Assembly (NCBI GenBank): GCA_037039685.1
Contig: JAWNGF010000003.1
Coordinates: 4,128,571-4,192,570 of the forward strand
Direction of reading: 5' to 3'
Source: Ceratobasidium sp. AG-K
Taxonomy: Eukaryota > Basidiomycota > Agaricomycetes > Cantharellales > Ceratobasidiaceae
DNA: 64,000 nucleotides
Below the pieces are notes generated by a model that saw only the letters and a program-made list of their open reading frames with translations, was not told the origin of the DNA and ran no database searches. The stretch's first letter is position 1. Every line of letters begins with the position of its first letter. This document shows, piece by piece, positions 1 through 64,000 of the stretch. The translations under genes were made by a program, and so were the position numbers.

Positions 1-446
1 AAGAAGCAATGATTTCGTCATTACGGAAGTCATGGAACCCTGCCCGACGAAGTTTCATAAGACGTTGATTTAGTATTGAAAAGCCAAGCTCACATTCGAA
101 TGTCACGGTATCCCCAGCCCTGACTTTCAATGTTCTTGGGACCGCTCGGTTATTGACGTTGCAAGCAACCGCAGCCGAATTGAGGTCCTTGACGGGCTTG
201 AGTAGTTGCTACGTTAGTATATTGTTGCAAGCAGGCTGGAGATGCCTACATTGTTATTGGGTCTGTTCAACTCGGTCAATAAATTAATGGGCACATATGA
301 TAGGTCTCAACTCACGGAGAACGGATATACTGGTTTTGACCGTCGCCTTGGTCTACACCATTGATCCAGACACCCCAAACAGTGGCATGCGCCCGGACGC
401 TAACGACTGCAGTCGTCAACCCAGTAAGAATAGAGAGCAACTTCAT
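1..446 (-). CDS. AA9 lytic polysaccharide monooxygenase, 5' part, cut by window edge
   Basis: Secreted copper enzyme that oxidatively cleaves cellulose or other beta-glucans. The start at 446 opens a signal peptide ([10 protein letters not shown]...) that ends before [11 protein letters not shown]; that His would be the mature N-terminus and the first ligand of the copper histidine brace. Exon 1 is 316-446 and ends in QYIRSP. Exon 2 is about 94-208 and encodes the family segment [15 protein letters not shown] followed by [10 protein letters not shown]. Exon 3 begins at 39 ([13 protein letters not shown]) and runs off the left edge, so the second copper His and the C-terminus are not seen. Joining exon 1 (two bases left over) to exon 2 at the only good acceptor (209-210) puts VKDLNS out of frame by one base, so this copy may carry an indel. 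The family call is firm; whether the gene works is uncertain. Confidence 0.85.
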
Positions 447-2053
447 GGTGAGGATATATCCAAAGGAACTTAGGGCTAGTCTGAGTGTGACGAGAGACTT
501 ATGCGCCCACAGGCTTAAATACCTCGTTCACCAGCAGGTTGCCCACAAGACGCTGTACAGCGTTTGGTTAGAGAGCCAAGAGCCAAGCCTAGTCGCCGCA
601 CTCAAGCACGCCCCATGATATCGTCTCGGAGATGCATTGATATACTTCGCGCACAATCATCGGGACAAGCCGACAAATGCGGGCGTACTAGCTCGATGCA
701 GGTACGTATAGCAATTCCCGATTGGTATAGATTCAGGGCATGTAAGCGAGACCTAAAAGGCGGAGACGTCAAGGTTCGTGCATTTGTCGGTGGAAAGGGA
801 AACCTCAGGTTCGAAATTCCAAGTCAGGACTAGCGATTGACTTCATCCGAAGGGCAAGGAACCTCGCAGACAAGAGATCGAACATCGTGTGACTATGATG
901 TGTCGCCAGAGCACGTAGATCACAACGCCGTAAAAAGACCGTAGATCCTGCGAACAGTGGGCCTCGGTTGACCCAAGCCAAAGAGCGTTCCCTCCGTAGA
1001 TATTCAAGAAAAGAAGAAGATAGAGCAGCGTGTTCCGAGATGTGGAAGCGAGGTTAAGCCATACCCTTGTAATGTGCCTTGGGTAGAAGTTGGTAGTGAG
1101 CGGATACAGCTGCGCACGTGATCCTACATATCCGACAAACATCACACAATGCAAGCAACATCGAAGCTATTAGTAAATAGTCGCCCGCATGCATGTGTAG
1201 GTATCAATACATCAGCTCAAATATAGTGCTACAATCTCTACTAGCACTTGTAGATGTATCAAGTCTAAGTCTAATTCTCCTCGGCCTAACGCAAACTCAA
1301 TGAACGGACAGACTGCTAATAAATAATTTTCTCGCAATAACTGCGAGTTGTGATGTCGTAACAACATTGCCGTATGAGTCCGTGAGGTGAAGATTTGTGA
1401 GGCCATGGCAATCCTGATTCGTTCAACCAGGACGAAGTCCACCGAGATGCAGCACAATGATGGTACGTAACATTGCTTGAAGATAGTGATGCGGCGCGTT
1501 CAGCGACCAAATATCGGCTTCTGCACCATCACCTTTCTCGGAATCATTATCTACGATAAGTCCTCGGAGGAGTGCATCATCGCGATATATTGTGGCGAGC
1601 TAGCCATTCCAGTTTTCCCGGTACGAAACCTCATACACACAGATGCTCTGAAAGTATCGGAAGAGCCCTGGAGGCTTCGGAGATTTTATTGCCGTAGGTC
1701 CCCTACGCCAGGTACCCCCGGAGACTTAGAGTCAAGCACCTCTCCTCGGAGCCTGCGGGCCTCAGGTGGGTTTCGTTGAGCCGTTGGAAGCTTTGAGACT
1801 GCTCAGGTAGTTGCCTGCAACCTCCTTACTCCGGCATTGGTGCGCATATAATTTGCCAGCCGTGGTTAAATATAGGGGATTATTTGGTTCAGCCGACTTC
1901 ACCCTGGTTCGCAATTGGCACCTAGAGCCACAAGGATCGTTATGAAAAAACTATTCTCTGGGTAAAACTCAGATCGTCCTATCTACAGTCCAATCTAGAT
2001 GCGATATGGATATACTTCAACTACAAGAGAAAACGGAATTGTAATCCTGATAT
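447..2053. other. intergenic, no supported gene
   Basis: About 1.6 kb upstream of the LPMO and downstream of the NmrA-like gene. Short open frames occur on both strands, but none shows a recognisable domain, convincing splice pattern or biased composition. It would include the LPMO promoter. Confidence 0.5.
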
Positions 2054-2753
2054 TCAAGCGTTCGAAATAACAGGCATACGCTTCACCCACTCGCGCTTTT
2101 CGAGCTCATCAACCACAAACGCTGCATACGCATCTCGCCTCAGTACCCACCCGACCTTTCCATCTCCAACGTATCCCGCAACAACGCCTTTCCCTGGCTG
2201 CATAGTTAAAAACGGAAGGCGGACGAATGTCCAATCAAGATCGTCGGTCTGGGCCAGCAGGGCTCCAAGCGCTCGGATATCGTTGTATGAGCCTGGCATT
2301 ACGACTTGGATTAAGCGTGATACCAGCCAGGCCATAAGCCCTCCTGGGTCAATTGGGTGAACGACGCTCGTAGTCCCCAGGGCAATAATGCGCTTGACGC
2401 CTTTGCTCCGCATTGCTTCAAGGATGACTTTGTAGTGGTTTGTGATGACCGTCTCAGACCGCCAAGTTGGGTAAGGTCCTAGAGATGAGACCACCGCATC
2501 ACAGCCTTCGAGAGCAGTACTGAGTGCATCCAATTCACTCAAGTCACCGGTCACCACTTGAACATCGTCATGCGCAGAGATATCTGTGCGTACTGTGAGG
2601 GCTGACTTCTTATATTCTCACTAGGAAAGGCGTACCTTTGGGGAGTTTGGATGGCGATCGCGCATATACGACAAGTTGATGACCTGCCTCCAAGGCATGA
2701 CGACAGGTAAGAATGCCACTTGGGCCAGTTCCACCAAGGATGAGGACCTTCAT
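2054..2753 (-). CDS. NmrA-like NAD(P)-binding Rossmann-fold protein
   Basis: Atypical short-chain dehydrogenase/NmrA-like reductase or NAD(P)H-sensing protein; the substrate cannot be told. Two exons, 2636-2753 and 2054-2583, flank a 52-bp GT-AG intron whose removal keeps frame (PSKLPK/DISAHDDVQVV). The N-terminus MKVLILGGTGPSG is the dinucleotide-binding loop (GGTGxSG) directly at the start codon. Next come VVTGDLSELDALSTALEGCDAV, the usual strand after the adenine-ribose site, and SSLGPYPT. About 232 residues, typical for this family. No signal peptide or membrane segment. It could be a flavin or biliverdin reductase-like member. Confidence 0.85.
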
Positions 2754-3336
2754 TTTGGTGCAGTAATTGTGTATTCGGGGAGGATAGTGCTTCGGTGTGG
2801 GTGTTGATTCACAGAAGCCTGAGACTTTAGATATTTAAGCCTTCAAGGAGTAATTTTGTTGTTGTTGTGCCCCGCCACTCATATGTTGAAATCAATGGTA
2901 GTCATTGCTATCTTTAACACTATCGCCGAAAACACGTCCTCACCTCCACCCTGATTTCCAGCTCCGTTTCTCGCCTCCACCGTTTATCCCGCTGGCTAGG
3001 CGGCATCGGGGGAGCTGATTAATGATGCATTAGAATCCTCAAGCCTGAATAAAACCAAGCCTCCACCTGGCCATACGATACCGGCTTTTGGGACGCACTC
3101 GCCGCAGGATTTGCGGGCAACCTTATTAAGCGTGAGCCAATTGGAAGGTTTCAATCAAGTTACATAACCAAGGTGTTGAGAAGGATGCAACCGAGGCCGG
3201 GGATAGGTTACATCATAGAATACAAACGCCGTCACGTGCACACCATCTTGTCCTTTTGCTACCACGTCGCGTCAATTAAACCTGTTTCTTATTTATGCAT
3301 CTCTAAAGATTCTACGACTAAAGCTATCCTTGATTG
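2754..3336. other. shared divergent promoter region
   Basis: This stretch separates the start of the NmrA-like gene (-) from the start of TRM44 (+), so it should hold both promoters. I see no gene in it. Confidence 0.5.
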
Positions 3337-5314
3337 ATGTCAGTTCCGAAAACACCGTTCAAACCTGAATTCCATGTCGCTGTCGAAGGGGAACCGGCCG
3401 GTTCGAGCACTACAAAAGCAAGTCTCGTTGCGCCATTACAATTTAGAGAGGAAGGAAAAGGACAATGGGTACCTATAGTAAGCTGCGTAGTATCGCAGGC
3501 ATACTCAAAAAAAGAGGTTCGTGACATTGTAAAATCTCGCTCGAGGGCTCATTTAAGTATCTGCCTTGATAGTTCTCCCAAGTCGTGCACGCGCTCGTCC
3601 ATTACCCTGAACGTAATTCACCACTCATCCTTCGCGCCGACATACTAAGTGACGTGGAGCTAAGAGCCTCCGATAGCTCTGAACCGAATGGATATGTTTC
3701 TGAGCTGCATCAGTGTCACCCTACGCGCCTTGTTCGCCGGCTCTTATGTCCTCGGTCTCCAAAACGCGATCTCAGCCTAGAACAGTCTTGTGTTTTCTAC
3801 GCGAATGACACTGGAGGTCTCCCCGAATCAAGCGACCAAGCCGCATCCGTACTGGTACTCAGTCCCGATCTGACGAAGGAGCGACCGACACCTCCATTCT
3901 ATCATCCCGCAGTTGCACACCTCGCAATGCGATACGCTCATAATGCCGGAACTGCGGAGGATGGCCCTGTTGGACGGTTGATCATTGAGGTCGTCCGACT
4001 TGCTTCATATTCAAAACCCAATATTATGGGGTTTCCTGCGCGACTTATCAAGACTTGCGCATCTCTTCTTGAGGGAATTCACCGTGTCGGTTATGGGTTT
4101 GCGAATGGGTATCGAAAACGCGTTGACCACGATGTAAGTTTATCCCAGTTACATCCAATAAGACTAACCGTGTATCTACCGGCAGACTCTAGTTGACAAG
4201 GCTGAATTCCAAGACCTTTATATGAAAATGAAAGAAATGCATGGCGGACTGGTAGAGACGTGGCAAGAATCGACAGACCCGTCCAAACATGTGTTTGAGG
4301 TGAGGAACTGCCTGTAGTTGAATTTCAGTTTCGCCAACACGCAACCTTGCAGGATATCGGCATTGCAACTTTTCTCATGTTATTGTGGAAATCGCAGTAT
4401 GAGGGCTTGAATCCCCCAGAAGAGACCCCTGACCAAAAGTTTCCATGGTCTCACTATGCTCGTCCACCAGGCGGGTTTCGTGACATCGCTTGCGGGAACG
4501 GGTTGTTGACCCACATCCTTGTTGCGTCTGGGTATGAAGGATTTGGAATCGATTTACGGGCACGCAAGAGCTGGGCAAATTTTGGTCCTGAAACGGAGGC
4601 TCGTTTAAAGGTTGAAGCACTTGACTTTACGAGTATCCAATACGACTCTACGACCAAGGCTTTTATTGGTATCCCAGAGATCCTCGGACCCAATCACAGT
4701 TCCAACCAAGGACAGGTTTTTTTTATCGGCAACCATGCGGACGAACTTACGCCATGGATACCGCTCATTGCACACGCCGCAAATGCGAACTTCCTCAGCG
4801 TCCCGTGCTGTTTTTGGGCCCTAGACGGCCGGTTTCATGCACAAAAGAAAGGGAACATGCCAGGCCCTAGCTACTCTCCACACCCAATCGCCGGCGTCGC
4901 ATGGGAGCATGTGCTGGCTGAGAGGTTGTATTCAGTCCTCGGGAAGACGGCGGACGGAACGGCAGGAGGGAAGAAGGGTAGTAAAGAGCCCAGCCAGTAT
5001 GGCAGATATATGCTTTGGCTCGCTAGGATCCATCGTTCTTGTGGGTACGAGGTCGAGGTCGAGGCGCTACGAATTCCGAGCACGCGAAACTGGGCGTTTG
5101 CGGGTAAGTAGTCGAATCCGTTGTCATACTTCCCATCTTAATGAGTGATTCGAACACCGTAGGGATTCATCGCACATGGAAGAGCGACGATGAGCTAGCT
5201 GAAATTAACGAGTATGTTGATGGGTTAATTAGCGAAATCCGTCGACGGGGACAATTCAAGACTCGCGTACCCGAAGGAAAAGCGGGAGGTTTTATGACTC
5301 TTTATGGGGAGTAG
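3337..5314 (+). CDS. TRM44: tRNA (uracil-O(2)-)-methyltransferase, Trm44 family
   Basis: SAM-dependent enzyme that makes 2'-O-methyluridine at position 44 of tRNA-Ser. Five exons join in frame: 3337-3477, 3573-4133, 4186-4299, 4353-5103 and 5163-5314. Family blocks appear in order: a PERNSPLILRADI block in exon 2; HVFEDIGIATFLMLLW spanning the exon 3-4 junction; the SAM-binding motif DIACGNGLLTHILVASGYEG followed by GIDLRARKSW; FIGNHADELTPWIPLIA; the Cys-containing LSVPCCFWALDGRF; and near the end LRIPSTRNWAFAG. The ATG at 3337 is the first in frame. The C-terminus is GGFMTLYGE. All conserved blocks are present, so it looks intact. Confidence 0.93.
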
Positions 5315-5601
5315 GTTAGATGCGCGATGTAATATTATTTTATGAGCAAAACGGGTGGCACCATGGTATAAGATTATCGCGGCTACGGCACAGCCAATTC
5401 CGCTGACCGAGTTCGGCACAACCTGGGATTTCCTCGAGGGTTACATAAGCCTGGAGGCAATATGAAATGTGTGAAGCCCAATGGTCTTCGCTCCCCGACC
5501 GTGACCGCTCCTCGTTCCCCTGTATCAGCTTCTTGAGCGCCCACAAGGGCCAATAGCGTTCTCATCTCCTCTCAACCACCACCCATCCTCCTCTCGCAAT
5601 C

Positions 5602-6755
<1,154 letters not shown>

Positions 6756-6946
6756 ACTCTGTTTTTGATTTATTCCTGGGACGTCGGTTTCGTGTACATA
6801 TCAAGCTTTACTTTGGGGCAGCATTGTTGTACTCTTACTCGCATCGCTCTTCCTGCCGCATAGTTTTCCCCCATTAATTCACGCTTTTTGACTCCATCTC
6901 TCCGATTGCCGATTAATTGAATCACAGTGTAAGAATGATACATAGT

Positions 6947-7883
6947 CTAGTCGTGTAGCCAGGCATTTCGTAGCGCCTTCTTGGCCTTTTTTTGTTCCTT
7001 GAATCGCTCCTATAGGCTTGTCAGATATATGGACTAGGCATGGACATGGTGAACTCACAATATCAGCTTTCGTCAGCCTCTTCCTCTTGTCCCCAACACC
7101 TGCTGCTTCATCCGCCTTGGCTTTTGCGTCTCGCTCAGCAATTTCCTTCTCCCACGCTTCCGTATCATAATATACGGCGCCCATCCGTTGCGCTCGCGCC
7201 GCCTCGGACAAGTGCTCTGGCCTTCTCCCGTCCATCGCGGTAAACTTGCCCGAACGCGCACCGAACCGGGCCGAGAACGTGGGGACTGGACCTTTAGCCG
7301 TAGTAGACGGCACAGCGAGTGTTGGATCCAAGTAGGCGAGTTCTGGATCGATACCATTCAGGTACGACAAGTCCTGTGGAGGCTGTTCGACCGGTTCGTC
7401 GTTCTTTTCCGCAGGTACCTTTGCTTGAGGCTCTGGTGGGACTGGCCCAGAGGCAGAGGCGGATGAGGAAGGATCGAGCGGGTTGACCCATGTTGTTTCT
7501 GCTGTTCGCGAGTTGTAAAAGTAGTAGGCGTTGTGGGAGGGTGACCAGATCGCTTGCCATTCACTCTGTGTGGGCTCGGGTTCGTCTGGGAGTGGAGGAT
7601 CTGAAAAGCATTGCACTATGAGCTCGGGGACAGCAACAGCGTGGAATGGACACATACTAGCGTCATCCTCCGTTCCTTCGCCAGCCTCCGTCGCCTCCTT
7701 TGGCGTCGGTTTAGATTCGTCGTTTGTTACGTCCCTCTCTTGCTCTAGAGATTTTGAGGTCGAAGGTTGGCCATTTTCAGGCGTGGGAGTGTTGTTTTCT
7801 GAGGTACGACTCTCCTGCTCGGCTGAACTCTTTTCGACAGTGTTTGTTTGTGAGGTGCTCGGCGTCTCTGGGGCGTCGGACAT
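6947..7883 (-). CDS. WW domain-containing protein
   Basis: WW domains bind proline-rich ligands; the role of this protein is not known to me. Three exons: 7658-7883, 7059-7600 and 6947-7009. The N-terminal ~75 residues are Ser/Thr/Glu-rich and look disordered. The WW domain follows in exon 2 (SEWQAIWSPSHNAYYFYNSR, then TAETTWVNP) with both signature tryptophans and the central aromatics. A charged helical C-terminal region carries SARFGARSGKFTAMDGRRPE and a Lys-rich end (KKAKKALRNAWLHD). The 57-bp first intron is a multiple of three with no stop, so an unspliced form would also be open. Possibly a nuclear, splicing-related factor by composition, but that is a guess. Confidence 0.8.
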
Positions 7884-8215
7884 TGTTTCCCAAGGGGAGA
7901 ATCTAATGGACCACTAGCTAGTACCAGATATATAAGCCAAAAGTCGAAAATCGGAGCCCAAGATGCACCAAATGTGTCGGGCTCGGGATGATGATTGTGG
8001 GGGAAGACAAGTGCTTAACCACGTGATACATGATTACGAGAGCGCCACCAACCAGACGAGCGCTAATCAAGTCTACGTCAACCAAGCCTGATTGGCTCCC
8101 AGCACTCGGTTACTGATCTGGAGACGTTACGCCGTACTCTACAGTGGATCTCTGGAGCGCAAGGAGCCAAATGAAATCCCGGTGACGTAGACAATCACAC
8201 CACTGTCAAGCAAAC

Positions 8216-8490
8216 ATGGCACCGTCCGAGCCTTCGGGGTTGCAAGCAGCACTCAAGGCACCCGAGGTAAGTGCCAGCACATTTGCCCGGTCAACCCGCC
8301 TGTCGGCGAATTTAATTGCTGTCTATGTGCATTTCAGGTTAGAATACGTTGGAAGTGTTATGTACTCAGTCGATCACACCCCCAGACTGCGGCAGAGAAT
8401 CGCAGCGACTATGGAGAATTGGAAGCCGAAATTGAGAAGACACCTGAACATTTGACCCGGTTCACGAAGGAACTCGGTTCGGAAGAATGA
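8216..8490 (+). CDS. small conserved-looking protein of unknown function (67 aa)
   Basis: Two exons, 8216-8266 and 8338-8490, join in phase 0 across a 71-bp GT-AG intron. The product begins MAPSEPSGLQAALKAPE and ends FTKELGSEE, with a basic middle (VRIRWKCYVLSRSHPQ) and an acidic amphipathic C-terminal half (YGELEAEIEKTPEHL). No signal peptide or membrane span. Clean splice sites and strong polarity of charge suggest a real gene. I do not recognise the family. Confidence 0.55.
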
Positions 8491-9444
8491 AGTACGAGCA
8501 GTGAGAACATCAAATTATGGATTCGAAGTAGAAGTGGTGGATATTAGCCTTTTTAACTTGTATGGCAGATCGACCAAAGCAGATGTCGCCAGTGTTTGTA
8601 CGGCAGATCTTCCAGCCATGTTTTTATATCAAGTTGTCCCACTTAAGTGATACAGGAAAACAGAGAATACCAATCACGTACTTACCAATGATATTTTGGG
8701 CTCGTGGCGGAGAAGAATCGACCACAGTGACAGAAAATACGAAAACTCCGAAAATAGCACCCAATCCACGTCGACACCCCGATCCGATATCCATATAAAA
8801 AACTAGCAAAGCATATTGGACCGCTATCCATTGTACTGTCACAGCTATCCGCTATATTGTACGGAGGAGCGTGTGTGCGGACTCTAAGGCACGGCTAAGG
8901 AGGGTGCCAGATTGTCCGCCAGCATTCAAAAATCTACATCCAGGCGCAAACACAAGGCACTTAACAAACTACAATATAGCCAATGATTATCAGGGCGGGC
9001 TTCTACGAATCCTGGAGGAGAATGAGAGAGAAGCAGTTTAACTCCACTGGCGCCATCGATTATCATATGCGACAAGGAACTCCTCGGTTCCACATCATTA
9101 ACATTCGCACCAGTATTCAACCTCATGGGCGACGTTCCAGGGGCATTGTATGTATTAAGTCTTATATGGGGTTTCGTGCCGTGGATGTTCATCAGTCACT
9201 CTTGACAGCTTAGGACTCACAGCTTATGTATGGAATCGCAATATGACGCATATATGGAGGGTAGCATACTTCACAAATCGCCCCCAGTCACTACCATGTA
9301 AGAAATAAAGCGAGTAGTTAATTTTTCCAGTGTATTGCATGATATATCCAACTGGTATCAGACAAAGACGCGACAGGATTAACTAGCCGATGTGTATCTA
9401 AGAGGAAAGCTCAAAAGAAACAAAGTGCATATCGGCCACTCGCA
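8491..9444. other. intergenic, no firm gene
   Basis: About 950 bp between the small + gene and the 3' end of the CHAT gene. A minus-strand frame at 8624-8842 has one hydrophobic segment (GAIFGVFVFSVTVV) next to a possible splice donor, but I could not build a convincing gene from it. Confidence 0.4.
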
Positions 9445-12440
9445 TCAGGCCCCAATGTGTATAAACGGCGCCCAGCGTAATATTGCTTTCTCTCCGACCT
9501 TTGTACGCAACTGCTTTATTGCCTTGTGCAATGCCTTCGCCGACATTGTATGGTCCATCGCACCATCTCTCAGTAACTCTGCATATACCTCGTCTGCTAC
9601 CTCTGGTCCATCTTCATCAGCAATACCCCACATCGTCCCAATAACGCTCGGAAATCCTGCTATCATCAGTCCCGCAGCCAGGTGCGCTGCCTCGTCTGGG
9701 ATATCCTGGTCTCCAGCGGCGGTCTCACAGGCGGACAGGAACGCAAGCCCCTTGTTCACGAACGACTGCTTGGTAATCATCGCAAGCGTGAGACTCCCAT
9801 CGTAGAGGTGGAACGCACTCTGCGCCGGGTTGCCTGGGTTTTGAGTCCCGTGGCATGCTAGGTGAACCCAGCTGAATTGTTCCATCGCGTCCAAAACTCG
9901 GGCTATAGTCGCTTCGCTGTTGTCAAGCTGTAGACAGCCTCCTGGTCGAGAATGCCCCTTGATGATCCTCAGCTCGTCTTTTATGCATGGTAGATTATTG
10001 AAGCCAGGTGTATGCTCTTGGCCGACGGCAAGAATCTTGCGGTTTGCGCTGGGGGTGGTTGACTGGACTGTGATCAACGCATTGATTGTAGGCGTGTATG
10101 ACGATATCACAAGGTCAAAGGCGTTGGCATGAGACTGGTCGTAGCACCCAGCTGCATGGAGTGGGAGAAACGAGAGAATGCCTGTGGTACACCAGGTAAG
10201 GCGTGGTAATTGGTCTACAGCATATTTATGCTACAGCACAGTGAGCGAGCGATACAATGAGTTGTATGAGCACACTGCGCACCGTATACCCGAGGAATTC
10301 TAGTACTGGCTTGACTACATCTGACCATAAGTGCCTCAGCGCACCTTCAAGCGATCCGGATGTCGACTTATTGGCTCTAACAAACCCCCGGTGCCCAGCC
10401 AACGGGGCTATATTTTCGCGTACTACAAGTGCCGTCGCTACAGAGAAATCTATCAAGGGGATATGAGTGATGGTATCGCAGTTTGGTTCAATAATTAGAG
10501 CGTCGCAGCGGGATTGGTGAGCGTTGATTACTGCAATAGGGTGAGACTTTGCGGCGCTGAGGAGCCGGCTCGATTTAGGAGCACCCAAGAAGTCCTCAAG
10601 TCCAGGAATAGTGCGAGCTTTTTTCACAAGCGTGTCCCTGGTGAGTCCTAGTTGAACGCGGCTACTCGTTTCTTGACCCAAGTCTGTATCTGTGCCTTCA
10701 AGGGATGATGTTACTGTCTATCATCTCGCTTATCCGTCTAAACCTGCTGAGGTATGAGCTTCCGAGGTTGCTGAGGAGATTGGGCTTGTTAGCGCGATTA
10801 TCAGCAGTGAGTAAAACAGCCTCCGCTCCACACTCAATCGCCTTGTTCAGATCTATTAGCTGGCCTAGATATTCGAACCGAGAGTGGTATGAGTCACCAA
10901 GACTAGCGAGAATATCCGGCTTGACTATGTCACCATCCGAAGTGCGTGAAATCGCAAGTGTTTCACATTCGATCGTCTTATTCAGATCCACTAGGTCCCC
11001 CGTACGTTCGAAACGGGTTCGATACAGGTTTCCAAGGCTGTTGTGCATGCTTGACTTGTTAGAATGATGATCGGGAGTAAGTGAAATCCTCTGTACTCCA
11101 CACTCGATCGCCTTGTTTAAATCTGCCATATCGCCTGAAAGTCCAAACCGAGTGCGATATGAATTTCCAAGGTTATGAAGTATGCTTGGCTTGAATGTAT
11201 ACGTTTGACCATCGGGAGCGAGTGAAACCGCCTGAGCCATGCATTCTATTGATTTTTGAGGCCACTCAACTCGCCGAGACGTTCGAACCAACGCGAATAT
11301 GATAATCCGAGGTTGTTGAGAAGACCTGGCTTGTCTGTGTCACCGTCAGGAGTGAGGGAAACCGCCTCTTCTCCACACTCGATAGATTTGACTAGGTCAA
11401 ATAACTCGCCTTGCCGTTCAAACCGAGTTCTGTATAAGCCTCCGAGGTTGTTGAGTCTTCTCGGTTTGGCTGTATGATCATCAGAAGTGAGTGAAACCGC
11501 CAGTGTTCCACGCTCGATTGCTTTGTCCAGATCTACCATCTCGCCAGTACGTTCAAACCGACTGAGATATAAGCTCCCAAGGCTGCTGAGTATGCTTAGC
11601 TTGTGAGAGCGATTGTCGGGAATGAGTGAAACAATCTGTTCTGCGTAATTGATTGCCCAGTCCAGGTCTTCCGGCCGACCCAGAAGTTTGAATCGAGTAT
11701 GAAGTGAATCCACAAGATTTCCGAGCCGTCCCAACTTATCTGCATGGCCATGTGGTGTGAGGTGGACTGCCTCCTCCGCGCTCTCGATTGAACTTTCTAG
11801 GTCTTGTAGCTCCCCCAGACGCTCAAATCGACTACGGTGCGCGTATTTAAGCTTGTCAAGCACCCTGGGTCTGTCGGCATCGAAATAAGACATGAGGAAG
11901 ATTGCTGATCCCCAACGGTCAATAGCCTGGTTGACTGCTTCAATGTCACCAGATTGCTGAAATCGACTATGTAGGGAAGTGCCTTGTTCCACTAGTTCCT
12001 GAATATATTCGTCTTTTGACCTTCGTGTATACGAACCCCGTCAGTTGGTGTTTAATTTCTAAGTAACTTCGGCTGCACCGTGGGTGTCAGCCTCTGGCGT
12101 ACCTTGACCCCCTTCTCAGGTCAACTAAGTGGTCTATCAAGGCGCTTATATCTGTACAATCTCTCGTATCATGAGACTTGATGGAATTGAGGACCAAGTG
12201 ATTTATCACTGTTTCCATATTTGGGTTGTCTTCGAATGCTGTGGCGGGTTCCTTCGAGTTATTTGAGCTCACTGCATTCAGTGTACGACGAGGACTCAAA
12301 GTGAGACAATGGCGTGAAGCTGACGCTGACTTCGAAGGTGCCTACCTTCTCGCGGAATCGAACCACCTGTACTCGATAAAGTGGCCCCGGGATCGGGTGA
12401 TCGGGCACTCTCGCTGTACCCTCCGTTATCAGCTCCCCAT
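9445..12440 (-). pseudogene. TPR-CHAT protein, internally deleted and frameshifted
   Basis: CHAT domains are caspase-like peptidases. Here one follows tetratricopeptide-like repeats of about 45 residues (DLNKAIECGxxxISLTPD...LGNLYRTRFERTGD). The 5' part includes 12103-12299 and, after an 80-bp intron, 12020 downward with YIQELVEQGTSLHSRFQQ. The CHAT part is spread over 10283-10681 (ARTIPGLEDFLGAP, NAHQSRCDALI) and 9445-10230 and splices in frame. The catalytic pair is visible: His in HLACHG (9850-9852) and Cys in FLSACETAAG (9727-9729). Three breaks argue for decay. A one-base slip in an A-run at 11253-11257 shifts frame inside the repeats. The repeats stop at 10698 in the middle of a unit. 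The stretch normally found between repeats and CHAT in fungal members is absent. An exon upstream of 12299 is likely (12310-12440) but its join is unclear. Confidence 0.75.
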
Positions 12441-14045
12441 TCCGGGCCTGTAGTAGTTTTGAAAATACCGTTGTATACCTTCCGGCTTTAGTGCCTCAAT
12501 ACCCTTAGACGACTGAGAGTGATCCATATGTCTTTGGTTAATAGGTTGATAGATTTAGATTCGGGTACAGGAAAGAAACGCCAAACGCGAGCCCAGTTCG
12601 TGAGAAAGTCTGTTTATGTATGCGGAGTCTGTGATCATCTTCTTGTTGGCGACGCCTGTGCCCGTTGTGGGATGGCCTCCAAGAACTGGCCTAGCCTGAT
12701 GGAGTAAACCGGTGGGTAACATAGGAACACTCTGGTTTTCTTGAAGGCTTCGATCTGTTTCACCATCCATCAAATGAACTCGTATCGCCTATGGGTCGGG
12801 CAAACCTGGGAGCCACTGTAAGGGGCGTGGACATCCTATAGCGAAATGATGGCATATATGCTGCATCCTGCCGATCGATTGGCTAGCACAGCTCTGGAAT
12901 CTTCTATTAGGATGGTGAGCACTTGACTTAGGTTCCTCTCATTTGATGATGGCTTCCTTCTGCTGATGGCGCTGTAAATGGGGTGCATCTTCACCCCGCT
13001 GGTGCTGTACTGTACAACACGCTACAAGGCGAGCCGGCCCCAAATCATAAATTCAGGTGTTCGAGACCAACCCTATACAGAAGGTAATTGGAGCACGAAA
13101 AGGACGCACGATGGCCCGAGTTACCAAGAACTACCGCTCCTATTTTGGGTCTAGATCATTGATAGGTTGCACAGCGGCGTACGTAAAATCGTACATCGCT
13201 ATCTGGTTTTGACAGATTTAGATTCAATCATTATAATACAATTCGTTTGATTTGTACCCCTTGATAAATAATATCATACGTACTGGGCAATCTACTGGAT
13301 TGCGGGAATGCCGGAGCACGACCCCACCCTGCGCAACATGCATTCGTCCATGGGCATGGCTGGTGGTCGGCACCATACAGAGATGGCTACTTTTTCGAGA
13401 TATTAATGAGATCTGGAGTATACGGAAAAACACAGAGGTGGTACATGAGTGGTCGTTATTGGTCTCCTAGTACTATTGGGTGCGACGTAGATGTCCAAGG
13501 GTATTCACAAGCGTATCTCATGGGAACCAGCCAAATAAGAGGAGGATATCCGAGCCTATAGCCCAGCGCAATGTGTCAAAGCCGCCGGTGCGTGGGTGAG
13601 GTTGGTTCAGAACGGCAAGAAAAGGAGCCAAAGTCGTGAGGCTGGTATTTCTGTGCAAGGTCGGTCAGGCAGCCGGGGGCGCCTGGGGTTCGCGCTTAAG
13701 TTTCGAACTAGGAGAATAATTAGACGTCACATCATGGGTTGTAAGGCCGACGACGTTGGCTGGATTATTGGGCGATGGTCGAGGGGAACTTCTAGTAGCT
13801 CGTGTTTTTTGACCGCATATTAGGTAATATGAAACGTTTTGTCATGAAAGAGTTTGAAAATGGTCCTCCAAGCTCGGCAGGATTCCCAATTACCCCGATT
13901 TTGACACAGTCTAATCCCGTTATTATAATCTGTACATGAGCCAACCCCACGCGACCCGCTTGCTTCGAACCACTCTCAACTGAGCCATCGCATATCTCGG
14001 CGCACCTCGACTTTGATTACTGCGAGTAACATAACTCCTTGGTTC
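12441..14045. other. intergenic, no supported gene
   Basis: About 1.6 kb between the divergent TPR-CHAT and Zn2Cys6 genes. A short + frame at 12519-12707 has a CGVCDHLLVGDACARCG zinc-ribbon-like string but no start context, introns or further domain; I do not call it. Confidence 0.45.
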
Positions 14046-16341
14046 ATGTTTAAGCGATCCACAGCTGGGTGCTTCACGTGTAAAAGCAGGTGTGTCATTG
14101 TTGGTCGCATGTCCACTTTGGCCTCGCTCAGCTTACTCCAGGAAGAAAAAGTGCGATGAGACTCACCCCAAATGTCTGCGTTGCACACGCGCTGGTTTCG
14201 AGTGTGGTGGGTATGCGCCGCTGGATAGCCCCGATAGTAAGGGCGTAATGCGAAGATCCAAAATAGGCACAACCCTGCCCGCTTCGACAAGAGGATCGCA
14301 AGCTTCCTCGCTGGGCCAGTCGGTCAACGCATCCACCTCGCATCAAGTAGTACACAACGAATTGACACCGACCAGGGAGCCTGTGATATCTGTGACAAGA
14401 CATCCATCTCTCAGTGACCGTGGTTACACAGAGCTGCTTGCAGGTGCTCAGCTGGGCAACTCGGTCGTATCCGGCTCTGGCTGTCCTGACATTGTTGAGC
14501 CAACGAATTCGTTTAATGCTGAATCCATCATGACCTCGCAACCCAACTCAGTAATTCAGTCTCCAGACAGTCCCACCCCCACCTCACTGGCCAATTCTAT
14601 CCCTTTTGCCGGCTGGCCGGCTGCTCCCTTGGTTGAGGCTGTTTCTTCCTCAGACGACCCATATCCGGTGCCCCACTGTCGTTCATCAAATGACCAGCCT
14701 TCTTTGCGTCTGGTTCCTGGACCAGCGAGTCCCTGGCAATCACTCCCCAGAGCCCCTAACACGGACATGCGTGTTGATACAACTACGTTTGGCCTTTCTT
14801 ACTCTACCAATACACTCCCACACATCGCGTTTGGACCTGCTTGGCCTCCTACAAAACAGAGTGCTAATTTATGCGATGAGGAATCTGTTTCGACCAGCGG
14901 AGACAACTCAGAAGCCACTAGAAGAACAATGTACAAGGCACCTACTCCGGATCCTAATACCCAGGACAACACACTTGCTTTTGTAGTGCAGTCTTGTGAG
15001 TACACGTACTAATACGGACCTACGCTTTCTGAAGTGTGTCTCGAGACACTCGTTGGGCGAATTTTAAAGTGTTTAACCCAGGAGCACCGAGGCTAACCCC
15101 TTTGATGGAAGAAGTTGTCTCACAATTTTCAAGCACTCCAGAGCTACGAACGAGGATTATACTCATTGCTAACATTACCGGCTCACTAAGCAAGACGCCG
15201 GTACTAAATCCCAAGATTATGGCACTGGTAGCCATGCTACAAACACAAGTCAATCGAGCGCTGGTGTGCTTTCATTCAACTGGGTTGACCGGGCAACGTG
15301 ATTTAGACATACAGAAAGCGACAGAGGCGTTAAAGTACACAGCTGATGTAAGGGTTATATAGCCAAGGTCGTTCTTCGCTAACAGTACTTCGAGTAGATG
15401 ACCGTAATTAATTACCATGTCAGTTCGTTCTCTACAATGATGAGGCTACTACAAGATGCCGCCCCGGTGTTTCGAAAGGCCTGTCAGGAATCTTCTGAAC
15501 AATTAGTTAATCTGCCCAATGCTCTCTTACGGCCTAGGATTCAACTGGGTCACTTTGCTGCGACAGATGTCATTTTCAGTGTTCTAAGTGCAAGGCCAAT
15601 GCTCTTCAAGTACGATGTCAGCCACGCTCCCGGAGTGACCGATCGGATAACGGGAGGGGACTTGGGCCTGCGGTGGCTTTACGGGTTTCCAGATCAGATC
15701 GTCATCCTATTCGCGCGCATCAACATGCTCTACGAGGATTTCGGGACTAACATTGACCCTCGACACGTTTCGGATGTCGAGGAGCAAGTACGAGGTGTTA
15801 AGGCTGAGGTCGCAGCTGATCCCGAGGATTCATTTGCTTCGGTTTGGAGATTGGTGGTACAGGAGTGCTGGCGACAGACCGTGTATATCTCCTTGTATAT
15901 GGTGAGCACCCAAGTATCTAAGATTCAACCTGGGGATCCGAACCCTTGCTGTTGCAGGTGCTATGCCAGGCCAAGGCAGACGACCCCCGAGTTCTGAAGG
16001 CAGTGAGGACATTTACTCGGCTCTTGAACGGAATAATGCCTGGAAGAACCCCCGACTCATTTATGACCCTACCAATGATGATTGTAAGTTTGCCTTTCCG
16101 TTTAATGTACAAATGAGCATCAATCTCACACCACTAGGCTGGAGTACCGGCATATAAGCCATGGGATCGTAAAGTTATTTATCAAAGATTGAGTGGCCTC
16201 CAGGAATCTAATGTCCTTGGTTCATGGGTAAGCCAATACCTATCGGTATTGGTTGACATATGGACCAGAACTAAAACAGAGAACCGACCGGCGGTATGGC
16301 ACGACGTAAGGTTGGCCTTCCTCAAGGTAACTGGGGTGTAA
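14046..16341 (+). CDS. Zn2Cys6 fungal transcription factor
   Basis: Nuclear DNA-binding regulator. Exon 1 (14046-14089) and exon 2 (from 14142) together encode the binuclear zinc cluster CFTCKSRKKKCDETHPKC then LRCTRAGFEC, with exact C-x2-C-x6-C-x6-C-x2-C-x6-C spacing; the intron splits it, as is common. A long Ser/Thr/Pro linker follows to about 14995. Downstream exons at about 15036-15347, 15398-15901, 15958-16083 and 16138-16341 encode the helical middle-homology region (SQFSSTPELRTRIILIANI, ALLRPRIQLGHFAATDVIFS) and end KVTGV. The join near 14995/15036 is out of frame by one base with the obvious splice sites, so that junction is uncertain. The other joins are in frame. Targets unknown. 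Confidence 0.85.
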
Positions 16342-16610
16342 ACGTAGAGCGGCGATTGACTCAAGGTATTTTGGGAGCTTGTTTCGCTGTGACACGCCTG
16401 GATATGTTTATGTTATACAATATAATAATGGGCTTTTATGATACATCGAAGCCTGGTTGAGATTTCAACTATGATTGATAGACCTCGCCACACTACCAAA
16501 GCCAAACACCACTGGCGACGCACTCGCAGCCATATAGGCCACCTTGCTGAAATTGACAACATAATTATGTGGAGAATAGTTGAGTTAATCCCATTATCCG
16601 CTACACTTGC

Positions 16611-19600
16611 TCAGAATGCTACATCTGCCATTGAAATTTGAACAGTCACAACAACTGAGGTGAGCCTAGAACGCGCATGTTTGAATCGACGGCTGCGAAC
16701 AATGCTTGCTAGCAGTTGAGTGATTTTGTTCCATTGGGCGTCCTTCTTTTGTGCAAGAATATAGTGGAATGCATAGAAGCCAATCCTGTAAGGCAATGAA
16801 TGTACTACGCAACAAGCGCACACGAGGGACGTACCATTGGATGGAATTCGAGTCAAACTGGTAAGTAGCATGGAGGTCCTTGGCAAGGGGCCCGTTCATA
16901 CGAGAACGCATTGAAGTGAACGCGTAACGCACAACTTGTGTGATGATACCTGAATGGAAACTGATTAGGTCGATGGCATTAGATAGTATAGCGTGACATA
17001 CTACTGATGAAAGGAATGTGCTGGTCGACTCGGATGTTCCACTCCCGGACATAGTTGTGCATTTTCATGGCCACCCAGAAGAAGTTCTGCGCAACATTCA
17101 CATACAGATTCGATAATGAGGTCAAGTTTGAGTCGAAATACATGGCATGACAGTGCTGGCGGGCCATGCTATACAGGCGGGCATTAGAAAGATGCTAAGT
17201 ATCGTTATGACTTGGGCACTCACTGGAGAAACCTTGTTCGAAACTTGGCGCCTGGCTGGCGTCCCTGTTCAACAGTGAGGCCGTGGGCCACATGCTTCCC
17301 TCTATACCGACTATAGTCCCACTGGACAGACAGCTCTTTCGTGTGAATGACCTTGCCGCACCACGGAAAATCTATTGAAATCGGTTAGCGAGTAAGATAT
17401 ATGCGTGTTGGAATAGCCTACATTCGGTCTCAGGCGCTAGGACCAGAGTTTGTACCTCGGCGTCGACAAAGTTTGTGAGCGTTTTTTCTTCTGCAATGAT
17501 GCAACCATATTCAGGATGACCTAGACTGGTTATTAGTAGGAGTCAGACTGTGGGAAAGCAAAGCGAGTACCTTGGTGCATGACTTTCAAGAACTTGCGGG
17601 CTACCGCTATGTCTGTTGTGATAAACAAGTAATCATCTACGAAGCGCAAAAGTAACTAGATAAAATGGGTGAAAAGGCTTCTATCAATTTCGGAGAAACA
17701 TGCGTACATTTCCGGCATCCTGCGTAAACTTGAGCTTCGTCATCTCGAGGTCACCGTAAAAGATTGCACAGAGAATGGTCGAAAGGACGGAGCCCTGGGG
17801 TATACCAACCACCTGCCGATATAAGTTGGACCCTATCTGAAACTAAGTAAGTAATAGCTATCTGCTTTGGTCTCGCGCTTACTCGAACGATGTTATCTGT
17901 AATATGCTCTTCGAGCAACTCGAGCGTTTCCTCCAGGTAATCAAACCCATATACTACCTACAACCACGTCACACCAACTTCGCCTCTAAATCTCTCAACT
18001 CTTACCTGGTCCGCAAATATAATGTGTCGCAAGCAGGCAGCCACTTTTGCGGCATACGTCATAAAATGTGAATGGTCCCCTATATTTCTGTTAATTTGGG
18101 GCCTATATGCGCAGGAAAGAAATAATCACAATCAGGTACGACTCTTTTATAAAACGTGCGTCGCGTTTGGCCGGCCGAAAACTGAACCTGCGTGTGCCTA
18201 CGGACCATATAGCCATCCTAGTATCGTGTCAGGAATGCTCGATGCCCCAGCCAGCTTTAGTCCCACCTGTGTCAAGGTACGTCTCAAAATCTCTAAAAGT
18301 TTCCCTTGATCGATGCTGTCGAAGCATGCTCGGACATCGAGTTTGACAAAGTACAACTTTGGTCTAGAACACGGTTAGTCCATCGTGGGATTGACATCAG
18401 TCCGGCAAATACATACATGTTTCCGCCAGGATGCTGTATGGTAGATTTGAAGGTGGACAGCTTCCGGTAGATGTCGTTAGGACCGAAAACGGACGCGCCT
18501 AACAATTCGGGTCTTTCTGTCTTCACAATCTTCATTTTAAGCCATTGCTTGCTATTTGAGGGGAGCGGAACCAACCTTTTCGTAATTGAGTATATGGAAT
18601 GCAGCGTTCAAAACTTGGTTGACCGAAAGTTGCTTGCGCTCGCCTCGAGAGCCGCTCTAATATTAAATTTGGTCTGTATGAAGTTCGTAAGAAGCAAAAT
18701 GCTGATCGCGTACCTTAGCTGTGGCTTTCCGACCAAGGTTTACAATTGGACGAACCCCAGTTTCTTTTGGAAGGAGGCGGACATGCGATACCCCAAGGCG
18801 GCGAGATGAGCCCAACTAGGATGATCATCTGGTTAGTGGATATATGCATAACACCAACAACCTACCTCCGAAGGGTCGATTCGCTCAAATGTTTCTCCGC
18901 TGAGCTTATCCAGCAATGGGATACACAGCTTATGCCAATCATCGTGTCGAAAGTAAAGGAGTTGGTGCTGAAGTGCTGAGGTTTCTGTAACATAGAATGT
19001 GGACTAAATACAGTGGGTCAGATAGCTATATTGTAATGTCACTTAACGTACTGACCTTGATGAGGGGCATGACAAACGAGTCAAAAAACCAGTATACAAA
19101 CTCTCGAAGAAGCTCCTCTCGTTTGAGGGCATCGGACTGGCACACTCTCCTATTCGTAGTTTCTCCCAACCATTCGCAGTCTGCTACGCGCAGTTTTTGT
19201 AGCAAGTTATGCAAAGTTAATGTTTCAAATCGCCTTTGCGTGATAATCCTTTCGATATCTGTTTTTCAACGTAGGTGAGTATTCAGAAACCGCGAGTTAT
19301 CAATACATACGCGTATCAATGGTCTTACGGTTGGCTGTGCTGCCCCAAAAGGCGTGTGGTATCACCTCGTCAACCACCGTTTCCACATATCGAAGGACCT
19401 AAGTGCAAAGGTTCAAAGCCGAAATAATCACAAACCATCGGCATACCTCGTAGTGAGAAACTGCGAATTCAACAAAGCGTGGTTTAAGCTGAACTTCAAG
19501 TGCTGCCTCGGATGCGCCATGAGGGAGAACAAGACTAGGGTGGGATACCTGGTATGAATTTTCTGGGATCTGTGAGAATGTATAGTTTGCAGTGAACGAA

Positions 19601-21141
19601 TGTGAGTATTCGGACATTAGTTCCTAGAATCATTGTCTGAGTCTGCGAGGTTACAGCGGTAGTTATGGGCCCACGAGTATTTTAGTCTGGTCAAGATTAG
19701 AAGAGGGTGAAACATCAACCTGAAAACAAGTTACGACAAGCATGCGAATGGATTGCTATTACCCACCCTGGACGTGCAGATCGCTCTGCTAACACGTTGA
19801 TAGTTAAATCGTTTGTGTCTTCTAATCAAGCTCTGAATCAAGGGGAGCACCCTCTTTACTCGTTCCGGTGTTTTACGAGGGCCTTGTTCCTAAATCCTAA
19901 TCAGACTCATCTACAGGACTTCAGACGACATACCTCGATCTCTGTCTCACGGTCTCCGTAATCCCTGAAACGACCGCCATTCTCCCAGTAGCTTAGAGTG
20001 CAGGTAAAGACGTTGTGTAGGCCAAACTGAAGCGGGAAAATGTATTTGGCTACATGCCGGGCGGCGGCTTCAATACAGCGATTGTCCTTATCCTTGTCGA
20101 CGCCTGCTATGCCCTCCAAGGCGCGCTCGAGTACGTCTGGAAATCAAGAACTACTGTAAATCTAGCTAATTCGACAGTATTAGATAACCTACGTTTATGA
20201 GGGAGACCAAGGCGGGCTTTACCGCTTGAAGTAAGCTTCGGGTACCCGTAAAACATCCTTGTCCTTACGAGACTAATATCAGCCGGGCTAGGTATGGCAC
20301 TATCAGCTCAGGCGTCTCAACAGTATGGACGCATGTCAGACCTTCTGCGTGAAAGGGGCAGTCTTTGATCTCTTATTGCTCGTTTATCCGACAGAACCTC
20401 CAAGTCTGTGATGATGGTCCCAGTAGCCTGAGCAAAACAGTCATTATTACCAGGCAAAGCAAGGAATATGCTGGTTTGCGATAGTATGTGAATCATTGGC
20501 TGCTCCCCAATCCTACAACAAGGTGAGTTTCAGAAAGTGACAACTTGGAAGCGTCGACTGACATTTGAAGCAATTGCCTCCAGGGAGGAGAATGCAGGAC
20601 AGGTATCATCGTGTTCGTAAAATAGTTTGCGATGGCGCCTCGCTGGGCTCCAAGTTTGCCCGGCTCGTTTCGCTGTTCGGCCTTGAAAAGGGAGCTTTGC
20701 TTGAGAAATTTGGCAAATTAAGCAATTCGTACGCACTTGGCGGTACCCGAAACACAAAACGTTATTCTTCCCCCTAGATGCTTTGAAAATGGCGAGCTGA
20801 GCATGATCGATTGCCTATGTCGAGGCGATGAGAGACCTGCCGCACTGAAACAAACGAAAACTAACCTCTTCCTGAGTCATTTCTGGTGGAGCTGGTTGAA
20901 ATTGAGCCATACACGTTGGTTCGTCGTACCCAACCAAGGTCGAACCCAGTATATGGTGCAGCTCATGAAGTGAGCGGTTTGAGGGTGGATCTATTACCCC
21001 GGGCAATTCAGAAAAGCCCAGGATAAGTCTACAAAGGTAATCGTGCAGTGTGTCAATATTGGGAAACAGTGTACGGAGTAATGCGCGGGCGACAGAAGGC
21101 GAGGTGTTCGGATCATTTCTAGACGCGTTGTGTTGGCTCAT
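16611..21141 (-). CDS. TERT: telomerase reverse transcriptase (TERT)
   Basis: Catalytic subunit of telomerase, extending chromosome ends from its RNA template. Many small exons; I read the motifs rather than every splice. The N-terminus at 21141 has LLRTLFPNIDTLHDYLCRLI. The RNA-binding region has FPLQFGLHNVFTCTLSY (about 20030) and ISLVRTRMFYGYPKL (about 20260). Motif T is ELLREFVYWFFDSFVMPLIK (19053-19120), then STFYVTETSALQHQLLYFRH. Motifs 1-2 are LLPKETGVRPIVNLGRKAT (about 18720-18780); A is KLYFVKLDVRACFDSID with the first Asp (18301-18360); B' is VVGIPQGSVLSTILCAIFYG (about 17745-17805); C is LLLRFVDDYLFITT (FVDD at 17632-17643); D/E is GHPEYGCIIAEEKTLTNFV (about 17470-17522). The C-terminal extension has NVAQNFFWVAMKMHNYV (about 17060-17110). 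All three catalytic aspartates are present, so it appears functional. Confidence 0.93.
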
Positions 21142-21645
21142 TTAGCTCAATCGTTAGAAGCCCTAATCGAAATGGCGTGAGGTGATTTTCTAGCACTAGA
21201 AAAAGTTGTGGTAGGTTCGGTGATTGCCGAGCTAGATGGGTATTGGTGCTTCACCCCAGAGTAACCAGCTCACGTCGGTCGGTCGCAGTTGGGAGAGCAC
21301 TTTGATGAGATCACTTGCACGTGACCGTGAAAGCGCCACCGAGCCCAAACACATGCGGACTGTCTCATCCTACGTCAACCACTCAAGTGTGTTTGCCCCA
21401 ATATATGCGTCTCAGGTGGGCCTGGCCATTGCTTCGAATGTTTTTAAAATATGACCCCAGGGCGCCCACCAAAAAGGAGGCTGGCTTTCGTGCTTAAATA
21501 ACCATTCGATTTGTCACCCGAAGCAGTTACCTTTACAATGCTCAGCTGAAGAAAAGCAAGATATAATTGTATTTCTGAGCGTTGAGTTTAACTCGATTTG
21601 GTAAACAGGTGCTTCATGCGAGCGTATTACAAAGCTTGCCCGGTT
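21142..21645. other. TERT promoter / aldo-keto reductase 3' region
   Basis: About 500 bp between the TERT start and the end of the next minus-strand gene. No gene seen. Confidence 0.5.
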
Positions 21646-23270
<1,625 letters not shown>

Positions 23271-23421
23271 TGCTCTTGTGGTGGTCGATAGCAAGGAATT
23301 CGGCACACTGACTAAGGCAATTTCGCGATTGTTGTGACGTCGTTGGCGACATCGTTACTGTTACAAAATCATCAAATACAGCACGCCATATTGTCCTAGT
23401 AAAACCCATGCAACGACATTT

Positions 23422-25363
23422 CTACGTCATTTCCTCATCCCAGCCTGCCATATTTCGGATCTTCAGCCCAAGTGCCCCTGGGTAATCCCCCTCCTCGCCC
23501 ATGTACCCTGTTCCACCAAAATCGGCGGTGCTGTGTTCTCGGTCTCGCAAAGCCTAAATCCGCCATGATATAAAGCTTGTGCCATATATAGTAAGAACCT
23601 ACCGCAGACAGGAACGGTTTGCTCTTTGCAATTTGCTTGTCCAACTCCATAAGTTTTACGCATTGGGCTTGAGCCAAAGCAAGTATTCGCCCTCCTTCAA
23701 TTTCGTTGATGGTTGGTGCAATCGCATCCTCGAACTTTACAATCCCAGGAGGAGTAATTGTCGCGCGTATCTCGCCGGTGCTGACCTTTGCAACGCAAAC
23801 ACCAGTCAACGAAATCCTCCCGGCCGTTAAATCAGCATACCATGGTTTCGACGAGTGTTCGAACAACAGCCACATCCGAGACCTTGATGGACTGTCCAAT
23901 CTCCTCCAAGCTCAAGGAGACGTAAACTTTGGTCAATTTGTGGACGGCCCAGTAAGGGATCCGAGCGATGGCTTGTCTTACAAGCCCCATGTTGTTATCC
24001 TAATTACCAGGTAAGTGCACCTTCTGTCGCGCGAGGATGGGAGTAACCTTACCCTCGTAAAAGCCTCCACATCGCTTGCTGGAATTTCATTCGAGTTGCC
24101 AACTCCATAGGATTTCGCGAAATTGAGGTAGGGAGTATGCGTTTTGTATGCGCGTGTTACAACCCCAGATGCGTATCGTGGCGGATTGCGAGGCTAAATG
24201 CACACATTAGTCCAAGCCAAATACGGACCCAAGGATATCGTACCTCCCCGTAAAGAATAAGCTGGACTAGCATCAACTTCTTGTAGGCTTCAACCTGAAT
24301 TGCGGATGCTATTGTGGCCGGCGCAGTAACAGTCTAGAACGTATTAGCTACGAAACACCCGTTGTGAGAATGCTGCTCAGATTCATACCGTTTCAAAGAA
24401 GTCCTCCGCCTCTTTAAACCGTTTCAGCGCTGCATAAATACAGCCACCGAGGTAATGATACTGGAGGTTGTCAGTGTACTGGACGTCGCTGATCTGTAAA
24501 TGCACCACGATTAGTTGAGCCACACTTTACATCGTGAAGCCGAATCGCACCTGTGGGTCGACCTCAGTGATACCTTCTGCGAGTACTGGAACCACAGTAG
24601 TAAAGTGGCGCGTTTGTACGCACGCCTAGCAATTATGTTCAGCAACGGGGCACCAAAGCGGATTCCTTCAGCCTCTTACAGCGAGTAATAATGGGTGGAT
24701 CGTAGTCAAATAGCCTAGATGTGGCGGGTATCTCCTCACCAGGCTCATCAGGAGCTGGATTACTTCCTGAAGCTGTATCAGGCATGTTAAATTCTACGTA
24801 CTAGAGTTAGGCTCAGTAAAATCACATACTGCTTGGTTTCGCTCTCCTAACGAATAAATCCCTTGGGCGAGCATAGTGACTATGCACACGTTGGACCACG
24901 AACCCAATACCCTACAACAAGAAACGCACCTCGTTCAGGCGCATGCCTAGCATGCTCAGGATTGAAGTTTGTACAAAAGTTGGCGATATGGTGAAATGGA
25001 ACGGGGGTTGGAGATTCGTTTTGGACGCGTGCAGACCTAAACGACCGGTGTAAGGTGGCTGACCAGATCTAGCGCGACTACCTACAGAATGAATAGTGTG
25101 GCAACCGTGCACTGAGCAGGATCTATAATGTCTAATGGATCATTTGGAGCTGGGGCAGGGGGTTCAGTAGGCGCCGCCTCGTCGGCAGGCGCGTCGTCCG
25201 CGACTGGAGTCGGAGGCGCGACCGGCAGCAGGGACGCGAGGATCAAATTTCCACCAGGCTTTTTCGCAAGATTACGGAGCAAAATAGCATGGGCAGCAGG
25301 GTCTTGAGCCAGCGCACTCTGGGAACTTTGAACAACATGCTCCAGACTTTCAATCGGTGCCAT
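23422..25363 (-). CDS. CSN3: COP9 signalosome subunit 3
   Basis: PCI-domain subunit of the CSN complex, which removes NEDD8 from cullin-RING ligases. Starts MAPIESLEHVVQ at 25363 and runs through numerous small introns. Recognisable blocks are ALKRFKEAEDFFETTVTAPA, YKKLMLVQLILYG, LNFAKSYGVGN and, in the PCI winged helix, ADLTAGRISLTGVCVAKVS followed by INEIEGGRILALAQ and LMELDKQIAKSKPFL. The last exon, reached by splicing at about 23570, gives ALRDREHSTADFGGTGYMGE and ends GWDEEMT. An Ala/Pro/Asp-rich insert (residues about 47-80) lies near the N-terminus. Rpn3-type proteasome subunits share the PCI fold, but the C-terminal pattern fits CSN3 better. Confidence 0.82.
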
Positions 25364-25508
25364 TGTGGTGGGCAATCGAGGATCATAGCTATTTGAAATG
25401 ATTACATTCTTATTAGAGGGTCCCAAATCGAGGATAAATAACTAACAACACAACTCAAGAGTATATGTGCCCAATAAATAGTTCAGTCAAGATACAATGA
25501 CTCCTAGG

Positions 25509-27600
25509 TCAAATTTCGTCTACCCTTCCCGCCATTCTCACGCTCCCTTCAACGCGACCCTCCTCGTTCACGCCAATCTCATCACCGACATCGATTGGGG
25601 CATCGACGACTCGGCGAATCTCGCTTCCTCCAGAAGCGGGCTGACCATCTGAGCTAGGCGTATACGGCCACATCTCCATCAGTGTTTGCAGGTCACGATG
25701 TAGAGCCTCAGAGATGATTAAATCCAAGTCGAGGTCGTTCTCGTCGTAACCTAAGTTACTGGTGTCAGACGCTTGAGTTGAAACTAACATGAAGTACGCA
25801 CCAAATGGTTGCTCGATCTCTTCGCCAGCTGCGAGTAGGCCGAGGAACATGAAAGCAGCTATTCCAACTCCGAATATTGTCCAGTAGCCGAATGTCGCAG
25901 TTAGTTGGAAGGGAAGGAAGAACAAGTACAACCAGACAGTACTAAGAAACTACGTGAGTGCTACATCCATACAAGCGGAATAATAGTACATACTGTCGAA
26001 TATGTACCGAATAGACGCTATTCGCCGTTAAATACACATTAGCCGCGCACAAGGAAGCACTGTAGACTCACAATGGCAGCGGAGTCGTCAAAATCTTCTC
26101 CAACCCTGAAAGCTGGTCTTCAAAACTCGCAATGCATCCGAGCATACCACCGATTGCAGCACCTATCCAACCATTAGCACCACCCAAAAACCAAACAGCT
26201 AACTACTAACCTCCAGTATTCCCCCGCGTCTCGAGCAACGCAATCCACTCGCTTAGTCGACGTAAAACGGCTAACGGCAAATTGAGCTCAATCCCCCCAG
26301 CGACGAGGGGATAGCACTTTCTCCCAACCGTAAATTTGCGCTGGACATTGGGTCGTACGTGATTGTTCTTGAGCCGGTTGCCGTTTTCGTGGTGCGCTCC
26401 CTGTTCTGGGTCCTCGACCGAGTTTGCGGTCGTCCGTACTGCAACCCATGAGAAGAACCCCAGGAACGCAGTGATTGGTACGAGTATCGAGGTGAATGGG
26501 ATCAGCGAGGGTGAAGGGGTGGGGAAGCTTGGAGGAGGCTGGTTTGCTGGAAGCAGTGGTTGAGTGGGTTTGGGTGGATCCGGGGCGGGGAAGGTAGTCA
26601 AGCCGTTTGGGTTGGTGTCTAGTGGTTGCTCAAAGGTTCCGTAAGAGGTGCTTGGTTGCTGAGTCGGACTGAATAATGTCGCACTTGTCGCGGATGCTGT
26701 GTCAAAGTATTGGGATGTCTATGTTGAGAAACCATCAGTACACACCATAGGCACGGACCGTTCACTCACTCGCGGCACACTCGTTACCAAATCATACAGA
26801 TCCTCCCAGTATACTCCCTAACGATATTGCAGTTGTCAGAGCAGGCTCGCATATAATGTAAACGTGAATTCTAACCGTTTCACCTCTCAGGTGGTGTTTT
26901 ACCGCAACCGCAAACCTTCAATGCACGAGCACATTCGTTGTTTGGCGGATGTCAATCGAGGTGGTGCATGCCGACTCACCCCTCAACTAATGCAAACGCA
27001 ACCCGCTTCTCAGCAATAACTTGTCTGGTCTCCTTCTCACGTTCCTTGGCACTGAGGTCGTTGGGTGACTTGGAAATTGAGTTGGGTACATGAAGCCAGA
27101 TTAAGCGGCCGATGGTTCGTGCATTTTTGACCATGTCCGACCTGAAAAAAAATCATATTATTGAAGCCGAGGTAGAGGATATATCCTGGAGGACTAACCA
27201 CATCGTTCGTCCTTGCCAGTACCTATCATACCTGAAGAAACGTCAATACAAGTAAGTGTGTCAACAACGACGTGCACGCACCCGCTCGAAGCTCGATAAG
27301 ATATAACAAAACCGATAACCACACCTAAACAGCTCAAGCAGATCAGCTTCGAACTGCGGGCGCTTCAGACTAGACCAACCAACGACCGTTACGAGCACAT
27401 TTGGAATGGCCAAATTATACTTTGTCCGATGCGACACAAGTACTACTCCGGCAGCTACGAGCGTATGCAATAGTACAGCCGGCCAGATTCTCCATATCTG
27501 TAGAGTTATTTGTATAGGTTCTTGATAGGACCAGTAGAATATGCTTACTACAGTTCCCCGTCCAAACGACCACGCCGAAAACCTGTTCGTAGGTATTGGG
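25509..27600 (-). CDS. bestrophin-like (UPF0187) anion channel
   Basis: Membrane protein of the bestrophin/UPF0187 family, expected to conduct chloride or bicarbonate. Segments in order: SAWSFGRGT, a first membrane helix (WPAVLLHTLVAAGVVLVSHR), LAIPNVLVTVVGVV, the family signature YRASSGYDRYWQGRTMWSDM then ARTIGRLIWLHVP, a fungal Pro-rich insert with another hydrophobic stretch (SLIPFTSILVPITAFLGFFSW), and at 25740-25931 LPFQLTATFGYWTIFGVGIA with EEIEQPFG and YDENDLDLD, the acidic block typical of the family. The C-terminal tail is Glu/Val-rich. The exact start is not resolved: the frame is open upstream to about 27790 without a clear ATG, so a short 5' exon may be missing. The right boundary is approximate. 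Confidence 0.8.
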
Positions 27601-28028
27601 GTGACAAATATGTTCCCGCTCGAGCCTCTACTCGGAAGGAGGTGGTGGTGATCTGCGAGCAGCTTGACGTTATGACATGATTTGTTTTGGAGTGTCAGAA
27701 GGTAAAATTGTACCAGTAAAGGATCGGGTTGCTCGGGTGATCGAGATTCGTTGAGCCATTCTAATATGCGCCTAGGTTCTCATGAGCCTGATTAAGTCTA
27801 CCTAGCTAACAGAGTCCTAAAACAGGTTTGGCGCCCCTTGAGGTGGCCGGCGTTTGAAGACAATCTGAGCAAGCGCCCGAGGGGGCCAAGGTCGACCTCA
27901 TGTCATCACCGTCTCACCTAATCACCACCACGACCCAAGTTTCCGACACTGGCAGTGCAACGCTTCCAAATTCTGCTCTAGACGAAAATATACATTCACG
28001 AAAATCAATAAACATACACTACACGAAT

Positions 28029-28968
28029 CTAATCTTGATTGTACTTTTCACTCTTGCGCATCCCCAACACGCTCATCGGAGTCTTGCTAGAAAACTGGAG
28101 CAACAGTGCTGCGGCAGCAGTATCGTCCGCCTCTTCGACCGGCACACTCCCTCGCTGAGATGAAACAGACGACCGGCGGAACATGACTTCGGGTGAAGGA
28201 AGACTGAGTGTCTCCATCTGCACCTCCGAGGCGAGACTGGGGCCTTTAAGGTGGCCCGACGGTGGGGGAGACGGCAGTACCGGCGCGACGGAAGGAGAGA
28301 GGAGCGCGGCAATGGTCATACTTCGATGTGGCGCCGAGGGTTGAAATACCCGTGGTGAGGCGGCCTCGGTATGATTAGGCGCCGACGGTGGCGAGTCGGG
28401 CTCGGACAAAACGCTGCTATCGTCGAGCTCGATATCATCGACCGAATCGGCAACATTTGAAGGCCCAGCTTGGGGCGACGTCGACGGCGTGGCAATCTTT
28501 TTCCGTTTACGGGGTGGCTCGTCCCCCTGGAGCTCACGCAACTCCTCCTCCAACTGCCTCGTCTTGTCCAATAATCCACGCACAAAAGCCACAGTCCGCT
28601 CCAACAACTCGAGCTTAAACTCTCGCTCCGGGCCGGGCGGTGGACTGTGCTGCTGCCTAGTACCAGCCTCGTCCTGCGCAATGAGCTCTCGGAGCGTGGT
28701 CAACGTCTCGTTGATCTTCTCCCGCCTATCTCGAAATCAGCATCGACTCGTCAAATACCGACTCGACGCACCTTCGTTTTTCAATTCGGCTATGCGACTC
28801 TTTACGCAACGCCTCGCGAGCGCTCTTTGAGCCGGGGTTCGGCTTGCGGCCCCGCTTAGCCTTGGGCGGGGGCTCCACAACCGGTATCGGCGTCACAGGA
28901 GCTATAGGACGGTATGTTGGCCCCGATGAGCGCACAGGCCGAGACTTGACAAGTTCGCTCGCAGACAT
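28029..28968 (-). CDS. basic helix-loop-helix transcription factor
   Basis: Nuclear regulator binding E-box-type DNA. Two exons, 28772-28968 and 28029-28725, join in frame inside the basic region. Residues about 40-80 hold a GRKPNPGSKSAREALRKESH block, then SRIEKRRREKINETLTTLRE: the basic region with the E-box-reading Glu/Arg pattern (HSRIEKRRR) and helix 1. The loop is long and Pro-rich (AGTRQQHSPPPGPE). Helix 2 is FKLELLERTVAFVRGLLDK, followed by a leucine-bearing coil (TRQLEEELRELQ). The rest is Ser/Pro/Asp-rich and likely disordered. Resembles the Ino4-type single bHLH proteins of fungi, but I cannot assign an ortholog. Confidence 0.88.
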
Positions 28969-29763
28969 GGGGACAAGTGGGGGGTGGGGTCCCTTGATTC
29001 GTGTCCCGGCTTTATTAAGCTCGATTGACGCAGGGGAGGATCACACATGCCGGGGCGGTCGCACGAGCAGATATACCTCACGCAGCCAATCGCGTGGCGC
29101 GGAGCGCTCGTGTGCCAAGTGCTGGGACAAACGTGCGTGAGGACCCTTCTGTATGCACCAAGTGTCACGTGGTCTCTTGACTCGTCTGGGCGGCCGGTGC
29201 CCAGCCTGACGCATGTAGTTCATGTTCGGGTGCGTACAGTCGAGTTTGAGGTTGAAATATAGTGCAGACAGCTGCGTATTCGGATACAATCCATATATCG
29301 TAGCGCTCGGCGGTAAACCGAGGAGACCCGTCCGCACACGTGTCCTGATAATTGAAGGCAGATCTATCGCACAAGAAACTTCGGAGGCTTAGCTTCCGAG
29401 GACACTTTTTTCGCCAGCCAACCAGATAACAGATAAAAAACGACTGGCAAAAATAGGTCGGCGTGGAAACGAGGCACGCCGTGGCATAAATCGCGTGCGC
29501 ACGAATTGCCAGGGAGGCGTATGGCGAGGTTTAATTGACGCATAGATGCGTGCAGGCGTTGAGGGATTTAAGACATGTAAGAAGCCCAACAAGCATAATT
29601 GACGCAAAGAGTCCAACCGAAGAGTTCAACAAAATGCATAATATTCAAAACAAGAAAACATAGAAATACAAGTCCACAAACTACAAATAATCAACGAATA
29701 GACAAAGCGGTATCAATACAACCTCTGGCGCTAAATAAGATCTCGGGCGCGGTATATGGAACA
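28969..29763. other. intergenic, bHLH promoter and IRE1 3' side
   Basis: About 800 bp. Open frames here are short and lack domains. The part near 28969 should be the bHLH promoter; the part near 29763 is downstream of IRE1. Confidence 0.5.
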
Positions 29764-32700
29764 TTACTCTTCGAGCACGAAATACGAGCGGAACATCGGT
29801 TCCACCTTGAGCTGTGAATCAGCCACGACGCGGTACACGTGCAAGAATAACTTGGGGAACCGCCGCGTAAAGTAGCCCAGGAATCCCTCGGGGAGCGGGC
29901 CGAGATGGCGCTTGACATTGTCCGGCAAGTCTTGGTAGTGGTTTTTCTACAAGGGCATCGCGTCAATAAGCTATAACCAAATGAAAGTGGAGGGGCTGAC
30001 CTTGTTCCGCAACGCCCTAAGGAGATCCTGCACACTCTTGACATCATACTTTCTAAACTTGCCCAATGTCTCGATAAACATCTTGTCCAACCTCCTCTGC
30101 CAATCCGTCCCTACAATCTCGAGCGCACCCGTTTCGAGCGCGACAAGACCGGGTTCGCGTGGGTCGCGTTCCATGATTTCGAATCGGTCCGAGGCGTCTT
30201 GGAGGAATGCCAGCCGGCGCCCGGGGTTCCAGAAGAATGGATGCATTAGGCAGGCCGAGGTGTCCGGACTGCACGTAACAATCAGCAACTGGTGAGGAGT
30301 GGAGTGAGGGAGACTGACCGCTGCCTGGGATTCGGACTCAACATCTGCTCAATCAAATCGATCGCCTCCATACCCTCCTCGCCCAACCGCTCCAACCACC
30401 CCAACTGCTTATCATCCCTCAAAATATTCACATCCCGCTCAAACCGTGCGCCGTACGCATGATCGCCCCCACTAAGGACATAGAAGAACAAACACCCCAA
30501 TGCGAATACGTCCACACTCCGAGTGAGCCGAGTCCCACTCGCTGCAGAGCCAGTCCCCGTACCCCCGTTGGACACGTCCAGCGCGGCCATGTCGACGTTG
30601 ACTTCGCCCCTTAGGATTTCAGGCGCGCGCCATCCAGCGGTTCCGGCAGCCGCACCTCCATACGCAGTGGGCATGAAACTCGTCTGGTCGACGTCGAGCT
30701 TGCGGCAGAGTCCAAAGTCGGAGATGAGCATCGCACCCCGGGCCGAGACGAGGATGTTTTGGGGCTTGATGTCGCGGTGCACAATCTTCAATGCGTGGAG
30801 GTGTTTGAGGCCGGCGGTGACTTGGGCGAGTGCGCGTTTGGGGTCAAACGAGCCGACAACGTCGGGGAATTGTTGCGGGCGTTCGACGAGGTCTGAGAGC
30901 GAGCAGGGACAGAGCTCGAGGGCAATGTAGAGGAAGTTCTCTCGATGTTCTTCGTAATAGTATCGAATGACGTTGGGATGGTCGTCGGATTCTTGCAAGA
31001 GTGCGACTTCACGCGAGGCAAGCGTCACAAAATCATGCAAGAGCCTCTTGACAGCGACTTGCCGGCCCTGGAATCGGCCCTTGTACACAACCGTACCGTG
31101 CGAGCCATAGCCTACACCCCAATCAGTCTCCACACAAACCCCAAGCTTGTAGAGACATACCTAGAACCTCCTCGCTCACAGCCAACGACGACTTGGGCAC
31201 CGTCAACGTCCTCATTTGACTCTGACCCTCTGTATCCTCGGACAACACCCCATCCGTGACACCCCCATTACTCCCCTTGCCCCGACCTTTACCCCGCCTC
31301 CCACGCCTCGTGCGTCTCTTGCCCTCGCCGGCTTCTTGTTCCGTATCGAGCGCAGTCTCGGTCATGGGCTCCTCAACAAGCGCGACGCTCGCGATATTAC
31401 TAATCGTCTTGTCGTCCATGCTACTCAGACTCCTGGACGCGCCGAGTGGCCCGACGGGGTTGAGAGTGGGTACGACGGGGGTAGAGGTAGCGTCGGATAG
31501 CTTGGGTCGTCGGCGGCGACTTGATTTCTTGGGCGCTTCGGCTCCATCGTTGGGCACATCGACCTCGGCTCCGTCTTTAAGCGCGACCTCGTCCTTGAGT
31601 TTCTTTGCGTCCTTGGGCGGGACGTCCGGACTGGACCCACTCGAAATCAAATACGGGTTCTGCATCCTCGAGACCGAGTACGGCTTTGGGGGAACAGGCG
31701 GAGGAACATCATCATCCAAATCGTCCACAGACTTGCCATCAATCTTGACCCCATCCTCCTCTGCCTGGATTTTAGACCTAGGAGTAGCAATGACTTTCCA
31801 CACGGCCGACACTTTTCCCCTCCGCACACCCAACCCGAGTCCAAACATGACCGTGGACAGGACAACACCGCCCATACTCGCCCACGCCGCGATCCACTCG
31901 CTCGCAATCGTGCGCAACGTAGTCCGGTGCGAGGGTGTTGCTTCCGGGCTGGTAGGTTCGACTTGAGGACGGGCAGGCGCGGTCGAGTTGGTCGTGCGCG
32001 TGGGTGAAGGTTTGGCGGGCGTGTGTCGTTTCGGCTCGGGGACGTGCGAAATGACGCGTTCGGGGATGGTAATCTCTCCCGGCGCCTCGACTCCTGCAGA
32101 TCCCCCGATCGCGAGGACGTGGGAATCTTCGATGAGGCGGTTCAAGCCCGAGCGCATTGCGTCTTGACTCTTTCTAGTCCCTGTGAGACAGTCGAGATCG
32201 TAACACCGCTCGGACCCGGCTGGAACACCTGTCGAGCGCCCATCGTCGATTCGAGGGAGGCGCTTGCGGGGAGAGGAAAAGATGACGAGGGGATAGTGAG
32301 CATGTCCGAGCGCGAACAGACTGTCGTCGATGCGGCCAACGTAGGTGAGCTTGGGGACGTCAACGTCGGTCGAGGCGGATGACATTTCGGATAACTTGGG
32401 AGTGGGTTGGAGGAGGAGGATCGGGTCTCGCTTCGTAGGGAGGTAGACGGCGTCGAATACGGCGACACTAGATACGTGTGAGCCGAGTCGAGAGAGGAAG
32501 AGAGGACATACACGAGTGGATAAGTGCGCACGAAATGCAGAATTCCCCCATTGGCAAAACTAAACAGTTTGCCCTCTGGACTGGGTTGAAAGTAGGTCCC
32601 ATCGGGCGAGCGTGTCCACGCAGCTTGAATCGCACGATGCACATTATTGGGCCCGTACCGCGTAAACGACAGCGTCTGGACGACGCCGCGGCCCTTGACA

Positions 32701-33520
32701 CGCACCGACACTCGATAGTCTACCCATTAGCTACCATTATTACTTCCAGAGTCGACTCACCAGTGCGACCAATCACCACTTCCACCGGACGCTGCTTCTC
32801 AAACTCGTGGGTGCCATCCAAATCATCGAGCATCGCATTCACGTCCACCGGCCCGTCCTCTGTCCGTTCGTCCCACGTACACCGTTCGCCATATACACCC
32901 AGTATCCGCCCGGTGAGGAGATCGAGACTGATCAACGACGTTGACTTTTCGCCAATAAATATCCGGTCTTCGTCCCCCGGCGGAACAAATGGCGAGAGTT
33001 CGACCAACTGCGGGACAGAGTATCCCAACCGCTCGATGGGCGAGTCGGTCGGCGCGAATGGCTGCATGACAAAGACGTCCCCAGACTGGGGCTCGACAAT
33101 GTACATTTCATCGTCGTCGTCGATGCTGCCGAGCGCGCGGTGGTCACTCCTCACGAGATTGTACAACGGCGACTGGGACGAGATGGGCGGAGCGCTGTCC
33201 GTGTTGGGATCCGGCGACGACTGGAGATACTCCAAGTCATCCGCCATGGACCAAATAAGCTCGCCCGTCGTTCGGTTGAGCGCGTGAAAGTGTCCGTCGA
33301 TGCTGGCCGCCAACACGATATCCAGTAATTTAATGTCCTGTCCGACAGGCGAACTATGTGGGATCGTCGGGGGTTTCTCTCGTCGCCATTCCGCGTGGGG
33401 TCGCCTGGCTGTTGCGAGGTCGTTGGACAACCGCTGGAGGCTGGCCGCACGCCGGAATGGTTCGGCCGCCGCACAGATAATAATCGCGAGAATACATAGG
33501 GGAATTATCGCAGGGAGCAT
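29764..33520 (-). CDS. IRE1: IRE1, unfolded-protein-response kinase/endoribonuclease
   Basis: ER membrane sensor of unfolded proteins. When activated, its RNase excises an intron from the HAC1/XBP1-type mRNA. Six exons join in frame: 32761-33520, 32512-32719, 31161-32467, 30319-31111, 30001-30268 and 29764-29946. Signal peptide MLPAIIPLCILAIIICAAAE; lumenal beta-propeller repeats (IDGHFHALNRTTGELIWSM, SLDLLTGRILGVYG); a transmembrane helix in exon 3 (AAWASMGGVVLSTVMFGLGL); a charged linker; then the kinase with GYGSHGTVVYKG, VAVKRLL, HRDIKPQNILVS, DFG and WRAPEIL. The KEN RNase domain follows (LRNKKNHYQDLPDNVKRHLG, GYFTRRFPKLFLHVYRVV) and ends VLEE. A Gly/Ser insert sits in the activation region between the APE motif and TRSVDVFALGC. 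All catalytic parts are present. Confidence 0.95.
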
Positions 33521-33973
33521 GGCCGCATCCCACAGCAGTCAGTAATCAATCGAGTATGCTAGGGAACAGAGCAGAATGCAAGAGAATCTGTCCCCGTGGC
33601 ACCAGCCCGTACCAGTGCTTCTGTTCCTGATTAGTTCCCACACAGGAGCTGTACAGCCCCAAGTCACACATCACAAATATCTCAAGCGGCTGCGGTTCTT
33701 CCACGGTTAACACGGTAACCGAGTCCCAAGTTCCGAAATACAAACGCCAGTATACGTGTAGTCTACACATTGGACATCCAGTTGTATACAAAGAGGTTTC
33801 GCAACAATAAAAAGCAGTGGAAAGCAATAATCAGAAAATGAGCGTAGACGATACAACGAGCGGCGTGGGGGGTATACAGTTTGCCAAGTAGAACAGTTGA
33901 ATGGTCGATCACAAAACAGTTGAATGGTCAAGAGAGCACGGTTTGAATGATCAAGAGAGACCGGTGAGAACGC

Positions 33974-35952
33974 TCAAGTAAAGAGCAACCCATCCGAATC
34001 ATACGCGAAGTCCAAAACAAGAATCTTTTGGTCGTGCGAGGTGCTACCAACACTGTCAACGCCTGTTACTACACTAAAATCACCCAACTCACCTAACAAT
34101 CTTGGTCGCATCAAACTTGACGTCAAATATATGACTATCATGTAAATTCCTAAACTCGCGCACGAATTTCCAGCCCTCCTACCCTCATCAGCTCTAACCC
34201 AAAAATAAATCAAGATGGCTCACCCTGCCCTTGCATTCCCAAACTTTAATCGTCCGATCATAACTCGCACTAACGAGTCGCCCCGTCACGGCGTCGTACG
34301 CCAACGCTCGAACGAGGAGTTCGTGCCCAGGTAGAGTCATTACGCATTCTCCGCTCGATGCGGACCAGACTTTGATCTTGCGGTCGTTGGAGCCAGAGAT
34401 GATCGTGTCGCCCTACACACCGTCAATAACCCACCAGTAAAGTAAGATTTAGGGAGCTGACCTTGAATTCGACACACGCCAATCCCTTATCATGCCCCGA
34501 AAACGTTCGGACCCGGCTCGCGCTCTCAATGTCCCAGAGAATCATCGTCCCGTCGCCGCTCGCGCTCACGACGTGGTTTCCCTGCAACCTAGCATGACGT
34601 CAGCCGCAGTCCAATCTCCAAGCAAACACATGCCAAGGACTTACCCAACGGCATTGACAGGCCCCTCGTGCCCCTTGAGCACGCAATGCAACTTGAGCGT
34701 CTGGCGATCCCACACACGGATCAACGTGTCCTTGGAACTGCCCATCAATCAGTCCCCAATCCAACCCAACAACAAGTGTGGAGCTCACCAGCTAACGATC
34801 CACCGGTCATCCATCCTAAGATCCAACACACCCCCAGCATGCCCACTCAATACGGCCTTGACTTCCCACCCCCCAGCTGCACGCTCCCACACCCGAATCG
34901 TGCGATCGCTACTCCCCGAACACATGAACCCCCTCGCAAAGTCCACCTTGAGACACAACACACTCCCCTCGTGCGCTGCCAGCGTCTCCTTCAACTCTCC
35001 ACTCGACACACTCCAAATCTTGATCGAGCGGTCGCGTGAGCCAGTGACGATCGTGTCCGCCGAAGTGTCCAGTTCGAGACAGTACACGCTGTCCAAGTGT
35101 CCAGAGAGTTTCTTGGAACGGGCAGCGCCAAAGTACCACTTGCGTGCGATCCGGTGTCGGTGTTTGTACAAGTCTTGCCAATTGAGTGAGGGTTTGGGTT
35201 CCGATCGTCGGGAGGTGAGTGAAGAAAGGAGCGAGGGGGAGCGGGGAGACTGGCTCGATGTGGATTGGGCGAAGATTTGGGCTCGGCGCCGGGGGAGATT
35301 GACGAACCAGCCTGGTTGGCGGTAGAATAATGTTCGCCAGACAGTATCGTCCGATGCGAGTCGGCGCCATCCGTGCGAGACAGCTAAACAAGCGACGATC
35401 GAGTCGAGGTCGAGTTGGGCGATAATATACAATGCCAGCTCGGGTGGGAGGAGCATCACAAGGTCTACACATAAACGCCTGTTGACAACTTGCAAGTATG
35501 GGCTCACCTATTCCGCCCGACTCGCGGGGCTCCATAAAACAAGCCTCGTCGTCGATAAGCTCGCCCTCTTCTCCATCCAGCGGAAGCAGTTCCCCATCGG
35601 CATCGTACACGGCCTTTGCCTTGCCCTTGCGCTTCTGTGCCGAAATCATCTCCAACAGCCTCGGCAATATTCCCCGCCCCATCCCCATACCGCCCGAACA
35701 CCCCGGGTCCGGTGTGGGCGCCAACTCGCGCTCAAACGCCCTCGACACATTCTCAAACACCCGCATATCGTGTGCGTCGGCTTGGGGACGGGGCACGACG
35801 TACATGGTATCGTGCAAATCCGAACGACTCGGTTCCGGCTGGGTGAGGCCGAGCAGGTTTCGGATGCGGGATGCGGAGCGGGTTGGAGCGGGTTGGGAGC
35901 GTCGGGTGAGGAGCCGGGGCGGGCTGACGGGCACGCTTGCCTCGCTCTGCAT
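33974..35952 (-). CDS. F-box and WD40-repeat protein (SCF substrate receptor type)
   Basis: Likely substrate-recognition subunit of an SCF ubiquitin ligase, similar in layout to Met30, Pop1 or Fbw7. Exon 1 is 35508-35952 (Ser/Pro-rich, with an acidic block), exon 2 starts at 35464 with the F-box LPPELALYIIAQLDLDSIVA then AVSHGWRRLASDDTVWRTL. After a basic linker (WQDLYKHRHRIARKWYFG), WD repeats begin with LSGHLDSVYCLELDTSADTI and continue through SGSSDRTIRVWE, SKDTLIRVWDRQTLKLH, SASGDGTMILWDIESASRV, SGSNDRKIKVWSASSGECV and SASYDRTIKVWE. The final two exons give FVREFRNLHDSHIFDVKFD and DQKILVLDFAYDSDGLLFT. At least seven repeats, so a full propeller. It lies 453 bp downstream of the IRE1 start in head-to-tail order; I see no functional link. 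Confidence 0.9.
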
Positions 35953-37163
35953 AAGGTCGTCGTCGAGTGTTGCCTCAACTTGGCACGTGCTTGGACAGCC
36001 ACACCGGCGGTACAGGCGCCGATTTCCGTGTTGCGGATGTTGGCGGTTCGAGGTGGTTCTCGTTTGTTCGTCTAGACCTAAACTTGTGCTTGAACCTCGG
36101 CTTGAACGTAAAGTTCGGAGGATGAGTGGGCTTAGCTCTTCAAACTTCTATATCAGTTCATAACAGACCCATATCAATATAAGAGATATTGATATGGGTT
36201 AGCGCCCATCAATTGACTTTATTATTCAATTTACGACATGAGCTCATCGGCGTCATCGGCATGCAGGCGCTGCCGCGTCCAGTACCTACGCCATTCATCT
36301 CTCGAGCTCCGGCTACCGTCCCGAAAGCTGGCGAGCACCATAACCTGTAGTTCTTATAGTCTATATAAAGCGTTACGTGGGTTGCTTCTTCCGTTCAATA
36401 CCATATCGCACCCATTGAAGGAACCTCAGCGCTGCACGGGTGCTCTTGAGAGTCGGTATCCGCCTCGCACTCTCGAACACAAAAAGGACCACTCCGGGTG
36501 GGGGATGAACTTAAAACTTATAGTACAGCGAATCATATACATGAGGCTATATGCGGATACTTAGGAGCAGACACTACCCCAGTTGAGCGGCTTATCCCGC
36601 TGCCTCACTTATCCTAACCACTGATCTCTCTCTCAATATCACACATCGCCGTCTTGATATCTCTGGACACCTCTCTCGCCGAGCATTTCAAAACCACCTT
36701 GTATCGTTCCACCCGTGCGCTATGTTCGTCAATAAGCCGCTCCAGATAGGAGATCATTTGGTCAAACGATTGGCTTTTTATATTTATATAATCCTGTTGT
36801 GGATTTGGGTTCCCCCGGAACAGAGTATAAACACTCCCTCTGGATTGAACTTGAGACTCTATTCTGGGATAGTCCTGGAGTACTTTGTGAGTGATTGCTC
36901 ATCTGGTTTATGGATGTATATCACATACCACTGCTACCCGTATGTCAATATCGTCCTCCCTGATGTATGGCGAGCCCCAAATCCGAATTCGGTGTCGTAC
37001 CAGCTTTCTCGGTGCAGCCTTTAACTTGAAGGGACTGAGACTATCCACTCCCCCAGGCCCAGACTCACGGCCTTTCTTGATTTTCCGGCGTAGCCCCTGG
37101 AATAACTGAGCCTCATAGTACTAGAGTGCATTCCATCAGTTTATAACACTGTTAAAAACTGAC
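35953..37163. other. intergenic, contains a hairpin
   Basis: About 1.2 kb between the F-box/WD40 start and the 3' end of the unknown 195-residue gene. No gene seen; the only notable structure is the perfect inverted repeat at 36167-36199. Confidence 0.5.
36167..36199. repeat. perfect 14-bp inverted repeat with 5-nt loop
   Basis: Arms ACCCATATCAATAT (36167-36180) and its exact reverse complement (36186-36199) surround the loop AAGAG. It lies about 215 bp upstream of the F-box/WD40 start codon. It could be a regulatory cruciform, a terminator-like hairpin or the remnant of a small inverted-repeat element. Confidence 0.85.
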
Positions 37164-37751
37164 TCATAAACCTACTTTGGCGGTCCTACATTTACCACGA
37201 GCAACACTCCGAGCAATACAAACCATCACGGTCTGGGCAAAAAAGTAGCAATTGTATCGCTGCAGCGTATACGTGCGAGCGTCCCTGTGTCCTTGAACCG
37301 CCCGAGCGACAGAAAGCAAAAGCGCCAGCGGTACACGTGTCCGGTTCTTGAACTCGATGCTCATCAAGCACTGCGACGAGGAATACGTTGCGTCCTCGAG
37401 CGAGGTGATTTGTTCAATGGTATCATGAGCTTCGACTCCGTGCTTGTAGATACTGTCCAACGGGACGCTCTCGTCCGGTTTCTGTCGACGGTCAACTCGG
37501 AAATAGTCACCGTTGGGACCGAGACTAAATACAATGTACTCGTGAAAGAATGGAGACTCGTCTTCTTTTCGTAGTTGCATAGTATGTATGAATCGGCTGG
37601 GCCGGCAGTGATACCAGTCGAATAAAGGGTCTCCCTCTCCCCATGGCGAATCAAACTTGAGACGAACAGGATCCTCTAGTCTCAGCAGGCGCCGCTTGGC
37701 AATGATCGATGCGTTTGAAACTCGATATGATGCGCCTGGGGGGGTGGACAT
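37164..37751 (-). CDS. hypothetical protein, 195 aa, single exon
   Basis: Open frame with an ATG start and no intron. The sequence starts MSTPPGASYRVSNASIIAKR and has a polar middle (LFDWYHCRPSRFIHTMQLRK, SLGPNGDYFRVDRRQKPDE). A Cys/aromatic string near the end, QRYNCYFFAQTVMVCIAR, resembles what I recall from an expanded family of uncharacterised Rhizoctonia proteins. No signal peptide. Function unknown; the call rests on length, composition and that motif. Confidence 0.5.
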   Translation of the reverse strand: MSTPPGASYRVSNASIIAKRRLLRLEDPVRLKFDSPWGEGDPLFDWYHCRPSRFIHTMQLRKEDESPFFHEYIVFSLGPNGDYFRVDRRQKPDESVPLDSIYKHGVEAHDTIEQITSLEDATYSSSQCLMSIEFKNRTRVPLALLLSVARAVQGHRDARTYTLQRYNCYFFAQTVMVCIARSVARGKCRTAKVGL

Positions 37752-39266
37752 GGTGGCTAGAAGAGTGGTCGGGATGAAAGTCAGGCAACCGAGGCCTTTT
37801 TGTGAGATGAAGATCTACTGCTCATCTATGTTGTGCAAACACGTCGTAAGCGTCTGGTCCCGGACCGTCGCTTTGGCATCTATCAAAGCACAACGTAATA
37901 ACCGAGTGGCCAGAGTTTAGGGGATGCATATGCAGGTGCAAGTACAATAATTACTATAAGTAGACTAGTTTCAGATCTAGAGAATACAAGCTGCCAATGG
38001 CTGTATGCATTTGGCTATTCATAAAAGAATATCACGGTAAGTGAGGCATTGGTACAGAACTGTCCCTCTACGAAGCCGTTTGAAGTATGGGGATAGACAA
38101 TCCATTTAGTTAGTATAGTTCATCCATGAAGTTTCGTCGATACATGCTAGTAAACTTGGCCGTCCGAGCATAAAGTATAGCCAAGGAACGGAGCAACGAC
38201 TGAATCTATGCCAACAAAATCCAGGGTGGTTCCGGAGCGCTCCGGGGTCTAGGACCGGAAGGAGGACTCTGTTTTCGAGAGCGCTCTGGAGATGTGGATA
38301 GAGGCGGATCACAACTGGTTGCTCCCGTCAGACGCCACCCCTGCTCTAGTTTCTGGAGCGCTCCCGACGCTCCCTGTCCAGGGAATTTTGCCGATGCAGG
38401 GCAAGGTACGTGGCTTGCCATAGGGCTCCGAACACCTGTGCGAGTCGCATGGTAGTCCATGTGCACTCGTGCACATTATCATTGGAGGACGGGAAGCAGC
38501 AAACGTCGTGGCCAGCACTTCACTTGGCCGGTGTTTCCCGGTGGCTAATTTGCCTTGTGACTCAGGATGCTTTGGGGTTGGTCAGCAAATGAGTGGACCG
38601 CCCAGTCCAGAGGCTGTGTAAACCCTCCTCGCCACGATCATGGCTTCATCCCACCAACCAAACCCTCCAAATGGAAAAAAAAAAATGTCGAAAATATAGT
38701 GCAGAACTTCAGGAGGCGTTGGGAAAGAAATAACTGCCACAGTATCGCTGTCGCGGATGCGGAACACGGACACTCGAAGTGACTGAAAACAGCGCATACA
38801 TCCTGCCCAACTCTCGCCCGCGTAGACACTGCACTTACCTGAAGTCTCAGTTGGCGCCCCGAGTTTCTCTGGGTCCCGTTTATCAAGAAATGGGGCTTAA
38901 GAATGGGTCATTCCTCCAGCCCATCCACCACGTGTAGTGCATTGAGGGAATCCAACGAGGTGTTTCTTGACTTGAGGATCTGGCGGGCTAGAATTCGAGA
39001 AAGGGAGAGCCCAAATCGACTTTCAAATGGTGAATTCGACCGACAGCCTATAAGTTACGTCCTGACCAAGAATTCAGAAATATATATAAATTGAATGAGA
39101 CTTGACATCGAGGAACGTAAGCGGTAGCCACTAGACCGCGTCCGTGCCTGAGGGAATGACCTTGCCCCTCGCTTCACGGGGTGCATGCATGCGACAGCGG
39201 CGAGTTTCCGCATCCCTATAGCGAGGGCGATTATGAGTTGGTCGGAGAAAACGCAAGTCGGAATAC
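37752..39266. other. intergenic, no supported gene
   Basis: About 1.5 kb. It includes an A-run near 38676-38686 and a short + frame starting at 38640 (MASSHQPNPPNGKK) that stops within 20 codons. No credible gene. Confidence 0.45.
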
Positions 39267-40478
39267 TTACGGCTTGTTGAAGATACTCTTGGAGCCGGTG
39301 AATAGGAATCCGTCGTAAATAATTGCCCCGGCAATAGCTCCAAAAATAGGGCCTAGCTGAAATTGTCGTTGGCAAGTTCAACGACAGGATTCAATTGCGA
39401 ACTTACAATGGGGACGTACAGCCAATACTGGCTGCGGTAGTTCCAGACTAGTGAACATCGATTATTAGGCGCGATTTACCAAACGAAAATGTATTGGACT
39501 TGCCTTGGCGGCCATATCCGGCCATCCAGCACATCAGGCGAGCACCGAGATCACGAGCAGGATTGAGTACATAGCTAGATTAGTGTGCTTCAACACAACA
39601 CAAATAGAGTATGTCAAGGACTCTAACGTTGACCTACGCAGGTGCATGCCAAGGCAGGCGCCCTCGCCAAGGATGGTGATGAATAAGACAAGTGGAATCA
39701 AGCCGTTGGGAGGGGGGTTATTCCGCTTGTCGGTCATGGCAAGGACCATGATGAGGAGGATGGCAGTAGCTAGAACTTCCGAAAAGAAGCATTGTACTGC
39801 GTATGCACTTTAACGCGACATGTAACAGCAGGTGTCTGCAGATCTGGGATCCTCACCATTTGAAAGATAGTCGACCTAGGAAATGATAATGCTTAGCGAG
39901 CATTCATGCGGTTAGGACGATGCCAACCTACTGGAAAAGTCGTAAACAGCAAAGCAGTTCCTGGTACTGTGCAAATACCCCGTCTGCCTTCGTAGAGGTT
40001 GATCGTGCGGTGGTAGTTTGCATAGACAAGGCCAGCGCCGGTGTATGCACCCAGTGTTTGTGTGAGGATGTAGAAGGGTACTTTTTTCCAAGAGAATCCA
40101 TGGAAAATTGGTTGAGCCAAAGTGACTGATGGGTTGATATGTCTGCCCTGCAAGGTCCATTAGATTGCTCTTGCAAACAACTGCGAAAATCGTTGAACTT
40201 ACTGAAATGCCGCCCAAAACCCATACGCCGAGTGCTGTGCCAATGGCCCACCCAAACGAGATAGAAAGGTACAACTGAATGAGTAAATCAACTGCTTATT
40301 CAGGCTAAAACTTGGAGACTCACTCCTTTCAGACTGTCTGAGACCACAGGATTCTCAGATAAGATAACCTGGCAGTCAATGCCAGCACCAAAAATAAGTA
40401 AAGTCATTGTCTGAATAAGGAACAGCCATCAAAATATGCACCAAATGGAAGAATGATATTACAGCTCACTCCAAGGAA
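39267..40478 (-). pseudogene. aquaglyceroporin, 3' portion, separated from its 5' exons by retrotransposons
   Basis: MIP-family channel for water and glycerol. This portion starts inside a disrupted exon (KFLG, 40470-40478), then TMTLLIFGAGIDCQVILSEN (exon from 40410), LYLSISFGWAIGTALGVWVL, the first pore motif as NPS (HINPSVTLAQP), a membrane segment (VPFYILTQTLGAYTGAGLVY), LIPLVLFITILGEGACLG, the second pore motif NPARDLGARL, and YVPI/LGPIFGAIAGAIIYDGF. NPS in place of the first NPA is known in fungal aquaglyceroporins. The stop at 39267-39269 overlaps a good GTAAGT donor, so a short further exon is possible. Introns are otherwise clean. The gene is broken only by the insertion at 40479-61188; the 5' part is at 61189-61574. 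Confidence 0.9.
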
Positions 40479-40483
40479 CTTGG
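40479..40483. repeat. target-site duplication CTTGG, left copy
   Basis: Five bases directly before the left LTR (TG at 40484), identical to 61189-61193 directly after the right LTR. Five bp is the normal duplication for Ty3/gypsy integrases. Confidence 0.92.
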
Positions 40484-40950
40484 TGTCATAAGCTTCTTCT
40501 TAATGGCTACAAGACAAGCCATGAGTTAGAGTGGACAGCACTAAGACCTAAGTGACCTCTTGAGCCACACCACACTTAAGTGGCTGTAGACTCTCAAGGG
40601 TAGGGGTGGTTCAAAGTGTTACTCAAAAGGGATGTTTCGACAAGACAAAACAAGCTGGGGTTACCAGGCTTGTTGGTCCTCTATATATATTCAGAAAGTA
40701 ACTGAGTCATACAAGACGCAGCCACACAAGTCATAAATACAAGCCAGTCAGGAGTGTCCAAGTGAGTCATACTGCACAGGCAGTCATGACTTGTACAAAG
40801 CACAGCCACATTACACAAAGTAACACAACAACCACAAGAACGTGGCAATGTGGCACAGGAAAAGACAAACAACACCAAACAGAACAACAAACACAAGAGC
40901 AGATGAGCAAGACACAAGACAAGCTTTTTGGAGTGAGCTGGCTCATGACA
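40484..40950 (-). repeat. LTR (left end of block; mosaic of copy 3 and copy 1)
   Basis: Begins TGTCATAAGC and ends GCTCATGACA. Up to about 40560 it matches the copy 3 right LTR (TTAATGGCTAC, GAGTTAGAGTGG, AGTGACCTCT); from about 40564 it matches the copy 1 right LTR (GAGCCACACCACACTTAAGT). Confidence 0.85.
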
Positions 40951-40991
40951 TTACTCCCCCCTAAGAGTCCGTTTGGGGGACTCAAATGGAC

Positions 40992-41771
40992 TCACTGCAC
41001 TGCGCAGTCCTTCCTCTTCTGCAGCATATACTCCTCCAGTCCCTCATCCTCCTCCAAGGTCAGGTCAATGGGATTGAACACCGTATTACCCGGTTTGTCC
41101 AAGAACTTCTCCCATTCTTCCCAAGTTTCCTCTTTTGTCCAGTCCGCCTTGGACCAGTCTGCCTTGGACCAGTCCAACACCCTCTTCTGGGCTTCCACAA
41201 ACTCCTCATCCCACTGTTGCACATCTGGCTCTGCTTCCTTCCATGCTGATATGTTGGTCTCCTCCTTCTTCCACCAGTATGGCGACCACTCAAACTTCTC
41301 CCTCTGGTACCTGCCCCTCTCCATTCTCCAGTTGCTCAGGTCCTTTTTGTAGTTGGCATCCCAAGTGTCGTTCCACCTGGGTCGGAGCGTTGGTGGTCTC
41401 CCCTCATATCCTGGTACCCATTTGCTCAAGTATGCCCCTTCTTGCCCCCACTCAACAACTCCAAGCATGTGGGTGGACAGGAGGACCACCTCTGAGACCT
41501 GGAATGCGGTGCATCCTTGGCAAACAAAGATGTCCTTCTGTTGGAGTTGCATTTGTGTTGGCCACTTTTTCCTGACCCATTGGAATTCCCCCAGGTCTGA
41601 GTGGAGTATGTTGTCCGACGCCCGGAACTGCATTCTTCCTGGGCCTTGCTGCAACCTCTCAAAGACGTAGAGGGCCGCTCTGGAGTCAAGGATCCTTGCT
41701 GTGGCAAAAGCTGGTCTGTCAAGGACGCGGGTGAGGTTGTTGGCGATGGTAGCGCAGGTGATGGCGGGCAT
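40992..41771 (-). CDS. ORF3 of copy 1: tryptophan-rich protein of unknown function
   Basis: 259 codons, uninterrupted, located between the chromodomain end of pol and the 3' LTR, and overlapping the pol 3' end in another frame. Starts MPAITCATIANNLTRVL; has RILDSRAALYVFERLQQGPG, a CQGCTAFQVSEVVLLS block, WRMERGRYQREKFEWSPYWW, then WSKADWSKADWTKEETWEEW and GNTVFNPIDL. It parallels the copy 2 ORF3 along its whole length. A tandem 15-bp repeat (41141-41155 and 41156-41170) adds one WSKAD unit relative to copy 2. No membrane span or signal, so not an envelope-like protein. I do not recognise the family. Confidence 0.8.
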   Translation of the reverse strand: MPAITCATIANNLTRVLDRPAFATARILDSRAALYVFERLQQGPGRMQFRASDNILHSDLGEFQWVRKKWPTQMQLQQKDIFVCQGCTAFQVSEVVLLSTHMLGVVEWGQEGAYLSKWVPGYEGRPPTLRPRWNDTWDANYKKDLSNWRMERGRYQREKFEWSPYWWKKEETNISAWKEAEPDVQQWDEEFVEAQKRVLDWSKADWSKADWTKEETWEEWEKFLDKPGNTVFNPIDLTLEEDEGLEEYMLQKRKDCAVQ

Positions 41772-44700
41772 TGCAAAGAGCAAAAAAGATTTAGAGCGTT
41801 GAGTGAAGAGTGCAATTTGGAGTAGTTGCAAGTTTTGCAGATGGGTTCCTCCTCTCTTGCCCCTTGTCCTTTTATCTTTCCTTTGAAGTTTGCGGGTGCT
41901 GGTGCTTCAGGGTGCTTCTTCAGAAACTTCTGTACTATTTCAGTTAGGTGACCAATGTCTTCTGCCTGTTGTTCTGTGTCATCTTCCTCCCTGTATCCTT
42001 TCCATTGTATTCTATAGAATAATCCCTCCTTTGTCATTTTCCAATCAACAATTCTTTCAACTTCATATTCTTTGTTTCCTTCTTCCGTTACAATCAGTGG
42101 AGGACATGGTTGGTTTTGGTTGAATTCCTTGTCTGTCTTGTACTGACTTAGAAGGTCGATATGAAATACGGGGTACTTTTTCATAGTCGGTGGAAGTTCA
42201 AGTTCGTATGCCTGAGTAGAAATTTTCCTTTTCACAGGGAAGGGTCCAAACTTCTTGTTATCCAGTTTTTTGGACGGTCTGTTAGATTTGATGTCAGGTC
42301 CAAACAACCATACAAGGTCTCCCTCTTGGTATTCCTCTTTGACTTCCTCTTCCTTTATTTGATGTAGTTCCATAGCAGCAATGGCTTCTTTTCTAGTTTC
42401 TTCCCATCTTGTCATTACAGTGTTTGCTTTGGGAACCTCTGTCACTATACTGGATACGTTCCATAAAGGCTCCTTTCCATAGACGAGTTTGAAAGGGCTC
42501 TTTCCTGTTACCCTGTGTTTGTGCAAGTTGTAACAGAATTTGGCGATTGGCAGCAATTCCACCCAATTGTCCTGATGGTGACTGATGAAGGTGTGCAGCC
42601 ATGCTTCTAGCCATTGGTTAACTCGTTCTGTGATTCCATTGGTTTGAGGGTGATACGCAGTGCTAAATGCCAGTGAGACCCCAATTTTCTCATAGATTGC
42701 CTTCAGCAGTTTGCTGTTAAATGTGCTTCCTCAGTCCAATACAGTGCTTTTGGGGAATCCATGAAGTTTCCAGATGTTGCACAGGAATAGCTCTGCTAAT
42801 TCATTTGCCTTGTGCAATTCCTTGCATGGTATGAAATGTGCCATCCTGGAGAATCTGTCCACTACAACAAGAATGCTGTCCATTCCTTTGGATTTAGGGA
42901 GTTTTACAATGAAATCATATGCTATGTCCTCCCATGGCTTGTTTGCTATTTGTAATGGTTTCAGAGGGGTTTGTGTTTTTGTACCCTTTGCTCTTTGACA
43001 TTGTTTGCATGAGTCTATGTATTTGTTGACGCTTTGCTTCATTCCCAGCCAGTAGTAGCATCTCGTGATGAGTTCCAGGGTTCTTGCATGTCCTTGACAA
43101 CCAGCAATGGGTGAGTCATGATGCAGTCGTAATACTGTTAAACGGCAATCCTTGTCTTCCAGCACAACAATCTTTCCTTTGTACCAAAGTAGTCCCTGGC
43201 GTAGTTCATACTCCTTTATGCTGGACAGGATACTTCTAGGAAGCAATTCTTTCTTCTCGCAGAGTTTGATTACCTTATGTAAACCTGGATCTTCTTGTTG
43301 TGCTTTGATGATATTGCTAATGATGTCTTCCCTGAATCCTCCTGCAAAGCCTCGGAATTTTTCATCGGAGATCATGACTTGTTCTGCTGATCAAATCTTG
43401 GCGTGGTTGGCCCTTCTAGACAGTAGGTCAGGCTTTTGTGACAGGATTCCTGGTCGGTATACAATCACAAAGTTATATGACGCCAGGATTTGGTGCCAAC
43501 ATGCGTGTCTCCTGTTGAATGTTTTTGCATCCTTCCAGAACTGTAGGTTTTGGTGATCAGTGTACACCGTAATTTCTTCCTTTGTTCCTTCCAGGTGGAG
43601 TCTCCAATGCGTAAGTGCTTCAATGATAGCCATGAGTTCCTTATCATGTATGTTGTAGTTCATCTGAGCAGGGTTGAAAGATTTGGAAAGAAATGCGATT
43701 GGGTGTAGTCTTCTGTCCTCTTGTCTTTGGGACAGTATTGCTCCCATTGCTACTCCACTAGCGTCCGTCTCAAGGAAGAATGGTTTCTCTGGATTGGGGT
43801 GTTGAAGTACAGGATCCTTGCAAATCATTTCCTTGATACTGTTGAATGCTTCTTGTTCTTCCTCTTCCCATTTCCACGGAAGATCCTTTTGCATCAAGCT
43901 GGTAAGAGGTTTGGCAATCGTGGAGAAACTGGGTACAAATCTCCTATAGAAGTTTGCAAAACCTAGGAATGCTTGTACTTGTTGTACAGTTTTAGGTTCC
44001 TTCCATTCTTTTATTGCCTTGATCTTCTCTTTGTCCATGGATATTCCTTTCTTGCTGATTTTCAGTCCTGTGTAAATGAGTTCTGTGACAAAGAATTCGC
44101 ATTTTGGTAGTTTTGCGAAAAGGTTGTTCTCCTTCAAGATCTGGAGGACTTCTCATAGATCCACTACATGTTGAGACCAGGTTTTTGAGAAGACAAGGAT
44201 GTCACTGATATAAACAATGACACATATGTCAATCTTGTTGTGGAAGATGTGATTCATATATTGTTGAAAAGTGGCTGGTGCATTTTTCAGTCCAAACAGC
44301 ATGACAACGTATTCAAAAAGCCCTTCCTTTGTCCTAAAAGCGGTTTTCCATTCATCTCCTTCCCTGATGCGGATGTTATTGAATCCCATCCTTAGGTCGA
44401 TTTTTGAGAAAATTTTCGCATCCTTTATTTTGTCAAGGAGGTCTTCCATAAGGGGCATGGGGAATCTGTCATCCTTTGTGATGGTGTTAACAGGTTGTAG
44501 GTCCTGTACCAGTCGTAGTCCTCCAAGTGGGCCCGGTTTTTTGACAAAGAAACATGCCGATGCTATTGGGGATTTGCTAGGTCTGATCTTTCCTGCAGCA
44601 AGTTCTTCATTGAGGTATTCTCTCATTGCAATGGATTCAGCTGGGGACAATGGTATAGGTCTTGCTGGCTTTGGGAGTTCAGTGCCTTCCTTGAAGTCAA

Positions 44701-45358
44701 TAGCACAATCATAAGGTTGGAGGTCCGGAATACGCTTGAATTTTTCTTTGCTAAAAACGTCTTCAAATTCCTTCAATTCTTCCAGAATGAGGTCCAAAGT
44801 TCCTTCTTTTCCATGGATTTCCTCCTCTCTCCAAGAGATGCTTTTTTGCTTCCAATCAATGCTAGGGTTCGCGGTTTCCAGCCAGGAAAGTCCTAGGATG
44901 ATGTTTGTGTCACTGGTAGGCATGGCAAAGAATTCTTCTTTAAATGTTTTTCCCTCAACCATGATCTCCATCTGTGCTTTGAAGCGGATTGTGTGAGACA
45001 GCTCCTTTCCTTGCATTCCAATAACTTTTTGAGGAACGGGGAGGTCTCTTAAGGCAATGTTATTCTTCCTGGCCCAAGCAATACTAACAAAATTCTGGGA
45101 GGCTCCAGAGTTGATAAGAGTAGCAATCGGGTCTGTGATTCTGGCAACGTAGCTGTAAACAATTGTGGATTCTTTGTTTGCTCTAAAGTACATTGCTGGT
45201 TCTTTGGTCTCTCCACACACAGTTAGTGGGAGACCCCTTCTTTTTCCAATTCTTCTGAGATTTTTGCTTCTCTTCCTTTTACATTGGGTTTGGTTGTTAT
45301 CCATTCCTTGGATGAGCATTTGAGTGAATGGTGTCCTTCTTGACCACACTTCAGACAT
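41426..45358 (-). pseudogene. copy 1 pol (protease, RT, RNase H, integrase, chromodomain), broken
   Basis: Pol starts in the -1 frame relative to gag (RRGLPLTVCGETKEP, overlapping the gag end). Domains in order: protease (ATLINSGASQNF, catalytic Asp replaced by Asn, 45104-45112), reverse transcriptase (PIASACFFVKKPGPLGGLRL, SKIDLRMGFNNI, VIVYISDILVFS at about 44201-44212, so YxDD is YISD), RNase H (FFLETDASGVAMGA, HPIAFLSKSF), integrase (HARTLELITRCYYW zinc finger, WEDIAYDFIVKLPKSKG) and chromodomain (EYEVERIVDWKMTKEGLFYR, IQWKGY). Stops cut it at about 44153, 43391 and 42731; the last is a TGA in the TVLD-GSTF integrase motif. Not functional as it stands. Confidence 0.85.
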
Positions 45359-47157
45359 TGGTTTGATGCCATCCTTGCCTTGTATACCTTGTCTGGCAAC
45401 CGCTTTGTAGAGGTCTGGCCTGTAGTGGTAGGTTGAGACGCTTTCTTTCCAGTAGAAGTCTTGATTTGTTGCAGTTTTTGATCAATGGAAATTGCTAGAG
45501 TTATCCATTGATTTAGGTTAAGATGCCTTTTGGTACCATCTCCATTGATGAGGGAAAGTTCAAATTGTGCTGACTCTGTCTTGATTTCTGGTTTAAGTCC
45601 TTCCTTGAATTGGTTGATGAGGGCTTCTTCTCCCCAATTTACATCAACCATATGGAAGCAGAACTTGGTTGCATAATTTGCTGCTGAGTTGACTTGTCTG
45701 CATTTTCGAATATTGGCTTCTGCTTTGGCTCTCTTGTTAGGGTTGCTGAATTGTTCCATGAAGTGTGCTTTGAACGTTTCCCACAACACTAGGTTTGGGT
45801 CTGGTATTCCTGTGTTCATGGATCAAAGCAGTACCTGTGCCCAATGGGTGGCGGAGCAGTTGTTTGATTTGAAATTTGCCAGTGCTTCCCTGATTCTTTC
45901 TTGTCCAGAGCTGTATTGGCCCCCAAGCCAAACAAAGTAACTCTCCATCTGGGTGATGAACATTTCTGCTCCTTCTCCTTTCTTTCCATCGAAAGCCTCT
46001 GGTCTAGTGACCTTAGGTTGTCTTGGTGAGCTTCCAACTTGGGAATTGAGTAGGTGCTGAAGTCTTTGCTCTAGGTCATCAATTCTTGTTGATTCGGCTT
46101 CTGGAGCGGATTGTTCGCTAGGCGTGTGTAGTGAGGTCTCATTGACTTCTTCCCTCAAATTGGTGATAGATCTTTCCATTGTTGCCACTCGATTGTTTAA
46201 AGTATTGAATCCTTCCCCAACTTGCTCAATTCCTTGAGTTACTGCTTTGTTCCATTGAACCTGTCCTTGGCGTGTAGTGTCAAGGTCTCGTTGTACATTT
46301 GTTATGAGTCCCTGGGTGTTTGTGACTTTGTTTCAGACAGTATCTACTTCTCTTCCCATGAGGTAGCTGTTGTGTTTGGCATTTTGGGAGGAATTAAGAA
46401 TATCCATAAGGGACTGTTGTATTCCCCTGATCGTGTTGTTGAAAATTTCTTGGTTGTTTGCAAGTACTCTTGCTTCTTGCTCTAGCCCAGTGATTCTTTG
46501 TGTGAGGCCAACTCTTAGTCCTTTGGTGACTCTTAGAGTTGCATTGTGACGTCTGATTAAGAGATCATCCAGTTTGTCTAGGCTCTGGATAGCAGTTCTC
46601 TGTGTGCTAGAAGAACTATTGCTAATAGGTTGTGGGTGAGCAGAGGGTCCTGCTGCTGGGGTTACCAGTGGTCGCAGTCTTTCAGGTAAGGACAAAGGAA
46701 TGGGTCCCATGTTGGTGATTGTTCCTGAAATGCATGGGACTTGTGGTGTGGGTGGAGGGTGAATCAGAATCAGGGAGACCCCTCCATGAGGCTTGGGTTG
46801 GGGAGAAAAATATCCAAACCCAAATCCTTGACAAGGTGTTCTTCCGTCAGACGTAATGGTGATTACTTCTGGTTCTGGTACATAAGTTTCATTGCCAGGT
46901 TCTTGATTTTCCTCCTGGGGGTGTTCTTCAACTAATGATACTTCTGGTTGGAATGTTCCTGGTACTGTACTTTGGCTAGGAACTCTTGATGGGGCTGGAC
47001 CCCCTGCTTCTGTGTGTGCGAGTGCGCTCTCGCTGAGTGATGAGGCTGGTCTAGCGGCTCTACTAGGACCTCTTTGTATACTTGTGGTGGACGCAGGTCT
47101 TGAGACCATGTCTTCTTGTAATCCTTGTTCAACGGGAATTGAGACATTTGTGGACAT
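45223..47157 (-). pseudogene. copy 1 gag, broken by stops
   Basis: Starts MSTNVSIPVEQG at 47157. N-terminal Ser/Pro-rich part, coiled region (LDDLLIRRHNATLRVTKGLR), capsid-like part (PEAFDGKKGEGAEMFITQME) and zinc knuckle CLKCGQEGHHSLKC. A TGA at 46333-46335 follows VDTV and is also present in copy 3 at the same place; copy 2 reads Arg there. A second TGA at about 45820 follows WAQVLL where copy 3 has CGA (Arg). Confidence 0.82.
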
Positions 47158-47163
47158 GGTGTG

Positions 47164-47178
47164 AAGCTTGTTTTGTAA
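47164..47178 (-). promoter_or_regulatory. self-primer-type binding site of copy 1
   Basis: The minus-strand sequence TTACAAAACAAGCTT lies directly after the 5' LTR. Twelve of its bases (ACAAAACAAGCT) are complementary to AGCTTGTTTTGT near the predicted transcript start inside the LTR (47340-47351). No tRNA-type TGG binding site is seen. Confidence 0.7.
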
Positions 47179-47645
47179 TGTTGTAAGCTTCTTCTTGGTT
47201 GTTATGAGACAAGCCAAGATGGAGAGTGGACAGCACTAAGACCTAAGAGACCTCTTGAGCCGCACCACACTTAAGTGGCTGTAGACTCTCAAGGGTAGGG
47301 GTGGTTCAAAGTGTTACTCAAAGGGGATGTTTCAACAAGACAAAACAAGCTGGGGTTACCAGGCTTGTTGGTCCTCTATATATATTCAGAAAGTAACTGA
47401 GTCATACAAGTCGCAGCCACACAAGTCATAAATACAAGCCAGTCAGGAGTGTCCAAGTGAGTCATGCTGCACAGGCAGTCATGACTCGTACAAAGCACAG
47501 CCGTGTTACACAAAGTAACAGAACAACCACAAGAATGTGGCAACGTGGCACAGGAAGAGACAAACAACACCAAACAGAACAACAAACACGAGAGCAGACA
47601 AGCAAGACACAAGACAAGCTTTTTGGAGTGAGCTGGCTCATGACA
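47179..47645 (-). repeat. 5' LTR of copy 1
   Basis: 467 bp, TG...CA ends, with a TATA-rich stretch (CTATATATATTC on the + strand, about 47375-47387) that would act as the minus-strand promoter. Confidence 0.85.
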
Positions 47646-48118
47646 GTATCTACCCCTCTCCATCTTCCAGTCGTTCAGGTCCTTTTTGTAGTTGGCATCC
47701 CAGGCGTCATTCCACTTTGGTCAGAGCGTTGGCAGTCTCCTGTCATAACCTGGTACCCATTTGCTCAAGTACCCTCCTTCCATCCCCCATTCAACAACTG
47801 CAAGCATGTGTGTGGACAGGAGGACAACCTCTGAGACTTGAAATGCAGCGCATCCTTGGCACACAAAGATGCCCTTCCTTGCCAGTTGCATTCTTGTTGG
47901 CCATTTCTTGCCGACCCACTGGAATTCCCCCAGGTCTGAGTGGAGGATGTCATCTGATGCCCGGAATTGCATTCTGCCCAGGCTTTGCTGCGACCTCTTG
48001 AAGACGTAGAGGGCAGCTCCAGCATCCAGGATCCTTGCTGTAGCAAACGCTGGTCTGTTGAGGATGCGGACAAGGTTGTTGGTAATGGTAGTGCGGGAAA
48101 CGGCAGGCATTGCAATGG
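47646..48118 (-). pseudogene. ORF3 fragment of copy 3, cut on both sides by copies 1 and 2
   Basis: Minus-strand remnant (MPAVSRTTITNNLVRILNRP, ALYVFKRSQQSLGRMQFRAS, CQGCAAFQVSEVVLLSTHML, then LSKWVPGY) homologous to the first half of ORF3 in copies 1 and 2. Its 5' side is the copy 2 insertion point; its 3' side ends at the copy 1 LTR. Confidence 0.8.
48114..48118. repeat. target-site duplication AATGG, left of copy 2
   Basis: Matches 55339-55343 on the far side of copy 2. Confidence 0.88.
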
Positions 48119-48576
48119 TGTCGTGAGCCTTGCTCACTCCATTGGACTCGTCTGCATCTCATCCTGTCTCGTGGCTGTGTCTGTTATGTTTTGTTTCTCT
48201 TTTCCCGCCGCGTTGCCACCTCCTTGTGGTTTCTCTGTTACATTGTGTAACGCAGCTGTGCTTTGTACAAGTCATGTCTGTTCATACAGCATGACTCACA
48301 TGGACACTCCTGATTGGTAGACTGTTGTGACTCATGTGGCTGCACCTTGTTTGACTCAGCCTCTCTGTGAATATATATAGAGGACCAACAAGCCTGGTAA
48401 CCCCAGCTTGTTTTGTCTTGTCAAACATCCCCTTTGAGTGACACTTTGAACCACCCCTACCCTCAAGAGTCTACAGACACTTAAGTGTGTTGCAGTTCAA
48501 GAGGTCACTTAGGTCTTAGTGCCATCCACTCTCCATTGCGGCTTGTCTCATAGCCACCAAGAAGAAGCTTATGACA
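48119..48576 (+). repeat. 5' LTR of copy 2
   Basis: TGTCGTGAGC...CTTATGACA. A TATA run (48371-48379) lies about 26-34 nt upstream of AGCTTGTTTTGT (48405-48416), the sequence complementary to the primer-binding site, so the transcript probably begins at or just before it. Confidence 0.88.
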
Positions 48577-48591
48577 TTACAAAACAAGCTT
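48577..48591 (+). promoter_or_regulatory. self-primer-type binding site of copy 2
   Basis: TTACAAAACAAGCTT immediately follows the 5' LTR. ACAAAACAAGCT pairs perfectly (12 bp) with AGCTTGTTTTGT at 48405-48416, near the predicted 5' end of the element RNA. This is the arrangement known for Tf1/sushi self-priming elements. Confidence 0.72.
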
Positions 48592-48598
48592 ATCAATC

Positions 48599-50589
48599 AT
48601 GTCCATTTGGGAGGATGCAGGATCACGCCTCTCAACACCACTGTCAACAAGGAGAGGACCAAGTAGGGCTGCAAGACCCACAAGTTCACTCAACAAGCAG
48701 GATATTGCACAAGCACAGGCTGGAGGGCCAGCAAGGTCTTGCCCACAGAGTCAAGCCTCTATGCCCGGAACATTCGATGACAAAAACACTTCGGTCATCC
48801 AAGAAGAACCTACAATTGTCAGTAGGGAACCAGGAGATATCACCAATGACCCCACACCAGCCATGATTCAAATCCCTATCTCTAACGCAAGTCCTGGACC
48901 TTTGCATCCACTATGGCCCACGGCATTCAGAAGACAGTTCTTTTCCCCGCAGCCTGAAGCTCATGGGGGCATATCCCTCGTTCCCATCAGACCCCCACCG
49001 ACACCCCACATTCCACATGCTCCGCAGGTTCCCCAGATTGGAGGTCCTATCACCAATGCCAGTCCAATCCCAATAAACTCCCAAACCGTGACACCTGTAA
49101 ACCCTGCACCACCATACGTACCACAAGGACATTCCCAGCAACAAACAACTGACGGCCAAGACATACCCGGAAATCTCAGTTCAAGCTCCAGCAGTAGAAC
49201 CGTGATCGGCAATCTTGATGACCTTGATGACCTTCACCTTGGAAGACACAACGCACTCTTAAGGGTCATCAACAGAATGAGAATAGTGGTTGACAGAAGA
49301 CTCAATGGGCTAGAACAGGCCCCCAGGTCCTAGCAAATAACCAACAGATCTTCAATAATTCCATAAATACCCTTCAAGAAACCCTCACAGATATTCTCAA
49401 TGCTGCAAGAACCAGCGAACATAACACTTTCCTAGTCGGACAAGACGTTACCCGGCTTCGGAACAAAGTTACAAACACGCAAGGACTTGTAAACAACGTA
49501 CGCAAAGAACTCAACACCACCAGGCAAGGACAACTTGAATGGAAGGAAGCCGTAACACAAGGCTTGGAAAACCTGCGACAAGTAGGAACCGCCAATACTA
49601 CGCGAATCACCACAATACAAGAAGCTATCAACAATCTTCGAGAGGAAATGGACAAAGCATCATTACATGCGGACAATCCATCTAGACAATCAAACTCTCC
49701 ATCACATCCGGAAGCCAAATCTACTCAAATCGACGAATTGGAACAGAGGCTCCAATGCCTCACAGAAAATCCTAACACCGGCGGGGGATCCCATTGTCCT
49801 AAGGTCACACAACCTGAACCCTTTGACGGAAAAAAGGGGGAAGGAGCCAAAATGTTCATCACACAGATGGAAAGCTATTTTGTTCAATTAGGCGATCAAT
49901 ACAACTCTCACAAAGAACGGATCCGTGAAGCACTTGCCAACTTCAGATCTGAGAATAAGGCGGCAACCCATTGGGCACAAGTATTGCTACAATCACTAAA
50001 CCAGGGAGAAAATAACAAAAACTTAGCCTCATGGGGAAACTTCAAAGCCCATTTCATGGAACAATTCAGCGACCCAAACAAGAAAGCTAAAGCCAAAGCC
50101 GATATCCGGAAATGCAAGCAGAACAATCTGGTAGCAAACTATGCTTTGGAATTCCGATATCTATTAGTCGATGTAAATTGGGGCCAGGAAGCTCTGATCA
50201 ACCAATTCAAGGAAGGACTAAAGCCTGAAGTCAAAACCAAACTAGCCCGATTTGAGTTAACCCTAATTACCGAAGATGGAACGGAGCGGGAACTATCTCT
50301 GGACCGGTGGATCTCAATTGCAATCTCCATTGACCAAAAGCTACAATCCATCAAGAACACCATGGGACAAAAAACAACACCAGCATCCTCCAGCTCCACA
50401 AAAAGGCTTCCCGACGACATATACAAGGCAAGAATTTCATCAAAACATTGCCTAAAATGCGGATCAGACAAGCACCTGCTAGCAAAATGCCCTGAAAAGG
50501 AATGGAAGAAGGAGGAACCAAACCTAAAGGGATGGGAAGGGAAACTTGAGAGCAAACCAGAGTCGGGAAAAGACGAGGTCTCCCTCTAA
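48599..50589 (+). pseudogene. copy 2 gag, one frameshift
   Basis: Opens MSIWEDAGSRLSTPL, Ser/Pro-rich, through RHNALLRVINRMRIV; frame is lost at about 49320-49333 (NGLEQAPRS then stop), while the next frame continues VLANNQQIFNNS as in the other copies. The rest is open: PEPFDGKKGEGAKMFITQME, FKAHFMEQFSDPNKKAKAKA and the CCHC knuckle CLKCGSDKHLLAKC. It ends DEVSL; pol begins in the -1 frame across this end. GGGAAAA (about 50566-50572) sits at the right phase for a -1 slip in this copy. Confidence 0.82.
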
Positions 50590-50591
50590 CT

Positions 50592-53500
50592 GTGTGTGGA
50601 GAGACCAAAGAACCGGTAACAGAAACAATGTACCTTAAAGCAACAAACAAATCAACAGTTGTCTACACAAACGTTACTGGAATCACAGAACCCATTCCCA
50701 CCCTTATCAACTCAGGCGCTTCAAAAAACTTTATTGATATTTCCTGGGCGCGCTCAAACGCCATACCACTAATCAAGCTACCAACACCCAGGAAAGTCAT
50801 TGGGATTCAGGGAAAAGAATTATCACATCAAATCCGATTCAGAGCCAATCTAAAGTTTGACCTGGAAGGGAAAAGCTTTAAGCAGAATTTCTTTGCTATG
50901 CCAACTGGGGATACACGCCTTATCTTAGGACTAGAATGGTTAGAAGAAGCTAACCCAATCATTAACTGGCGCTCAAAAACTATCACATGGAGGACAGACC
51001 AAATCATGGGCAAAACAGGTGAAATTGACAACATACCGGAAGAGTTCAAGGAATTCAAGGAGGTTTTTAGCAAGGAGAAGTTCAAACGCATACCAGACCA
51101 TCAACCATACGACTGTTCTATTGACCTGATAGAAAGAGCGGACCTCCCAAAACCAGCTAGACCAATTCCACTTTCACCTGCGGAATCTGTTGCCCTTTGG
51201 AAGTACCTCAACAAAGAACTAGCCGCAGGAAAGATCCAACCAAGCAAATCACCAGTAGCAGCGGCCACCTTCCTTGTCAAAAAAGGTCAAGACCCAAAGA
51301 ACCCCAAAAAGCCTCCAGAACTTAGGCTGGTGCAACACTTTGGACCAATGAACGAAATAACAAAGGACGACCGATTTCCTATGCCACTTATGGAAGACCT
51401 CTTAGACAAAATCAAGGACGCAAAAATCTTCTCAAAAATAGACCTGCGCATGGGATTCAACAATATCCGCGTTAAGGAAGGTGACGAGTGGAAAACTGCC
51501 TTCTGAACCAAGGAAGGGCTATACGAGTACATCATAATGCCATTCAGACTAAAAAATGCGCCAGCTACTTTCCAACGATACATGAATCACATTTTCCACA
51601 ACCTGATGGACATATGCGTCATCGTCTACATTGATGACATCCTTGTCTTCTCAAAAGATAGAAAGCAGCATGTGGAAGACGTTTGAAAGGTACTCAAGAT
51701 CCTACTGGAGAACAATCTTTTTGCCAAACTCCCTAAATGCAAGTTCTTTGTCAAGAAACTGGTATACACTGGAATCTGCATCACCGAGGAAGGAATCTCT
51801 ATGCAAGAAGAGAAGGTCAAGGCAATCAAGGAATGGAAAGAACCAAAAATGGTCAAACAAGTACAGGCTTTCTTAGGATTCGCAAACTTCTACAGACATT
51901 TCGTTCCAAACTTCAGCAGATTAGCCAAACCCCTCACTACGTTAACAAGGAAAGACACAAAATGGCAATGGGAACAAGAACAACAAGACACCTTCAACAA
52001 CCTCAAATCAGAAATTTGCAAGGAACCTCTATTACAACATCCAGACCCAGAAAAACCTTACATCTTGGAGACAGACGCAAGCAGTGTGGCAATGGGTGCC
52101 ATCCTTTCACAAAAACAGGAAGACGGATTCCTACACCCAATTGCTTTCCTATCTAAATCCTTCAATCAAGCACAGTTGAATTACAATGTGCATGATAAGG
52201 AACTCATGGCTATTGTAGAAGCACTCAAACACTGGCGTTTGCACTTGGAAGGAACAAGAGAACCTATCACAATCTACACCAATCACCGAAATCTGCAATA
52301 TTGGAAGAAGGCAACAACCTTCAACAGACGTCACGCTTGATGGCACCAGATTCTGGCATCATACAACTTTGAAATCATGTACCGACCAGGCATCCTTTCA
52401 ACAAAACCAGATCTACTGTCCAGAAGGAGCGACCATAGCAATATTCCAACAGCAGAACAAGTAATGATCAAGGAAGAACAATTCAGGGGGTTCTCTGGAG
52501 ACATAAAGTTTGATATCATCGCGGACATCAGAGAAGTGCAAGCAGAAGACAAAAGCATTAGCCAAATCATAGAACTATGCAAAAAGAAGGAAGACCTGCC
52601 AAAATCAGTACAAGAAGGAGTCAAGAAGTGCAATTTTGAAGAAAACCTTCTCTGGTTTGATGGAAGAATCTATGTACCGGAAGACAAAGACACAAGGTTG
52701 AAGATCATGAGAATACACCATGACTCACAGATAGCTGGTCACCAAGGACACGCACGCACACTGGAGCTTATCTCAAGGAGATACTACTGGCCAGGATTAA
52801 AATCCATGGTAAACAAATATGTGGACTCATGCAAACAATGCCAGAGGGCTAAAGGAACAAAAACTCACGCACCATTGAAACCACGAGAGATCCCAGAGGG
52901 TCCCTGGGAGGAAATTGCATACGACTTCATTACCAAACTTCCAAAGTCACATGGGAGTGACAGCATATTGGTGGTCGTGGATCAATTCTCTCGCATGGCA
53001 CATTTCATACCCTGCAAGGAAGCAACAACAGCGGAACATTTGGCCGAAATTTTCTTGAAGAATATATGGAAGCTTCATGGTTTTCCACAAAGTATGGTAT
53101 CAGGTAGGGGAACAACGTTCAACAGCAAATTCCTGAAAGCTCTATACGAGAAGATCGACATCACTCCAAGCTTCAGCACAGCATACCATCCTCAAACCGA
53201 CAGAATAACGGAACGAATAAACCAGTGGCTGGAAGCCTGGCTATGAACGTTTGTAAATCACCAACAGGATAATTGGGCCAGACTTCTGCCCATTGCAGAG
53301 TTCTGCTACAATAACCAAAGGCATAGCATCACAGGGAAAACTCCCTTCGAAATCGTCTACGGCAGGGAACCCCTTTGGAATATTTCAACAAGGGAAACAA
53401 CCACTCCAGAAGCAAACAACAAAGCAGACAGTTGGCAGAAGGTGTGGGACAAAGCCAAAGCAGCCATGGAATGGCATAGAAACAAGACGGAGGAAAGACA

Positions 53501-54458
53501 ACCACCCAAATACACGGAGGGAGACCTAGTTTGGCTACATGGGCAAAACATAAAAACAGATTGATCCAGCAAGAAACTTGAAAACAAAAAACACAGCCCA
53601 TTCAAAGTCAAAAAAGCTGTCTCTAGCCACACCTTCAAATTGGATCTTCCAAAGACAATGAAGATACACCCTGTTTTCCATAGCAACCTGCTCAGCCCTT
53701 ACAAGGAAGACAACAATTTCCAAAGAAACCAACCCCAACCTCCACCGGTGAAAACAGAAGAAGGGGAGGAAGAATACAAAGTGGAAAAAATTGTGAACCG
53801 GAAGATGACAGAAAAAGGACTTTTCTATAGGGTCAGATGGAAGGGCTACGACGCAAAGGAAGACACGGAACAACGAGCAGAAGACTTTGGACATCTTGGA
53901 GGAATCATGAAGAAGTTTCTGAAGGAATTCCCAGGAGCCCCAACACCCTCAAACTACAGACCAAAGGGTATAAAAGGGAGAGCTCAGCATGAAGAATACC
54001 CAACTTGCAAAACTTGCTCACTCTCAAACTTGCTTTACTCTCTCTACGCTCTTAACCTCTTTTGTTCACCATGCCTGCCATGTCCCACCAAACCATCACC
54101 GACAACCTCATCCGCGTCCAGGAAGGCCCTGCCTTCCAGACTGCTCACATCCTTGATGCAGGAGCCACACTCTATGTCTTCAAAAGGAAACAGCAACAAC
54201 CAGGACGACTCCTGTTCCGCACCTCCGACAACGTCCTACATTTGGACATGGGCAAACTGGAGTGGGTTGGAAGGAAGTGGCCAACAAAGATGCAGCTGCA
54301 ACGCAAGGACATCTACGTCTGCCAAGGATGCGCCGCCTTCCAGGTCTTGGAGGTGGTGCTCCTCTCCATCCACAAGCTCAATGTTGTCAAGTGGGGGCAA
54401 GAAGGAGCCTATTCAAGTGAGTGGTGCCCAGGGCGCAACAGTCGTCCGCCATCTTTGA
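50592..54458 (+). pseudogene. copy 2 pol, several stops
   Basis: Protease TLINSGASKNFIDISW (Asn for the catalytic Asp at 50709-50711), RT with an intact YIDD (51627-51638), RNase H (ILETDASSVAMGAILSQKQE; TNHRNL where DH is expected), integrase zinc finger HDSQIAGHQGHARTLELISR, core YDFITKLPKSHGSDSILVVV with VSGRGTTFNS (Gly where the second catalytic Asp is expected), and chromodomain EYKVEKIVNRKMTEKGLFYR. In-frame stops lie at about 51504, 51684, 52338, 53244 and 53563. At 51504, 53244 and 53563 TGA replaces an expected Arg codon; at 52338 it replaces a Cys. Confidence 0.85.
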
Positions 54459-54826
54459 GGCCCAGGTGGTCCAACACATGGGACAAAAACTTCGAGACCA
54501 ACTTGGCGGATTGGAGGATGGAGCGGGGACGATACCAGAGGGAGAAGTTCGAATGGAAGCCGTTCTGGTGGCAGGAAAAGGAGGCTGACGTCTCACAATG
54601 GGCAGAGGTGGAACCGGACACTCAACAATGGTCAAAGAAGCATGTGGAGGAGCAGGAGCGGGTAATGGACTGGTCTAAGGCCGACTGGACCGACAAAGAG
54701 ACGTGGGAGAAATGGGAGGAGTACTGCAACAAACCGGGTAACACCGTGTTCAACCCCATAGACCTAATGGAGGAGAAGGAGGACAACCTGGATGGCCTGG
54801 TAGAAAAGGCCAACAAGGACTGCTAG
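54071..54826 (+). CDS. ORF3 of copy 2: tryptophan-rich protein of unknown function
   Basis: 251 codons, no interruption, overlapping the end of pol in a different frame and stopping 54 bp before the 3' LTR. Starts MPAMSHQTITDNLIRV; shows HILDAGATLYVFKRKQQQPG, KWPTKMQLQRKDIYVCQGCA, WRMERGRYQREKFEWKPFWW, DWSKADWTDKETWEKWEEYC and GNTVFNPIDL. Trp- and charge-rich, no membrane helix. It keeps its frame although gag and pol of the same copy do not, and aligns end to end with the copy 1 ORF3. Function unknown; the CxxC (CQGC) and WxxE-type repeats might bind nucleic acid or protein. Confidence 0.82.
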   Translation: MPAMSHQTITDNLIRVQEGPAFQTAHILDAGATLYVFKRKQQQPGRLLFRTSDNVLHLDMGKLEWVGRKWPTKMQLQRKDIYVCQGCAAFQVLEVVLLSIHKLNVVKWGQEGAYSSEWCPGRNSRPPSLRPRWSNTWDKNFETNLADWRMERGRYQREKFEWKPFWWQEKEADVSQWAEVEPDTQQWSKKHVEEQERVMDWSKADWTDKETWEKWEEYCNKPGNTVFNPIDLMEEKEDNLDGLVEKANKDC

Positions 54827-54880
54827 GTCCAGTAGTAAGGTCCCCTCAGGTTCCCCTCACGGACCTTAAAGGGGGAGTAA

Positions 54881-55338
54881 TGTCGTGAGCCTTGCTCACT
54901 CCATTGGACTCGTCTGCGTCTCATCCTGTCTTGTGGCTGTGTCTGTTATGTTTTGTTTCTCTTTTCCCGCCACGTTGCCACCTCCTTGTGGTTTCTCTGT
55001 TACATTGGGTAATGCGGCTGTGCTTTGTACAAGTCATGTCTGTTCATACAGCATGACTCACATGGACACTCCTGATTGGTAGACTGTTGTGACTCATGTG
55101 GCTGCACCTTGTTTGACTCAGCCTCTCTGTGAATATATATAGAGGACCAACAAGCCTGGTAACCCCAGCTTGTTTTGTCTCGTCAAACATCCCCTTTGGG
55201 TGACACTTTGAACCACCCCTACCCTCAAGAGTCTACAGACACTTAAGTGTGTTGCGGTTCAAGAGGTCACTTAGGTCTTAGTGCCATCCACTCTCCATCG
55301 CGGCTTGTCTCATAGCCACCAAGAAGAAGCTTACAACA
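54881..55338 (+). repeat. 3' LTR of copy 2
   Basis: 458 bp, TGTCGTGAGC...ACAACA, preceded by the polypurine tract AAAGGGGGAGTAA. Differs from the 5' LTR at scattered bases (for example the last 8 bases), so insertion is not very recent. Confidence 0.88.
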
Positions 55339-55343
55339 AATGG
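55339..55343. repeat. target-site duplication AATGG, right of copy 2
   Basis: Equal to 48114-48118. Removing copy 2 and one AATGG joins the copy 3 pol end (right) to the copy 3 ORF3 start (left) in the order seen in copies 1 and 2. Confidence 0.88.
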
Positions 55344-55379
55344 ACAGGAAAGGTTGAGATAGTAGAGCGATGGGTGGCT

Positions 55380-58300
55380 TTGGGAGTAGTTGCAAGTTTT
55401 GCAGATGGGTTCCTCCTCTCTTGCCCTTTGTCCTTTTACCTTTCCTTTGAAATTTGTGGGTGTTGGTGCTTCAGGGTGTTTCTTCAGAAACTTCCACACT
55501 ATTTCAGTTAGGTGGCTGACGTCCTCAGCCTGTTGTTCCGTGTCATCTTCCACCCTGTACCCTTTCCATTGTATCCTATAGAATAATCCCTCCTTTGTCA
55601 CTTTCCAATCAACAATCATTTCTACTTCATATTCTTTGCTTCCGTCTTCCGCCGCAATCGGCGGAGGACGTGGTTGGTTCCAATTGAATTCCTTGTCTGT
55701 CCTGTACCAGCTTAGAAGATCAATATGAAATACGGGGTACTTTTTCATTGTCAGCAGAAGTTCAAGTTTGTATGCATGTGAGGAAATTTTCTTTTCACTA
55801 GGAAGGGTCCAAACTTCCTGTTATCCAGCTTTTTGGATGGACTATTTGATTTGATGTCTGGTCCAAATAACCATACGAGATCTCCTTCCTGGTACTCCTC
55901 CTTGATGTTTTCTTCCTTTATTTGATGTAGTTCCATAGCGGTGATAGCCTCTTTCCTAGCTTCTTCCCATCTTGTCATTACAGTGTTTGCTTTGGGAACT
56001 TCTGTCACTACACTGGATACATTCCATAAAGGTTCCCTTCCATAGACAAGTTCAAAAGGGCTCTTTTCTGTTACCCTTTGCTTGTGCATGTTGTAACAGA
56101 ATTTGGCAATAGGCAGTAATTCCACCCAATTGTCCTGATGGTGATTGATGAAGGTGCGCAGCCAAGCTTCTAGCCATTGGTTAACTTGTTCTGTAATTCT
56201 GTCTGTTTGAGGGTGGTATGCAGTACTAAAAGCAGGTGAGACCCCAATTTTCTCATAGATTGCTTTCAGCAGTTTGCTGTTAACAGTGCTTCCTTGGTCT
56301 GATACAGTGCTTTTGGGAAATCCGTGAAGTTTCCAGATGTTGCACAGGAATAGTTCTGCTAATTCATTTGCCTTGTGCGACTCCTTGCATGGTATGAAAT
56401 GTGCCATCCTGGAGAATCTGTCCATTCCCTTTGATTTAGGGAGTTTTACAATGAAGTCATACGCTATGTCCTCCCATGGCTCATTTGCAATTTGTAACGG
56501 TTTCAAAGTAGCTTGCATTTTTGTACCTTTTGCTCTTTGACACTGTTCGCATGAATCTATGTATTTGTTGACACTTTGCTTCATTCCTGGCCAGTAGTAG
56601 CATCTCAAAACAAGTTCCAGGGTTCTTGCATGTCCTTGATGACCAGCGATAGGTGAGTCATGATGCATCCTCAATACCGTTAAATGGCAACCCTTGTCTT
56701 CTGGAACTACAATCTTTCCTTTGTACCACAGTAGTCCTTTGCATAGTTCATAATCCTGTACACTGGACAGAATACTCCTAGGTAGCAATTCTTTCTTCTT
56801 GCAGAGTTCAATTACTCCTTGTAGACCTGCATCTTCTCGTTGTGCTTTGATAATATCACTAATGATGTCTTCCTTGAATCCTCCTGCAAAACCTCGGAAT
56901 TTTTTGTTGGCAATCATGACTTGTTCTGCTGACAGAATTTTGGCATGGTTGGCCCTTCTAGACAGTAGGTCTGGTTTTTGCAAGAGGATTCCTGGCCAGT
57001 ATACAATCACAAAGTTGTAAGAAGCGAGTATTTGGTGCCAGCATGTGTGTCTCCAATTGAACGTTTTTGCATCTTTCCAGAACTGGAGGTTTCTGTGGTC
57101 TGTGTATATTGTGATTTCCTCCTTTGTCCCTTCCAGGTAAAGTCTCCAATGTGTGAGTGCTTTGATGATTGCCATAAGTTCCTTATTGTAGATGTTGTAG
57201 TTCATCTGCGCCAGGTTGAAGGATTTGGAAAGGAACGCAATTGGGTGTAGCCTTCCGTCCTCTTGTCTCTGGGACAGTATTGCCCCCATTGCTACTCCAC
57301 TAGCATTGGTCTCAAGGAAAAACAGCTTCTCTGGATTGGGGTGTTGGAGTACAGGATCTTTGCAAATCGTTTCCTTGATACCTTCGAATGCCTTCTGTTC
57401 TTTGTTCCCCCATTTCCATGGAAGATCCTTTTGTGTCAATCCCGTGAGAGGTTTAGCTATCGCAGAGAAACTGGGTACAAATCTCCTATAGAAGTTTGCA
57501 AAACCTAAGAATGCTTGCACTTGCTTCACCATCTTTGGTTCCTTCCATTCCTTTATGGCCTTGATTTTTTCTTTGTCCAGGGATATACCCTCCTTGCTGA
57601 TCTTCAGTCCCGTGTAAATGAGTTCTGAGACAAAGAACTTGCATTTTGGTAGTTTTGCAAAAAGGTTGTTCTCCTTCAGGATTTGGAGTACTTCTTGTAG
57701 GTCCACCACATTTTGAGAACAGGTTTTCAAAAAAACAAGGATGTTGTTGATATAAACAATGACACACACATCAATTTTGTTGTGGAAGATGTGATTCATA
57801 TATTGTTGAAATGTGGCTGGTGCATTTTTTAGTTCAAACGGCATGACAATGTATTCAAATAGTCCCTCTTTTGTCCTGAACGCAGTCTTCCATTTGTCTC
57901 CTTCCCTGATGTGGATGTTATTGAATCCCATTCTTAGGTCGATTTTTGAGAAGATCTTTGCATCCTTTATTTTGTCAAGCAGGTCTTCCATAAGGGGCAT
58001 AGGGAATCTGTTGTCCTTTGTGATGGCATTAACGGGTCGTAGGTCTTGTACCAATCGTAGTCCCCCCAGTGGGCCTGGTTTTTTGACAAAAAAACATGCT
58101 GATGCTATTGGGGACTTGCTATACCTGATCTTTCCTGTGGCAAGTTCCTCATCAAGGTACTCTCTCATTGCAATGGATTCGGCCAGGGACAAAGGTATAG
58201 GCCTTGCTGGCTTTGGAAGTTCCGCACCTTCCTTGAAATCGATAGCACAATTGTAAGGACGGTGATCCGGAATGCGTTTGAACCTTTCATTGCTAAAAAC

Positions 58301-58927
58301 GTCCTCAAACTCCTTCAATTCTTCCAGGATAAGGTCCAAGGTGCCTTCTCTTCCGTGTATTTCCTCATTTCTCCAAGAGATGCTTTTTTGCTTCCAATCA
58401 ATGCTAGGGTTCGCGGTTTCTAGCCAGGTAAGTCCTAGGATGATGTTTGTGTCACCAGTAAGCATGGCAAAGAATTCTTCTTTAAATGTTCTCCCTTCAA
58501 CTGTGATCTTCATTTGTGCTTTGAAGCGAATTGTGTGTGACAGCTCCTTTCCTTGTATTCCAATAACCTTTCAAGGAACAGGGAGATCACTCAAGGCAAT
58601 GTTATTCTTCCTGGCCCAAGCAATATCAACAAAATTCTGGGAGGCTCCAGAGTTGATTAGAGTAGCAATCAGGTCTGTGATTCTGGCAACATAGCTGTAA
58701 ACAATTGTGGATTCTTTGTTTGCTCTAAAGTACATTGCCAGTTCTTTGGTCTCTCCACAGACAGTTAGTGGGAGACCCCTTCTTTTCCTGATTCTTCTAT
58801 GATTGTTACTTCTCTTCCTTTTACGTTTGGTTTGGTTGTTATCCATTCCTTGGACAAGCATTTGAGTGAGCGGTGTCCTTCCTGACTGCACTGCAGACAT
58901 TGGTTTGATGCCATCCTTGCCTTGCAT
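55380..58927 (-). pseudogene. copy 3 pol, mostly open but inactive
   Basis: A single open stretch of 920 codons (55751-58513) covers RT to the integrase C-terminus, the longest pol remnant of the three. Motifs: PVNAITKDNRFPMPLMEDLL, SKIDLRMGFNNI, YINN at 57743-57754 where YIDD is expected (both Asp lost), FFLETNASGVAMGAILSQRQ (Asn for the RNase H Asp), HDSPIAGHQGHARTLELVLR, YDFIVKLPKSKG with a short deletion after it, STVSDQGSTVNSKLLKAI. A TGA near 58571 cuts off the protease (ATLINSGASQNF, 58646-58654). A one-base slip near 55790 shifts the chromodomain (EYEVEMIVDWKVTKEGLFYR) into another frame. Confidence 0.85.
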
Positions 58928-60699
58928 ACCTCATCTGGCAACCGTTTTGTAGAGGTCTGGCCAGTGGTGGCTGGTTGGGCTGTCCTCTTCCCCGTGGATG
59001 ACTTGATCTGTTGTAGTTTTTGATCAATAGAAATTGCAAGGGTGATCCACTGATTAAGGTTAAGACGCCTTTCGGTTCCGTCCTTGTTGATAAGGGAGAG
59101 TTCAAATCGTGCCAATTCTGTTTTGATTTCCAGCTTGAGTCCTTCCTTGAAATGGTTGATAAGAGCTTCTTCCCCCCAATTTACATCAACCATACAGAAT
59201 TGGAATTCCGTCGCATAATTAGCTGCCAAGTTGATCTGCTTGCATTTCTGGATATTGGCCTCTGCTTTGGCTTTCTTGTTAGGATCACTGAATTGTTCCA
59301 TGAAGTGTGTCTTGAATGTTTCCCATGACATCAGGTTCAGGTCCAGAACTCCATTGTTCATAGATCGGAGTAACACCTGTGCCCAATGGGTAGCGGACCG
59401 GTTATCTGATTTGAAATTTGCCAATGCTTCTCTATTCTGTTCTTGTCCAGAACTGTATTGGTTGCCCAACATGACAAAGTAACTTTCCATCTGAGTGATG
59501 AACATTTCTGCTCCTTCTCCCTTTTTTCCATCAAATGCTTCTGGTCTAGTGACCTTGGGTTGTCTTGGTGAGCTTCCATCTTGGGAGTTGAGCAGGCGCT
59601 GAAGTCTTTGCTCTGGATCATCAATTCTTGTAGATTCGGCTTCTGGTGCGGATCGTTTGCTGGGTGCATGTAGTGAGATTTCATTGACTTCTTCCCTCAG
59701 GTTGCTAATGGATTGTTCCATAGTTGTTACTTGTTCATTTAACAATGTGAATCCCTCCCTAACTTGCTTGATTCCTTGAGTGACTGCTTTGTTCCACTGA
59801 AGCTGTCCTTGGCATGTAGTGTCAAGGTCTCATTGTACATTTGTTACAAGTCCTTGGGTGTTTGTGACTTTGTTTCAGACAGTCTCTACTTCTCTTCCTG
59901 TGAGGTAACTGTTATGTTTGGCATTATGGGCAGAATTAAGAATATTTGTGAGGGACTGTTGTATTCCCCTGATAGTATTGTTGAAAACCTCTTGGTTGTT
60001 TGCTAGTACTCTTGCTTCTTGCTCTAGTCCAGTGATTCTTTGTGTAAGGCCAACTCTTAGTCCTTCAATAACTCTTAGAGTTGCATTGTGGTGTCTGATC
60101 AGGAGGTTGTCTAGTTTGTCTAAGCTCTGGATGGCAGTTCTTTGTGTACTAGAAGAAGTATTGCTAATGGGTTGTGGGTCCGCGGAGGGTCCTGCTGCTG
60201 GGGTTACCGGTGATTGTGGTCTCTTGGGTAGAGACAAAGGAATAGGACCCATGTTGGTGATTGTTCCCAAGATGCAGGGAACTTGTGGTGTGGGTGGAGG
60301 GCAAATCAGAATCAGGGAGACCCCTCCATGGGGCTTGTGTTGGGGAGAAAAATAGCCAAACCCAAATCCCCAACAAGGCGTTCTTCCATCAGACGTAATG
60401 GTGATTACTTCAGGTGCCGGTACATAAGTTTTGTTGCTGGGTTCTTGATTCTCTTCTTGGGGATGTTCTTTGACTAATGATACTTCTGGTTGGAATGTTC
60501 CTGGTACAGTACTTCGGCTAGGAACTCTTGATGGGGCTGGACCCCCTGCTTGTGCATGTGCGAGTGCACCTTTGCTGAGTGATGAGGCTGGTCTAGCAGC
60601 TCTACTAGGACCTCCTTGTATGCTTGTGGTGGATGCAGGTCTTGAGACCGTGTCTTCTTGTAGTCCCCATTCAACAGGTGTTGAGTTGTTTGTGGACAT
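58765..60699 (-). pseudogene. copy 3 gag
   Basis: Starts MSTNNSTPVEWGLQED at 60699. Same layout as copy 1: Ser/Pro-rich N-part, TGA after EVETV (about 59875), coiled and capsid-like parts (PEAFDGKKGEGAEMFITQME), knuckle CLQCSQEGHRSLKC, end SGKEGVSH. The capsid half (58765-59745) is open. Confidence 0.8.
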
Positions 60700-60720
60700 G
60701 GTGTGAAGCTTGTTTTGTAA

Positions 60721-61188
60721 TGTCATAAGCTTCTTCTTAATGGCTACAAGATGAGCCACGAGTTAGAGTGGACAGCACTAAGACCTAAGTGACCTCTTGA
60801 ACTGCAACACACTTAAGTGTCTGTAGGCTCTTGAGGGTAGGGGTGGTTCAAAGTGTCACTCAAAAGGATGGTAAGACAAGACAAAACAAGCTGGGGTTAC
60901 CAGGCTTGTTGGTCCTCTATTTATATTCAGAAAGCGGCCAAGTCATACAAGGTGCAGCCAAACAAGTCATACATACAAGCCAACCAGGAGTGTCCGTGTG
61001 AGTCATGCTGTGCAGGCAGTCATGACTCATACAAAGCACAGCTGTGTTACACAATGTAACAGAACAACCACAAGGACATGGCAACGCAGCACAGGAAATG
61101 ACAAAACAACAAACAAACAGAACAACACATGAGAGAGCAGAAGGGCAAGGTGCAAGGCGAGTCTAGTGGAGGGAGCTGGCTCACGACA
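60721..61188 (-). repeat. 5' LTR of copy 3 (right end of block)
   Basis: 468 bp, TGTCATAAGC...CTCACGACA, abutting CTTGG. It contains ACAAAACAAGCT (60881-60892), the complement partner of the primer-binding site at 60706-60720. Confidence 0.88.
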
Positions 61189-61193
61189 CTTGG
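61189..61193. repeat. target-site duplication CTTGG, right copy
   Basis: Partner of 40479-40483; part of the interrupted aquaglyceroporin exon. Confidence 0.92.
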
Positions 61194-61574
61194 CCACTGG
61201 TTCCCTAAGCTGATGTCTTTATGATTGAATGGCCATATAAGCACGGTCATAGGTAGAGATGGGGAGGGGGGAAAACATCACCTTATCTTTGCCCATTTGT
61301 GAGGGAAGTCAGTAATGTGGTTGGGTTTGTTTTCAGAGTCAGCCCAACCGCACTGTTCAACACGTTGGATGCTGTTTTTCAAATTTCTAGATTTGTTGCT
61401 CACAGAAGAGAATTGGCCTCTCACAGTGTTGCTGCTGGAGATAGAGCTTGAGCAACCATTGGTGTGGGTGTGGGTGTGGAGGTTACAAGGGTTGGGCAGT
61501 GTCTGGCCTACATGCAGAATATTTTGATGGGAAGACATGGTTTTTTCTTGGGAAGAGTGGTGATGGGTGTGCAA
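61189..61574 (-). pseudogene. aquaglyceroporin, 5' exons separated by the insertion
   Basis: Exon 1 (61282-61574, or from the second ATG at 61538) encodes the cytosolic N-terminus: His/Thr repeats from a GTGTGG-type microsatellite, a Ser/Asn-rich stretch and a basic end (FPHKWAKIR). A 64-bp GT-AG intron follows (acceptor AAAG). Exon 2 starts at 61216 with HQLREPVAK and is cut at the CTTGG duplication. The remaining 9 nt (FLG) lie at 40470-40478. Together they read LREPVAKFLG/TMTLLIFG, the expected entry into the first membrane helix. Confidence 0.87.
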
Positions 61575-62199
61575 TTGAGAGGGAGGGGTAAATGAAGTGT
61601 GGGTTCAGATTTCAGCGGAGCATTCATCTGATCTTTCCTGCACCCTGATCATGACAATCTGGCCTGGCTAGTTACAAAAGCGTTGAGTCATAGATATGCT
61701 CTGGTGTTGCCACTGTCGTCAGTCCAAAGGAATTCAGACTCTGTGGCTCTTCAAAGGTAGCCAGTAGATCTGGGGGACTTGGGGGATTTGGGGTGACATC
61801 ACAGGGCAAATTTGTTCAGCACCAAAGAGAAACCAAGCACGGGACTTGTTCAAGGAGTGGCTGATCAAGCCAAGTCAAGGCTTGCCCGGTGTCTCTGTCT
61901 TTGGGCCATGAAATATTTTGTTAATGCACAGAACTTGGAGGACACACTATCCCTAGCCATGGCATGGGAGTCTCACCCGGATATCAATGCCTAACGGTCC
62001 CCTCACATACAATAGCTTATGAACCCAGGTGGTAAATAGTGCGCCAGCCTGTTACCATGCTGAAATAGCACAAGGCATATTCAACCCCCAGAATTAGCTA
62101 TTGATGGCCAGTGCAAATTCCATAAGTACAGAACAAGGCGGCAACCAACAATTGGAACAATTGATGTATGAATTTATGACAAATTTCACAAGGTAGACT
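61575..62199. other. upstream region of the aquaglyceroporin
   Basis: About 625 bp. It should contain the aquaglyceroporin promoter (minus strand). An open frame at 61812-61994 (SRLARCLCLWAMKYFVN) faintly resembles a retroelement gag piece but is too short to call. Confidence 0.4.
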
Positions 62200-62722
62200 T
62201 GTCACAGGAGTATTTGGGCACAAGAATACAAAGAGTTAAAAGCCGCTGGTTTACTGAGAGCTTGGTTTGGGTGGCAATCTCCTGGCAAATTGGAATGGCA
62301 CTCCTTTTGTCCTGACTTGGGTCAATTAGGTATATAAAAGGTTAAGGGGCTTGACTAGATAAGTCTTAGAACCCAAGGAGCAGCAATAGTAAAGAGGATT
62401 GGATTGGGCAAGTCCTAGTGGAGAGGAGGTCAAGCCTTGTCGTTAACCGGCTTGACCTCTGGGTTTATATACATGAGGGATCAGTGCCACGTCATCATCT
62501 ATCAGTGTGAGAAAGCCAAGTACATCTGATGATAAGCAAGATAAGAGGTATGACTCGACATTCTGGAAGTTCTGGAAGCAATCACCAATCTCAAATGGAA
62601 AGACAAATACATCACATGATACAAGTTAAGCGCCAGAGGACATTTGTACCAAAAAAGGAAAGTGTTCAAAAAAAAAGATATAAAATCAGAATAAAATGTC
62701 TGAGCTTAGTCAGCTCATGACA
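62200..62722 (-). repeat. 3' LTR of copy 4
   Basis: On the minus strand it runs TGTCATGAGC...CCTGTGACA and follows the purine tract AGGAGGGGGTAA. The 62722 end is firm (polypurine tract beside it); the 62200 end is chosen by the matching TGTCA/TGACA termini. A minus-strand TATATAAA lies near 62466-62473. Confidence 0.68.
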
Positions 62723-62732
62723 TTACCCCCTC

Positions 62733-63930
62733 CTAAGGGCCTGGCGCGGTGGGGTGGAGTTTGTGAAATTTATCAACTAGTTCAGGAGCATTCTTGAGGT
62801 CTTCCTTTGTCTGCCAAGAGTTGTCTGCATGAGAGTATCCTTTCCATTTGACGTAATAGTGGAGTTGACAGTGAATTTTCTTGGAATTAAGGATTTCTTC
62901 AACTTCCCACTCTTCTTCTCCTTCTTGTGTGACAATAGGGGGTGGTTGAGCGGGTTCGCGACCATGGGGATCATAGTGAAATTTCTTGAGCAACATGACA
63001 TGGAAGACAGGATGGATCTTCATTGACTTTGGTAATTCCAGTCTAAAGGCGTGAGTCCCTATTTTTTCCAGTACTTTGTAAGGGCCTAAAACTTTGTGAG
63101 AGAGTTTTACTGAAGGTCTATCTGTGGATATGTTTTGATGATTAAGCCAGACTTTATCTCCAGGGTTTATTTCTTCTGGTTCCTTGGCTCCTTTATCAAA
63201 GTAGTGTTTGTAGGATTGGTTTGCTAGGATGAGAGTGGCTTTGACTTCATTGTATCCTTTCAACAGGAATTCTGCGTGGGCATCAGCTTCAGGAACAGTA
63301 TAGTCTGATTCTTCCCCAATGTTCATTCTAGGGTTGAAACCTTGACAGATCTGGAAAGGGGTTTTGCCAGTGGATGCTTGGATTCCATTGTTGTAAGCAA
63401 ACTCTGCCATAGGGAGTAGGGCTACCCAGTCGTTTTGCCTATGGTTGACAAAAGCCCTGATAAAGATTTCAACAACTTGGTTTGCCCGTTCTGACTGTCC
63501 ATCTGTCCTTGGGTGATAGGCTGTGCTGAAGGTGGGTTTTACGTCCAACCATTTGTACAGATGTTTAATGAACTTTGAGTTGAAGGTGGATCCTCTATCC
63601 AAGACTGTTGCTTTTGGGGTGCCATGGAGTTTCCAGATGTTTGCGACAAAGATATTGGCTATGTCTACTGCTGTAGCCGTTGATTTGCAAGGGAGATAAT
63701 GTGCCATTTTGGAGAAACAATCTACCACTGTTAAGATTGCATCATATCCTTCTGACTCTGGGAGCCCTACAATCATGTCATAAGAGATCTCTTCCCAAGG
63801 TCTCTCAGGAATGTGCAAAGGACGCAGTAGTCCTGTGGGGAGTTGGTTTGATGGTTTAACTCAAATGCATGTTTTGCAGTGTGACACGTAAGAGTTGATG
63901 AATTTCTTCATGGTTGGCCAGTAGTAAGTT
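62733..63930 (-). pseudogene. copy 4 integrase and chromodomain, partial pol with one stop
   Basis: Open from 63818 to 62733. Integrase core: RPWEEISYDMIVGLPESEGY (first Asp), VLDRGSTFNSKFIKHLYKW (second Asp), TAYHPRTDGQSERANQVVE (Glu), all three catalytic residues present. The C-terminal barrel is GDKVWLNHQNISTDRPS to LGPYKVLEKIGTHAFRLELP; the chromodomain is EWEVEEILNSKKIHCQLHYY with VKWKGYSHADNSW. Upstream, in frame, CKTCI is followed by a TGA at about 63860 where an Arg codon is expected (CIxVKPSNQLPTGLLRPL). RT and gag lie outside the window. Confidence 0.85.
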
Positions 63931-64000
63931 CTTGAGACCAATTCCAAAGTTCTTGCCTGTCCAGGATGCCCTGCTGTAATATTGTCATGGCGCGATTCCA

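Follow-up and report, generated by a model that had tools for sequence, protein, structure and literature searches.

The question raised by this locus is how a 20,705 bp block of retrotransposons came to lie inside a 37-nt exon of an aquaglyceroporin gene, and whether that gene was still working when it was struck. The window, a stretch of 64,000 nucleotides at positions 4128571-4192570 of contig C3, belongs to a genome assembly of 53.6 Mb in 17 contigs, and the closest named relatives of two of its genes are Rhizoctonia and Ceratobasidium proteins, the best match of each gene, named or not, being 82% and 73% identical. The reading to which we assign a probability of about 85% is that an element, X, hit a duplicate gene, W, whose constraint was weakening, that two further elements, Y and D-E, became nested in X, that the left long terminal repeats (LTRs) of X and Y recombined, and that W is now a pseudogene, with a paralogue on contig C1 presumably functional.

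MIP channels are recognized by a MIP domain together with two NPA-type boxes, the second of which reads NPARD. W, an aquaglyceroporin gene on the minus strand with eleven exons spread over 61538 to 39128, carries a PF00230 match over the cut-off at C3:4168574-4168723, inside exons 3-11, and its boxes read NPS and NPARD. Alignment to the C1 paralogue placed exon 1 at 61282-61538 (the first-pass annotation had begun it at 61574, upstream of the start codon at 61538 that aligns to the paralogue), the first 28 nt of exon 2, including one CTTGG copy, at 61189-61216, its final 9 nt at 40470-40478, and exons 3-11 at 39128-40410, where the PF00230 match also lies. On this minus strand exons 3-7 occupy 40410-40324, 40274-40203, 40147-39932, 39875-39857 and 39796-39638, and exons 8-11 occupy 39574-39504, 39447-39407, 39356-39271 and 39215-39128. 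The ten introns delimited by the C1 guide have an AG acceptor in 10/10 cases and a GT donor in 9/10, the tenth being GC.

The C1 paralogue (L047) has an eleven-exon structure with an uninterrupted 37-nt exon 2 and an open frame. The database protein P0001, 82% identical to W and the top match among the best 120 of 2169, matches the protein of the C1 copy at all but one of 370 residues. Another aquaglyceroporin copy, K2 (L045/L046), lies next to W in the same orientation at C3:4197931-4206805, beyond the end of the window. On contig C13, several MIP copies occur within 243401-371414 in near-identical blocks spaced by ~68-75 kb, some of them inverted, reflecting either recent segmental duplication or assembly duplication.

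That the block splits one exon of one gene, in phase, was proposed in the first-pass annotation and is borne out by the paralogue, as both halves fit exon 2 of C1: the two parts of W were aligned to it separately, and the 28 nt and the 9 nt meet at one base. Exon 1 alone, searched against the genome, gave 11 matches (11/11 candidates scored), seven at E 1e-3 or better and four weak (E 0.05-0.06), every one of which lies beside a MIP locus. The perfect CTTGG duplication described directly outside the first and last LTR was likewise recovered, with a left copy at 40479-40483, containing the AAG of codon 89, and a right copy at 61189-61193, where codon 89 is AAG on the minus strand; the copies abut the TG (40484) and the CA (61188) of the block without an intervening base. 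The TG...CA ends, the perfect CTTGG and the whole 37-nt exon in the C1 paralogue identify an LTR-retrotransposon insertion. Identity of a random 5-bp pair has a probability of 1/1024, and given CTTGG together with complementary exon halves split at that very base, coincidence can be taken as negligible. An assembly artefact that joined two unrelated pieces is hardly credible for the same locus: the structure is known from the assembly alone, and the block family is repeated, LTR C having at least 42 genome matches (40/1560 candidates scored), but a misjoin yields neither a perfect duplication nor complementary halves of a 37-nt exon.

The layout of the block was resolved by self-comparison, a search for LTR borders and a domain search. 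The block as a whole runs from TG to CA over 40484-61188 and, as first described, is a nested retrotransposon block at a single site in the gene, made up of three elements, X, Y and D-E, all from a single Ty3/gypsy family. From left to right it comprises, on the minus strand, LTR A, a chimera (40484-40950), the internal region of Y with protease, RT, RNase H, integrase and chromodomain pieces (40951-47178), LTR B, which is the 5' LTR of Y (47179-47645), and a piece of the 3' region of X (47646-48118), from which ~356 bp and the adjoining LTR have gone on the left. There follows on the plus strand the guest D-E (48119-55338), whose LTRs are 97.8% identical and which is flanked by an AATGG duplication (48114-48118 and 55339-55343); the remaining X internal region with gag, RT-RNase H-integrase and chromodomain (55339-60720) and LTR C, the 5' LTR of X (60721-61188), complete the block, again on the minus strand. 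Because both Y and D-E sit inside X, X is the older element. The left copy of the Y target duplication is lost.

Assignment to Ty3/gypsy follows from the domain order in X, where RT and RNase H precede integrase: the ORF at 55751-58513 contains RT at 143-305, RNase H at 368-499, the integrase zinc finger at 609-662 and an rve match at 697-768 that is below its cut-off. The elements are also chromoviruses, which have a chromodomain following the integrase core, as PF00385 exceeded its cut-off in Y (41426-42562), X (55278-55748) and D-E (53640-54458). The same holds (62733-63818) for H-I, an element of another chromodomain LTR family upstream of W, between W and K2, which runs on the minus strand from 62308 to 64000 and onward to C3:4197823 (full span C3:4190878-4197823) with a CCTTT duplication. 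The family of X, Y and D-E is large in the genome, and it includes F-G, a 7.2-kb element that splits exon 8 of K2 with an ATTGA duplication. In X, Y, D-E and F-G (4/4 tested), the 5' LTR is followed by 12 nt complementary to the LTR of the same element, just 3' of a stretch resembling TATATATA or TATAAATA; at the one end of H-I examined, no such 12-nt complementarity was found. This site resembles a self-priming site and would mark a basidiomycete family with that feature. The Tf1/sushi type is defined by self-priming, in which the primer site pairs with the beginning of the transcript that the element itself yields, and as PMC2864245 lists the Tf1 clade as ascomycete-specific, the self-priming-like site is no proof of Tf1 membership. 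The elements otherwise agree with fungal chromoviruses in their Gag, protease, RT, RNase H and integrase pieces, in the chromodomain (X, Y, D-E and H-I) and in their TG...CA ends and 5-bp duplications, and the 12-nt site is reminiscent of self-priming; the placement is one by domains.

Three LTRs in the same orientation between one pair of duplications call for an explanation, and LTR A suggests one. Its sites 1-75 are like C, the LTR of X, at 12/14 informative positions, and its sites 76-467 are like B, the LTR of Y, at 54/59 (Fisher 2.6e-8 for a switch at ~75; best-breakpoint statistic matched in 0/20000 shuffles; three sites resembling neither B nor C dropped). An LTR that is part X and part Y is what is expected if the left LTRs of X and Y recombined. 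Moreover, X sequence resumes after LTR B at the equivalent of Y position 41307, and therefore 356 bp of X are missing. LTR A thus probably became a mosaic through LTR-LTR recombination, via a four-LTR stage.

The course of events would then have been as follows. X would have integrated into exon 2 of the duplicate W and duplicated the 5 bp CTTGG; its relatives Y and D-E would have inserted into it later; and the left LTRs of X and Y, lying in the same orientation, would have recombined, removing an LTR along with ~356 bp of X and leaving a chimeric outer LTR that retains the original X edge and the target duplication. Such recombination would explain why CTTGG stands beside LTRs merely 85.5% identical (A and C), and nesting followed by it why the duplication is kept around three LTRs. 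We infer the order of Y and D-E, that W had lost its function or part of it by the time X arrived, and the function of C1.

Known tandem or complex elements with shared LTRs, as portrayed in PMC1950507 and PMC11899658 for plants, also combine three LTRs of the same orientation, in the arrangement LTR-internal-LTR-internal-LTR, with one outer duplication, and arrival of all three LTRs as a single tandem element, by template switching or another one-insertion route, was weighed for this reason. PMC11899658 admits, as the product of one insertion, a tandem whose LTRs are 85-89% alike, with which the 85.5% of A and C is compatible. Yet highly similar outer LTRs are expected according to PMC1950507, and LTR A switches at ~75 bp; the internal regions of X and Y are ~86% identical by self-comparison, the values for the two rice cases being 94% and 99%; 356 bp of X are gone at the LTR B junction; and the chimera here is the outer LTR, not an inner one as in the elements that these sources treat. 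Arrival as one tandem element is thus quite improbable, and nesting with later recombination of the left LTRs is preferred.

Two specific forms were set aside: a template-switch complex element, in view of the outer LTRs that are 85.5% identical with a switch at ~75 bp, and recombination between two adjacent independent insertions, which is recognized by the lack of a flanking duplication, CTTGG being present on both sides. The pair A and C was likewise rejected for dating, since A is a chimera and its 14.5% difference from C is no age; more generally, the two outermost LTRs in a nest should not be paired for dating.

What remains datable are the LTR segments of single elements, which are uncalibrated and give relative divergence, not years. 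The X segment differs at 3/75 sites (95% CI 0.8-11%), and the LTR pairs differ at 16/392 sites in Y, 12/458 in D-E, 12/414 in H-I and 21/463 in F-G. At ~4%, the divergence gives no indication that the insertion is very recent. It also exceeds the SNP level of Rhizoctonia solani AG8, another species, for which PMC4014442 reports ~1 SNP per 70 bp within it. W carries 108 specific changes at 721 sites; if half the LTR divergence is taken, about 15 of these would be expected after the insertion (10-40 over the range tried), and therefore over half of the divergence of W had arisen by the time of the insertion, whichever value in that range is used.

The decay of W itself points in the same direction. 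The channel had been described as free of further defects, a view that does not hold. The end of exon 7 with its donor (39633-39650, minus strand) is one exon base short of the paralogue in the C1 alignment, and with the paralogue splice sites this 1-nt deletion shifts the frame ahead of the second NPA box and leads to a stop in exon 8. This deletion, known from the assembly sequence, may have followed the insertion or may reflect a sequencing error, and a weak GT four bases on from the donor could in principle restore the phase. The exon 8 donor is GCAAGT (39498-39503, minus strand); K2 likewise has GC there, and C1 and the three C13 loci examined have GT. As GC donors can be functional, it is a weak point as a defect. 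Near-invariant residues are changed at 8/78 positions in W, 16/74 in K2 and 0/78 in C1, and no single one of the 120 homologues has more than 6, a panel that includes P0001 and is thereby biased in favour of C1. Four of the replacements, E89K, G147R, R204C and P288A, are common to W and K2 with identical codons.

Codon 89 falls within the target duplication: AAG, giving Lys in place of a near-invariant Glu, stands in both CTTGG copies and in K2. Since both duplication copies have AAG, E89K predates the insertion unless it arose twice, though E89K alone is no proof of function loss. Nonsynonymous and synonymous changes stand at 70:38 on the W branch and 5:14 on C1 (Fisher p 0.0022), counted at sites with the same state in C1 and the two C13 outgroups, a choice that favours constrained sites and for which the omega calculation corrects; the C13b outgroup row, with one in-frame stop, was retained. 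Omega is 0.31 on the W branch and 0.077 on C1, and the branch lengths are 0.195 and 0.056. The insertion, the 1-nt deletion and the omega of 0.31 against 0.077 thus mark W as a predicted pseudogene. An omega of 0.31 and not 1 means that W spent part of its past under constraint, and up to the insertion it may still have worked as a divergent channel.

The opposite view, that the insertion recently disabled a working aquaglyceroporin and that a second nucleus or a different strain has the allele uninterrupted, had been the first-pass interpretation and is now unlikely. It draws on eleven recognizable exons, a complete set of acceptors, nearly intact donors, a single frameshift and an omega below 1. 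Against it are the AAG at codon 89 that K2 shares with the two CTTGG copies, the 10-40 of 108 W-specific changes expected after the insertion, and an LTR divergence above the AG8 level of PMC4014442 cited above, which is that of another species. An uninterrupted W allele was also found neither in the assembly (12/12 candidates scored; second genome search 40/558 scored) nor among the best 120 of 2169 database protein matches. Under the preferred reading, W would have been under weakened constraint before X arrived and would be a pseudogene now, and the C1 copy with its open frame presumably carries the function. A search of one literature library for retrotransposon insertions in aquaglyceroporins found none, and we do not claim that structures of this kind are missing from print. 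The case of W is an ordinary fate of a duplicate gene, cleanly resolved: the duplications, the chimeric LTR and a substitution caught in the target duplication together let the events be ordered, and a spectacular gene-splitting insertion may strike a gene already losing constraint.

With H-I discounted, ~0.9 kb would separate the end of K2 from the beginning of W (by arithmetic), and W and K2 therefore look like a tandem pair; adjacent to each other, both are decaying and both are interrupted by a retrotransposon. Decay is greater in K2, whose exon 1 contains a TGA and which has lost the AG before exon 9. A tree of seven of nine rows (C4_3055k and C1_7935k were excluded, with <700 aligned sites) grouped W with K2 at a support of 95 when all sites were used and of 72 with transversions alone. 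Site patterns numbered 30 for W with K2 against 18 and 6 for the other groupings on all sites; without C>T/G>A they numbered 9 for W with K2, 8 for W with C1 and 1 for the remaining grouping. The dS between W and K2 (1.01) is larger than that between W and C1 (0.83). W and K2 are thus likely, but not firmly, sister copies; given the support of 72, the 9 against 8 patterns and the larger dS, changes that they share could be partly parallel.

Both copies changed preferentially at CpG. C>T/G>A changes fell on 28/98 CpG and 32/294 other C positions in W, and on 34/96 and 38/288 in K2. CpG hypermutation is reported in Rhizoctonia solani AG8 (PMC4014442), and W resembles it in its CpG-biased C-to-T decay; W gives no evidence of an active RIP-like process, and deamination of methyl-CpG would suffice. 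It may be proposed, as a conjecture that we consider rather doubtful, that duplicates in Ceratobasidiaceae are CpG-methylated, decay by C-to-T change and attract chromodomain Ty3 elements, serving as landing pads. Five insertions, two of them nested in another, lie in or beside the decaying pair of W and K2, and the dispersed C1 copy is uninterrupted.
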